Below, one piece after another: positions 1-64,000 of a stretch of 64,000 bases of DNA. The notes beneath the pieces are model-generated. The model ran no database searches and was not told the origin of the DNA. It saw nothing but the letters and a program-made list of their open reading frames with translations. This DNA is from Xiphophorus maculatus. Taxonomy: Eukaryota; Chordata; Actinopteri; Cyprinodontiformes; Poeciliidae. The first letter of the stretch is position 1, and every line of letters begins with the position of its first letter. The translations under genes and the position numbers were made by a program. The stretch lies in the NCBI RefSeq assembly GCF_002775205.1, contig NC_036453.1:12914594-12978593 (forward strand), in the 5' to 3' direction.

Positions 1-519
1 TTTGATGAGCTGGATATATGGCAAGCCGTTGGTATAAAAATAATCTGCATGTTAATGCATTGGGGGTGTCCATTGTTATAAGTTTAACCAAGGTAAAATT
101 AATACGGACATACTATTTTAACAATGGAAAATGTTCAGTACAATGCAAAGTATTTGTCTTTTAATTTCCAGGTTTTTATCAAGAGTAGAACAACATTTAT
201 CCAGAAAATTTCCTGCACCTAAACCAGCTGTTATTTAATTTATTAAATTAGGCTAAACATAATCATTTTGAAATAAAGTGACCCAAATTCTGCTTTTATA
301 ACTGAGAATAAATTTGTTCAATCGAGCCAAAAATAATTTGGAAAGCAGATTCCTTTCTTATAATAAAATCCTTTTAAAGTTTTTTTATCTATATATTGAA
401 TAAAATCCCTTTCCCACAAACCGAAAAAAACAAAATCTATTTACTTATTTTTATTTTTGGCCTGTGAGTACTTTAGATTCCAGTGACAAAAGGTTTGGAC
501 ACCCCTGTTCAAATCAAAC

Positions 520-523
<4 letters not shown>

Positions 524-550
<27 letters not shown>
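524..550 (+). repeat. T11-G16 homopolymer junction
   Basis: A run of eleven T is followed directly by sixteen G and then by more T. It is a simple-sequence tract, and length errors in assembly or reads are likely here. Confidence 0.9.
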
Positions 551-1489
551 ATTTTTTTATTTAGCAACAGTGACCTAATGGGGCTTTGTGCATATTTTAT
601 TAAGAAGGGTTTTTTTTTAGCGCTTTCCTCCTGGATTTTAGGGTATTTTAATCGATCACTACAAGTTTAGAATCACTAAAACATAAGTTCAAGTTATAAA
701 ACAAAACTGAAAACTACAGTAGTGTACTAAATAAGAAATAAACACATTCCTGTTAAAGATTAATAATTCTTTGTGTTTTAAAAATAGCTGGTAAGGTGAG
801 TTGAATTGGTTAAAATGCTCTATCCTGTTATTTATGATTTACTTTTGATACTAACGACTTGCCATACAAATAAAGATATGCTTAATGTGTTCACAAATAC
901 AATAACAGTAAAAACAAATTAAAATGTTTTAAAATAAAAATGCTACATGTATTCGATTTAAGATGTGAGGCTCAGATTTTTTTATGGGTTGATTAACTTC
1001 TTTAAGTTCTGGTTTCTGCTCTCAGAACGGATAAGATTCACCTTAAAAGCAAAACAAGGAATAATTAATGTTTGAGGTATCTGGTTTATTAAAACCTCAG
1101 AATATGTATTAATGAAGCAGCAACATATTCCTGTTCTTCCGCGCGTTTTATGGAAGCTGGATGGAGGAAACATGCGGCTGGAGGGATGAGTCCCGCCACC
1201 AGGGGGCAGCAGAGGACTCTAACCTGACTGGCTCCAGCGAATGAGAAGAAGGGAATGATCTGGAGGAACGCTTTAGCACATTAAAGAGACTCTAACGATT
1301 CAGATCACCAGACCAGACATAATGTGAGACAAAGGAAACCCGACCGGTCCGCTGGGGACAGCATCCACACCCCAAACCGCTGGTTCCACCAGGTGTTCTT
1401 GAGTCTCTCTGGAGGAACTTTGACCCTCGCTGCTTTACTGAATTCATTTAATTCAGACACTGGAGGGTTTTCTAGCTGGATTAATCTGT

Positions 1490-2260
1490 TTGAGGGAGTG
1501 CTAATGTGTTACGCCATGTCTGGACTTTGACTAGGCCACTCCAAAACCATCGTTTTGGTTTTTGAGACGTTACAGAGTTTAAGATCACAACCTGACTGAC
1601 GGTCGGACAAACAGCAGAACTCATGATTCCATCCACCAAGTCCTGCAGCAGTCCCACATCATGATGCCCCCACCACCGTGTTTGAATGTAGGGATGGTTC
1701 GGAAAGGCTGAGGTTTGAATCCAGACGTAACGAAACCAAAACCTTCCAGAAATATCACATCAGGATGAGTCTTTGTGCTGTTTTGGATCAGCAGTGGTTC
1801 TGGTCTTAGATCGCTCTCATGGAAGCCATTTTTGCCCAGTTTCTCTTACTTATTGTGCAGCCGTGACCTCTGACCTTAACTGAGGGAGAAGCTATGGTTC
1901 CAGCCAATGTGTCATAAAAATTTTGTTGTGGGTTCTTTTGGACCTCCTGGATTAGTCCCTGATATTTTCCTGGAGCCATTTTGGTACCTTAGCCTTTCCT
2001 GGGAAGGTTCTCCATGTGTGGATCCCGGTTCTACTGAGGTTCTCTGGAAACCCACAACCTTCTAGACGGTTCTGTAACTCATTCCAAACTGCTGAATGTT
2101 TATTTATAGTCTGTACCTCGAATTTCTTCAGATTGGAAGTGATTCGCCTACTTCGTGCTGTCAGACAGGTCCTAATGAATTGATTGTTTTTACTCCGTTT
2201 CTCTTTGTCTGATATAAAACCTGGTTTGATGATCTGAAACACTGAAGTGTCCAAGTTCTG
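1490..2260 (-). mobile_element. Tc1/mariner-like transposon remnant
   Basis: The minus strand carries shreds of Tc1-type coding sequence, including a histidine-rich GGG-H stretch near 1650-1680 like the GGG-S/I-M-WG region of Tc1 transposases. The plus-strand motif around 1520-1550 (GACTTTGACTAGGCCACTCC) recurs in inverse form near 13045. The text at about 1965-2080 matches, inverted, the segment at 10985-11070. No intact frame survives. The Tc1 assignment rests on remembered family features. Confidence 0.5.
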
Positions 2261-2559
2261 TTAGCTTGTGGGTGGAGGAAATAAAACCACAAAGCAATCA
2301 GAACTTTGATTGATCCCATCAGTAATCCAGACAACAGCAAAGCATTTCCTGACTCAACTTAGTCCAATGCTCTGCTATAATGTAGCTTGCTCTGCTAGCT
2401 TATATCACTGAGGCCAGTGTTAGAAATGCTGGATAATCACTAAAGATGGAGTCAGATCTGGTTAGGCCTGCTTCACGGTTCTGCACCAGGCAAAAACCGG
2501 CCCAGAAATCAGCTGGCTATGGATGAAGGTTGGAACTTCCAGCAGCAGCTTTAAGCTAG

Positions 2560-2720
2560 CTGCAGTCTCCAAGCGACCAACCAAGAACCAGAGAACCACA
2601 GCAGCTGGAGATGGATCAAATGGTGAAGTTTTGGTTCCAACAGAACTGAATCTACGGGACTATCAGGTGGAAAGACATCCCAAGAGAGCAAAGAGTTCCC
2701 AGCAAGGAGACGCTCTACTC
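2560..2720 (+). repeat. Dispersed repeat, copy 1 of 3 (partial)
   Basis: The text from 'gaaccacagcagctggagatgg' matches 25668-25690, and the following 'gttttggtccca', 'tctatcagg' and 'aaag' blocks match 25700-25760 in the same order. A third copy is inverted at 14630-14768. It has no coding potential that I can support. Confidence 0.5.
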
Positions 2721-3152
2721 CACCCCCAAGGCTGGGTCCAGGAAGCCGACTGTTAACAGATCGGAGCAACAGGCCTCACCTCATCCATCCGGACTGATTC
2801 CTCCCACTAATCCAGAGGAAGTGGTTCGACCTTCATTGGTCCAGAACCGTAAGAGCCGACACTGAACCAGAACCTTCCCCACCTTGTTATCCGTAGTGTC
2901 TCATACGTTCACACAGCAGGTGACTACGACCCAAATCGGACTTTTTCACAGCAGCCTGAACGGCCCCGTTCGGATCCACTCCACTTCCAGACGTGGAACT
3001 AAATTGGATCTGGTAGTTTTCAAAACATCTGCAGTTTGAACGGTCATGTCGCATTTTATCCGAAATTTACTTGACCAGAAGAATCCAGGCAGCAAATCTG
3101 CACGTAAACAGCAGCTGAAAATGATAATGACAATAATGAAGTGATGAAATCA

Positions 3153-3290
3153 GTCTGAGTCAGTGAACGCATCACAGCGTTCACTGACTCAGACGCATCA
3201 CAGCGTCCTCCAGGAGACTGGAGTCTCCTGGTCTCAGACTGACCGTGGAGACTGACCGTGGAGTCAGACCACTCCTGGTCTGACTCCACG
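3153..3290. repeat. Cluster of three perfect hairpins
   Basis: Hairpin 1 has 18-bp arms at 3153-3170 and 3177-3194 with a 6-base loop. Hairpin 2 has 9-bp arms at 3210-3218 and 3223-3231 with a 4-base loop. Hairpin 3 has 15-bp arms at 3257-3271 and 3276-3290 with a 4-base loop. Direct repeats overlap them: ACGCATCACAGCGT at 3167 and 3193, and ACTGACCGTGGAG at 3238 and 3251. All arms pair perfectly. Confidence 0.9.
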
Positions 3291-5258
3291 TCCAAACAGA
3301 ACCGGGTCAGAAGCCGCAGTCAATGCTCCACTAAAGGCCATTGCTGTGAGCTGGGCTTTCTGTTTATCAGCTGATGTGATCTGGTTCTGATCTGGTGGCC
3401 ATATTGTCAGCTCTGAGTAACTTTAAAACCCATCCAGAGTGCTGCGGCCATCTTCACTGCTGTAGACGGAGCGCTGCAGGAAGACGGCTACGTTCTTCTT
3501 CATTATGGTGTCACAAACCGCTCACACAGAAATCTGATTGCGGTTGTATTTAATTAGTGTCATGAATGGTCGCACAAACATTAAAAATGGGAGTTTAGAA
3601 TCCAGACCTGCTGTGTGAACGCAGCCTAGTGCATTAATCCTGATCCGGTTTTCAATAATGACCCTACAGCTTTAAATCCGACCAACCAGACGGGGAAGTT
3701 AGAAACGTAGCGTTGGATCTTTATGTCAAGGGATGACTTCGTTACGGCTGACTGCGGTGCTGCAGAGGCCTCTGTTGCATAGAGAAGTTACAGGAAACAA
3801 TAAAATCATCTGACACACAAAGTCTTCATGACTTCAAACCCTAGATGTGAAATATAATTAGCTTTTCTATAGATATTTTAATGATATAGACAACAAACTA
3901 AAACTAATCAATAAGTGTTGATTATCTTTCAGATAAATATCTACCAGGATGAGGGAATTGTCCTCTCATGTTCAGCAGGTTCACTTTGAGTTAGCAAACT
4001 GTCTTCAAGCTAAAATAAAACATGATTTCAATCTTTAAATCTTCATATACAGTCGTTCCTGTGAAGTGCTTTAACTTATAAAGAAGTTCACACAAACTGA
4101 TGGATCCCACTGAGAGGCTGACCTCTGATCTCCTGATATCAGCCTCGTTAGCAGGGCGACATGTCCGGGCCTGAGGCCCAACACGGTTCAAACAAAACCT
4201 CAAACAGCTGATTTGAACTGAGGTGGTGCAGAAAAACAGAGTCTGAATGTTTAAATGGTTCAGCTGAGAGCAGAGTGAGCCTCTGCTACAACCACACTGC
4301 AAGCCCCGCCCCCTGACGGCTCATTGGTCAGCCCATCTGTACACGTGATTGGCCGGTTTGAATATTTTAGTGTTACATTTTTCTGGACTTAATGAAACTG
4401 TTGGGGGGGGGGGGAGGAAAAGATTAAAAAAAAGGAGAAAAGAAAAAAATGTAAAAAAGAAAAGGAAAGAATAACTAAGTAAATGTGGCTGTTGAAGTTT
4501 TGTGATGACCCAATAAAGGTGGCATGCTGAATTGTTTCTTTTTGTTAATAAATGGGTTTCTGGACAATAAGTCCAGCTAAGAAGCTAGCATTAGCCTTAC
4601 TGGACCAGAACCTGAGCCATCATCCTGCCTCTTCCCAGCTGCTCTAACCCCGCTCTCCTCCAGTGTAACCTAAACTGAGATTATGCAATGAAAAAGGAAA
4701 TTCACATTAGAAAAATCACACAGCAGTAAATAAAAAAAAACTCCTGGATGATCCAATCCGTTTCCGATTTTAACGATGAAATCAGATCCTAAAAATAAGC
4801 CCTTGAAACTTCTGCCACCCTGAAATTTCAGAAACGTTTAATCGCCCCAATAAAGTTTCAAAATAAACAGTGTAGTTGGAATATTAATGCAGATTTGTAA
4901 CAGATTTAAATGTGAATGAGGCGCTCCCAGGAGACGTGACATCAGAGCTGTAACATAACCACCAACCACTAGCGGCCAGCAATTAGCGCCGTAACAAACC
5001 TCTCCATCAGCAGCAGCTGTACAAACAGCAGGAGTGAAAGATCAGAGAAAGTCTCCAGGAAGCTCCGCCTCCCGCTCCCAGTGAGGTGAATGTGACCTTT
5101 CTTCAGAGTGCAGTAAAATCAGACAGAGTGAGAGGTCCTTCAGGCAACAGCTTTGTTACAGAGGAGTTGGAGTATGGAGGCCCAGGAGGAGCGACAGAGA
5201 GCAGGCAGTCCTGGTGAACTACAGTACCGTAACGGGTCCAGTTAGCGCAGCCGCAGCA

Positions 5259-5537
5259 TCAATCCTCCTTGGCGGGCGGCGGCCTGCGGCTCCGCAGGTA
5301 CAGCCGGTAGCCCTTCCTCACCAGCAGCACAAACCAGTAGAGCTGCGGCGCCAGGATGCAGCAGTTACCCAGGTTGGTGGCGAGCGGCAGGTGGAAGGGA
5401 ACGGCGTGCAGCGGGATGCCGTAGTGACGGCCGTACATCCAGTACATGAAGGGGAAGAGGGCGATGCGGCACATGAAGAAGGTCAGCAGCACCATGCCGC
5501 CGTTGGCCTTATGCAGCCAGCACTCCTGTAGGCTCAG
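5259..5537 (-). CDS. tlcd3b: tlcd3b exon 5 (residues 176-267 and stop)
   Basis: The acceptor follows a C/T-rich tract (CGCCCCTCCAG). The exon encodes the last membrane segments: [44 protein letters not shown], and a basic tail ending PPPAKED before TGA. The first seven residues (LSLQECW) differ from the YKQQHTL usual in human paralogues, although the spacing to LHK is kept. Confidence 0.88.
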   Translation of the reverse strand: MSLQECWLHKANGGMVLLTFFMCRIALFPFMYWMYGRHYGIPLHAVPFHLPLATNLGNCCILAPQLYWFVLLVRKGYRLYLRSRRPPPAKED

Positions 5538-8500
5538 CTGGAGGGGCGGAGGAGGGAGAGGAGGAAGAGGAAGCCGTCAAAATTCAACCAGCAGACGACC
5601 TGATCATAAAATATATGGATGAAAACTGAAAACTACCACTTTATTTTGGGTCCTTAAACACAACACAATGCTTGATTTTGAATAGTTAGGTTTAAACAGG
5701 AAGTGGTGCCGCATCATTATCTAATTCCAGATGTTGCCAAACTGCCTAGGAACCCAGTCTATACAAGCTTACTAATAGAAAGTTTAGTGGAAGGATAAAA
5801 TGTGGTAGAAAGAGGTACAGAGGAGTTTCACTGTTAATGTAATTTATTAGAAAACAGAAACTTTTAGATACATTCAGATTAATTTTGCTTTAATTAATGT
5901 TGGACTCATTGCATCAGAACCCTCCACTCGTTAACAGAAGCTTCGTTCTGATGAAGCTTTCTTATCATCCTGATGACCCGGGTCGGGTCGGTTTTGGTTG
6001 CTCTGTTGTTGTGAGAGTTTCCATCCATCAGAGCTGCACGAGGAAATCTGGATAATGAGCGCCAACATGTGGGGAACGTCGGTGTGTTTTAATGAGCCGA
6101 CCTGGCCAGAGGTTCTATTAGTCAGAACCGGGCCAGGTCGGGTCGGGATCGTTGGATGTAACGATGCTTTTAATGGAAACTCAGCTGACATCATCAAACC
6201 CCGAGGTCCAAATTAAAGATGAATCATCGAGTTTTCATCGTTTATGAGAAATATTCATTTCAGCCTCTGATGTCCAGATTTAAAGAAACAGATTCTGATC
6301 AGGAAAGACAGAAAAAGGAGAAAGGAGGGAAAAATAGAAATAAAGAGAAAGAACAAACTGAAAATCAAAGTAAAAATCAAAACAGAAGAAAAGAGAAATT
6401 AAACAAGAGAAATAAATCAAAGAAAAAGGAAATTCAGAAAACAAAATTAATAAAATCAAGAAAGAAATCAAAACAGAAATCAAGAATGAGAAAATCAAGA
6501 GAAATAATATTAAGAAAAAAAATTAAGAAAAAGAAATCAAGACAAAAAAAACAATAAAAAACCCCGAAGAAAGACAGATCCCTGTGTATCTCAGCGTACT
6601 AATAGAAAGTTTAGCAGAAGGAAAAACGTCTTGGAGGAAGGTTGGATCGGGTTTAAGTCTCTGAATTTTTTCATGTTTCTTCTAGTTAAACCTCCAGACC
6701 TGCAGGAACCCAATGAGCTTCATGGTTCTGACGAAAGGAGGGAACTTCCTATGGTTCCAGACACAACAGGAAGTCAACTGACCAGAATCAAACGACCCGG
6801 TAAACACGTCTGCTTGGTTCTGATGGTTCTGATCCGACTGGAGCAGCAGCACCGCAGTTCCTCCTGCCGACACTAGAAGTCAGCAGAGATCTGAAGGATT
6901 CACTGGGCTTACAGAGATCAGAACCTCTCACTGGACCGAGTTCAGATATTTCTTGTGCTGCTGAAATATAGCGGGAACCAGAAGTTTACATACACCTTTC
7001 CAGGCCAAACTCCTCTTCAAATATATGGAGAGAAATTTTATTTAATGTCAAAATAATCAATATAATCGAGTTTTCAGTTAAAGTTCTGCATAAATGTTCA
7101 GATTCCTAGGAAGGCTGAAGCTTTCGTTGGTCTGTTGTTGCTCTGAACAGACAGAACCTTTGACTGGACCGCTGCTGCATGGTTCTGATTAAAAATAAAA
7201 CTCGTTATGTTTGTTTTTCTGGTTCAGTTTCAGCAGCTGAAATAAATCATATTCAGAGGTGAATAATTCGTCCCTCAGCAATAATCACAGCTCCTCATCA
7301 GGCCCTGAGGGGAAACGATCGGCCCGCCTCAGCAGAAGACCAGAGCTGGAGAGCTTGCATCACTTCCTGTCAGTGGGGCAAACCAGGAAGTCAGCAGCTC
7401 CAAAATAAAACGCATCAAATGTTTGACAATCTGTTAATATTTAGGCCTAATTTTCATTTTGAGTCTGGAAAATATCTGAAGCATCAATCAGTTTAAACTC
7501 TCTTTAAGTTTCCACCTGCTCCAACATTATTATTATACATTTTAAAATCCCAGATTAGCCCTTTTTACCTTTACACTCAGATTAATAAACAAACATAACC
7601 AATAACTCATGTATTGACCGATAAAAAAAGTCCCAAATCAGTTCTGTTCACCTGAAGAAAACAAACCTTTTTAAATAAATACTAAACCACCTCTGAACCT
7701 TTTTACAATTCCACCAGTAGCTGGCTGTACTCACAGAAAACAGGAGTTAGCGCTAGCATTAGCATTAGGGTGCGTCTCACCTGGATGAGGATCTTCCCCA
7801 GGGAGACGAAGGGCGTGCTGAGCTCCGTCAGGAACAAGCAGCCGATGAAGAAATCCCCCTGGTCCTTCCTGAAGAACTGAGACAAACAGAGACAATAAAA
7901 CCGTTTCCTACCAAACTTTACCAATAATCACCATCTGATCTTTATTTTTCATGGAGGAACAGTTAAAGCTACTTCAGATTTCTTTAGCTGAGATTTTAGT
8001 GAAATGCTGCCATCTGGGTTTAGTTTTTAGTTCCTTGTGGAAATAAGTAGAAAAACAACAAACATTCACTTCATTTCAGTCAGATACAAACATCGTGCTA
8101 CTGGGACAGAAAGCTTACGTGTTTAAATTAAATTACTGGAGAACAGTTTTAAGAGTTATAGTCAACTAATCTGAAAAGGATTTGTTCAAATTGAAAAATA
8201 AATCCTGGATTTAATCATGATACCACAGCAGTCCGACAAACAAGATACATTTTTGTTAACGATTAAGAAAAAAAATTTGCGTTTACAAAACAGGATGAAG
8301 CGCGATGTGGTGGGTTTGCCAGGCCAATCGGTGGCGTTGTAACCGTTAGAGAATGACACAAAAAAACAAACACCAAACACAGAGAAACACGGACCGGTAG
8401 ACGGACCGTTGTTCTGAGGAACGAAGGGGAGTTTCCATCCAGACCATCAGAGTTGCAAGAAAAAAAATTGCAAACCGGTAAATTGTTGAAGAACAAACCA

Positions 8501-11500
8501 GTAGACGGATTGGCTGAAGCACCAGCATGTGGACCAGCAGAGAGACTGGGAGACACTGAACCGCACCGGCCTGAGCTGTACCGCTCAGAGGGAGCGAGGG
8601 AATAGTTTGAGTTTGAGGCCGGTGGTGAGTAAGACCAAAGGAAGGCCAGGTTCATCTTACTCAGCTGATCTGTTCTGTGGATCAACAGTGGAACCGTTGG
8701 GTTTATAGATCAGTGGACTGTCTGGGGGAAGAATGAAACATGGTGGAGGCGCAGAGGCATCGTTTGCGGAACCTGATGATTTAATACCAGGAGAAAATGT
8801 CCTGTTGTTGGTGAGGGAGTTATGGCTTGAGGATCTTTGGACCTTCTTACAGAACAATGAACCCAGGCTACGCTCCAGGTCCACTATGACTTTGTTTGAG
8901 GAGACACAGAAGTGGAATGAAGACTTCTGATGCTGAAGATGTCATTGGAAGTGACATTCTGTGTTTTTGCTGTGTTGAGAAATTTAAACAGTTCTTGTAG
9001 GAACCACAGTTTGTAGCTTTAACCAATAAACCCAACCTGCGGTGGCGTTAGTCCTGTTAGTAGCAGCTGAACCGGTTCAATCGGGCCGACGTTCAGAGAT
9101 AAATCCCTCTGCAGTCAGAACATCAAGTCCCGACTTGTTGCTCCTTAGTTTTCCTCCTACAGGCAAATAAACGCTGCAGCTGAAACAGAACTAAAACTAG
9201 GGTTCTCTCGGGTTTTTATTCTAAAACGGGAAATTTTTTAAAACTAATTTTTGCAGTTTTTAATATTCTAGAAACCAGAACCTTAAAATGGCCTCAATGG
9301 TAGCCAACTCGTTATCTGTAGGATGGGGGTCACAACCATGAGGGCTGTGGGTGTTTAAACATCTCACGTTCTCAGTTTTGCTAATAAACTGAAGGTAAAG
9401 GCATTATAGCGTTATTTTTGTTCCACCAACCGAAGCGTGCAGTGAGACCGATCCGAGCGCATTACAATATGAACAAACGATGACTTGAGTTGTGAGGTTC
9501 AAACCTCCCAAGACGTTGCTAAATGTTTGTTCTGGCATGTGATCAACTCTGATGAACCGCAGTCACAGACCAATTTTTTTCCAACCAATCAGGATATAAA
9601 TACTGCACCCACAATCAGAATCAGCTTTATTCACCAGGTTTCTGCACAAAGAATTAAACCTCAGTTCCACTTTGCTGTCAATAAAAATATTAAAAATATG
9701 AATGTAAAAAAAAAAAGTGTCACACCCCCTTTGAACGTTTTCACTTTTATTGCCTTGTATTGTGAATTAATCTGTTTGATTTTGTTTGATTGTGTTTTTA
9801 GACCGAGTCTCAGGTACTTGTGCATGGCTGTTTTATATCATTTATCATTTATCGTAGTAAACTCTTAAGAATTTTGATTCATCGTTGTTACAATAAATTC
9901 CAGTTAATGATGTTTAAAACGCCCCAAACCTGTCTATATAGCTTCAATTGTTAGTTTTAGTATTTTTCACCACCGTTAATTTAATAAAAGCATCAATAAA
10001 TGTAACCGTATGATTAAATACAGTTACTGTGTGAAGGTTTAGTAATATAAATCACACTTCTTTGTGAGACTGGTTTTCTGTAAGTGTTTTATAAATACTG
10101 GGATTATTTTCAAGAGCAGTATTTGTGTTTGTGGGGGTATAATCGGTGTGGCAACAAGGCCGGTCACAATAACAAATTTTGCTGGACGATAAGTTGTTCC
10201 GCTATTGGAATAAACAGTAATACTGTTGTTTTGAGACCATTTCCTGGCTATATAATGATAATAGTATAATACATACTCAGATCAATAAAATTTACGCTCT
10301 AATGACACACAGTGACGTCTATACTACTGCCCAAGAAAAGGCATAATAATAATAATAATCAGGTTTTATTCAATGTTCCATTTGTTTTGAATTTCACTAA
10401 AACAACAACACATCCGCAGCGGAGCCAGCTGCAGGCGGGTGGGACGGCGTGGCGTCCCGGTTATAAGTAATGAATGAAGCTTTCAAATATTGAGCAGCGG
10501 TGACTGACGCCGCCCCCAGAACAGGTGAGTCAGACCAGGTGGATAAAGAGCCTGAAAACAAAAGACAAGCCCGTCTGCAGCTGGGCTGGATCAATAAACC
10601 ATGAGCCTGCAGGCCAGGCTTCACCATCTGTCACCAGAGGCCCAACCACCAGAGGCGCCTACCGATCCGCCTGGCGACTGGTGAGGCAGAACTGAGAAAT
10701 ATATCACAGTAACTGAATATACAATACATCTGCTTTTACATCATTTAAATAAAAGAAAAAAAAAGTATCTCAAATCAACCTGGCCCAGTATGGGAAAGTA
10801 TTTATCGCTTATATAATTGGACTAAACCTCAATGTTTGGGTTTAATTCCAGCAGGCACATGAAGGAATCACTGGATCAGAACCTGTTTGGCAGCAGGAAG
10901 TAGGCCTAGAGATCCAGAAAAGCAACACATCTGGTCCCAAACCAAAGGAATTCAACAACAGAAGCAAAATCTGTAACGTCCATCAGATTACAGAACCAAG
11001 TGGAAGGTTCTGGAAGTCCAGAGAACCTCAGTAGAACCAGGATCCACACACCAAGCCAGCAGAATCTCTCTTATCTCATCGACAACGCATCCAGAATAAA
11101 ATCTGATGTCCTGCAAGCCTCACTGACCTAGTTTAGGTCAAAGGTCATGATTCAATAAGAAAGAGACAAAAATGGAAGAGTTTGAAGGCCGGAACCTCTG
11201 CTGACCCAAAAGAACACAGAGGCCTATCTAAACCTGTCGCTATAAATTAAATTAATCAATTAATTGCATAGTACATTAAGATGAACATGACCATTTTAAT
11301 TCTAATGATTGATATTTTTTAAATCATAATCCATTTTATTTATGGTTTTAGTGATGTTATATTTGGTTTTGGTTTTTACACTGTGCTCCAAATTATTATG
11401 CAAGTCATATTTTCTCAGATTTTCTTAAATGGTCAGTGCAAATGATGGTCAGTATAATTTTCAAGACATGAACTATTACAGTATAAATCAAATTTTACTG

Positions 11501-14500
11501 AACAAAGCTCCCCATGAGAACAGTATTTTTTTCAAAAATAAAAAACTCAAAATGAACTGTTCCAAATTATTATGCACAGCAGATTTTCTAAACATTTTAT
11601 GGATTATGAAGAACTGCAAACAGTCATTCTTTGAATGTGCAGCATTAAGTGGTTACATGTACTAAAATCAAAAGCTATTTCAATCAAAAACATCTTAACA
11701 GACCAAGTTCCATGTTAACATAGGACCTTCTTTGAGATCACAGCACAATTCTTGCATCCATTGAACTTGTGAGTTTGTGGAAAGTTTCTGCTTGAATTTC
11801 TTTGCAGGATGTCAGAAAACCTTCCCAGAGCTGCTGGTTTGATATGAACTCAGATCTTCTGCTTGAGGAAACTCCAAAGGTTCTCAATAGGGTTGAGGTC
11901 AGAGGTCAGAGGAGGATGGTGACCACACCATGAGTTTCTCCCCTTTTATGCCCATAGCAGCCAATGACACAGTGATATTCCTTGCAGCATTCATTGTCAT
12001 GCATGAAGATGAGTTTGCTACTGAAGGTTCGGCTCTTCTTTTTGATCCATGAAGGAAAGTGGTGAAGTCAGAAAGTCCATATACTTTGCTGAGATCATTT
12101 TCACACCTTCATGGACTCTGAAGGGGCCGACCAATTATTCTCTCCCCATGATTTTAGCCCAAAGCATGACTCCACCACCTCCTTGCTGACGTCGCAGCCA
12201 TGCTGGGATGTGGTGGCCATCTACCACCAATCCACTACTGCGTCCATCTGGACCATCCAGGGTTGCACAGCAGTCATCAGTGAACAAGTCTGTTTGAAAA
12301 TTAATCTTCATGTACGGCTGGGCCCGCTGAGACCGTTTCTGCTTGTGAGCTCTGGTTAGGGGCCCAATAGTAGGTTGATGCACCACAAGCCTCTGGAGGA
12401 TCCTCCACCTTGAGGCTCCAGAGGCTCCAGCAGCTTCAAATAACTGTTTGCTGCTTTGTTAGGGCATTTTAACAGCTGCTCTCTTAATCTCATGAATTTG
12501 TCTAACAGAAACCTTCCTCATTAAGTCTTTATCTGTACAAACACATCTTTGTTCTGAATCAGCCACAAATCTCTTTACAGTACGGTAACACTTCAGTTTT
12601 CTTTAAATATCTAATGTTTTCATACCTTGTCATATGGCTCTACACTATCTGATGATTTTCGTCAGCAGAGAGATTCTTTCTCTTTTCCATATTGCTTGAA
12701 ACCTGTGGCCTGCTTAATAATGTGGAACATCCTTCTGAAGTAGATTTCCTTTAATTGAGCTCATTAAACAAACTAATCAACCAGCTCTCTGAAATTAGTG
12801 ATTCAAAGAGCCCTGACACACAATACCATTTATAAATGTAATAGCACAACAAAAAATTCAATCTTTATGACACTTAAATCCAATTTGCATAATAATTTGG
12901 AACACAGTGTATTTCCATTCTTTTTATGGTTTTTGTGCTTTATTTTGGATATTTAAAATGTATTCCAGTTCCAGTGTGACTTGTTCTTTACAGAATTAAA
13001 TAATTTTTGGTCTAAATTTGAACCAAATCTACTGGTGAAAACATCCCTAGAGTGGCCTGGTTAAAGTGCAGACTTAAATCCTTTAATTTAATTACGATAT
13101 GTTGATGTGACCTTAACCACTCCATTTCTACTGAAGACCAGCATAGCGTGTGCTAACTTTCCTATTAGCACCAGGTTGCTTTAGAGCTTTAAATTCTTAA
13201 TAAATGAAAATCATAATCTATAAACAACTTTTCTGTTTGTTCAGAAGAAGCTAAAATGTGATGGAGAAAAGCAAAACAGAAACAGTTTAGGGTGTAAATA
13301 CTTTTCCACCTGAGACATAAGCGCCTGTGATTTGCCTACAGCCACTGGTAACAATGGATTTATCTGTGGTTCCCATCAGACGCTCCATCTGCTCAGGGAA
13401 TCATTCAAATTTTCTGCCACACAAATGAGATTCAGCATCAACCTGAGAGCCGATGAGGATCAGGAAACCAACTGCAGAGGCGTCAGCTGCTGAAAAAACA
13501 CCTGGAACCAGGAGAAAGGTTCTCTCCAAACTGGAAGCAGGCCTCCCCGCTTCTTGCAACCTTTCAGCCTACTTCATGTTGCCAGTCTGGTTCTAATGAA
13601 GAGATTTCTTCTGGTCTGACAGTCAAGACTGAACATCCTGATGGAAACTGAACTTAATTTTTCAAAAACTGTTGTTAATTAGCGTTGATTTATTATTCAA
13701 TGAGGTTGTGATGACTTTTTCACATGACCAGGGTGGTTTGGACCAGCTTCCTCTTAAAATCTTCAATAAAAATTTTTTTATTGTTCTAATAAAGATGATA
13801 AATTTAGTTCTTCTGTCTTTTCTGAGTATTTTATTTTACATTATGTAAAATAAGCAACTATAATTCATACAGGCCGTCATTTTTTTGGTTGTTTATTATT
13901 TGCAAAATAAACAAGTTAAACTAAATGAATTTAAGCATATAAATGATCGTCTGATTGCTCCAGTTCCTCTGAAATGTTTTCCAGTATTCAGTTCCGGGAC
14001 GTGTGCTCAGTGTTCTCCATACTGGGAGGTTTCCATTCATCCCAGCACGTTCCCCTCGCCTCAGAGTGGGACTTTGTGGCCAAACTGGCATGAAGCTGAT
14101 GAGTGAGGAAACAGGAGTAGAAACAAAGAACGGGGAGGAGCGTTTCAAACGGAGAGGCCAACTGCAGCTGGAGCTGAATAATGTAGGGTAATGTGATCCG
14201 AGAGCACCGACTGCTAACAAAGGCCTGGTTTCCACCTGGACCACCGACCTGCCCGGCCGTCAGGGTAAACATGAAAGCAGTTCTGATCGATCTCTTAAAT
14301 TACCTCATAAAATCCATAAAGATGGATTTTATAAGCGACAAGTGCCCAGATTAGCCGCTGGTTTTAGTAGAAATGATCTTCCTGCATGATGAATAATTCA
14401 CTGCGAGGTGTAGTGGCTAAACAGAAAACCAACAGGTCCAACAGTCACGGTTACATGATTCAATTACTGAATCATTAACGGAAAGAGACGTGATCAGAAT

Positions 14501-17389
14501 AATATCGGGTCATTTATTCAAGCAAATGTTCAACCTGCAGGACAGTCTGGTTATACAGTTGACTGGAGAGGAGAAATGTCTGTTGAAGAGCAGAAAGTGA
14601 AACTTAACGGCAGCATCTGTTCATCTCCAGCTGCTGTGGTTCTTTCTCTCTACTCCGAGTCAAACCAACCAAACCCTTTGAGCAACCTGTTCCCCTCCTC
14701 CCTTGTGGGGCGCTGCACCAAGAACCTCTGAAGAAGACACTGAGCGCAACTTCCTTCTTCACAAAATGGAAACTAAAATGGAGTCGTCAGTAGGCCTGTC
14801 ACAAATTTCGCTGAGCGATTAATTGTCTCAAAAATTATTGCGATAAACAATAATATTGTTTGAAGACCTTTTTACACTGATTTAATGGAAATGACGTAAT
14901 AATGCATGCGATTTCCTGCCAAAGATAGATAAACTTTATTTTCAAAAGAATATTTAACACTGGAACTGATCAACAAAATAAACAAAACAACCAAAAACAA
15001 AAATAAAATGGATTCCCAGTCTCCATTAACAAAAAATGGACGTGAATAAAAACTAAACATAAATTTATTTCCAAAGTGGAAATAAATACTTCATTCAACC
15101 AAAAGAGTGCAGATTATGAAGTCTGTATATTATGTTGCCCTTCAGTAATAATTAGATTTAAATAGAGAAGATGGACACATCGACTACCTGATGCAATAGT
15201 TCACACTACATGATTTTTTTGTCCTGATTTTTCCCCTTACAACAAGCTTGCAATTTCATAACCGATCATCCTGTAGTGTGTGGTGTGTTACGGTAGATCG
15301 TCGTTGCCGCTCCGATCCAAATCAGGGGTTTTCCCCGACTGACAGAGTTAACGCAGCCTGTTGAATGTGACAGGCAGCCAATCAGAAAGCGCGGATTCTC
15401 CTCAGTGTTTTCTGATGGTAAATTACAGAAGGGAATCCCAAACAGCTGAAACGGAGCAACCCGAAGTCCAGCGGACATTGGAGATGATATGTGGAAACAA
15501 TATTAATGTTTATTCAACATGCAAAGAATATAGAAATGACAAGGGGAGGAGTTGGAGCGAAATTGCTACCGCAGTTGATAAACCTGGTAACTTTTCAGCT
15601 GTTCTTCGTTAACGTGACGTAAATAGGTTCTAATGATTTTCATTCAGTCAGGACTTTACGCTGACACTAGCCACATGCATTGCAGGTAGATTGTAGTAAA
15701 GCATTGATTAATGCCTGGTTTTAAAATTAGTTCACTGGACTTGTAGCCATTATTTGTGCCCATTGTTGGACACCACACAGCAGGAACGAACCGATCGAAC
15801 CGTTATACCTAGGATTTCTGTCGGCTAATGTGTGGTCTGTCAAGTTTTGAAAATGGGCCAACAGCTCTAAGATCGTGTAGTGTGCGCTGGGCTTTACACT
15901 AAGGAAATGAGTAAGGGAGGGTCAGTGGAGAGCACCGGAGTTGAGCCTTTTTCATTCAGTGTCATCAACAGAAAGAGAAAAAGACCGGAAGAGACAATAA
16001 TGCCGATAATTAAAATGACGTCGATAGTTTTAATTTATCGTACGATTAATTGATTTATTGTTTATCGCGATGTTAGTGGTTGGAGGATTTCTCTTTAGTC
16101 TTTAGCTAAAAACCACGAGCCATTTCCCATGCTAGCGCTAGGCTAGTACGTTTGTTTTAGTTGCAGTTACCCAGAATGCCCTGCGCTGTAATCCACTTCC
16201 CGCTTTTGGAGCGGTCTCCGGCCCGCTTGACATTCTCATGTACATTCAAACCAAACTAGAGTTCACTTCAACTGAACCCAGAGCAAAGTTTGAAGTTCTT
16301 TTTTATCTGCAGTTCAACTACACATTCACATCTCCCCAAACGAACCCAGACTTTTTAGACAAATGGACTGGAGTTGGATCAAAGCGCACTAGACAGTCTA
16401 AAAACCAAACTGACTCAGTTAATTTCATTTTCATCTCAGCTGAGTATCTCAGAACAGAAACAGATGAGCAGTAATAAAAGCAGGGATGAGTTCTGCCATC
16501 AGATCTAAAGTCTGCATTCAAAGTGATGCTTCTGCTATTTTTAGTCGCCTCCTTGTTCCAGGCCGCGTCCGCCTTATTTTCACCCGGGCCGGCCAGACCC
16601 ACGGTACCTCCTAGCTAATCCATGACATTGAGTTTTGGGTCTATTTTCTGCTGCCACTTAAGCAATCATTAGGAGGTAATGCAGCTTTATGCGTGGATTG
16701 ATTTGAAACCACTGCAACGCATCAGAGCTCCTGCATTAATGGGTTACTGGCAGGAAAAATCACATGACTTTTACTCATCAGAAGTAATCATCAACCTCAG
16801 GACTGTTGATCAGGTTTTCTAACCATCTGATCACATTCATTGGATAACTTTCTCTCTCCTACATGGAAACATCAGGAGAACCTTCGTAGACGGCTTTTCA
16901 CAATAATAGAAAACAATCAACTATGATCTCCCTTTATCCTGCTTGGCTGGTGCTAAGCGTCGACCAATCATTGATGTTTCAAAAAGACTGACCTGCCGAT
17001 TCAAATTTTATTGTCTGAAAAGTTGATAAATATAATGATGAAGTTGCTAAGTTGGCGACCGTTGTTAACCGCACACATCTAGTTATAAGTTAGTATTTTT
17101 AGTTGTTGGCGCTACGCAGAAGAGCTAGCAGCTAACTTATTTGTTGGATTACAATAATAATGCTAAGTTTATGTAGATTTGCATGTAATTAGTGTTGGGA
17201 GTACATTAAAATGTTAATTGAGTTAATTTCAGAGTCTAATTAATCCCAATTTAATCAAAAACTATATAATTTTAAAAAATGAGATTTTCATCCATCACTG
17301 CTGTCAGCGGATCATGCAGCTTGTGTGTCAGATTTATGGATGTACCAGAAACGCATGAATACAAAGGTTCCGGGTGGAACTGTAGTATG

Positions 17390-17470
<81 letters not shown>

Positions 17471-20400
17471 TTCTGCTGAAAACATACTTTTGTTCTATTA
17501 ATGTGTGAATCACCAAAATGTACAAACTCATGTTGGAAACTTTGACTTTTATGAGTTTAAATTCATGTGTTTGTGGTGTTTTCTGACTTTCTGGGCCTGT
17601 TTGGACGTTTTCTCCTCTCTAGGTGCTTCCTGGTGTGTCAGCAACATCTAATCCTGATGCGTCAAGCTGCAGATTTATCACCAGCCGAGCTGCTGCTGCC
17701 TGCCTGCCTGCCTGCCTGCATCCAGCTTTTTTAATTGTTGGCCTGAACTACTGGCCTCATCACTGCTGTCTCAGGACCCCTCTCCACCCCTCCGTACCAG
17801 TGTGATAGGCAGCAGGATGGTGAGCAGCGCGATGTGGTGCAGCACCAGCAGAAACTCTCTCCGGACGAAGGAGTTGATGGTCTTCAGCGAGTGCTGCTTG
17901 TAGTCCTCATGGCCCTTGACGTGGTAGCGGTAGTAGTGGCTGAGGTACATGGCGAAGATGTCGTACGTCATATAGGGGACGCCGTACCAAATGACGAAAT
18001 AGGTGGCCAGCCAGTGCCTGAGGAGAAATTAGACGTATAATAGAAAACCAGCAGAATCAGCAGGTAGGTTCATGTTCAGAGTAACGTAGTGGTTCATTAA
18101 GAAAACAGAACTGAATAAAAATGACAACCTTTGACCTTTCACTTAGTTCTTTAGCTCTGAAACTTAGAGGAAGAAGATTAAAAGCAGAAACCGGCCAAAG
18201 AGATCAGAATGGAAAACAGACTGCATGAGCTGGAAAAACCTCTGTTGCTAATTGTGCCTTAAGGGTGCCATCCAGACAGCAGGGCAGGGCTCCTATAAGT
18301 CTAACAATAGTTCAAGGTAGGAAAGATGGAAGGACAGCATTTAGTGAACTGAATAGACAATAAAGCCTGGAAATACTAATATTTCCCCCTGACTTCTTAT
18401 ATTCTGCTTCTCCAAAGCAGGAAACACTGAAGTGAACCCAGATGTTCCCACTCTGTGAAGGAACCCTGGATCCCGTTAAGACGTCTTATATAAACCACAG
18501 GCTGCGTTCCGGTACAGATGCTGTTGATGTTCCACAGATCAGGAAAACGGGTTCAGGTAAATAAACCAAGTCAGATTTAATGAGGCCCGTTTCATTACAT
18601 CCACCAGACGAGGCGAAGCGTCCCAACCAAAGGACAGGTCCCGACTCTGGGCCGTTTGTGTGGAGCATGGATCTGATAAGCTCCAGGCTCAACGAGCATC
18701 ACTGAACTGAGCAGCGCTGAGGATTTAATATGGGGAGGGGGGGGGATTAGCAGGCTGAAACTGGGACTGCTTGGTCCGGCTGCTGACTCAGTGGGATTAA
18801 ACTTTAGCCTAGTATCACACTTTCCTGAACCACAGAGAGCCCAGCGCTACGCTAACACACACCTCAGCCAATAGCAGGTCCATGAAGACTCTCGTTTGTA
18901 CCAAATTATTTCTCTTGGTTGCTACTAAGGGCGTGAAATATGGACTGGGAATTTCATCATGATATTCTGTAGCACTATTGTGAAAACAATATAAATTATG
19001 ATTAAAAAAAAAAAAAAAGTATTACTTCTTTTTTATGCAACTACATGGCACAGAATTTTCAGTTAAACCTAAGAATGTGTAATAAATGGTTTTTTCCATC
19101 AACATTTTATTGTTATCACAATAATATCTCACCATGAATGGATATTTATCTGTGTGGTTTATATAAAAACAAAAACGCTTGTCCCAAACCAAACCGGACT
19201 TTAGAGACGCTTAATACAAGGCTTTGATTGGTGATTATCCACTGATTAGTAGGAAGGGTGTCAATAATTTTCATCTTTTTTAATAAAATCTAAATATGTT
19301 CAATCATCAATATGTTCTTTCTTGAGAAAGCGAGAGAAATGACAAAAACAAGACAGTAAGAAAGAAACAAAGAATGAATGATGGAACTAAACAAAGACAG
19401 AAAGAAACAAAAGGAAATAAACAAAGAAAGACTCAAGTGTATCTATTAAAATTAAAACAGCCATTGTTCTGATAAAAAATAAAAGCTAACTGTTACTATT
19501 ATGTGAATACTCATTTATGTGCAGATTAAATGTTTTTAAAAACAGTTTCCCTCAGACTAGCTGTTAGCATCTATTTATCCAAAGTAAAGCCAAGTACTGA
19601 ATGTAAGATATTTATTGCTTGTAATGTCTCCAAACATCCCCACTAAAACATCCATCCATCCATCCATCCATCTTCTTCCGCTTATCCGAGGTCGGGTCGC
19701 GGGGGTAGCAGCTTCAGAAGGGAGGCCCAGACTTCCCTCTCCCCAGCCACTTCTTCTAGCTCCTCCGGGGGAATCCCGAGGCGTTCCCAGGCCAGCCGAG
19801 AGACATAGTCCCTCCAGCGTGTCCTGGGTCTTCCCCGGGGCCTCCTCCCGGTGGGACGTGCCCGGAACACCTCACCAGGGAGGCGTCCAGGAGGCATCCT
19901 GACCAGATGCCCGAGCCACCTCAACTGGCTCCTCTCGATGTGAAGGAGCAGCGGCTCTACTCTGAGTCCCTCCCGGATGACTGAGCTTCTCACCCTATCT
20001 CTAAGGGAGAGCCCAGCCACCCTACGGAGAAAACCCATTTCGGCCGCTTGTATCCGCGATCTCGTTCTTTCGGTCATGACCCAAAGCTCATGACCATAGA
20101 TGAGGGTGGGAACGTAGATGGACCGGTAAATCGAGAGCTTCGCTTTTTGGCTCAGCTCTCTCTTCACCACGACGGACCGGTACAGGGCCCGCTTGACAGC
20201 AGACGCTGCGCCAATCCGCCTGTCGATCTCCCGCTCCCTTCTTCCCCCATTCGTGAACAAGATCCCGAGATACTTAAACTCCTCCACTTGGGGCAGGACA
20301 CCCCCCCTGACCCGGAGAAGGCACTCTACCCTTTTCCGGCTCAAGACCATGGCCTCGGATTTGGAGGCACTGATCCCCATCCCGGCCGCTTCACACTCGG

Positions 20401-23400
20401 CTGCGAACCGCTCCAGCGAGAGCTGCAGATCACGATCTGATGAAGCCAAAAGGACCACATCGTCTGCGAAAAGCAGAGATGAGATCCTAAGGCCACCAAA
20501 TCGGACCCCCTCAACACCTTGGCTGCGCCTAGAAATTCTGTCCATGAAAGTGATGAACAGAATCGGTGACAAAGGGCAGCCCTGGCGGAGTCCAACTCTC
20601 ACCGGAAACGAGCCCGACTTACTGCCGGCAATGCGGACCAGACTCTGACACCGGTCATACAGGGACCTGACAGCCCGTATCAAAGGGCCCGGTACCCCAT
20701 ACTCCCGGAGAACCCCCCACAGGGCTCCCCGAGGGACACGGTCGAACGCCTTCTCCAAGTCCACAAAACACATGTAGACTGGTTGGGCGAACTCCCATGC
20801 ACCCTCCAGGACCCTGCCGAGGGTGTAGAGCTGGTCCAGTGTTCCACGACCAGGACGAAAACCACACTGCTCTTCCTGGATCCGAGGTTCGACTATCCGA
20901 CGGACCCTCCTCTCCAGGACCCCTGAATAGACCTTGCCAGGGAGGCTTAAGAGTGTGACCCCTCTATAATTGGAGCACACCCTCCGGTCCCCCTTTTTGA
21001 ACAGGGGGACCACCACCCCAGTCTGCCAATCCAGGGGAACTGCCCCCGATGTCCATGCGACATTGCAGAGTCGCGTCAACCAACACAACCCCACAACATC
21101 CAGAGCCTTAAGGAACTCCGGGTGGATCTCATCCACCCCCGGGGCCCTGCCACCGAGGAGCTTTTTAACCACCTCGGTGACCTCGTCCCCAGAGATTGGA
21201 GAGCCCAACCCAGAGTCCCCAGGCTCCGCTTCCTCAGTGGAAGGCATGTTGGTGGGATTGAGGAGGTCTTCGAAGTACTCTGCCCACCGGCCCACAACGT
21301 CCCGAGTAGAGGTCAGCAGTACACCATCCCCACTATAAACAGTGTTGGTGCTGCACCGCTTCCCCCCCCTGAGACGCCGGATGGTGGACCAGAATCGCCT
21401 CGAAGCCGTACGGAAGTCTTTCTCCATGGCCTCTCCAAACTCCTCCCACGCCCGAGTTTTTGCCTCAGCAACCGCCCGAGCCGCATGCCGCTTCGCCCGC
21501 CGGTACCCATCAGCTGCTTCCGGAGTCCCACAGGCCAAAAAGGCCCGATAGGACTCCTTCTTCAGCCTGACGGCATCCCTCACCGAAGGTGTCCACCAGC
21601 GGGTTCGAGGGTTGCCGCCGCGACAGGCACCGACAACCTTGCGGCCACAGCTCCGATCGGCCGCCTTGACAATGGAGGCACGGAACACGGTCCACTCAGA
21701 CTCCATGTCCCCCACCTCCCCCGGGACGTGTTCGAAGTTTTGCCGGAGATGGGAGTTAAAGCTCCGTCTCACAGGGGATTCCGCCAGACGTTCCCAGCAG
21801 ACCCTCACAACACGTTTGGGCCTGCCAGGTCTGACCGGCTTTCGCCCCCACCACCGGAGCCAACTCACCACCAGGTAGTGGTCAGTGGACAGCTCCGCAC
21901 CTCTCTTCACCCGAGTGTCCAAGACATACGGCCGCAGATCCGATGAAACGATGACAAAGTCGATCATCGAACTGCGGCCTAGGGTGTCCTGGTGCCAAGT
22001 GCACATATGGACACCCTTATGCTTGAACATGGTGTTCGTTATGGACAATCCATGGCGAGCACAGAAGTCCAGCAACAGAACACCGCTCGAGTTCAGGTCG
22101 GGCGGGCCGTTCCTCCAAACCACGCCCCTCCAGGTCTCACTGTCATTGCCCACGTGAGCGTTGAAGTCCCCCAGCAGAACAAGGGAGTCCCCAGGAGGAG
22201 CACTCTCCAGTACCCCCTCTAAGGACTCCAAAAAGGGTGGGTAATCTGAACTGTCGTTCGGCCCGTAAGCACAAACGACAGTCAGAACCCGTCCCCCCAC
22301 CCGTAGGCGGAGGGATGCTACCCTCTCGTTCACCGGGGTAAACCCCAACGTACAGGCGCCGAGATGGGGAGCAACAAGTATGCCCACTCCTGCCCGACGC
22401 CTCTCACCTTGGGCAACTCCAGAGTGGAAGTATGTCCAGCCCCTCTCAAGGAGACTGGTTCCAGAACCAGAGCCGTGCGTCGAGGTGAGACCGACTATTT
22501 CTAGCCGGAACCTCTCGACCTCACGCACTAGCTCCGGCTCCTTCCCCACCAGAGAGGTGACATTCCACGTCCCAAGAGCCAGTTTCTGCAACCGAGGATC
22601 GGACCGCCAGGGTCCCCTCCCTCTGCTGCCACCCATCCCACACTGCACCCGACCCCTTTGGCCCCTCCCACGGGTGGTGGGCCCATGGGAGGGGGGGCCC
22701 ATGTTTCCTCTTCGGGCTGAGCCCGGCCGGGCTCCATGGGTAAAAGCCCGGCCACCAGACGCTCGCCATCGTGCCCCCCCTCCTGGCCTGGCTCCAGAGT
22801 GGGGCCCCGGTGACCCGCGTCCGGGCGAGGGAACACCAAGTCCAAAGTTCTTGTCCATCATAAGGGGTCTTCATAAGGCCACTAAAACATGCTGGAAGAA
22901 AATTAAATTTGAGCTACAAGGACTATAAGAATAAAATCTGACCTGTCATAAATGATGTTGTTGCTGCATGAGGAAACGACGACGATCCCCGCTGTTGTTG
23001 CCATGACAGCGTGGATGGAGGACACCAGTCTGCAAAGAAAGACATCCGTTCATCACCATCATCATCATTACCTGAAAAAATATATAATAACTTTAATAAT
23101 AATTAATGCTCCAGACAAGATGGCCTCCGGGGAACGTCTGTGCATCAGAACATTTCTAACGGTTCACGTTTTCCGGGTCAAAGTTCATAGACTCTGAACA
23201 AGCAGCTGGTCAACTGTCAATAAATGACCAGCGTTTAATATTAGAATATTAATCAGTCAGTTTATAACGGAGGAATCAGCTAACAGGAAGTTCTCCTTTG
23301 GCGTCCAGCAGGACGGATGAGCTCCAGGTGCCACAAGTTTTTATATGTTTATGGTACAAACATTAAAACTCAGGGAAATCTTCAGAAATCAGGGTTTCTG

Positions 23401-26400
23401 CACATTTCAATTTCACAGTTAAATTTAGGAGTTTTCTACAGATTTTAGCATGATTCTGAAACAAGCACACAGATTTTAAATATAATGGGGACTGATCTGC
23501 TGCTCTGCTGTAACCAAAGCTTCATAAAGTAGACAGAGGTCAAGATGTAGGCCACTCTTAGCATAACATAATTTAGGATAGCATAGCACAGTTGTATTAG
23601 CATTTCCTCCCTCTTTGCCCAGAGCGGTGACCCAGGAGAGGTTGCGTCTTTAACCAGCTCTATGACCTCTGGGAAGTCAGCGATGAAGGGACAGAGCAGC
23701 AGGATGAAGGCGGGTGGTGCCGGAGCAGGACCTCTGGTTACATCACCAGGCTGTGAATGGGAGCTTCAGCTGGGACCGGCTCTGCTGCTGGCGGCGCTCC
23801 AGCTTGGCAGCACCGACACTAAGCTCCTTTAAAATCTGAAAACATTTCATTTAATCCCCCCTCCCCGCTCTGGAGCTGTAATAGCTCCGTTTACACAACA
23901 CTTTGTTGAATAATGATTTCCTCTGATGGATGTGCATAACAAACGCACATTGATGAGGGGAACTGGCTTTACTGGTACAGCTTAAAATTAAAGCTCACAT
24001 TTAGATAAGAGCTTTTTTTTCTCACTTTCCTTTCAAAATATTTCTTTCAGAAAACATTGTACAAGTGGTTTTATTTCAAACATCCCTTCTGTGTCTTGTA
24101 CAATGGAATATCAGCTACATTTTTTTTACAGGTACAGTCGTAATATTAGCAGAATAAAGGTAAATGTACTAGAAAAACATCTTAATATTCTGAGAAAAAG
24201 TTATTTTAATAAGAAAAAGCTTGTAGAATTTTATATTACATTTTGTGTTGGAGTATAATTTTACGAACTCGTTCCCCCAACGACACACCTCGTTCCGCCA
24301 ACGACCTCGTTCCCCCAACGATACGAACTCGTTCCCCCAACGACACACCTCGTTCCGCCAACGACCTCGTTCCCCCAACGATACGAACTCGTTCCCCCAA
24401 CGACACACCTCGTTCCGCCAACGACCTCGTTCCCCCAACGATACGAACTCGTTCCCCCAACGACACACCTCGTTCCGCCAACGACCTCGTTCCCCCAACG
24501 ATACGAACTCGTTCCCCCAACGACACACCTCGTTCCGCCAACGAACTCGTTCCCCCAAACGACACGACCTCGTTCCCCCAACGATACGAACTCGTTCCCC
24601 CAACGACACACCTCGTTCCGCCAACGATACGACCTCGTTCCCCCAACGACACGACCTTGTTCTGCCCACTTTACTGCCTCATTCTGCTAACATTACGACC
24701 TCATTCTTGTAATGAAAAAAGAAAGAAAAAAAAATCTTGCCTGACCCAATTTCAAAGTCCAAATAAACTGAAGCTTTAAAACAAGATGGCCACCCCAGGC
24801 GTGATGATGTCGCTAAATTACGGAAACATGAGGAGAAAAAAATGCGAAGACTAAATGTTCAATAGCCAGAAACTTAATTAATTGATAAATCCATTTATAG
24901 TCCAGCCCTGTTTACTGGTTTAACTGGAGAAGAGTCTGATGCTTCGTTCACATAGCAGGTCTTTATGTTCTTAATTTTTTTTTTTTTTTCCTAAAATTTG
25001 TTTTGTCTTCATTGGTCGTTCATGATACTAATTAAATTCAACCGCAGTCAGGCTGGACAGCTTACAACCTAAAAAGCGACCTGAATGTGTGAAGCAGGGG
25101 TGGGCACTCCTGGTCCTCGAGGGCCGGTGTCCTGCAACTTTTAGATGCATCTCTACTTCAACACACCTGAGTCAAATAATGAGGTCGTTAACAGGACTCT
25201 GGAGAACTTGACTGCACTTAGGAGGAGATTCAGCTGTTGGATTCAGGTGTGTTGGACCAGGGAGACATCTAAGAGTTGCAGGACACCGGCCCTCGAGGAC
25301 CAGGAGTGCCCACCCCTGGTGGAGGAATTTAGATGTCACACAGCAGTGGAAGTCAGAGTGTGGGCTTTACTATTGCTTAAAGTGGTTTTTGGCTTTTCTG
25401 AAAAAGAGTTAAAGAGCTCAAGTGGAGCTGGAAACACATTTGTTCTGAAGTAACAAACTTTCACACTGGCACTGGTCTGTGCCTTCCCAGAGGCACCAAA
25501 CTCCAAACATCCATTTCTGTTTCCATTTCATGAAGGAAGTTGCACTCAGCGTCTTCTTCAGAGGTTTTTGTGTCGCTTCCTTCAGTGGTTCTTGGTGCAG
25601 CGCCCCCACAGGTGAGGAGGTTGCTCAAAAGGTTTGATTGGTTTGACTCAGAGCAAAGAGAAAGAGAACCACAGTAGCTGGAGATGGAGCAGTTGATAAA
25701 GTTTTGGTCCCAAATATACCAAGTCTATCGGTCTATCAGGAGGGAAAACTTCCTAAAAGTTCACAAAGTTTGTAACAAATGTGAAAGAGTAAGTTGTTTT
25801 CCATGAAGACGGGTTTTCAGCTCAGTTTTGCACATTTTAAAGAAGAAAACCCTAAAAGTTGCTGGTTGTTGGTTGAAACCACAGACTGGAGGAAGGGAAG
25901 ACGGCCAAACATTTCCCCCTCCAGTCCTGCTGTAGCTCTGACTGTGTGGCTGCACGCCGTGTCACAAGACCCAGATTTCACACAGTCTGCCGTTCATTCA
26001 TCGTGTCCGCCAGTAACCCCCCCGCTGACGAAACTCTGAGGTCGGTGGGGTGAGCACAGCGAGGAGGGAAAAGGAGAAATGCCCGGCTTTATGCTCCTGC
26101 TGCATTAGGCCGGGCTACCTCAGTGTTTCCTTCCTACAGGCTGCTGCTGCTCGGCCCACCAGAGCCCGGCACTCGGTACCGGAGCCGGTTCTGATCCTCC
26201 AGGACTGGAACAGGAAGTCTCTCTCTACATTAGAACCACATTGTCTGATAAATGGATGCTGCCACATCACTGAGTGCCTGAGCAGCGGTTAATCAGTTAG
26301 AAAACAGGAAATGATGTTGATGATCTTGTTTATGTTGAAGCACTTTTTGATCGATGGAAGGAGAGTAAATGAGATCGACTCTAAACAGTTCATCGATTCA

Positions 26401-29400
26401 GTCAATTGTGATCTGAACCAGTTTGTTTTATGACAAGTTCTTCAAAGGAAAAAAAAAAAGATTGATGTTATTCACGAAACCACAAACTTCCTCCAGAAAT
26501 ACCAGAGTGAAGATGATCTGCTGAGTCAGCATTTGCAAGTAAAGGATGTTTCAAAAATGAGAATTTGAAGGGGAAAATGCATTTCGAAAATAAAAGTTTG
26601 AAAAACTCCTCAATCAAAAATGTTTTGAGGATAATTCAGAATGTGTTGGCAATCATGAGATTTATGCAGTTAGCTTTTTTTGAAATGTTTTTTCCCCCTT
26701 TTAAATAATTTTCAGTTTTTATTTTGTCAAATTTTAATTTGCCAAATTATTTTTTCTGATTTTATTTTTTCAAATTCTTGATCATTTTTTCATCTTTTTT
26801 TTTAAGGAATTTTCTTTCAGGTTGTATTTTCTTAAGATTTTATTCTGTTTCAGAAATTATTTTTCAGATATCTTTTCAGATTTTATTTTCTTCAATACAT
26901 TTTTTCAGATTTAATTTTTTTGAAACTTTGTTTTAGTTTTTTTTTTTTTTTTAAGAAGTTATATTTTTCCCCTAGTTTCCCTCCTCCACTGCTTTGTGTT
27001 GGTGTCACGTTGAAGCCATTAAGACACTTTTAACAGAAGGTGATACCGTGGCTGTCGGGACGGTAACCGGAGCCGGCCGCCGTGCCTCCCGCCCGGCTGT
27101 AGTAGTCAGGTTGCATAATGCTGGTAATGTGACTCTGGTTGGAGTTTCTTCTGCATCGCTCAGGCAAACTCATCACTTTGTGTTTACACGCCAAACGAAA
27201 CGGAGCCAAACATATCACATAAACTTATTAACTCCATAAAAGAGCTGGAACAGGACTTCAGCCGCATTTTGTTGCTCTTCTTCTCTTGCGTTTTCCGCCA
27301 ACTTCCTGTGGAGGTTTCATAGAAATATTTCATACCGCATGTCTAGCGCCACTTACAGGGCTGGAGGATTCATTTTCAAAAACATTTTTAAATGGCATTT
27401 TGGGCAATAAATTGATTAATCGCATGATAAATTAAAACAAGCTCAAATGATTTCATCTGCATGATTGTTTTTCTATTTTCTCTGTACTAAGAACTGGATG
27501 ATAAAAGGCTTTAAAATTAAACTTTGGTCTTTAGTATCTTCTGTTTTTGAAGGATAATCTTGTTTACAGAGACTTCAGAATTCATTTTATTTGTTGTTTC
27601 TGTTGTTTTGGATGTTTAAGTGTTAAATCTACATTAGAATTTAAGGTTTATTAATCGTTAATGTGTTCTTGCATTATTAAGCCATTATCATAACAATACT
27701 GAAAAATGGTCTCAAAACAATAATCTATTTATTGCAATAACTTCAGGGACGCTTTATCGTCCAGGAAGGATTTTATCATGTCGGTCCTAATTATGATAAC
27801 AATAAAAGTGGTGATAAGTTTCATCCATTACGTCTTCTTCAGATAACTATGACTGTGACTGCAGGTCACAGGTATTAAAGCTTCACAAACACAAATCCTG
27901 CTCTTAGAAATCATTCCCATTTATAAAACGTTTCTTTTGGAAGCTTGTTAAATAAAATAAACAAAGTGATTTGTATCCCTAACCTGCACACAGTAACCGT
28001 ATTTAATTTTCAAACTTATTGATATAGATACACTCCATGAACGTTGGAGAAAATAAAAAACTACAAAACTTGAAAGATTTTAAACATTATTAATTGGAAT
28101 TTATCGTGACAGTAACAAATCAAAAGTCTTATAATAAAGTCTATTATAATAAATGGTAAGTCATGAGTAAATGCTCACCACTAATGCATATTTTTAAATT
28201 AACCTACTTATTGTTTTTATTTATCTTTAAATTTTGACCTTTCTGTACAGTGTTTTGCTCTGTACTCTGCTTTTACGTGTCTTATTTTCTTATCTTTCTG
28301 CGAGTCTATTTGCTTTGACTGTGTGACGCTTTGCTGCTGAATATTTCTATTGTACTTCATGTTGAAGGACCAGTAAATTCTTCACATTTTTTTCCACATC
28401 AGACCTGCTGTGCTGCTTGAAAAGTGCTGCTTGTATTTTCTCAGGTTATTTTTTGCCTTATATCAGCATTGTTGACAATCTGAAGCTAAACTACATTGAG
28501 GAAACATCAGAAATGATTCCTGGATTCCTCCTCTAAGACGTTGTTTCTGTGGCGGATGAACAGGGCGTCTTCCCCTGGGGCGTGAACGCTGCTCTGGCCA
28601 AGCTCTCCGCTGGCTGAGCATTAGGAAATGAGCTGAAGCGTTGCTCACTAACAGGGTTCAGGATTAACCGGACTGACAGCAGAAATGATCGTCCCGCTGA
28701 CCCGGCTCACTACAAACAGCAACCATCACCGAGGAGGGAACCGTTTACGTTTAGGGAACTCCTTAAGACGAATTTAACGCCCCAGAAATAAACAACTAAC
28801 CTGTCACAATAAGCAATAAATCAATTAATCAGAGGAGAAAAAGAAAAACTATCGATCTGATCATAGGACAGTTTAGGAGGTTTTAAACATTAATTGGAAT
28901 TTATGACAACCATAAATCAAAATTCTTCTAAGAAATTTATTGTGATAAACGATACGATCCTAATGTAGTTGTTCGTTTGCACCAGAGCAGAACAACAAAT
29001 CAATAACAATATCTATCGCCATAGACGAGTGATCAATGTCAATAGAAATTCATCTGATAAAATAGTCTGGAATATTCACTGAACTCCGATCCAAAACTGC
29101 ACGGCATTCTGGGAGATGAAGAAAGAGGAAAGCCATTAGCCACTCAGTGGAATCACTCACTCAACGTCGGCAGACCACAAATCTCCAATCTCCCAAATTT
29201 AAGGAAATCGGTTCAGATATATCGGCCGACCAATTTATTGGTGCATCCTGATCACATGACCAAACAAACACAACATGACCAACCTCGTCCCTTCTCTGTC
29301 AGCATCAAGATGGCTACAAACATCGGTCGTTAATGTCAGCCCAGTTTTACTCCCCATTGGTCGATCTGTCTGCCATCGTCCTGCATTACTTTATATTTTC

Positions 29401-30639
29401 TGAGCTTCTTGTAATCGACTGAATCAGGCTATGCATGACCTAAAAGGAGGAATTATGAAGACTAAAGTTAATATTTACACTGAACACATTGGAACTGCTG
29501 ATGGAAACATTTCCAGCGTGGCCGTTGTTTTGGTTGGTGAGGATTATTGTTAGACAGTGAAAACTCAGCAGCAGTTAGAAAATCCTGCTGGTTTCCAGTC
29601 TGGAGGTGAACAGTGGCCCAGTTGGGTATGAAGTCATACTTCCTGTTGGTGACATCATTGGGGAGCGAGGTCTAACCTCTGACCTGACAAAACTGTGTGA
29701 GAGAGGGAGGACACAGGAAAGGAAAGGATGAAGGCAGCAAGGAAGGAAACGGTTTAATAAACAAGGAAAGAAGGTAGGAAACAAAGAATACAAAGAGGTA
29801 GATACAAGGAAGGAAAGTAGGAAGAAACAAGGATTTAAAAAAGGAAAGATGACAGAAAAAGGGACTTAAATAAAGGTAGGTGACTAAGAATGAAAGGATA
29901 CAAGGAATAATGGTGGAAAATAAGGATTTATAAAACAAGAAAACAAATCGGAGCAAGGAAGGAAACAAGTAAGGGAAAAAAGGCAGAAAAAAGGAAGTAA
30001 AGGAAAAGGAGGAAGGAAGGAAAAAAGACCAGATGGAAGGAAGGATAACCGAGAAATGGAAGGAAGAAAACTGAGTATAAAACGGGATAAATGAGTTTAC
30101 AGATATATTTCCCAGCCCAATTTATTATTCCTTAAAATGCTGGAGTGTAATCCCAGTCTGTAGGAGAGTAATCCCAGTCTACATGTGACCTAATCCCATC
30201 AACATTCCCATGTAAACCCAGAACCGAGACGTTTCTCACACTTTGCTTTTTTCCCTGCAGGGACCCATAGTTTGGATGCGCGGTGACATTTATGTAATAA
30301 TGCGTCCAGTGAGTAAAAAGCCAACTAAACCGCGGCAGGAGCAGGAATACCCCGCGGCAAGATGAAATATTCCCGATTCAGGAACATTTCCTCTGCCGGG
30401 GGAAGAAAGTGCAGCAGCGCAGCCAGCTAACTGGATGAGAGCGACCGTTACTAGCTTAAACCCCGATAATCAGCCAAGACGTTCCGAAAACAGCCGAACC
30501 GAACCGAGTCACATTACCTCTCGCTGACCAGAACCACGTCGGCATCGGTCCAGTGTTTGAACACAGCGGGCAGAATCTTCCTGAAGACGAAGAAAAGACC
30601 GGGGAAAACTACAGCCCCGCATGCTAAAACTTGCCACAT
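5259..30639 (-). CDS. tlcd3b: tlcd3b-like TLC domain protein (ceramide-synthase-like), complete 5-exon gene
   Basis: The joined exons encode 267 residues (human TLCD3B is about 274). TLCD3B/FAM57B is a multi-pass ER membrane protein of the TRAM-LAG1-CLN8 family, reported to affect ceramide synthesis and to be needed in photoreceptors. Visible hallmarks are an N-terminal hydrophobic [25 protein letters not shown] (41-55), YDIFAMYL (88-95), the paired TLC histidines H130-H131 in [41 protein letters not shown] and [11 protein letters not shown] after the third segment, NLG before APQLYWF and a terminal RSRRPPP favour TLCD3B; FPFMYW and [10 protein letters not shown] are also seen in TLCD3A, so the A paralogue is the alternative. 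Exons (minus): 30518-30639, 22943-23029, 17798-18017, 7781-7876, 5259-5537. All junctions are GT-AG and keep frame. Introns hold many transposons. Confidence 0.8.
6283..6557 (+). repeat. Purine-rich low-complexity tract
   Basis: Almost every base is A or G in GAAA, AAGAAA and AAATCAA patterns. The long open plus-strand frame is K/R/N/E-rich only because of this composition and is not a gene. Confidence 0.85.
6968..7015. mobile_element. Tc1 (Sleeping-Beauty-type) terminal repeat fragment
   Basis: It contains AGAAGTTTACATACACCTTT, resembling the AAGTTTACATACAC core of salmonid-type Tc1 inverted repeats. No partner repeat or transposase was found nearby. Confidence 0.45.
7781..7876 (-). CDS. 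tlcd3b: tlcd3b exon 4 (residues 144-175)
   Basis: It is 96 nt and phase 0 at both ends, after TTTGTCTCAG and before GTGAGA. It encodes [16 protein letters not shown] and then [16 protein letters not shown], a block highly conserved in TLCD3 proteins. Confidence 0.88.
10342..10360 (+). repeat. (AAT)n microsatellite
   Basis: About six AAT units in a row, an ordinary simple repeat. Confidence 0.8.
10960..11240 (+). mobile_element. Tc1/mariner-like remnant (inverted relative to the 1490-2260 copy)
   Basis: CCAGAGAACCTCAGTAGAAC and the following 'aggatccacacac' match the reverse complement of the 2000-2050 region. The flanking GGTCAAAGGTCATGA block matches, inverted, the GTGACCTCTGACCTTAACTG block near 1865. 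It has no open frame. Confidence 0.5.
11379..12909 (-). mobile_element. Tc1/mariner-family DNA transposon, near full length, decayed
   Basis: The ends are inverted repeats: CACTGTGCTCCAAATTATTA at 11379 and the complement of CACTGTGTTCCAAATTATTA ending at 12909, each flanked by TA as expected for Tc1/mariner. The length is 1,531 bp. Transposase remnants read on the minus strand. Confidence 0.85.
11800..12700 (-). pseudogene. Decayed Tc1/mariner transposase
   Basis: Minus-strand fragments include [20 protein letters not shown] and LDGPDG, then [19 protein letters not shown] (the catalytic-core region), and further on [15 protein letters not shown] just before a degraded P-DLNPIENL region. Stops and indels separate the pieces, so no active enzyme is encoded. 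It lies inside the inverted repeats at 11379 and 12909. Confidence 0.75.
13040..13325 (+). mobile_element. Tc1-like 3' remnant
   Basis: It contains AGAGTGGCCTGGTTAAAGTG followed by CAGACTTAAATCC, a pattern known from the downstream part of Tc1-like transposases, and ends with GTGTAAATACTTTTCCACC, typical of such element ends. It is too decayed to place precisely. Confidence 0.45.
14630..14768 (-). repeat. Dispersed repeat, copy 2 of 3 (inverted)
   Basis: It is the reverse complement of 25523-25690: the CTCCAGCTGCTGTGGTTC, GGGGCGCTGCACCAAGAACC and TCTGAAGAAGACACTGAGCG blocks all recur there in inverse order. It could be a SINE or MITE; no ends were defined. Confidence 0.65.
14790..16078. mobile_element. 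Possible DNA-transposon derivative with TIR-like ends
   Basis: Both ends carry AATTAAT-rich sequence with a shared GCGATAAACAATAA (left about 14840 plus, right about 16060 minus) next to CCTGTCAC-like or degenerate ends. Inside, a plus-strand frame at 15479-15600 reads [20 protein letters not shown] and then [10 protein letters not shown], faintly like a MADF/Myb DNA-binding module of Harbinger-type elements. Boundaries and class are uncertain. Confidence 0.35.
17391..17470 (+). repeat. Compound microsatellite A18-(TA)18-(GA)13
   Basis: A-run 17391-17408, TA dinucleotides 17409-17444 and GA dinucleotides 17445-17470 are directly adjoining. Confidence 0.95.
17798..18017 (-). CDS. tlcd3b: tlcd3b exon 3 (TLC core with HH pair, residues 71-143)
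   Basis: The exon is 220 nt, after CTCCTCAG and before GTACGG. It encodes [20 protein letters not shown] (71-90), then the VKGH element (103-106) and H130-H131. The next exon joins in phase 0 after PITL. Confidence 0.88.
19640..19651 (+). repeat. Target-site duplication, LINE 3' side
   Basis: CCACTAAAACAT, identical to the copy at 22879-22890 beyond the LINE 5' end. Confidence 0.88.
19652..22878 (-). mobile_element. Full-length RTE-type (Expander-like) non-LTR retrotransposon
   Basis: It is bounded by a perfect 12-bp target-site duplication CCACTAAAACAT (19640-19651 and 22879-22890). On the minus strand it starts 17 bases before an ATG, carries one long open frame, and ends in a short GATG repeat tail (19652-19671). 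Size 3.2 kb. RTE-clade elements are short, often have one frame and end in microsatellite tails; the exact family name is my inference. It lies in the same orientation as tlcd3b. Confidence 0.88.
19682..22861 (-). CDS. LINE polyprotein: APE endonuclease plus reverse transcriptase, 1059 aa, uninterrupted
   Basis: The 1,059-residue frame has an R/G/P-rich basic leader (1-90) and an apurinic-type endonuclease domain (about 94-335: GTWNVTSL 97-104, GDFNAHVG 231-238, MIDFVIV 299-305, STDHYLVV 325-332). An RT domain follows (about 565-870: [14 protein letters not shown] 621-634, [14 protein letters not shown] 699-712, [13 protein letters not shown] 757-769, catalytic FADD 798-801). The C-terminal region runs through [17 protein letters not shown] and [20 protein letters not shown]. 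The product nicks target DNA and reverse-transcribes its own RNA. The usual endonuclease Glu box reads GLTSTHG here, so that catalytic acid is not where expected. There is no stop or frameshift, suggesting a young copy; activity is not shown. Confidence 0.9.
22879..22890 (+). repeat. Target-site duplication, LINE 5' side
   Basis: CCACTAAAACAT, identical to 19640-19651. Its outer edge is 52 bp from tlcd3b exon 2. Confidence 0.88.
22943..23029 (-). CDS. tlcd3b: tlcd3b exon 2 (residues 41-69)
   Basis: An acceptor TTTGCAG precedes an 87-nt exon encoding [20 protein letters not shown] and on to IIYD. The donor is GTCAGA. The donor end is 64 bp from the 5' end of a LINE lying in the following intron. 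Confidence 0.88.
24262..24660 (+). repeat. Minisatellite with 60-bp higher-order unit
   Basis: The sequence repeats exactly every 60 bases from about 24262 to 24540. Each 60-mer is made of three related pieces of about 20 bases: ACGAACTCGTTCCCCCAACG, ACACCTCGTTCCGCCAACG and ACCTCGTTCCCCCAACGAT. Beyond 24540 the order changes, and beyond 24650 the units decay into TCATTCTGCTAACATTACGA-like text. Long frames on both strands are by-products of the period being divisible by three. Confidence 0.95.
25095..25318. mobile_element. hAT-like MITE (224 bp)
   Basis: The terminal inverted repeats begin CAGGGGTGGGCACTCCTGGT and end with its reverse complement ACCAGGAGTGCCCACCCCTG. The arms extend about 50 bases on each side with few mismatches. 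Flanking 8-mers GTGTGAAG and GTGGAGGA are only partly alike. There is no coding sequence; it is a non-autonomous fold-back element. Confidence 0.85.
25523..25690 (+). repeat. Dispersed repeat, copy 3 of 3
   Basis: It shares its whole length, inverted, with 14630-14768, and its right part with 2560-2720. Landmarks are CTTCTTCAGAGGTTTTTGTG, GGTTCTTGGTGCAGCGCCCC and GAACCACAGTAGCTGGAGAT. Confidence 0.65.
26670..26960 (+). repeat. T-rich tract with degenerate TTTTCAGATTTTATTTT units
   Basis: T-dominated sequence with the phrase TTCAGATTTTATTTT or close variants recurring at roughly 25-40 base intervals. Confidence 0.7.
29690..30080 (+). repeat. GGAA-rich purine tract
   Basis: About 390 bases dominated by AAGGA, GGAAA and GAAGG. 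It is a degenerate (GGAA)n microsatellite. Confidence 0.85.
30518..30639 (-). CDS. tlcd3b: tlcd3b exon 1 (start codon, residues 1-40)
   Basis: It opens with ATG at 30639-30637 and encodes [19 protein letters not shown] and then a basic/amphipathic linker ending VLVSE. It ends in phase 2 (AG) before a GTAATG donor. FPGLF is shared with human TLCD3A and TLCD3B, which supports this start. Confidence 0.85.
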
Positions 30640-30900
30640 CCTGCCGGTGTTTTCCTCCCAACCTGTCCCGGAGACCTGGCCTTCTCTGCCCCGCTCGGCT
30701 GTCCGCGAATCCCGCTCGGTTACAGCCTGCGGCGGTGAGGCATTTCCACGGGGCAGAGCTTCGGTGCTTTTTCACCGGGAACGGTCTAACATCTCCGCAC
30801 AGACACAGTGAAGAGAAGCGCAGCAGCAGCAGCGGAGTCGATGCTGAGCTCCTTATCTAACGCTTACACTCCACTTCCGCTCAGGAGACCAACACAATAA
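30640..30900 (-). promoter_or_regulatory. tlcd3b: Putative tlcd3b promoter / 5' UTR
   Basis: The segment upstream of the start codon is G+C- and CpG-richer than its surroundings and has no obvious TATA box. On the minus strand it contains GAGCGGAAGTGGAG (near 30870-30885), matching the GGAAGTG core of ETS-factor sites common in TATA-less promoters. The transcription start was not located. Confidence 0.35.
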
Positions 30901-32539
30901 AAGCACGGCCGGAAATGTGTTTATTTTGAAGAGCTGCGCTGTTAACAGGTTAAATGTTTACCTTGACATTCAGTGGATAAATGGATGGATGGACTGATTT
31001 GGAAAAGTGCTTCTTCTGCTTAAAATTACCACTTTGTAAGTATGTTACTTGTATTCATTTTTAATACGAGAATTTGCAACTAAATTTGCATTCATGTCTG
31101 TCTGATTACTTTATTTTTAAATATTAAGTCACACAGTCAGGTCCTTTACTCAGAACTCAGGGGACCTTTTTACCAGTTGCTTGTTTACTCTTACTTCAGT
31201 AATTTATTGACTACTGGTATTTCAATATATTTGTAACAGTTCATAATTAAATAAATAAAAACAAACACCACATGCACACTTCCTGGCTTTTATATATTTT
31301 AAATAACGTTAATGCTGATTTCTGAATATCTCTGCTGTTCCACAGTTTTTACTGTCATTTATTGTAAATAGTCTGTCAAATATGCTCAAATATGCAGATT
31401 TGGTCATTTTTTAAAATTAACCTTCTAAGTTGCATATTCCATCGGATTGGAAGTCATTATTTTATTTGATAAACAGTATTTATGTTGAATTTTTGCCCTT
31501 ACTGTTCAGTATGTTACTTTTATTCTGTTTTTGTACATTTTAATATTCCTATCTTTGTCTGAATTTACATGCTTTGATTGCCTGTCACTTTTGCTGCTGT
31601 TGCATTTGGAACAATAAAGCATATTTCTATTCTATTGTAAACATGTAGTAGTTCTCTTTTTAACCACATGGGGGCAGTGCAGGTTGTCTATATAACCATG
31701 AAGATTTGATTTTTCACTGTAAATCTCAGGAGGACTGATGGGGTTGAATTTGCTGCCACAACAGAAGGGATGTTAATGATTAAAAAAAAATATATGAAGC
31801 GGAAAAAGAGATGTCTGGTATTCTAATTATTATTCCTTTAGGTAAATCCAATCTATCCATCAGGTTAAGATTGTGTTTTTTACAGGTATATCATACCAGT
31901 GTTATTATGGTTGTTGATTTTAACTTGCAGGAGCAGCAAACTAGCAAAGATGCTCTAATTAATTGGCATTTTGAAATGCAGAGTGGTGTTTAAGTGTGGC
32001 ATGTTAAAATTAATGTGACTATTTAAATGCAGCAGCTGCAGACAAACACTGAATTTACAAGAAAATTCCAGTTTTATATCTTTTGTTTCTACATGTGGAG
32101 CAGAAAGTGTAGAATGTGTGTAAAATTGCTCCTGTGGGCCCCCTGGTGGAGTTGGGACCCTAAGCAGCTGCTTAGTTCGCATGCTGCTTGGGCCGGCTCT
32201 GGATGAAATCCATGAGAAAACAATGATGGAGAGAATGTAACCTTTTTAATTGGTTTAATGTGTAGAAACTCCTTCCTGATGTTAAGTGATCCAATATGTT
32301 AACAGCTGCTTTCTGCTCAACATCAAGAGAAACTGGGCAGCTGCTAATGCACTTAATTCAGGTAAACCAGACCCTGTGCGACAGATTTACGGGTGTACCA
32401 GAAACATAGAAATGCAAAGGTTCCGGCTCAGAAATAGCAACCAATGCTTTAAAATTATTAATGCATTAAAACCAAGGAAATTAATTAATCAAATTTAATG
32501 TGTTAAAATCCAGATCCTGCTATTCAAGTCTCATATATC

Positions 32540-32720
32540 AATTAATAAAATTAATTTGTACAGAACATTTCAGCAACAATGTAGTTCAAAGTGCTTCAAA
32601 TCATAAAAACACAAAAATAAAAAGTTATAAAAACAACATGGAGTCGATAATTGAGAAACCGGTAACAAAGAGCATTACATTTTGTCAGGTTCCAGCATCA
32701 AAATCCCAAATAAACATCAG
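32540..32720 (-). mobile_element. LINE 3'-end fragment (ACATTTCAGCAACAA type), copy a
   Basis: GTACAGAACATTTCAGCAAC and AAAGTGCTTCAAATCATAAA match 38795-38860. Read on the minus strand this is a LINE tail ending in a TTTGAT-like microsatellite. It has no coding part. Confidence 0.6.
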
Positions 32721-34479
32721 AATGTCAGTCAATATTCCATTTATTATGGCTGAAAAGCAACTCTGGGTTTTTAGCCCTGATTTAATCAGCAAACTTCTCA
32801 CCTTTCTGATTTTTTGTGGTTTTATTTGTTGATTATTTAAGTCTTAGAAAAGGATTTAGACAAAGTTAATAGGTGTCTAGAAAATACTTTAAGAACATGT
32901 TAACAGTAATAATTGAAAAACTAAATAAATGTGTGTGCAGTTTTTTTCCTATTGAAAGAGCAAAAATCATAATTTGAGCGCAAATTAAAACAAAATCATT
33001 TTTTGAGGTAGAGTGGAGAAACCGCAATGCAAAAAAAAAAAAAAAAAGTTCAAGAGTGAATGTGAAACTAAAGTAGGGATCTTACACGTTAGTTTTGGTC
33101 GATATTATCAATATTTTGGATCAATACCAGAGTCTAGTAGCATCTGCCCAAGCTGCATTTATCCTGCCAAGCTTCAAATATCCACATATAGTCAGATTTT
33201 CTGTGAATAATTTTGAGTAAATAGTGTCTGTGAATAGACAGATGTTCACTGTAATCAGGTTTTGACAGCAGGTGTAAAGTCAATGGAATAAAACAAATAT
33301 TAGTTTTACTCTGTTCGCAGTTATGCAACAAGATTATTGCTCCCTAATAGTTTCTTTCAGCCGGTTTAAGCACTTGAGATTCAATAAAACATCTGATTAG
33401 AAATGTTTTTCTTCTGACGCTTTAAATGCCAATATATTTGCTCTTCATTACAGCATCATCAAATGTCTCTGATTTAAAAACAAAGTGGTAATTATCTCCC
33501 CAATAAACAGTTCTCATTGTTCTCCTTAGTGTTAAAATGAATTAAAAGCAGTCACACAGACAGGAAAAATGTCCGTGTTTAATTTATTAGAACATATCTT
33601 TTTATTGCCATTTAGCAACAGGAACTACAAGGAGCAGCTCCAGATAAGAGCAATAAAACTGGCGGATAACAAGCTGCAACTTGCTACTTGATACTTCCTT
33701 AAGATTCATTATTGCCACCAACGTGACGGAGTTGCGTTTCCTCAGAAACTAAACCACTGCAGACATTTTGTATTTCAGTCCAAAATCATTAGAGGAGGAA
33801 GACTTCATCAACTTGCAATAAGCAGCAGGTCAATGTTGCTCTGCCATGTTTGAACGCTGCGGTTTGAACTGAGACAGGAAATACATTTATCAAACATCAG
33901 AGTGATCGCTGTGGTGAGAACATCAGCTTTCTGTCAAGAACACAAATCATCTGAACAAACAACAAGCCATTATTCTAAAAGCACCAAAGACTTCCTCTAC
34001 ATATTCACATCTTCATATTTTTTAAAGAAATATGAAGTTTTCACTTCCTGCTTACCTGGGAGTATCGTTTCCATGACGAAAATCTGACTCCAGATGTTTT
34101 TTTAAGACTAGACGTGGGGCAGAAACTAAACAGACCTGGTTTCAGACTTGGATTCATAAAGACGACAACAGAACCACATCATCTGCATACAGAAAAGATG
34201 AAACCCAGAGGTTCCCCAGCCAGACACCCTCATCTCCATAGCGACGCCTTAAAGGGCCAGTGTCATGTAAAATCGACTTTTTTTGATCTTTCCATCCTGT
34301 TTTACTGTTTTTCTGTCATCAAAAACAAGCTGCAGTGTTGCTTTGATTCTTTCACGCATGTTTAGTAAATCCTTTAATCTCCATGGCAACCTAGCCGCGC
34401 CTTCGAGACACAGCTCCTCCCCCACTCAGCTCCTTCAGACTAGCCAGCAGCAATTAGCAAACACCTGGTGAAACTGCTG

Positions 34480-35079
34480 AGCTCATCATAGGAGACGTTC
34501 TACAGAAGCACCATAGAGAGCATTCTGACCAGCTGCCTCTCTGTGTGGTGTGGAGGCTGCAGCGCCTCCGACTGGAAGAACGTGAGGAGAGCAGTGCGGA
34601 CAGCAGAGAGGATCATCGGGGCCCCCCTTCCCTCCATTCAGGACATTTCATCCCAGAGCTGCGTGTCCCGAGGCCGAAACATCATCAGTGACCCCTCACA
34701 CCCCCACCATGGACTGTTCTCCCTGCTGCCCTCTGGAAAGAGGTTCTGCAGCATCCGGTGCAGGCCCACCAGGTTCTGAAACAGCTTTTTCCCACTTGCT
34801 ATCAGACTGCTGAACTCTTAACTGGACTGCACTCAAAAACTGGTCTCTACTTCATACCTTGCACATGTACAGAGCTAAATAACTTCCATTTTACTGTCAG
34901 TCCTGCACTTTATATTTTATATTTATATTCATATTTTATACTGTATTTTATTTTATTCTGGAGTAACCTCACAACATTGGAACTTCAAAACATTGTCCTG
35001 AGCCGTATGCAACGAAATTTCGTTCTGTATACACCCTGTGCATGCAAAATGATAATAAAGTCAGTCTAAGTCTAAGCTA
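34480..35079 (+). mobile_element. 5'-truncated L2/CR1-like LINE, 3' end of RT ORF plus 3' UTR
   Basis: The plus-strand frame reads LTSCLSVWCGGCSASDWKNV, then RRAVRTAERIIGAPLPSIQD and SDPSHPHHGLFSLLPSGKRF, the typical C-terminal end of fish L2/CR1-group reverse transcriptases. It is followed by a UTR with ACGAAATTTCGTTCTGTATA, AATAAAGTC and a GTCTAA repeat tail. The minus-strand copy at 39328-39830 ends the same way. Confidence 0.8.
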
Positions 35080-37769
35080 ATGTCGAAAAACACAATGTAT
35101 CAATTGTCCAATAAGTTTGTTCACATAAGTCATTAAAAAAACATTCCGCTCTATGATCCTCATGCTGCTTCCTGTTGTCTTCTTCGTTATTTTCCGTCAG
35201 TAGTAACATCCGGTTGTTGATCATGTGATCATGTGTCTTTAATTTCCAAATTAAAGGAATTTATTTAGAAAATGTTAAATTGTGCCTTTACAGAGTAAAT
35301 GCTATTGCAGCTCCAGTTGGTTGTTGAAGTGGACAAAATAATCATGCTGGAGTTTGTTCATAGAAAAAAGGTGAAGATTCAAAGTCCCAGTAAAAAGATA
35401 GTGGACAATCTATCTGAAAAATTCCTAAAACTACTTATTGGAGGAATTAAATGGTTTGTTTAAGGTTGCAACATGGAAGCAAAAAGGGATAGAAATTCAT
35501 GAAACTGCAAAAAGGCGCCAGACCCACAAAACACCAAATTACGACCAGATAAAAATGCAATGAAATAAGGAAAAAGGAAAAATAAACAGAAACCTGATAA
35601 ACAAGATGACCTAACTACCAGTTATCCTGATTATATCACTCTGCATGTCCATTTATAAAATCTGTTTTTCTGACCAAAAACTCAGATGTAGCTTCGGTCA
35701 GAGACACAAAATAAAGAAGTTCTTTAGGTGTGGACAGAGTGAATAAACAGATAATCAGTTTCTCTATCTCATTATGGTCTGTTTGTCTTTTAACCAAGGC
35801 CAAACGGAGTGGTTTTATTGACTTTAAAGGAGCACACACCTTGGGAACCGTCTGAATCCAGTTATTTTAAGACTAATACTCAAATGCCAGCTTGACAAAA
35901 AGAAGGTCTTATTTGCCGACTTACAGGTTTACAGGAAGTTGAGATGTTTTCCTTGATGTTTGGGAAGATGCCAGAGTTTAACTCTACATGGCACCAATTT
36001 ACGACTATAAATAAACCTGTAAACCTCAATGATGGCATCAGTTTTTCCATGTGAGACTCCCACATCACCACCCTGCCACTCCCACTTTCCTGCTCATGTC
36101 ATTCAGGCCACTTGAAGGATGTCATGGTTTAATTACAGGCAATGCTGAGTGAATAAAGTCTCTGTCAGAGGCCAGGTTTTGTGATCGAGAAAGTCGTTTT
36201 ATGACCATTCTGGTCTGACTGACACAAATAGAAAAAAGGTTATGAGTTGTTTGATGTAAAGAACAAAAGAGAATCAAAAAACAGTGTTGACAGTGAGAAG
36301 CATGTTAGTTAATTAATTCAGTGAATATGGGAAACCATTAAACCAGGCTGGTGGCAACAACAGAGGCTCTATGACCAACTGAGAACAAGTTAATGAATAA
36401 ATCAGGAACACAGAAAATAGTCATTAATGAACAGACTAAACACACAAAAAATGCAAACGTAGTAAAATACAGAAACTCAAAAATAAATTATTACTACATT
36501 ATTTGTCTAATTTTGATGCTAAGCTGTAGCTAACCCCCTTGTAAAAGCAAAACCCAGCCAGACAAATTTGGAAAAATTCAAAAGTGGGCGGAGTCAGGAG
36601 GCACAGGGGGCGTGGCTAAGTGCAGGGTTCAGCAGAGCTGTGGTCAGGAACAGTTCATCCACTTTGTCACTATGTTTAGCTATTGTTTTTTCCTCAAAGA
36701 CGAATCTAGTGCCCAAACCCAGGGATGTACCGCTGTAACCAATAGGAAAATTCAGCTGCAGTATCCCTCGATGGTTTCAGGCAAAATATCTGACCCAACT
36801 AAACAAATCTACAGAAAAATATCAAAATTTGCACAGAAACGTAAAAGAATAAACCCTGAATTGATATAGTTTGATAAAGTTGATTTGGGAATTGGTTACA
36901 CCATAACTAATCCACAAATAACAAAAATGATTACATATCATATATTGCTAAGTTTTAACAAATTTAGTTTGATAAGCTGTGGAACAGGACAAAGCCTGTT
37001 ATCACCCAGCAAGATAAACAGCTGGCCAGTTTACTGTTTCACATTGTTTCAGCCCCACCCTGCCTCGCACTTCTGGTGGTTACCACCTTATCTCTCACAC
37101 TTCTTCATTTCCTGTTCCCCTAAAAGTTAGGCCATCCACTGAAACAGAAGCAGGAGCCATACCTAAAGCTTTCTCTTTTTTAGCTCTTCGCCCGTTAGCA
37201 CCTAGCATGCACTGTGATTGTGATGCAGCTCTAGACGTCCAACAGCTGCAGTTACACCAACGCTTTCTGCCTCAATGCAGTGCTTTTCACTCTGTCACCA
37301 TTTTGTGTTCCAATTGGAAACGCAACATACTGCCAAACAAATGATTTAAGAGAAGGGCTGGTAGATTTATTGGATTCAGATGTGTTTTAGACGGGTTTCA
37401 GGATGGCAGCTCTGGAGGACTACCGTTGGACACCCTGACTTGATTAGGAAACGGTGACCTTTGACACTGCTGTAGATTATTCCAGTCAATTAACCTTTAC
37501 ACGTATATTTAGCTTCCTGTAAGGAAATGATTCATTCGGCTTTCCAAGAGCCAAGGTCGTGTCCTTACACACCTGTATGATTGACATGCAACACACAGTT
37601 ATTCACTGGTGGATTTCATGAAAACTAACAAAATAAATATATTTAGCAAATTCTGGCCTTTCTGTGGCACTTCAAGAACTTCTTGGTCACAATGCTGCTT
37701 CTGGGAGTATGGGAAGCTGTTTGTAAAATAACAGTCATATTCTCACCATGATAAATAGTTAGCTTGCTA

Positions 37770-38253
37770 ACTAATAAGAAAGCAGAATGTTTACCAACTA
37801 CATATTTAGCTAAAAACTAAATATTTAGTTTGTAATATAAGTATTTAGTGCAAACTAAATATTTAGATTGAAGCTAAATATTTAGCTGGTCTACTTAATA
37901 TTTAGCTTGCTAACTAAATATTACATTCAGTATGGGGTGCCATTTGTAAAGTTACCCAGTCAAAGATTAGCAACAATAATTTGGGTTATTTCACCTGTCA
38001 AAATGGGGGTTCATTAAATATGTATTTAACAAGTTAAATATTTAGTTGGTTAGGTAAATATTTTGCTTTAAACTAAATATTTATTTAGCATGTTAAATAT
38101 TTCACTGGCAACCTACATATTTTGCTTGGAACAGTGATATTTATAAATGAATGAATAATATGGTAAAAATATGGCTTTGAAACATTAACCCCCATTTTGA
38201 CAGGTTAAATAATCCAAATGATTGTTTGTCTATTTTTGACTGGGTGACTTTAC
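37770..38253. repeat. Fold-back repeat with CTAAATATTTAG units
   Basis: About 70-bp arms at 37946-38015 and 38183-38252 are roughly 80% reverse-complementary (landmarks CCTGTCAAAATGGGGGTT and AACCCCCATTTTGACAGG). Loop and left flank carry many copies of the palindrome CTAAATATTTAG and variants. A related array and one arm recur at 45820-46200. Confidence 0.75.
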
Positions 38254-38769
38254 TCAAACTGAACATTTTGTTTTCATTCACTGACTTCTCTACAACATTT
38301 CTGCTGGTAATAAAATCTCTTGAGAGAGTTGAATTCTCTGAAACTGAATATTTTTCTCAGAGTTTATAAAGAATTATTCCTCTTTTTTATTACCACTGTC
38401 TCTTGCTGAGTGATTATTAAAGGTCATTTGCTACAGTTTGTCAGTTTTATTCTCACACATGTATGATAAATGATTTTCTCCAGCGGCCCAAACCATAATT
38501 CAACAGAGTAACTAGGTCACATTTTTATCATGGGTGAAAATAAATCCGGTGTTGGCGTTTAAATCTCGGTTGGCTGTAACTGAAATTCACAAAGTTGGAA
38601 GTTTTCAGTTAACTTGGCTTCAAAATGAGTGCAGTTGAAGATAAATCAGCTAGTCAGAGTTAGATTTAGACCAATGTGTCTTGAGATCAACTTAGCTAAC
38701 AGGCAGCATTGCTGAAGCTAACTTACTGGCTACAGCAAATAACCGCTGATTGAGCACATTGGCTAAAGT

Positions 38770-38940
38770 GAAATCAAAATCAAATCAAATTTCGTTTGTA
38801 TAGCACATTTCAGCAACAAGGCATTTCAAAGTGCTTTACGTCATCACAAACACTAAAAACACAAAATCGTGCAACATAGAATCAACAATCAAAACATTAC
38901 ATTAAGTCAAATGCCATCATTAATTCGTAATTGATTATGT
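38770..38940 (-). mobile_element. LINE 3'-end fragment (ACATTTCAGCAACAA type), copy b
   Basis: AAATCAAATCAAATTTCG, a minus-strand microsatellite tail, precedes GCACATTTCAGCAACAAGGC and CAAAGTGCTTTACGTCATCA. The family continues weakly to about 39190. Confidence 0.7.
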
Positions 38941-39327
38941 GTCCAATAAACTCTACCCAGGTGGGTTTTTAGTCGCAATTTAAAGGAAGTCATTGTTTCG
39001 GCTGTTTTACAGTTTTCTGGAAGTTTGTGCCAGATTTGTGGTGCATAGAAGCTGAATGCTGCTTCTGATCATTTCTGGTTCTGGTTCTGGTGATGCAGAG
39101 CAGAACCAGAACCATAACCAGAAGACCTGAGGGGTCTGGCAGGTTGATACAACAACAGCAGATCTTGGTAAAGTTGATAAAGTGTTTTTATTAATGTTAG
39201 CTTACAGTGAACTGCTAATTTTGATTAAAGTTTATACAGTTAAAAGCAAACTCAGATAACTAGCATCAAAGCTAACCTGGCTAACAGCCGATTCTAACAG
39301 GAGCTAACTGTTGGCTGAGTAATGATA

Positions 39328-39830
39328 ACTTAGACTTAGACTGACTTTATTGTCATTTTGCATGCACAGGGTGTATACAGAACGAAATTTTGTTGCATAC
39401 GGCTCAGGACAATGTTTTGAGCTTCCAATGTTGTGAGGTTACTCCAGAATAAAATAAAATACAGTATAAATATGAATATAAATATAAATATAAAATATAA
39501 AGTGCAGGACTGACAGTAAAATAGAAGTTACTTAGCTATGTACATGTGCAAGGTATGAAGTGGAGACCAGATTTTGAGTGCAGTCCAGTTAAGAGTTCAG
39601 CAGTCTGATGGCAAGTGGGAAAAAGCTGTTTCGGAACCTGGTGGACCTGCACCGGATGCTGCAGAACCTCTTTCCAGAGGGCAGCAGGGAGAACAGTCCA
39701 TGGTGGGGGTGTGAGGGGTCACTGACGATGTTTCGGCCTCGGGACACGCAGCGCTGGGATGAAATGTCTGAATGGAGGGAAGGGGGGCCCCTGCAGCCTC
39801 CACACCACACAGAGAGGCAGCTGGTCAGAC
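39328..39830 (-). mobile_element. 5'-truncated L2/CR1-like LINE, inverted copy
   Basis: It is the reverse complement of most of 34520-35079, including the RT end (SDPSHPHHGLFSLLPSGKRF) and the GTCTAA tail. Relative to the other copy it lacks about 60 bp between GGCTGCA and GGGGCCCCCCTTCC. Confidence 0.8.
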
Positions 39831-40899
39831 TTGGGGTACTGCTAGCTTGCTAATGTCAAATGCTAATGTCAAGTTAATCAAACTTAGCTCAAAGTTAAGT
39901 TGACTAAATGCCTATTTTTACTACAATTTGTTTTGCAAATTTAATGTGGCTAAAGGTGAAGGGCAAAATAAATGTAGCTGTTAGCAAACAATCCATCAGA
40001 AAGGTAGAAACTTGAAGCTGGTCATTTCGAACAGAATAGCTAATTGTTCTGACTACTAGGTTCAAATCGATCAAAATTAATCATTAGACAAACAGAGACT
40101 GCAATAATGCTGGGTACACACTCTGCCCTTTAGGAATACAGCGGTGAAAACTCAGATTCATTGTTCTGTAGTCAACACACGTTGTGCCAAACAGGGTGAA
40201 AATATTAACTTTTAATCAACAAGTAACCTCAGCCAGGGCCGGCCCAAGCCTTATTGGGGCCCCAAGCAGATTTTCAATATGGAAATTGTTTGTCAAGATT
40301 TACTTTTGCAACCTTTTGGATTTGGTTGTGTGATGTTTATTCTCAGACATCAATAAGTCTTGGGCAAATTTCTGTGAATTGGCAGAAACTGTTTCTGTGG
40401 CAGGTTGGTAACCAGGGTGGAAATAAAACTGGTGTTAAGACGTTTTTCACAGAGCAGCATGTAAACGAGATGCTGCTGTGCTATGGCGACTGAGTGTTTT
40501 CAGATACAGTCTGCTGGACAGCAAGCTGAGCAAACAGAGCAAACTAACCAGGCTTTATCAGCCTGTTGCCTTAGTTTTCACTGTTTTCAGCCGACAGCTC
40601 AAACAAGGCTGAAGAAACGAGGCGGTGAGTACAAATTAGTGAAAAAATATGCAGTTGCATCTTTTATTTTAGATGGAAAACCGTCTCTCCAAGCAGCAGG
40701 AAGCATAAATGATTGGTTTTGTTTAAGCAGAAGAGATAAAGATTGTTGTTTAAACCAATAAAATGTTACATTTTTATTGACTCACCCAGACGTTACCTGC
40801 GTTTCCCCACCTATGCTCAGCAGACGTTTTATTTACATACCATAATAACCAAATAAAAGGATATAAACATTATGAGCGACGTGTGAGGTTAGACTCACA

Positions 40900-40985
40900 G
40901 ATGGGAGGGCTAAAAATGATAACAGGGTCATTAAAAGATAAATATCCTCCACAAGGGAAGACAGTCGTCACAGACAGCCTCTCTG
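40900..40985 (+). promoter_or_regulatory. Likely promoter-proximal region and 5' non-coding exon of mucin-like gene 1
   Basis: A donor CTCTG|GTGAGTAGCTC at 40985/40986 resembles the donor TCAG|GTGAGCAGCTC at 47064/47065 in front of the second paralogue. GATA-type motifs (TGATAA and AGATAA) occur just upstream. The transcription start is not defined. Confidence 0.35.
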
Positions 40986-41287
40986 GTGAGTAGCTCACAT
41001 CTCCTCCCCGGGTTTAACTTCAAAGAAAAAGATTTTTACATTTCAAGTCAACATTGTTGATTTTTGGTCAAATATTTGCTGAAGTTGTGATCATTTTTAT
41101 CTGAAACGTATTAAAATTTGTTTTTTAGGCAAAAACATTTTGAACCACAAATATTGTTAGTTTTTTTGTTGTTGTGGTTGTAAATGTTTAATAAATGATC
41201 TGTATGAATATTAATCCATTCTTTTATGTTTATAATTCTGTTTTTCCAGCAGCAGCAAAAAGCAGAAAATAAAACAACTCTGGAAAA

Positions 41288-41333
41288 ATGCTCAGAAATT
41301 TTCTTGTAGCGTCTCTTTGCCTCCTCGCCACAG
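41288..41333 (+). CDS. Mucin-like gene 1, signal-peptide exon
   Basis: It encodes MLRNFLVASLCLLAT and the first base of codon 16, ending at G|GTAAAA. A non-coding part of the exon starts at 41250 after TTTTTCCAG. Confidence 0.8.
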
Positions 41334-42929
41334 GTAAAAAGGACTAAAACTTTTTATTTTCACATTTAGCAGAAGGTGGTTTCAAGAATATTGTTCATTT
41401 ATGTATCTATGTGTATTTATAATCACATGTACAGTTTTTCTCGTTTTTTTGGTGTTCTGGTAGCCAAGGAACGATGTTTCATTGTGAAATTGTTTGTTAT
41501 GTCTGTCCAACAACAAAAAACGAACGTCAAAGTTCAAGTAAACCTGGAAGCAATAAATTGAGAAGAAAATGAGGAAATATCTGGTATTGAACGCCAGACA
41601 CAAATATTTCAGCATTTATTTGAATTTATGAGTTGGTTGAAGCGTAAATGAGGTCACGTCGGAGCGTTTCTGCGATGTGGCCAAAGGTGATGATTGATAA
41701 ATGATAAATGATGTAGAAACTGTTTAGGTAAAGGGTTGGTCACGGCTCTTTTCTTATCACCAGAATGGTGATTTACACCTTAACGGTTTAGTTTGGAGAA
41801 AATTAAATATTAATACTATTTTGTAACGAGGAGGATTTTCAGGATTTAGCTTTACGTGTTTTCTTTCTGATACAGTAAATCTGTGTGGGACAACGGAGAC
41901 ACCTACTACACCAGAACCACCAACAACACCAATACCAAAAAGCACCACAGACATTAGTACTGAAACTTCAGCTAGTCCACCAACTTCACCAACCTCAACC
42001 CCAACTGGTTCACCAGCCACAGTCGACCAAACTGGTGAAACTGGTTCACCAGCCACAGTCGACCAAACTGGTGAAACTGGTTCACCAGCCACAGCCAGCC
42101 TAAACTCAACCACAATCCTCCCCTCGTCGGGACCGGCCTCGCCAGGGCTGTCCGGAGGGGCGATAGCCGGCATCACCATCGGTACCATCGCCGGGGCGGG
42201 CTTACTGGGTGAGCATAATGGACAAACACACAAACTGTTATGCAACGCCGCAGTTTCCACCACAAACAGTCTGTCAACCATTAACCAGGAAGGAGAGCGG
42301 TTTCCTCTGCTTTACTGGTCTCCAGGTCTTTGAATAAATGCAAATGCTGCTGTTCATATAGTAACTCAAACCAAATTTATTTAGAGAAAGAGAAACTAAT
42401 CTTTATCTGGACAAAAAGTTCAAAATTAAATCCAAGTTAGAAACTGTAAAGTCATTTAGTAAGATAGAATATTACTGAAACGTCCATTGGGAAATCATGG
42501 CGTCCAAAGCTTTAGAAATGGTTCTGCAATCCTTCCTGCTGATAGATGTAAGTGACTTTTAGCCTACTTCATGCTGTCAAACAGGCTCTTTATAATCAGT
42601 TTTTTTCATTTCAGAGGCCTGTAGAACGGCGTATCAGGGTTAAATCAGGGGACAAAACAGAGGAGTACATTTACGGCAGAAAATCTCAGAAATTTTCAAG
42701 CGTTTTTAAAAATAATGTCTCTGAGATTAATCTAAAAGTTTTTTTTGTAGCACATTTTTGACTCCTTAAACTTAGAAATGTTCAAGTTTCTCTAGAAATT
42801 TTCTGAGACTAATGTAAAAAGTTCTGAGTTTTTTCTATTCTTTTCTGTTCTGTTGGGGTGATAAAGTATTTTCCTTTATTTCCAGGCGGCGGCGTCTACG
42901 GTCTGCTGAAATACACTAAAAAAATCTGA
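41288..42929 (+). CDS. Mucin-like single-pass membrane protein, paralogue 1 (140 aa), unrecognised family
   Basis: Exons 41288-41333, 41876-42208 and 42886-42929, all GT-AG and phase 1, give 140 residues. Residues 1-19 (MLRNFLVASLCLLATVNLC) look like a signal peptide. Residues 20-105 are Thr/Ser/Pro-rich with a 12-residue repeat (GSPATVDQTGET) present about 2.5 times and one N-glycosylation sequon (NST); such regions are normally O-glycosylated. Residues 112-134 form a hydrophobic segment [16 protein letters not shown]... with glycines at 114, 118 and 122, a GxxxGxxxG glycine zipper. The tail is only KYTKKI. AATAAA follows at 43047. I do not recognise a named family and propose no function beyond a mucin-type surface or secreted protein. 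The paralogue at 47359-51474 has the same exon plan. Confidence 0.8.
41876..42208 (+). CDS. Mucin-like gene 1, Pro/Thr/Ser and membrane-segment exon
   Basis: It is 333 nt, phase 1 at both ends, after TCTGATACAG and before GTGAGC. It encodes the PTS domain and most of the glycine-zipper segment, ending GAGLL. Confidence 0.8.
42005..42090 (+). repeat. 36-bp coding tandem repeat (about 2.5 copies)
   Basis: The unit starts GGTTCACCAGCCACAGTCGA and encodes GSPATVDQTGET. The copies are identical except at the end, suggesting recent expansion or homogenisation. Confidence 0.9.
42886..42929 (+). CDS. Mucin-like gene 1, C-terminal exon
   Basis: It is 44 nt after TTTATTTCCAG, encoding GGGVYGLLKYTKKI and TGA (first Gly codon split). 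It is almost identical in sense to 51431-51474. Confidence 0.8.
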
Positions 42930-43046
42930 GAACAATTCCCCCCCCATCAAAGACTTAAATGTTGAAACATCGCACGCTGCAACGTTTCCTATGATCCGAT
43001 CCGGTTAGCGGGACGGGGAGGAGGCGGGCTTTTCTCAAAGGATCTG

Positions 43047-43052
43047 AATAAA
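43047..43052 (+). terminator. Poly(A) signal of mucin-like gene 1
   Basis: AATAAA 118 bases after the stop codon, the first such signal downstream. Confidence 0.5.
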
Positions 43053-43559
43053 ACCGTCAGTGAAAGCTTCATGGCCCACCAGGAGTAAATCCATTATAGT
43101 TTCTTGACTGCATTTCTTTAAGTCAGACGGTAATTTTGATGATGATTTTAACGTAACAGCAAATTCTCTGCATATTTATCGGTTTCTGTCTGCAGTGAAC
43201 GGCATAAATGTGTCGACCAGAAAGTTTTGTTGTCATTTATGAAAATATGTGAAAAACTGTAATTAAGATTATGAATAATTTATAACATTTAGTGTGATGA
43301 ATAGCCATCTTGGTGGATTTACATCCTCATTAGAGACTTGCTCTCTTTCACTCCTTCAGCTTTAATAAAAAACGGTTTTAGTTTCTTTTGTCATCTGGAA
43401 ATAAAAATGTTACAAACCTTTACAACCATCCAGACAGGGCTTCACTGCTGAGGCTTTATATATATTTCAGAACATAAAGTTGGTTTATTTTCATATAATA
43501 AATAAAGAAAATCAGACAATTAAACTTTTTCCTTTGTCTTCCTTTTGCTTCCTGCCTGA

Positions 43560-44440
43560 AATCTTCATGCTAGTGTTAGCTTTTCATCTCATTTCACCTC
43601 AAATGCAAAAGAATGGAGTAATTTAATGTTAGCAAATATGCTAATGTCAGTTAATTTAATTTCCCTTTGGGATCAATAAAGCACTTTTGAATTCAATTAG
43701 AATTTCAATATACTGTTGAAAGCATTTTAGCTAGCATTAGCTGTTTATTAAATTATAATTATTCATCATTAAACTAAATGGAGGAAGTGAATGTTGTCTA
43801 CATGCTAGTGATAGATTTCATGCTAATGTTAGGTTTTTACCTCATTTTCCCTCATAGCAAAAGTTAGCATACTGAATGGAGCAACTTAGTGTTAGCAAAC
43901 ATGCTAGTGATAGTCAACATGCTAGTAAAAGCATGCTAGCATTAGTTAGTTTTAGATTCTATATTGTTATTTCCATTCTGAAGTAAGTCATGATTTGCTA
44001 ACATGCTAGTGTTAGCCTTTTAGTTACAATTAGCTTTTCAGCTATATTGTACTAGACAGAGTAAAGCAGTGTTTATCAACCTGCTGATGATAGCCCAAAT
44101 GTTGATGCTAACATTTTACATTACCAGTAAGCTAAATTTAACCTAAAAGATAAAATTGGTAGTAAGCTTTAAAGTTTTTTTCACACTTTTTATTTTTATG
44201 GCCAACACGTTAGTGCTAGCATTTTCAGCCAGCAAGATCTTATTAGCTAATTTTAGCTTACAAACAAATGCTACTATACTAGAAGGAAAATGTCTCTTGT
44301 TGTGAACATGCTATAGATACCAACAGCATAATGTTAGCACTTTAGCTCACATTTACATTTCATTATTTTAGTTTACATATGAGCACACTAGATGGAGTAA
44401 GTTAATGTTAGTTAGAACATCAGCTAGCAATGTTTTAACC
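43560..44440 (+). repeat. Degenerate long tandem repeat built on GCTAGTGTTAGC
   Basis: The phrases ATGCTAGTGTTAGC, TGCTAATGTTAG and GCTAGCATTAGC recur, each followed by CTTTTCATCTCATTT-like text and an AATGGAGTAA-like block. This implies diverged units of roughly 150-240 bases. There is no coding signal. Confidence 0.7.
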
Positions 44441-45819
44441 AACACTGTTCTTACTGAATGAGGTCAGATTTAACTCTATAGAGTTAATCAGATTCTTCAA
44501 AAGATGACCTGACAGTTTAGTTTCATAAGCAGTGCTATGTTTTTATACTCTTTAAAGGGAGGTCTGCATTGACTTAAGTTGGTCGCCCAATTTAATCTGA
44601 TAATTTATTACATTTCAGAAAGTTTTTTGCGGCTCACTTAAAATGCCTCAGAAATTTTGACTCAAAACTTCAGCTTACTGCTTGCATTTTTGCAGGAAAT
44701 CAAACCCAAAGTGGCAAAAACTTTCACCAAAGGTGTTCTCTTCTCTGAGAGAACATACGCCAAAATCGTCAAATGATGATTCATGGTGAAAAAAAAAATA
44801 GTATTTTACCATCTTAACAATAAACTAAGTATGCAATACTTTAAATAAAATACTCTAACTCTAAAATAACTGGAAAGTTCCTTTTGGATTTTAGGGTCAA
44901 AGTTCAGGTGTTATTTGAGCTTTAAGATGCTAGTTAGATGTAAAAGAATGCCTTGTTGACATGGTAGAAACATCTGGACCAGTTACATCTCTAATGGATG
45001 ATAGAGCTGGATTATTAAGGGAGAATCTTAAATTACAATCTAGATTTAACAATGGAAGATAAAATAGAGGAGAAATATAATCTCTGTTTTTAATTTCAAT
45101 CAGAACGGCAGCGTTTTGGATCAGCTGAAGGCTTTTAGCCTTCTGGACTTCCTGTAAATTCTAGAAACCTGTTTATTCTTTATTATCATAGGCTACAGAG
45201 GGTCTTTTTCAGAGGTTCTGGTCCAAAAACAATAACTTCTGTCTTGTCAGCAATAAAAACCAGAAAGTTCAGCGTGAAACGTTAATCTAGGCCCAAACTG
45301 GGTAAATACTGGAACGAAAAATGGACCAAAATTCTCCCACAACGATGGAAGAGACGGATAAAGTCATATAGAAAGTGAACACTGAGGCCGGCTGTGAAGG
45401 CTTTGAATCAGGGGGTGTGTTTTGTTTTATGACATTTTAAATTCGTCTTTCCTTTAAAAATAATCAACGTGTTGAATCTACTGTGTTTTTGAACGTTTAG
45501 GGTGAGTTTTAACCACCTGGGATGTGCTTTAAATGGGAACAGGCTGTAGTTTGTTCACGTTATTACATATAAATGTAAAAATAACCATTCTCCTTCCTTC
45601 TATTGATCATCTACTGACATTGGCCGCAATATCAGAACAGGTCAAAGTTCAGACGCAGGTAATGAATGAGTAGATTTGTCCATATTTTATAGCTTAATGA
45701 GGCAGGGTAGCTACACATCTATGGAAAACTACACAGCCAACATGTGTCACCACTAGTGACATCATGGGGTGAAAGGTCAGTTCTAGGAGCAAGCAGGTCC
45801 AATTCAGATGTAGCTCTAA

Positions 45820-46200
45820 ACTGAATATTTTTGGTCTGAAACTAAATATTGAAGTATTTACATTTAGCTCAGAGCTAAATATTTAACTCTGAACTAAATA
45901 TTTAGGTTGCTAACTAAATATTTACTTTGAAGCTAAATATTTCAATATTTACTTACAAACTAAATATTTTTAAGTATTTGGTTTGTGTTTTATTGTTTGC
46001 GATTTTTTTTATGGTGGGATAGCTGAAAGAAATTTCAGCGGTGAACAATAGTTTTATTTAAAAATAAATATTTCAATATTTAGATTGAATCTAAAATTTT
46101 AAGTATTTAGTTTAAGTTGTAACATTTCTGATTTTTCTTATGACAGGCTAAATAATCCAAATTAATGCTGTTAATTTTTGACTGTATCTTCACAAATGGC
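45820..46200. repeat. Second TAAATATTTAG repeat array with fold-back arm
   Basis: GCTAAATATTTAA, GAACTAAATATTTAGG and GCTAACTAAATATTTA units repeat. GACAGGCTAAATAATCCAAA at 46145 matches the right arm near 38200 (GACAGGTTAAATAATCCAAA). Confidence 0.7.
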
Positions 46201-46990
46201 GGCTATTGCATCTCAATAATCATGGACCAGTGAAAAGTTTTTTTTCTGTCATTTGGTTCAAAAAGAGAAACTTGTCTAAATTCGTTGTTCAGCGTAACGG
46301 TTTAGTTCTGTTCATTTTCATAGTTCTGACTTACAGCGAATGAAAACCTGATATTCAGTTTCTTGGAAAATTAGAAAAAAATGACATGAAATTTTTACAG
46401 ACATGTTCGGTTCTGGCCTCTGCCTGTCCGTCCACTGGGTTTTAGTTCTGACCTACAGCTCTCTAATGGAAAGTTCAGTGGAAGGAAACAAGTTTCACAA
46501 GCAATTTATAAGATTTTGAAACAAAGCTCAGTTCACAGCAGCAAAGATTTTTGGAGTTTCTCGCTGGTAAATTATCCTAATGGTGGATTATCAGGATTAA
46601 TCTGATGTAATCTAAGACTTGCGTCCTTATCAGGGTTTGGTGGCAGCATTTATTCAACCGTTTTCGGCAGATGAACACAAATGTCATCTTCATGAACTAA
46701 GAGGAAGAAAGGGAAATCATAAACAAAGGGACAGCGTCCACACTTCCCTCACAGAGCAAAGATTATTGATTAACTTTATTAAATCCATTTCTGCTTAGCA
46801 GACAGAACAACTGAGACTTTCTGCACCAGCTGTTTTATTAGTGATTCATAACATTTGATCAGTAAATACTGTGATCATTACGTTAAAAAGCAAACAACAG
46901 TGTTTAATTTTCAGGAAATAGGTGTGAAATAGATGAAATGTGGTCCACACTGTGATGAGGTTTTACAGTAGAAATGCTCCGCCTTCATGG

Positions 46991-47064
46991 GAAGGTGATA
47001 AAAAAAAAAACTCATATAAGCTGAATATCTACTGGTGTTACTGGAAATAAGCACATCCCCTCAG
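46991..47064 (+). promoter_or_regulatory. Likely promoter-proximal region and 5' non-coding exon of mucin-like gene 2
   Basis: A CATATAAGC TATA-like motif (about 47012) precedes a candidate non-coding exon that ends TCAG|GTGAGCAGCTC at 47064. A GTGATAAA GATA-type motif lies just upstream, as in front of paralogue 1. Confidence 0.35.
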
Positions 47065-47358
47065 GTGAGCAGCTCTCCTCTCCAAAATCACTTTCTGTAA
47101 TTAGTTTCTGCATTTTTCAGGTTTTTCTCTGGTAATTTATTATTATTATACCTTCATAGTTCTGATTAATCACCTGAGAACAGCTGAGAATTCATCTTTA
47201 TTTTCTCTTTTAAAAAAACAGATTTATCATTTCCAATTGATGTTTAGTGGGAAAATGTCTGTAAATGAACTGGTTTCTTACATTCATGTTTTGGTGTTTT
47301 TCTCTTTCAGGACTAAACTCGGACATTCCTGGTTTTGAGTCTCAGTTTCTCCAAAACG

Positions 47359-47404
47359 ATGAAGAATAATCTGTGTGTAGCGGCACTTTGCCTCCTGAGT
47401 ACAG
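47359..47404 (+). CDS. Mucin-like gene 2, signal-peptide exon
   Basis: It encodes [15 protein letters not shown] and the first base of codon 16. The exon begins with non-coding sequence at 47311 after TCTCTTTCAG. Its length equals that of the paralogue 1 exon. Confidence 0.8.
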
Positions 47405-50400
47405 GTAAAAAAAGACTGAAAATTCAATAATATCTATAAATAATGTCATATTATAACTTTGAAGCGTTTAAATTTGAACCTGAAAGGAAACAGTAGCATG
47501 GTCTGATAAAAATATTTCAATATAATCTTTATTTAAAATGTTTCAAAACCTTCAAGTTGAGTTTTTTTTAAAGCAATGATTCTTCGATTTATCAGCCGAT
47601 CTTGTGATTCACTCTGTTGATGATTATTTAAATCTGAAGGAAAAGGAAGCAGAGGAATTTACAGGGAGACAATGCGGCCAATAAAATGAGCTGTTAACGT
47701 TTTAACAGCTCTGTTTAAGAGTCTGCTGTGACCCAGAAACCTGTTTTAAACGTTTAATTGAATCCTGAAGCATCGTTTTAAAACCTCAAGCAAAAAACTG
47801 AAGTAATTATCTTTGGAGCTAAAGAGGAACGATCAGGAGTCGGCACACGGCTTCAGTTATTACAGATAGAAACCAGAGATCAGGCTGAAATCTGGGTTTG
47901 AACCTTCAGAGTCACTTAAAGACAGTTACAAAGTCAGACTTTTATCAGCTGCAGAACATTTCCAGGATTAAATGACTAATGATGCAGCATTAGTGTTTAG
48001 ATGTGTTAATCCTGAATACTGCAAGCGTCTTCAAAAAGTCACACACTGAGTTCCTTTAAATAAAGAATCAAAACCTGCCTTTGATTAATAACTGGAATAT
48101 TGATTCATGTATTTGATTATTCTTGACGATTCTGATGGTGACATTTGACAAAATGTAAAGCCTGTTGCTTGTTTCACACTGGTTCGTTTATGTTTTTATC
48201 ATGTTGAAGCACTTTGAACGGCCTCGTCGTTGAAGCATTCTGAACTAATAAACTTGATTTTCCATTTCTTGATTAAACTGATGCAGTAATCCTGTGCCGA
48301 GCGACGACCACTGAGGCTCCAGTAACTTTAACTGGGTCAACGTCGGCTCAAGGAACACAAACTACTACACCCACCACAGCTAGTACACCCACTACACCCA
48401 CTACAACTACTACACCCACCACAGCTAGTACACCCACAACAGCTAGTACACCCACCACAGCTAGTACACCCACTACACCCACTACAACTACTACACCCAC
48501 CACAGCTAATACACCCACAACAGCTAGTACACCCACTACAGCTACCACTGCTACTACAGCCACTACACACTCTACAGCACCAACCGAACCCCATTCAGCC
48601 TCAACTGGTGGACAGACTAGCGCTTCAACTGGTGGACCCACTGTAACGCCAACTGGTGGACCCAGCCCCAAACCTCCAGGACTCTCAGGAGGAGAGATAG
48701 CTGGCATCACCATAGGAACAATTGCTGGAGCGGGCTTATTGGGTGAGTGTAGTAAATAAATAACATATTGTCAACAAGAAAAATACTGGCCAGTTGATGT
48801 GGGTGATCTTTTATGCACTTTATTCCTGTGAGACTGAGGTCGATGGTGTCTGTCTGTGGTCAGTAGGGAAGAGGCGGGTGCAGCCTGGACGGGCCACCGG
48901 TCTACCTCAGGGCGACAATGACACAATAAAAGCAACACCCGAATTTAAATCTAAAGATGTTGATGCAGAGCAAGAGAAGCCAGAGAAAAGTAACAACTAG
49001 AAAACCAGTGGTGGACAATGTTGCTAAAATGTTAGCAGCGATAGCGCTAAAGCTCTAGTCTTAAATATTAGTTCCACTGAAACGCTAAACCAACATGGCA
49101 CTGAGCACAAGCTAATGCTAAAGCACTGAAGAGCTAATTTGATGTCGACCATGTGTCAGTGAAACAACATGTCTACCACATTGTGTAGCACTCTTAACAA
49201 ATCTGTCATTACGCAGCGACTTGTTTCCTCTTCAGGAAGCGATTCTCTGGAACAACCTTTCACTCAGGTTCAGTTCTGTAGTTGGTCAACATTGCTAACT
49301 TTGTTTGTTGTATATGTGCTCAAAGTTTCTTGAATAAAGAAAAGAAAGAGAACTTGAGGAAACAAAACGGAATTACTGCATAAGTCTTCGCTCCCTTCAA
49401 AATAAAAGCATGGACAAGAAGTCCAACTACCTGAAGATTTCCTAACAGCCGACAAGTTTACAAAACAGACAATAAACTAAAACAGATTTAGAATTTATCC
49501 AGAAAATTTGGTTTAGATTCTAAACAAGCTGGAGTTCAAAGACGCTAAGGCGCTAACTGAAAACTTTGCTACGCTATTAGCACATTAGTGGAAATGTACC
49601 TACTACTGTAGCATGATTATTTTTTGAGGGGGTCCTGGAGACAACATTTGTTGTGAATATGAACACACTGAATTGAATTGAACAAGAAGAAAACTGAAGT
49701 AAACTGTTAGGGGATCAGTCGCTGCTGCTTCTGGGACTAGAAACGTAGCTCCTTGGCCTTAAAACCCAATATGGCTGCCTCATTCTTAAAAACAAAGGAA
49801 TCCTGCAAAAATAAAAGATTTGCAGCACATATTTGACTATCTATTAACTCAGTCTCAGGAAATACACTGCCTGGCCAAAAAAAAAGTCGCCACCTGGATT
49901 TAACTAAGCAAATAGGTACAAGCCTCCTATTGGATAAGTACTGCATAGGCGATTATCTTTCAGCTGGCAACAAGTTATTTAACCCCAGCTGATGCAATGA
50001 GTAACTCCTCATTTCTTAAACAACCATGGCAAAAGACACATCCTGTGGTCGTGGAAAAGACGTTAGTCAGACTGTTTAAGAAGGGTCAAATCATTGGCAT
50101 GCATCAAGCAGAGAAAACATCTAAGGAGATTGCAGAAACTACTAGAATTGGGTTAAGAACTGTCCAACGCATCATTAAAAACTGGAAGGATGGTGGGGAA
50201 CCATCGTCTTCCAGGAAGAAATGTGGTCGGAAAAAAATCCTGAATGATCGTGATCGGCGATTACTTAAATGTTTGGTCAAATCAAATCGAAGAAAAACAA
50301 CAGCAGAACTCAGGAGTATGTTTAATTGTGAACGCTAAAGCATTTCCACACGCACAATGCGAAGGGAACTCCATGGGTTGGGATTGAACAGCTGTGTAGC

Positions 50401-51474
50401 CGTAAGAAAACTTCTAATCAGTAAGGCTAACCAGAAAAAAGACTTCAGTTTGCTAGGGAGCATAAAGATTGGACTCTGGAGGAATGGAAGAGGGTCGTGT
50501 GGTCTGATGAGTCCAGATTTACCCTGTTCCAGAGTGATGGGCGCATCAGGGTAAGAAGAGAGGCAGGTGAAGTGATGCACCCATCATGCCTAGTGCCTAC
50601 TGTACAAGCCTGTGGGGGCAGTGCTATGATCTGGGGTTGCTGCAGTTGGTCAGGTCTAGGTTCAGCAACATTGTGTGCCCAAAGAATGAGGTCAGCTGAC
50701 TACCTGAATATACTGAATCCTGAATATACTGAATGACCAGGTTATTCCATCAATGGATTTTGTCTTCCCAAATGGAACGGGCATATTCCAAGATGACAAT
50801 GCCAGGATTCATCGGGCTCACATTGTGAAAGAGTGGTTCAGGGAGCATGAGACATCTTTTTCACACATGGATTGGCCACCACAGAGTCCAGACCTTAACC
50901 CCATTCAGAATCTTTGGGATGTGCTGGAGAAGGCTTTGCGCAGTGGTCAGACTCTCCCATCATCAATACAAGATCTTGGTGAAAGATTAATGCAACACTG
51001 GATGGAAATAAATCTTGTGACACTGCAGAAGCTTATTGAAACAATGCCACAGCGAATGCGGGCTGTAAACAAAGCTAAAGGCGGTCCAACAAAATATTAG
51101 AGAGTGTGACCATTTTTTGGTGGCGACTTTTTTTTTGGCCAGGCAGTGTATGTTGCTGCAGCAATTAGCTTATTTTGCAGGAAAAAGCTAGCTTGATCGC
51201 TAAGCAACAAACAAACCTTCATGTCTTTCATTCTAGCAACTGGAGCCAAGTCACTTCTAAGGAAATTTCTTATAAGAGGTCAAAATGTATAATAATGTAT
51301 TTAGATTAGAACTAGTATTTGAAATGTGGTCTTTGTTGTCACATTCATCCCACAAAAAGACATCAATGAGTAACAGATAAAGTTCTTTCCTCTGTGATCA
51401 ATAATGAAAACAATGTTATCTTCATTTCAGGCAGCGGTATCTACGGTCTGCTGAAGTACACCAACAAAATCTGA
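47359..51474 (+). CDS. Mucin-like single-pass membrane protein, paralogue 2 (181 aa), unrecognised family
   Basis: Exons 47359-47404, 48287-48742 and 51431-51474 (GT-AG, phase 1) give 181 residues. Residues 1-19 are a signal peptide ([19 protein letters not shown]). Residues 20-146 are extremely Thr-rich, with [12 protein letters not shown] repeats, then three TGG units ([23 protein letters not shown]). Residues 147-167 (GLSGG, then [16 protein letters not shown]) and the last 14 ([14 protein letters not shown]) match paralogue 1 nearly perfectly, with the same GxxxGxxxG pattern (G155, G159, G163). Thus the membrane segment is conserved while the ectodomain diverges in length and repeat type. 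AATAAA follows at 51520. Intron 3 holds a dead Tc1 element. The role is unknown; a mucin-type surface protein is inferred from composition only. Confidence 0.8.
48287..48742 (+). CDS. Mucin-like gene 2, Thr-rich and membrane-segment exon
   Basis: 456 nt, phase 1 at both ends, after TGATGCAG and before GTGAGTG. It is 123 nt longer than the same exon of paralogue 1, because of the repeat array. Confidence 0.8.
48355..48560 (+). repeat. Coding minisatellite of ACACCCACCACAGCTAGT-type units
   Basis: 18-base (and 9-base) units encode [12 protein letters not shown] and variants. An 84-base block is itself duplicated within the array. Confidence 0.88.
49865..51148 (+). mobile_element. Tc1/mariner element, 1284 bp, in mucin-like gene 2 intron 3
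   Basis: Perfect 30-bp terminal inverted repeats begin CACTGCCTGGCC, continue A9 and end GTCGCCACC (49865-49894 and 51119-51148), each flanked by TA. The plus-strand transposase frame inside is broken. Perfect ends with a broken frame suggest a moderately recent insertion. Confidence 0.93.
49997..51100 (+). pseudogene. Broken Tc1-like transposase
   Basis: The first part (49997-50338) is a paired HTH DNA-binding domain: [61 protein letters not shown] stop follows at 50336, then frame changes through 50357-50736 ([15 protein letters not shown] and [12 protein letters not shown] in different frames). The last part (50753-51100) keeps the catalytic D...E end: [20 protein letters not shown] and [20 protein letters not shown], where Tc1 enzymes usually have E in NPIENLW and here it is Q. 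Stop, shifts and this change make it inactive. Confidence 0.88.
51431..51474 (+). CDS. Mucin-like gene 2, C-terminal exon
   Basis: 44 nt after TTCATTTCAG, encoding [14 protein letters not shown] and TGA. Confidence 0.8.
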
Positions 51475-51519
51475 GACTAACACCATTCAAATTATGATTT
51501 ATGTGGCCACTCATTGCAC

Positions 51520-51525
51520 AATAAA
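51520..51525 (+). terminator. Poly(A) signal of mucin-like gene 2
   Basis: AATAAA 46 bases after the stop codon. Confidence 0.55.
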
Positions 51526-53457
51526 CAATTTCCTACTCCAACGTTACCCGAAACCCTGACCTGGAACAAGAGAACAAGATGCTTCGTCTAAAAAGTTGAT
51601 TTGAGAGGAAAAACTTTTCCTGCATGATAATCAGACCAGAAGAAAGCATCGTGCTCTTTAATTTTAGTTCTAAAATAAAAGGAAAACTATTTTACCCACT
51701 TAAAATATGTTGTAAAATGTATGGTCAAAGTTTATTTCTCATTAAATGGTGATTTTTTTAAAATGAAACACATATATTGAACCTACAATGATCATTTATT
51801 GTGAAAGACAAAAAAAACTTTTTGTAATCTAAGTTCATCTGATGATCTCATAATTGTCTTTTTTTTTTTTTTTTTAAATTGAACCATTAAAAAAAGAGAA
51901 GAAACAGAACAACTAAAATGTGATACTTTATATAAAAAAAACAGACTGGATCTAAAAATAAAAGGCTTAAAAAACTGGCAGTTCATAATTTTTGTAAAGA
52001 CAAATGTTTCCATGTCTGAATATTCCCAAACAGCCAAACAAGCAGCACAGCCATTATCTGCTCCACTAGAGGCTAACGCTAATTCACAACAAATGTTTTG
52101 TACAGTCATGCATATTATTTACTTACTTCAGTTTTTCACAAACCTGACACCAAATAAAGAAAGAGCATGGATTATTGCTGAAAGAATTTTTCTTATAATG
52201 GTTGATGCTAACTGCTAATGGTAAAACTACATCTTACACAAAACTAATGCTGTTAATTTCCTACTAAAATACCAATACTCTGCATAAACTCTTATCTGAT
52301 CATAAACAACCTCTGAAGCAAGTAAATCACTCTTCTTATTTCCTGCAGTCGCTAGCTATGCTAACGCTTCACTGTACATTAATAAGATCAGCAATTGGAG
52401 ACTCAGTTTTTGTTGATTTACTTGTTTTTTCTTTCGGTTCTTCTCTACAACAGAAAACAAACAATACAAATCTGTTAAAGCAGCAACTGACAAGACTTAA
52501 GCAAAGTCATTTTCAAACATCCGTTGTAGCTGCACTGCTAGCGCTAGTGACCAAATAAAAATATCAAACCAGAGAGGCTCGGTTTCAGCTGGGATATGTT
52601 TTGTTCTTTTCTGTAAAAGAAAACTAACAAATCATGAACCATCCCAGAACCTTGAAGCAAACTTATCATGCAAGTCTTAACTGCTAATTTTGTGACTCAA
52701 TGCAGCTCATACTTTTGTGTGCTTTCAAAAACTAGAGAATATTTTTTGATTTATTATTTCTCTGTGGAACAAAGACATGAATAAACATCCACCTGAAGCC
52801 AGTGAAGATGTCCGCTGATTATTCTTTTTTTTTAAACACTCCACCTTCATTGACAGCAGTTTGACAATAAACTCTTTAGTTTTGCATTTGGGAAAAAATA
52901 GCAATCAGAATCCAGTTAAATTGTGTTTATGAATTTATACTTATAGCGTTTATTAATAAATGCCGCTTTAACTAAAGCTGATCCAGCGTCAAGCAATGTC
53001 CAAATCAGATTTCTACAATATCAAGAACCCAGAACAACTGAATCAAGTTGATCTAATTTGCTCCCAACTTGCAGGCAAACGGAAATATCCTTTATGGCTC
53101 CAGATGTTTGTTTGTAACCAAAAGATGCTCTCTTTATGACAGTAAAGTCTCACAATCATCATTTAATTTATTATTGATTAAATCAATGAACAGAATCCCT
53201 CCTTTACACATAAAAATCCAAAAACAAACTGTAACATTAAAACAAAGTAAAAAAGTATTTACACCCAGCCAGATTTATATGAACTTAAAGGTTTAAAATT
53301 CTCCACTTTAAATATCTGTAGTTATTCTCCTGGGCCAGCAGGGGGCAGACACAAATCAGTTTACAACTCAGTCTGTTTCACCGAGCAGCAATAGGGAGAT
53401 GTCAGTTAAACAGCGCCCTCTAGTGACCAAATATTTATTAATTCAGTTAAAAAAAGT

Positions 53458-53775
53458 AGAGCTATAACTAACGATTATTTCAGTACTTGGTTATTCTGAC
53501 GACTAAATCAAATAAAAACAATTCTACACATTCTGCAATTTTTTTATTTAACCACCTATGTATTTTTATACATTAATAATGCACAAGAACAAGCAAATAA
53601 ACAAACAATTAAATTCATTTTTAAAATAAAAAAAATACTAATTTTATTGCCTAGAAAGCAGTAACAGCATTCTTTTAGTGAATTTGAACAAGTGAAGCTA
53701 AAACTGGCGCTTGAGGAGTTTTGGGGAAAATATTTTTACAGAAAATTATGTTTTTATATTAAATACAAAAATGTC

Positions 53776-53806
<31 letters not shown>

Positions 53807-53937
53807 CTCAGTTTTGGCTGTATTACTACTTTGAATATTTTGGGGGGATTTGTATACTGCAGTTAACTATTAATCGATTACTAAATTAGTTGATAATTAT
53901 TTCACCGTGATTAAACCCATTAATTGTTTCAGCCCTA
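53458..53937. mobile_element. hAT-like MITE with AACGATTATT / AGCCCT ends, copy 1
   Basis: The left end AGAGCTATAACTAACGATTA and the right end, ending TAATTGTTTCAGCCCT, are imperfect inverted repeats. AATCGATTACTAAATTAGTT near the right end recurs at 59020-59045 in the second copy. The class is inferred from similarity to common fish hAT MITEs. Confidence 0.6.
53779..53804 (+). repeat. (AT)n microsatellite
   Basis: Thirteen AT dinucleotides inside the MITE. Confidence 0.9.
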
Positions 53938-54410
53938 GAAAGAAAACATAACATAATCAAACCAAAATGAACTCTGACTGACTAAAGAGAACGTCAGTGA
54001 AAGTTTAGAGTTTAGTTATGGGGTTAAAGGTCGAACTTCACCAAACCTACATCAGTATCTTCCACTGAAACCCAAACAGAACAGTGTCATCATTTGGATT
54101 TTCATTTGATTTTATCTGAGGTAAATAAATTCACTTTAAATTCGCAAATTGAAATGTAAATAAAGTCACTTTATGGAAACATGCCAATCTCGACAAACTC
54201 ACGTCTTCCCTAGAAAAGGCGCTGGGATGAGTTGGTGTCGAAATACTTACCTTTTTCAAAACAGCGATAAGAAACGCTTTTTCACTCACCACAAGCCACC
54301 AGGTCAACAGCCGGATGTTGCTACTGCCGCAAACAGAAGACAACAGGAAATGTTCTTCGTGTTTTGTTTGTTCGGACACCAGCTCTGTTTCAGTCCAACG
54401 TGTTAAATCC

Positions 54411-54471
54411 AAAGCTCTTGTATTTACAAGAGCTTTGCGGTATCCCGATTATTAAATCGGGATACCGCAAA
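54411..54471. repeat. Two adjacent perfect hairpins
   Basis: Arms AAAGCTCTTGT and its complement (54411-54421 and 54426-54436) are followed by 17-bp arms TTTGCGGTATCCCGATT and its complement (54434-54450 and 54455-54471), each with a 4-base loop. Confidence 0.93.
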
Positions 54472-54685
54472 GTCTTATTATTAATGATAAATTCCGGTAT
54501 TACTGGCACTGTAAAAGAAACATTCTCTAATTAAACACCATATACTTTTTAATTTTCTTAAATATGTAGAGCTAACAAGACCAGAAAGTGTGTCCAGTTT
54601 CACTTGACAGCCAACTTGTTGAAACTGTGGCAAACTTTAAAAACATATTCCCACTCTGTCCATAATCTGTGGAATAAAATATTTT

Positions 54686-54801
54686 ATTTCATAGAACATG
54701 AAATATTCTATTTAATAGAAATAGAATATTTCTATTAAATATTTAGTAGAATATTTAATATATTTCAGTCTAGTCTGACCAAGACTTTCAGTCTTGGTCA
54801 G
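54686..54801. repeat. Three further perfect hairpins
   Basis: ATTTCAT arms (54686-54692 and 54698-54704), 14-bp ATTTAATAGAAATA arms (54710-54723 and 54727-54740, 3-base loop, extended outward by AAATATTCT/AGAATATTT) and 12-bp CTGACCAAGACT arms (54775-54786 and 54790-54801, 3-base loop). Confidence 0.9.
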
Positions 54802-55926
54802 TGTGAAATGTCAACAACTATAATTAATATAACATATAATATTTAACTCTCTGTTTTGCTGTTTTTCATCCACACAAGCACCTCCTTTGTTATCCACTGA
54901 GTGAGATGGAGAACAGGCACAAGGGCGATGTGGTGGCAGAGAACATCTGTGGCGCTAATTTGATATCTAAATACTGAAAAATCACCTGCTTTCTCCAAAG
55001 TGACCCGATGTGAGTGTCTAGTAATGGGACACGCCTCATTTCAACTTAACTGATGGTGACTCAAAAAACACAAAATGGCCGGTCTGAGCTAAAGAAAACA
55101 CGGCACAACCAGGACAAAGTTTTATAGGGTATAGTGCTCTAAAACTGTAATATTTAGTCAGCAATTTGCATCACTGCTTAACATCTGGATAGTTACTACT
55201 TCAGAATGAAACTCAGATATTTTGATACTTTATCTAATTATTAGACTTTTTATTTATCTGTATCTTTTTATTTACCTTTATGCAGTCATAAAAAAAAATT
55301 TTTTTCAACTGAATTTTATTTTATTTTAGACAGTGGGTGCTGATTGTGGGTTTGTTTGTTTGTTTGTTTGAATGTATGTTTTCTATGTTCAAAATATGCA
55401 AAACCTCCATGAATATATTGTAAACAAACTCAGATATTTTAACCAAAACTGGATTCATACTTGTAAGTAGAAGGTTGTGGCTCCTGATGTAGCTAAAAGT
55501 CTCTGTGGGTGGACAAATGGATGGCTAAATAAAGCAAACACATGATTTAGTGACGACTTTTAATCATTTACAGACTTTGGATGTAAAATCAGCAAGTAGA
55601 GTCGCATCACTTTCACTCTGCTGTGCATAAATACTGTACAAAAATATTAGTGTCTCCACTTGAAAACATCCTCAAACCATCTTTGGAGTCAACAAGCAGA
55701 ATAAATTAAAAAGAATAAATTATGTCTTCTGAAAGATCATTTATAAATATTGAAAGAAAGTGTCGAAAAATGGTCGTAAAAACAACTTTTTCTTCAGTTT
55801 TGACCCTTTCCAAGAAGTTCTTCCAGAAGCCATGTTCACAGTTTGTAATGGCAGTTCCTTCTCCACTAGAGGGCGCTCTAGCTTCGTGTGTTCAGGCTCA
55901 GTTGAGTGCAGCTCGTCCCTCCGTTT

Positions 55927-56032
55927 CTACAGCCGACACGTCTGGTACTTTCCGTGTGAAGAGTTGGCCATCTCGTAGAAGAGGACGTAGGCGTTGCTGC
56001 TGCGCACCTGGCTGGACGACATGGGGCTGACC
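55927..56032 (-). CDS. usp2: usp2 terminal coding exon
   Basis: 106 nt after TCCGCAG. It encodes [20 protein letters not shown], then [14 protein letters not shown] and TAG. It is the end of the USP fold. Confidence 0.9.
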
Positions 56033-59000
56033 CTGCGGAGACACGCGCCACATGCTTTAGTTTTTAATTTATTTCATTCATTTAGAGCTTAACCTTAACA
56101 TCTCACATTTTAACATAAACCAAAGTTTTGAATAAAAAGGAGTAGTTTGAAGAAAAGAACAATCTTGTATAAACACGTTGCATGTTATTGTTTACATCCG
56201 GAGATTTGGCGCATGCGCACAACGCTGAGGGAAAGAAAAAAACAACAACAAAAAAACATAGCCACACGCAGACTCATTGCCATAGCAACTGACTGACAAC
56301 AACGCCACTATATGTTTCAGGATTCAACACCAATAAACACTCAAACATTTCCCACACAAAGAGCAGAACATTCAGGACATTTATGTTTTCAGGCTTGAAG
56401 TTTATCTTTGTGATTATTGATGAGTGATCACTGTGGTAGATTAGCTACCTTTGTGGTTAGCTAAATGAGCTAATCTAATACAGCAGTGGTTGATAGCTAA
56501 TTTAAACGCCTGCTCTCCTGATGATCTGTCAGACAGGTGGTGTGTGGGTGGCCTTTTTTTTTTTTTTAACTGAACCAAAAACACCAAATTCCACAGCACA
56601 TCTACATGTTAAGGTTGTCAAAATCAAGCTAGCATAACTGACCTACTTCCTTCTCCCTTGCCATTTTCTTCTTAATTAAAACTTTTTCCTAACCTAATCT
56701 AATTGTAGCGTTGACATTTAGTATTAAAGCACCGCGTCTCTTTAATATATCACATATACATTAAAGATTTAGCTCCTTATATTGAAGACTTGACAGCTAA
56801 AACCAAAGCTAGTCATCATAGAGCTAGCAGCCTTTTTTCCCCTCCTTTTTTGCAAAATAAAAATAGAATTTGCTTATCCTTTTCAAACATTCCCTCAATA
56901 AATACAATACGTGAAATAGGGAACGATCTGTATAACCATATAACGTAATTTTCTTTGATATGTTTGTCTTTAAATTGTTGATGTGTGGTTTCCAGTTTAA
57001 GTTTTCATCAAGAGGAATTTGATCTCTCTCACGTTTAATCTCAACCCCATCAACATCAACCTCTCTTTTGCTAAATATCATGTAGTTAGTTTTTTCAACA
57101 TTCGTTGATAATTTATTTATTAGTTATGTGTGTGTTTTAACCCGCTAAGCACACACACACACACAGATCCACAGGCTCACAAACATGCAGCTGACCCCTA
57201 ATTTGGTTGTAAAATTTAAGCTGCTGCAGAGTTTTACGGCGACAATGAGGTCGGCGGCGGGAGCAGCAGGCAGAGGCTGCGTGATCGGCCTGATAAGCCG
57301 ATACGTGAACCCAGTGAGGTGAGATCTGATACCTGGAGTCGTTGTAGCTGAACCACTCCCCCAGCGCCGGGTTCCTGCAGGACGCCGTGTAATGGCCGCC
57401 CAGCGCGTTCCCCGTGTGGTTGGACACGGCGTACAGGTTGTAGACGGGACGCTCTGCAGGAAGAATCAATCAAGTTTATTTAACACATTGAAACAAAATG
57501 GCAGTTTAAAGTGCTTTACATCCTGAAAACATCATAAAATCCAGTGACAGACATTAAATTCTGTCAAACTCACTGGCCAATGTTTGAGTTATTATGAATC
57601 AAAATCAGCTCTAACCAGCTGAGTTTTAGTCTTGATTTAAAGGATCTCAGTGTTTCAGTTGTTTTGCAGTTCTCTGGAAGTTTGTTTTTCTAGAATTTGC
57701 TGGGACTTTAGTCCTTTAATCCTGTAAATAGTGATAGAAGACTGACTTTGTAACTGTCTTTATGTGACTCTGAAGGATCAGGGCCCAGATCTGGGCCTGA
57801 TTTGTAGTTTTTAGCTGTAACAACTGAAGCTTCTTCTCTAGATAGTTTCTGTTTTTGCTGCAGATACTCACCGCCGCTGTCCGCTGAAAATTCCCTCAGG
57901 TCCAGATCTTTGAGAGGAAAGTCGACGAAGGTGTTCAGTTTGCTCGCTCGGACATTTGAGTCTGAGAAACGCTTCAGGTCTGAGAGGCAAACCGGGGTCA
58001 AGGCACAAAAACCGTTTATTTGGTATTGGTGCATACCTTTACGTTAGCGGGAGGATTAGCATCTGCATGCTGCAAAAACGACTGCAAAAAGGATACGAAG
58101 TACAAGAACCTGAGGGAACCTCTGGATGCTGAACCTCTTGGTGCATTTTCTTCTGGCTTTGCATTTGTTGCAGGTCTGAGAAAGAAATAAACGCGTTGCA
58201 GGCAGTCAGATTCTGTCTGCAGCATCTTAAAACAGAAAAAGCTGCTGGCCGTCGTCCAGGTCTGTTACCGGTCTTTCTTCTCCGTCCAGCACATCTTCTC
58301 TTGTGAAGAGCCTCAAGCAGTCCTTCAGCGTCACTTCACCAGAGCTCTTCTGTGGACGATCAGACAACATCCAGTCAGAATAATTCATTTATCACAATCT
58401 CAGAGTGTCATGATCTCCGAGTGAAGGTTTCAGGAAGAATTTAATGTTTTATTGATTGCTTTTTGCTTTCTGAGAGCTTAACATCGTCAACGTGAGGACA
58501 GAGCAGTAATATGTAGGGCTGCAGCTAATGATTATTTCAGTAATCGATTATTCTGATGATTAATTGATTAATCCACAAAATAATTGATTACTCTATCAGT
58601 TATACTTATGATTAATTAAATAATCATCAGAATAATCAATTATTCTATAAATTATATCGTCAGAATAATTGCTAATCCCACCAATTATTCTGATCATTAA
58701 TTGATTAATCGGATAAAAAATTGCGACATTCTGCATATTATTTATTTATGAGCTTATTTTCTACTTTAGAAATACATAAAAATGCAAATAATCAAGTAAC
58801 TCAATTCATTTTCTACATAAAATAAACATGTTATTGTCTAAAATGCAATAACAGCATCTCAAGCTCAGTCAACCCTTCAAACATATACTGATTAATCATT
58901 GATAGCAAAAGTTGCTGAACAGGATTTTCTTTACTGTATTTGAACCAGGTGAGGGAAAAACACTAGATGAGTTCTAGATAGAAAATATGGCTTTCTAAAG

Positions 59001-61203
59001 TCTGAATACTCCAGCTAACGATTAATCGTTTACTAAATTAGTTAATCCGATTAGTCGTTCCAGCCCTGGTAAAATAGCTGCTGGAGTCTCATCATTTGGG
59101 TTTTTGTAGAAGTAACTTTTTAAGCAGAAATCGGGTTTATTTCAGGTAAATGGTGCTGAACCAGAATCTGATTGGCTGGCAGTTTGGGTCTCCTCACCTG
59201 TGCGATCGGAACCGATAGATCCCAAAACGGCTCGAACACGGTGGAGCGGAAACCACAAACTGTGCAGGTCAGAGAGCTTTTCAGCTGCCCCGCAAACAGG
59301 TCTGGAAGCAGGCACGTGAGAGGTCAAAGGTCATATCCACTGGAAGGCAGCCATGTTGCTTCCCTGATGTTTCAAAGACTCTTACCAATGACTTTACTGT
59401 CCTCTCTCTCCAGGTACATGTTCCACGTCCGCCGGGCTTTTTCTTCATCACTGCGGATCAAATGATTGAGATTTAGCAGAAAAACAGGAGTGAAGCTGAG
59501 TAACCTCTGGAGGACGGAGTCGGCTTACGGGAGGTGGTCGACTTCCTGTGCCGACACCTTTCGCCGGATCGTCGCCCTGTTCACCTGGTTGTGGAGGCCG
59601 TCCAACAGGAAGCGCAGGAACTCCTGGGCGTCCTGCTGGCTGCAGATAACAACGATTTTATCCAATCTGACAACTTCTCTCACCTGAAGCTTAAGGCTTC
59701 CTGTGAAGAAGAAGAGAAACTTACTTGCAGCCGATAAATTTGGGGGCAAATTTCTGGATCTGGTTTCTGAATTCAGACGGGCTGACAGCCTCGTTGTTCG
59801 CAGACGTCCACAGATTCTGAGTCAGCTTTCCGAACTCTAAACCAGAAAACAAAAGCAAGACAGGAAGAGACATTTCAACGGTCAAAATCAAATGTCCAAA
59901 TCAAACAATCTCAAAACAAAGTATTCAGTTTCACTCAGCAGAGAAGGTCATTGAGAATATCCACCAGGATATTCTCTGTCATGAATATCAGAACAAATTT
60001 AGATTCAACACAAAATGAAATAAGTTCATAGGTCAAATGTAAATTATTTTTTTCCATAACAGGACATTTCTTTTGCATAAGACAGAATAAAATTTTTCAG
60101 AAAGCCATAATTATATGACACATTTTGCTGAAAATTATTTGAAAGTAATTCAAACACCAGATGCGGTAAAGTGGGACATTATTACAGGCAGTTACTGGAG
60201 CGTCCCACTTTACCAGGTTTCTGTTTAGCTTCGTTCACTAAAACTAAAGACAAAACAAGAAATCTGGCAGCAGATGACATGTTTTAATGAGGACCGGGAC
60301 TTTAACACGTTGATTTTATAAATTATTCACATAAATGTAAAAAATTTTAACAGAACTAATCGCTTTTTTTTTTTTTTTGTTTAGGTATGAATGTTCCACC
60401 CGGAACATTTGTGTTCCCACGTTTCTGGTACAGCTGTAAATCTGACGCACTAGTAACATTTACCAACAACCTGAAAAGAACCAGAACAACAGATTAAAAC
60501 AATAAATATATTTGCTCATATGTCTATTTATTCAATAATTTAGCAGGAAGAGGGGGTTTTTGAATTGAAAATGTTGCTTATTTTGTAAATCTATAGTTTT
60601 GATTTATCAACGAATGAATTACAGACGTGTCCCTCCTCTAGTTTTACTAAGACGTCTCCTGAGGCTCACCTGCTGACCTAATTTTCCCACCCTGAGCCCA
60701 GGATGCGTAGCGTGCCACTAACGGTGACAAACATCCACTGCGCTCAGATTACGTCGTAAAAATGACACATTAAACGCTGCTGCTTTTCTGGGTCGCGTTC
60801 GCCGACTGAAGCTGGAAGGATCCGGGTTTAACAGCTGAGCGACGATGAGGGAGTGTAAAAACATAAAGTTTACAGGTTGAGACCTACACCTGACCCAGAA
60901 ACCCGTCTTAAAGCTGACAACGCAGCGTTCGTCACGCAGAGGCTCCGCCCACCTTCCATGAGCGCCGAGTTGGTCTGGCGGTTCAGCTCCATCAGGTGGA
61001 AGTTCCACAGGCAGTAGTCTCTCAGCTCGGACGTGTTGCTCAGACACTGCAGGATGGAGTTCATGAAGCACTGGAAACGAGAGCAAACGTCACCACGGAT
61101 CCAGTCTGAGCTGCTGGTTTCACTGGGAGAGACGCTGGGAAGCTGGGAGGCTTACCGTGTTGCCCAGGTTCCTCAGCCCCACCAGGCCCTGCGGACTCTT
61201 GCT
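55927..61203 (-). CDS. usp2: usp2 ubiquitin-specific protease, catalytic domain exons (5' partial)
   Basis: Eleven exons join in frame to 350 residues plus stop, the whole USP catalytic domain. USP2 is a cysteine protease that removes ubiquitin from substrates including cell-cycle and clock proteins. Catalytic residues are visible: Cys in [13 protein letters not shown], the [17 protein letters not shown] box, His in GGHYTA and Asn in YNDS. Two CxxC pairs (CTVC and CNKC) are the zinc ribbon. [22 protein letters not shown] and the ending [20 protein letters not shown] are USP2-type rather than USP21-type. Exons (minus): 61156-61203, 60953-61070, 59725-59836, 59529-59639, 59386-59450, 59198-59301, 58269-58349, 58097-58175, 57872-57979, 57333-57453, 55927-56032. 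The first begins [16 protein letters not shown] in phase 0, where human isoforms join alternative N-terminal exons; none was found up to 64000. Confidence 0.92.
56835..57130 (-). mobile_element. LINE reverse-transcriptase C-terminal remnant in last usp2 intron
   Basis: The minus strand reads [20 protein letters not shown], then [20 protein letters not shown]. This is the known NKLSLN-KT-YMVF / LNWKPHI pattern following the RT core of jockey/Rex-like fish LINEs. It is broken soon after. Confidence 0.75.
57150..57165 (+). repeat. (CA)n microsatellite
   Basis: Eight CA units beside the LINE remnant. Confidence 0.85.
57333..57453 (-). CDS. usp2: usp2 exon with catalytic histidine and asparagine
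   Basis: 121 nt after TTCCTGCAG. It encodes [40 protein letters not shown]. The donor is GTATCA. Confidence 0.93.
57469..57720 (-). mobile_element. LINE 3'-end fragment (AAAGTGCTTTACAT type), copy c
   Basis: TCAATCAAGTTTATTTAACA and AGTTTAAAGTGCTTTACATC match the tails at 32540 and 38770. It continues with the GAGTTTTAGTCTTGATTTAAAGG and TTCTCTGGAAGTTTGT blocks also seen near 38965-39030. It lies between two usp2 exons. Confidence 0.7.
57872..57979 (-). CDS. usp2: usp2 exon, LKRFSDSN to FSADSG
   Basis: 108 nt after TTGCCTCTCAG, before GTGAGT. It encodes [20 protein letters not shown] and then [15 protein letters not shown]. Confidence 0.93.
58097..58175 (-). CDS. usp2: usp2 exon with second zinc CxxC
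   Basis: 79 nt after TTTCAG. It encodes [20 protein letters not shown], then PQVLVL. The donor is GTATCC after CTTC: only this end keeps frame and builds the expected VLVLHLKRF across the junction. An upstream CAG|GTTCTT would lose VLVLH. Confidence 0.9.
58269..58349 (-). CDS. usp2: usp2 exon, [20 protein letters not shown]
   Basis: 81 nt, phase 0 at both ends, after GTCCACAG and before GTAACA. It ends LDGEERP. Confidence 0.9.
58514..59068. mobile_element. hAT-like MITE, copy 2, in a usp2 intron
   Basis: The left end AGGGCTGCAGCTAATGATTA and the right end, ending TTAGTCGTTCCAGCCCTG, are inverted repeats. Inside, AATTGATTAATC and ATCAGAATAATC motifs alternate on both strands. It is related to 53458-53937. 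Confidence 0.7.
59198..59301 (-). CDS. usp2: usp2 exon with first zinc CxxC
   Basis: 104 nt after CTTCCAG. It encodes [20 protein letters not shown], then [15 protein letters not shown]. The donor is GTGAGG. Confidence 0.93.
59386..59450 (-). CDS. usp2: usp2 exon, [21 protein letters not shown]
   Basis: 65 nt after GATCCGCAG, before GTAAGA. It matches the WRKYLEREDS region of human USP2. Confidence 0.9.
59529..59639 (-). CDS. usp2: usp2 exon with QQD box
   Basis: 111 nt after TATCTGCAG. It encodes [20 protein letters not shown] and continues to VDHLP. The donor is GTAAGC. Confidence 0.93.
59725..59836 (-). CDS. usp2: usp2 exon, [12 protein letters not shown] to KFIGC
   Basis: 112 nt after CTGGTTTAG. 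It encodes [20 protein letters not shown], matching the VSPSEF region of USP2. The donor is GTAAGT. Confidence 0.92.
60165..60214. repeat. Hairpin with 13-bp arms in usp2 intron
   Basis: GGTAAAGTGGGAC (60165-60177) and GTCCCACTTTACC (60202-60214) pair perfectly over a 24-base loop. Confidence 0.88.
60953..61070 (-). CDS. usp2: usp2 exon with catalytic cysteine
   Basis: 118 nt after CGTTTCCAG. It begins with the catalytic Cys codon ([20 protein letters not shown]) and ends ALME plus a split codon before GTGGGC. Confidence 0.92.
61156..61203 (-). CDS. usp2: usp2 exon encoding [16 protein letters not shown]
   Basis: 48 nt, phase 0 at both ends, after GTGAACAG and before GTAAGC. It carries the Asn-rich part of the Cys box. 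Confidence 0.88.
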
Positions 61204-61599
61204 CTGTTCACAAACGGAAACATTAAAAATTACCTCAAACGTCAACAATTTTCAGTCCGACTTTAAAAAAAAGCCCCTTTTGGTTCTTCTCTTCTATTTC
61301 TCATCTGTTCCAGAATTTATTTCTATCAAGTCGCTTTCTGAGATGGTTTCGCCTACTTCGTGCTGTCAGACAGGTTCTGTTTAAGTCTGGAAGTAATCAC
61401 TAGAAAACTACACATTTATTTTTGATCTAGTTTCTAGAGCAAATATCAGTAACACAAAACTAACTGAGGTAGAAGCTACAAATAATCAAGCGTTATCGTG
61501 TTTTAGTCAATAAAATGTTTGTTTTCTTATTTAAAGAATGAACTGAATTACTAGATTACTTGATTTCTTAAATGTATTTCGAATGTATAAAATAAGCTT

Positions 61600-61800
61600 A
61601 AGTACTTAATTGTTCCATTTTTTGTTACATTACGATCATAAATATATTTAATGTGGGAGGCCAACACAAAATGATATACAACAGTGAAGTGGACAGGATT
61701 CAACACATTTTCAACTGAAAAGTGCGGTGTGTAAAAGTATTCAGCCCTCATTTTCTCTGAGTGCAACCAGTTGCCTTCAGAAGTTGCCTGATGACTGCTA
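61600..61800 (-). mobile_element. Tc1-like element remnant
   Basis: GTAAAAGTATTCAGCCCTCA, GTGCAACCAGTTGCCTTCAG and GTGGGAGGCCAACACAAAAT match phrases I know from a widespread vertebrate Tc1-like element end. It has no coding potential. Confidence 0.5.
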
Positions 61801-62063
61801 ATGGCTAAATAATGAGTAATCTAATCTGAATGAAATATATGTATGTTCATGGTTGTAATGTGACAAAATATGGAAAAGTAGATATTTTTTAATTTTTTGT
61901 TCTATTTCAGATCCTTCCAAGTTCCCTCTGCAGTTTTTAACTGAATATTTGGTTTCTTCAGCAGCATTTTTTACTTTTATGATTCAACCCAAACCGTGCG
62001 ATGATGTCAGATGATGTGATGGTGGGAGGAGTCGGGTTCTGGATCTGAGGTCACAGGGAGGAT

Positions 62064-62101
62064 AAAGTTCGTCTCTATGCAGACGACATCGTGATGTTTC
62101 A
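62064..62101 (+). mobile_element. Fossil LINE RT active-site fragment (YADD)
   Basis: A short plus-strand frame reads KVRLYADDIVMF, the L1-type reverse-transcriptase catalytic motif with its flanks. Nothing else of the element survives around it. Confidence 0.6.
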
Positions 62102-64000
62102 TCATGTCGTCATTATGAAACTCAACATGTCTCCATAGTTTGATTCAGCTTGGCCTTATATGACCTTTTCCTTAAAACACTTCCTGCTCAGACTGAGTAT
62201 AGAGGATAGAAAACTGAACTGTCTGAACTCCCAGAGTATTTTTACATAAAGTAGCTGCAAATGATCACTAGTTGAGGTTAGAAATTTTCAATAAATCAAC
62301 TGAATAAATAATATTTCGAGGGAGGATTTGGGGAAATTGGCAATATTTGCATGAGAAATCAATCTTAACATCTGAAAATCAGCCAGTGTCTCCTTTGTTC
62401 CTTAATCTGTGGTATATAGACAGTAACATCTGTCAACAGTAGAAGCATAGTCAAAGTAAATTTCTACTCAAGTCTTTGTCTTAAAACAAAAATAATAGAA
62501 AGTACGCACTGTATTCACCATGTAATTCATTTCTAAATGTCAGATTCAATCTATTTAATTAGCAAGCTAAATATTTACCTCATTAACTAAATATTCAGTT
62601 TACAGACGTAAATAATCTATGACTGAATAGACAAAATATGTTTTTAAGTATCATTTCAGGCAGGGCCAGAGTAACAAAGATGGAGTCAGGTTTGGTGGTG
62701 TTTCTGCTATGAAATGTTGCATTGTGGGTAGAAAAAGTACTATAACTTTACTCATTTTTCAAATAATTGAGTATTTTTTATATTACTAATATCCCAAAAT
62801 ATGAATGCGTGTCACCTGATATGGGCTTAAATGTTTTATAAAGCAGTAAAATGCTGTAAAACATTAAATTAAAGAAAAAGAAGAAAATAAAGGTTTTTGA
62901 GGCCGCCCCCAAACATCACAGCCCTGGGCTACTGCCACAGGAATCCCTTTCCACAGTCTGGGTCTCGGACGCTTCCTGCTAAAAAAAGCTCTGTTCCCAG
63001 AGCCGCTTACATAACCTGAAAATGACTAAAAACAGTTTTATTTTTATAATCAACACCCTACATTCAGTTTCATCAAGTCACCCTGATGACCTAACACTGA
63101 CAGAACAGATTGTTTCATGGTGATGAGGTTCCAGCGGGCGCCGACATGCGGCTCAGTCACCACTTCTGTTACATAATAACGCAATAATGAGCTGACCGAG
63201 CAGCGAAACGCATCAACGCCTCTGCTGACGGCTGGAAATGGAAATATGTTCACCTTTAAACTGGGAGTTAAGCAGCAACAGCAGCGGCTCGTGTATGGAG
63301 GGCCGAGGCTGACAAAAGTGCAGAAAACTCTACAAATAACATAAAAGGCTTGAGAATGTGACTCATTAAAAGAAGAACTTTTTAACTTATTTGTAATATT
63401 TGTTTATAATTTATAAACAGTAATCATGTAAAATCATCACTATTCTTTGATTGTCACATTTTTTTTCTACTTTTTTACATATTCAGAATTTATACAATGT
63501 AATATTTTTATTGTGACATTTAATGCAAGTATTTTTTATATATATTCTGTTTTTATTCACTTTTTAAAAAACTATATGTTGGTTTATTTTATTTGCAGCA
63601 CATACTGTAGATCAGTTAGATTGACATCAAAATCGGTCTTAAAAAAAAAAAAATCAGCATTGGTGAATTTCTACTCATTATTACCATGGATGCATGTATA
63701 ATCCTAGATAACTCTGATTTAAATCGGTCTCTGCCGTCTGGAAGCAGACATATGGTGTGGGTCCAAACCAGCAGGACCGGGCTCACAGGAAGTGATGCGT
63801 TCAGGTGAACTCTGTGCACCGGCTGGCACGACTTCAGAGAGCCTGGGAACATTCTGTGCTGAAATATTGGCGCCCCGCAGGCGTGCAGCCTGCGACGGCG
63901 GCAGTGGCAGCCTCGCCTTTTCTCAGGGTGTAAACACGTTGGAGCGGGTTCCGGCGACCCGGCTGAACCCGAGTTTTATCGTTTAGATGTTTACACGGTA

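Follow-up and report, generated by a model that had tools for sequence, protein, structure and literature searches.

We find, on strong evidence, that two adjacent forward-strand genes of Xiphophorus maculatus (gene 1 and gene 2) are true tandem paralogues. The reading that we favour, at a probability of roughly 0.6, is that they code for small type I membrane glycoproteins that bear O-glycans, each anchored by a glycine-rich helix with a possible tendency to self-associate. The pair lies in a 64,000-nt stretch of DNA (the window), C11:12914594-12978593 of a 704-Mb, 101-contig assembly, and the whole genome was searched. A first-pass annotation of the window had described this tandem pair; the observation is confirmed, with the corrections given below, and the interpretation that it offered is supported in part.

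Gene models and a putative non-coding exon

Three coding exons of 46, 333 and 44 nt (gene 1) or 46, 456 and 44 nt (gene 2) encode proteins of 140 and 181 aa, respectively (Table 1). Each gene has two coding introns, all GT-AG, and every exon join is in phase 1 in both genes. The identical plan that had been described for two neighbouring same-strand genes, a first exon of 46 nt and a last exon of 44 nt around a variable one, was found as annotated. An AATAAA/ATTAAA word follows the stop codon at 118 nt in gene 1 and at 46 nt in gene 2. Chance origin of such three-exon models is ruled out by the third-position bias and the low dN/dS of the membrane anchor described in the next section.

Similarity between the genes also reaches upstream. 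A stretch of about 100 nt that spans a splice donor, some 300 nt 5' of each start codon, aligns between gene 1 and gene 2 with a local score of 43, a value reached neither in 5000 dinucleotide shuffles (best 41) nor by any of the 699 other stretches compared within the window (best 34). In the 200 nt upstream of it the alignment is at chance level (713/2000 shuffles reach the score). Both genes carry an acceptor AG shortly 5' of the start codon, ending at 41249 and 47310, and the stretch from acceptor to start codon is of borderline similarity (42/2000). The conserved stretch seems to consist of a proximal promoter and a short putative non-coding exon 0, and since it is present in both genes the plan would comprise four exons and not three. 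Conservation beyond shuffles was not found in the 3' UTR or the tested intron 1 ends, about 170 nt each (844, 922 and 297 of 2000 shuffles score as high), and outside the exons the DNA alignment extends just a few bases beyond the exon ends.

Table 1. Features of the gene pair and its surroundings (window positions, except in the last row)
Feature	Position	Strand	Details
TLC-domain gene	5262-5576	-	Pfam
Gene 1 proximal promoter and putative non-coding exon 0	40901..40985	+	Donor after 40985; alignment with gene 2 continues to 41004; boundary by inspection
Gene 1 exon 1	41250..41333	+	5' UTR starting after AG at 41249, then 46 coding nt from 41288 (coding 41288-41333); signal peptide
Gene 1 exon 2	41876..42208	+	333 nt, phase 1-1; PTS ectodomain and most of membrane segment
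Gene 1 tandem repeat GSPATVDQTGET	42003..42094	+	36-nt unit, 2.6 copies, 100% matches
Gene 1 exon 3	42886..42929	+	44 nt; membrane segment end, tail KYTKKI, stop
Gene 2 proximal promoter and putative non-coding exon 0	46987..47064	+	TATAAG by inspection; donor after 47064
Gene 2 exon 1	47311..47404	+	5' UTR starting after AG at 47310, then 46 coding nt from 47359 (coding 47359-47404); signal peptide
Gene 2 exon 2	48287..48742	+	456 nt; Thr-rich PTS ectodomain (71% S+T+P) and most of membrane segment
Gene 2 TPTTxx array	48362..48576	+	18-nt unit; 63- and 81-nt higher-order periods
Tc1/mariner-type element in gene 2 intron 2	49862..51151	+	Perfect 33-nt inverted ends; transposase frame interrupted, split over three frames
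Gene 2 exon 3	51431..51474	+	44 nt; membrane segment end, tail KYTNKI, stop
USP2-like ubiquitin protease gene	57140-58043	-	UCH domain in frame 57140-57469; frame 57711-58043 best matched by USP2
C8-domain exon	L010:9258-9638	-	About 19 kb beyond the window

A conserved anchor and a divergent ectodomain

Judged from sequence and hydropathy, each protein is laid out as a signal peptide, a Ser/Thr/Pro-rich ectodomain and one helix. Hydropathy over 19 residues has one peak at the N-terminus (1.66 and 1.97) and another at the anchor (1.63 in each protein), with negative values between the two. With the helix end set by eye, about six residues of cytoplasmic tail (KYTKKI or KYTNKI) precede the stop, and this charged tail argues against a GPI anchor.

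BLASTP aligns the two proteins at E 6e-42, with 81/181 residues identical; a good part of this match is low-complexity sequence. The informative signal lies in the DNA, which agrees at 92/111 nt in the anchor and at 31/39 nt in the exon-1 region. Over the last 36 codons, 32/36 residues are identical and 19/108 nt differ, distributed over codon positions 1, 2 and 3 as 3, 1 and 15 (binomial p 6e-5 for the third-position excess). The NG86 estimates are dN 0.054 and dS 0.79, a dN/dS of about 0.07, and LWL85 gives dN 0.077 and dS 0.886. When the 19 changes were placed at random, none of 5000 trials produced as few as the four observed amino acid changes, the fewest being six. On these comparisons, purifying selection has acted strongly on the anchor ever since the genes were duplicated, fairly long ago: amino acid changes are few, third positions are in excess and random placements are never as conservative. 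The signal peptide, which had been described as conserved together with the C-terminus, is merely moderately so: 11/18 residues agree over its first 18 codons (dN 0.37, dS 0.53), and the description holds for the anchor.

Glycines occupy anchor positions 6, 10, 14 and 18 in both proteins, forming GxxxGxxxGxxxG with four glycines at i+4. Permuting the residues gives a run of glycines as long with p 0.13 for gene 1 and 0.08 for gene 2. The spacing and the small-x3-small-x3-small register of the proposed glycine zipper are therefore present, but they are not improbable given the composition. According to PMC8395321, roughly half of all membrane helices contain small-x3-small motifs. Glycine spacing alone proves nothing, and conservation under purifying selection is the better argument.

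In a PDB search with a limit of E 10, the gene 2 anchor returned a single match, the membrane helix of EphA1 (2k1k), at a non-significant E of 0.086; the gene 1 anchor returned no match there. EphA1 is described in PMC8395321 as pairing through A-x3-G-x3-G, with Glu547 at the N-terminus of its helix. Like gene 2, the EphA1 helix has a GLxGGEI start and a small-x3-G-x3-G register, and the G-x3-G-x3-G of gene 2 aligns on the EphA1 dimer motif A-x3-G-x3-G; unlike the pair, EphA1 is a receptor kinase. The glutamate at the start of the gene 2 helix aligns with the single glutamate of the matched EphA1 stretch (GGEI), which we take to be the ionisable Glu547, and gene 1 has an alanine there. We treat the match as a lead on mechanism and not as kinship.

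From the signal peptide to the anchor, the combined share of Ser, Thr and Pro is 62% of 86 residues in gene 1 and 71% of 127 residues in gene 2. Under the PTS rule as given in PMC5728529 (more than 40% S/T and at least 5% P per 100 aa), gene 1 passes marginally, with 3/41 windows, and gene 2 passes with 76/82. The GSPATVDQTGET unit of gene 1 occurs as two full copies and a GSPAT start. The 12-residue repeat annotated in this gene exists, but in no more than these copies; both 36-nt DNA copies are identical, which makes it a young, small duplication and not a long array. In gene 2 the TPTTxx pattern matches nine times. Convincing alignment between the paralogues is lost in the exon-2 repeat region and the Ser/Thr/Pro richness is kept. 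That the ectodomain "differs completely", as first annotated, describes this region well and is slightly overstated for the exon, whose start and last pre-helix residues look alike by eye. A fixed anchor beside a divergent PTS exon is borne out, between these two paralogues, by the selection statistics.

Copy number, neighbourhood and family searches

With either anchor as query, all of the scored candidates in the genome (3/3) lay within gene 1 and gene 2. A search with the full-length gene 1 protein yielded 20 rows up to E 10 from 70 scored candidates: the pair itself at E 1.7e-61 and 0.003, and 18 others at E 2.7 or above. Four of these 18 weak loci (L015, L016, L018 and L020, the last two overlapping) show no glycine-rich anchor by eye in forward frames of at least 60 aa. 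Gene 1 exon 2, searched as DNA, matched itself alone and missed gene 2, so this search is too blunt for old copies; the genome protein search in turn uses an initial screen that can miss distant ones. We also considered a larger tandem array and rejected it, since tblastn of both anchors and both signal peptides against the window had no hit outside the pair with an E below 0.12. In 40 kb of flank there are just two weak signal-peptide matches, at E 0.12 and 0.83. Gene 1 and gene 2 are the only credible copies found in the 704-Mb genome. Separately, C20:30065628-30066281 (L018/L020) is a long tandem array that translates to VDGRSVFPLTSL-like repeats, a weak low-complexity match to the gene 1 protein.

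We surveyed the neighbourhood through stop-to-stop frames of at least 60 aa outside the LINE and the minisatellite of the window: there are 240, of which 164 have a G+C of at least 0.42, and 150 of those 164 were listed. The Pfam scan covered 138 frames (137 of those listed and one transposase frame), a selection that excludes short or A+T-rich exons. It places the pair between a TLC-domain gene and a USP2-like ubiquitin protease gene; a frame of the latter (57148-57465) had no match in PDB. Among 59 of 136 flank frames scanned, VWD, ZP-C and ZP-N domains were found in one frame each, together with the C8 exon suggesting alpha-tectorin. TLCD5, USP2 and TECTA are all located in human 11q23.3, so the block may be old. 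We know of no mucin gene at this block in mammals. A POU-domain search for POU2F3 synteny found its nearest match on the same contig 1.85 Mb away, among the matches listed.

Other elements of the window are a non-LTR retrotransposon-like frame (19682-22870, minus strand) that runs for 1062 stop-free codons and by eye resembles endonuclease and reverse transcriptase, and a minisatellite at 24262-24707 with a 60-nt unit in 6.6 copies, whose period, being divisible by three, leaves several frames open on either strand. Between gene 1 and gene 2 the spacer is A+T-rich at 43560-44440; many catgctagtgttagc-like words can be seen there by eye, and it contains two short tandem rows.

Searches of Pfam, NCBIfam and PDB gave no significant match for either protein. 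Up to E 10 Pfam lists just DUF1180, FGF-BP1, Endomucin and VSP, all below the cut-off, and its scan of both proteins found no SEA, no VWD, C8 or TIL, and no Ig domain. Pattern matches in a viral collection (253) and a prokaryote collection (595) include none related by tblastn, although neither collection can speak on fish, and Rfam has 0 matches within the window at the gathering score. Among the titles and abstract openings listed from the open-licence literature, none describes the pair. The pair had been called unrecognised, and within these databases and that literature it is.

Small mucin-like type I glycoproteins such as podoplanin, CD164, endomucin and glycophorin carry a short Ser/Thr-rich ectodomain on one helix. 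The pair has a similar layout and matches none of these families, only the Endomucin model being listed (gene 2, E 8.2). It would fit this loose kind, which is not a homology family. A transmembrane mucin of the MUC1/MUC13 type was rejected: the PTS domain is there, but the SEA domain is absent from the matches and the tail has about six residues. A gel-forming secreted mucin was likewise rejected, with no VWD, C8 or TIL match in Pfam. The fish membrane mucins Muc13 and I-Muc of sea bream resemble the pair in having a PTS region and a single membrane helix; according to PMC3680472, both have a SEA domain and sea bream membrane mucin tails run to 26-52 residues, whereas the pair has no SEA match and a tail of about six. 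Two further sources describe mucins, including mammalian MUC7, in which the number of PTS repeats changes and glycosylation content is kept (PMC4997351, PMC12776774). MUC7 is a salivary mucin and the mucin cases considered here are mammalian; in the fish pair the conserved part is the membrane anchor.

Interpretation of the gene pair

The exon plan, anchor dN/dS, hydropathy, PTS rule, promoter-and-donor conservation and the single pair found in the genome all speak for two mucin-like membrane glycoproteins. Against this reading stand the marginal result of gene 1 on the PTS rule, the p of 0.13 and 0.08 for the glycine spacing, and the unconserved 3' UTR and intron 1 ends. Among the alternatives, a leukocyte or endothelial sialomucin of the selectin-ligand or CD164 type, in which the rod presents sugars to lectins and the helix sets the dimer state, is improbable but deserves to be kept in mind. 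A short PTS rod that is bound to the membrane and lacks SEA is as much in keeping with adhesion sialomucins as with epithelial coats, although the Endomucin match falls far below the cut-off. The concentration of selection on the anchor could also mean that the anchor is itself the product, either a membrane-active peptide or a helix binding another receptor as partner, with the PTS stretch as spacer. Glycine-rich helices do occur in membrane-active peptides; an ordinary type I topology suffices here, however, and with no known cleavage site or partner we hold this account to be quite unlikely.

That the genes are a relic pair whose expression has been lost is less probable again. The transposon in gene 2 intron 2 would suit such a history, but neither coding frame is broken, no splice-site dinucleotide is lost, the anchor shows a strong third-position bias, and the genes share a conserved promoter-and-donor stretch where their 3' UTRs and intron 1 ends lack conservation. 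Least credible is descent from a CEACAM-like ancestor, a degenerate Ig-superfamily gene in which a PTS exon replaced the Ig exons and the phase-1 signal exon and GLSxGAIAGI-type membrane start were inherited. The phase-1 signal exon and the symmetric 1-1 exon agree with it, and the membrane start presumably resembles that of CEACAM-like genes. The Pfam scan of the two proteins found no Ig domain, however, and the non-significant EphA1 match suggests that membrane starts of this kind can evolve convergently.

For two small O-glycosylated type I glycoproteins, as we prefer to read the pair, the following course can be proposed. The signal peptide would route the chain into the secretory pathway, where GalNAc-transferases may decorate the PTS stretch and so stiffen it into a rod some 86 or 127 residues long; transfer would stop at the glycine-rich helix, with the short lysine-bearing tail left inside. 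Glycosylation and surface location are accordingly predicted for both proteins. Since the tail, at about six residues, leaves no room for known signalling motifs, the protein would act through its coat and form part of the glycocalyx of epithelial or blood cells. The helix may pack against its own copy or a partner via the small-x3-small face, and such packing is proposed as the reason why it is nearly unchanged. Divergence of the paralogues would then amount to different rod length and sugar density. Helix pairing and the role in the glycocalyx are what we infer from these features.

A bolder proposal, which we consider doubtful, is that the pair represents a fish family whose selected glycine-zipper helix forms homo- and hetero-oligomers of interchangeable mucin rods. 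Repeat change could alter rod length and sugar load without touching assembly, and the gene 2 glutamate could make that assembly pH-responsive.

The pair is ordinary in kind and, within what was searched, unnamed as a family. Short PTS-rich fish proteins tend to carry uninformative automatic labels. If the anchor proves common across fish and the PTS exon varies, the family would provide a name and a handle for such proteins, and it would offer a clean natural experiment on change under selection in a mucin-like coat held on a fixed anchor.
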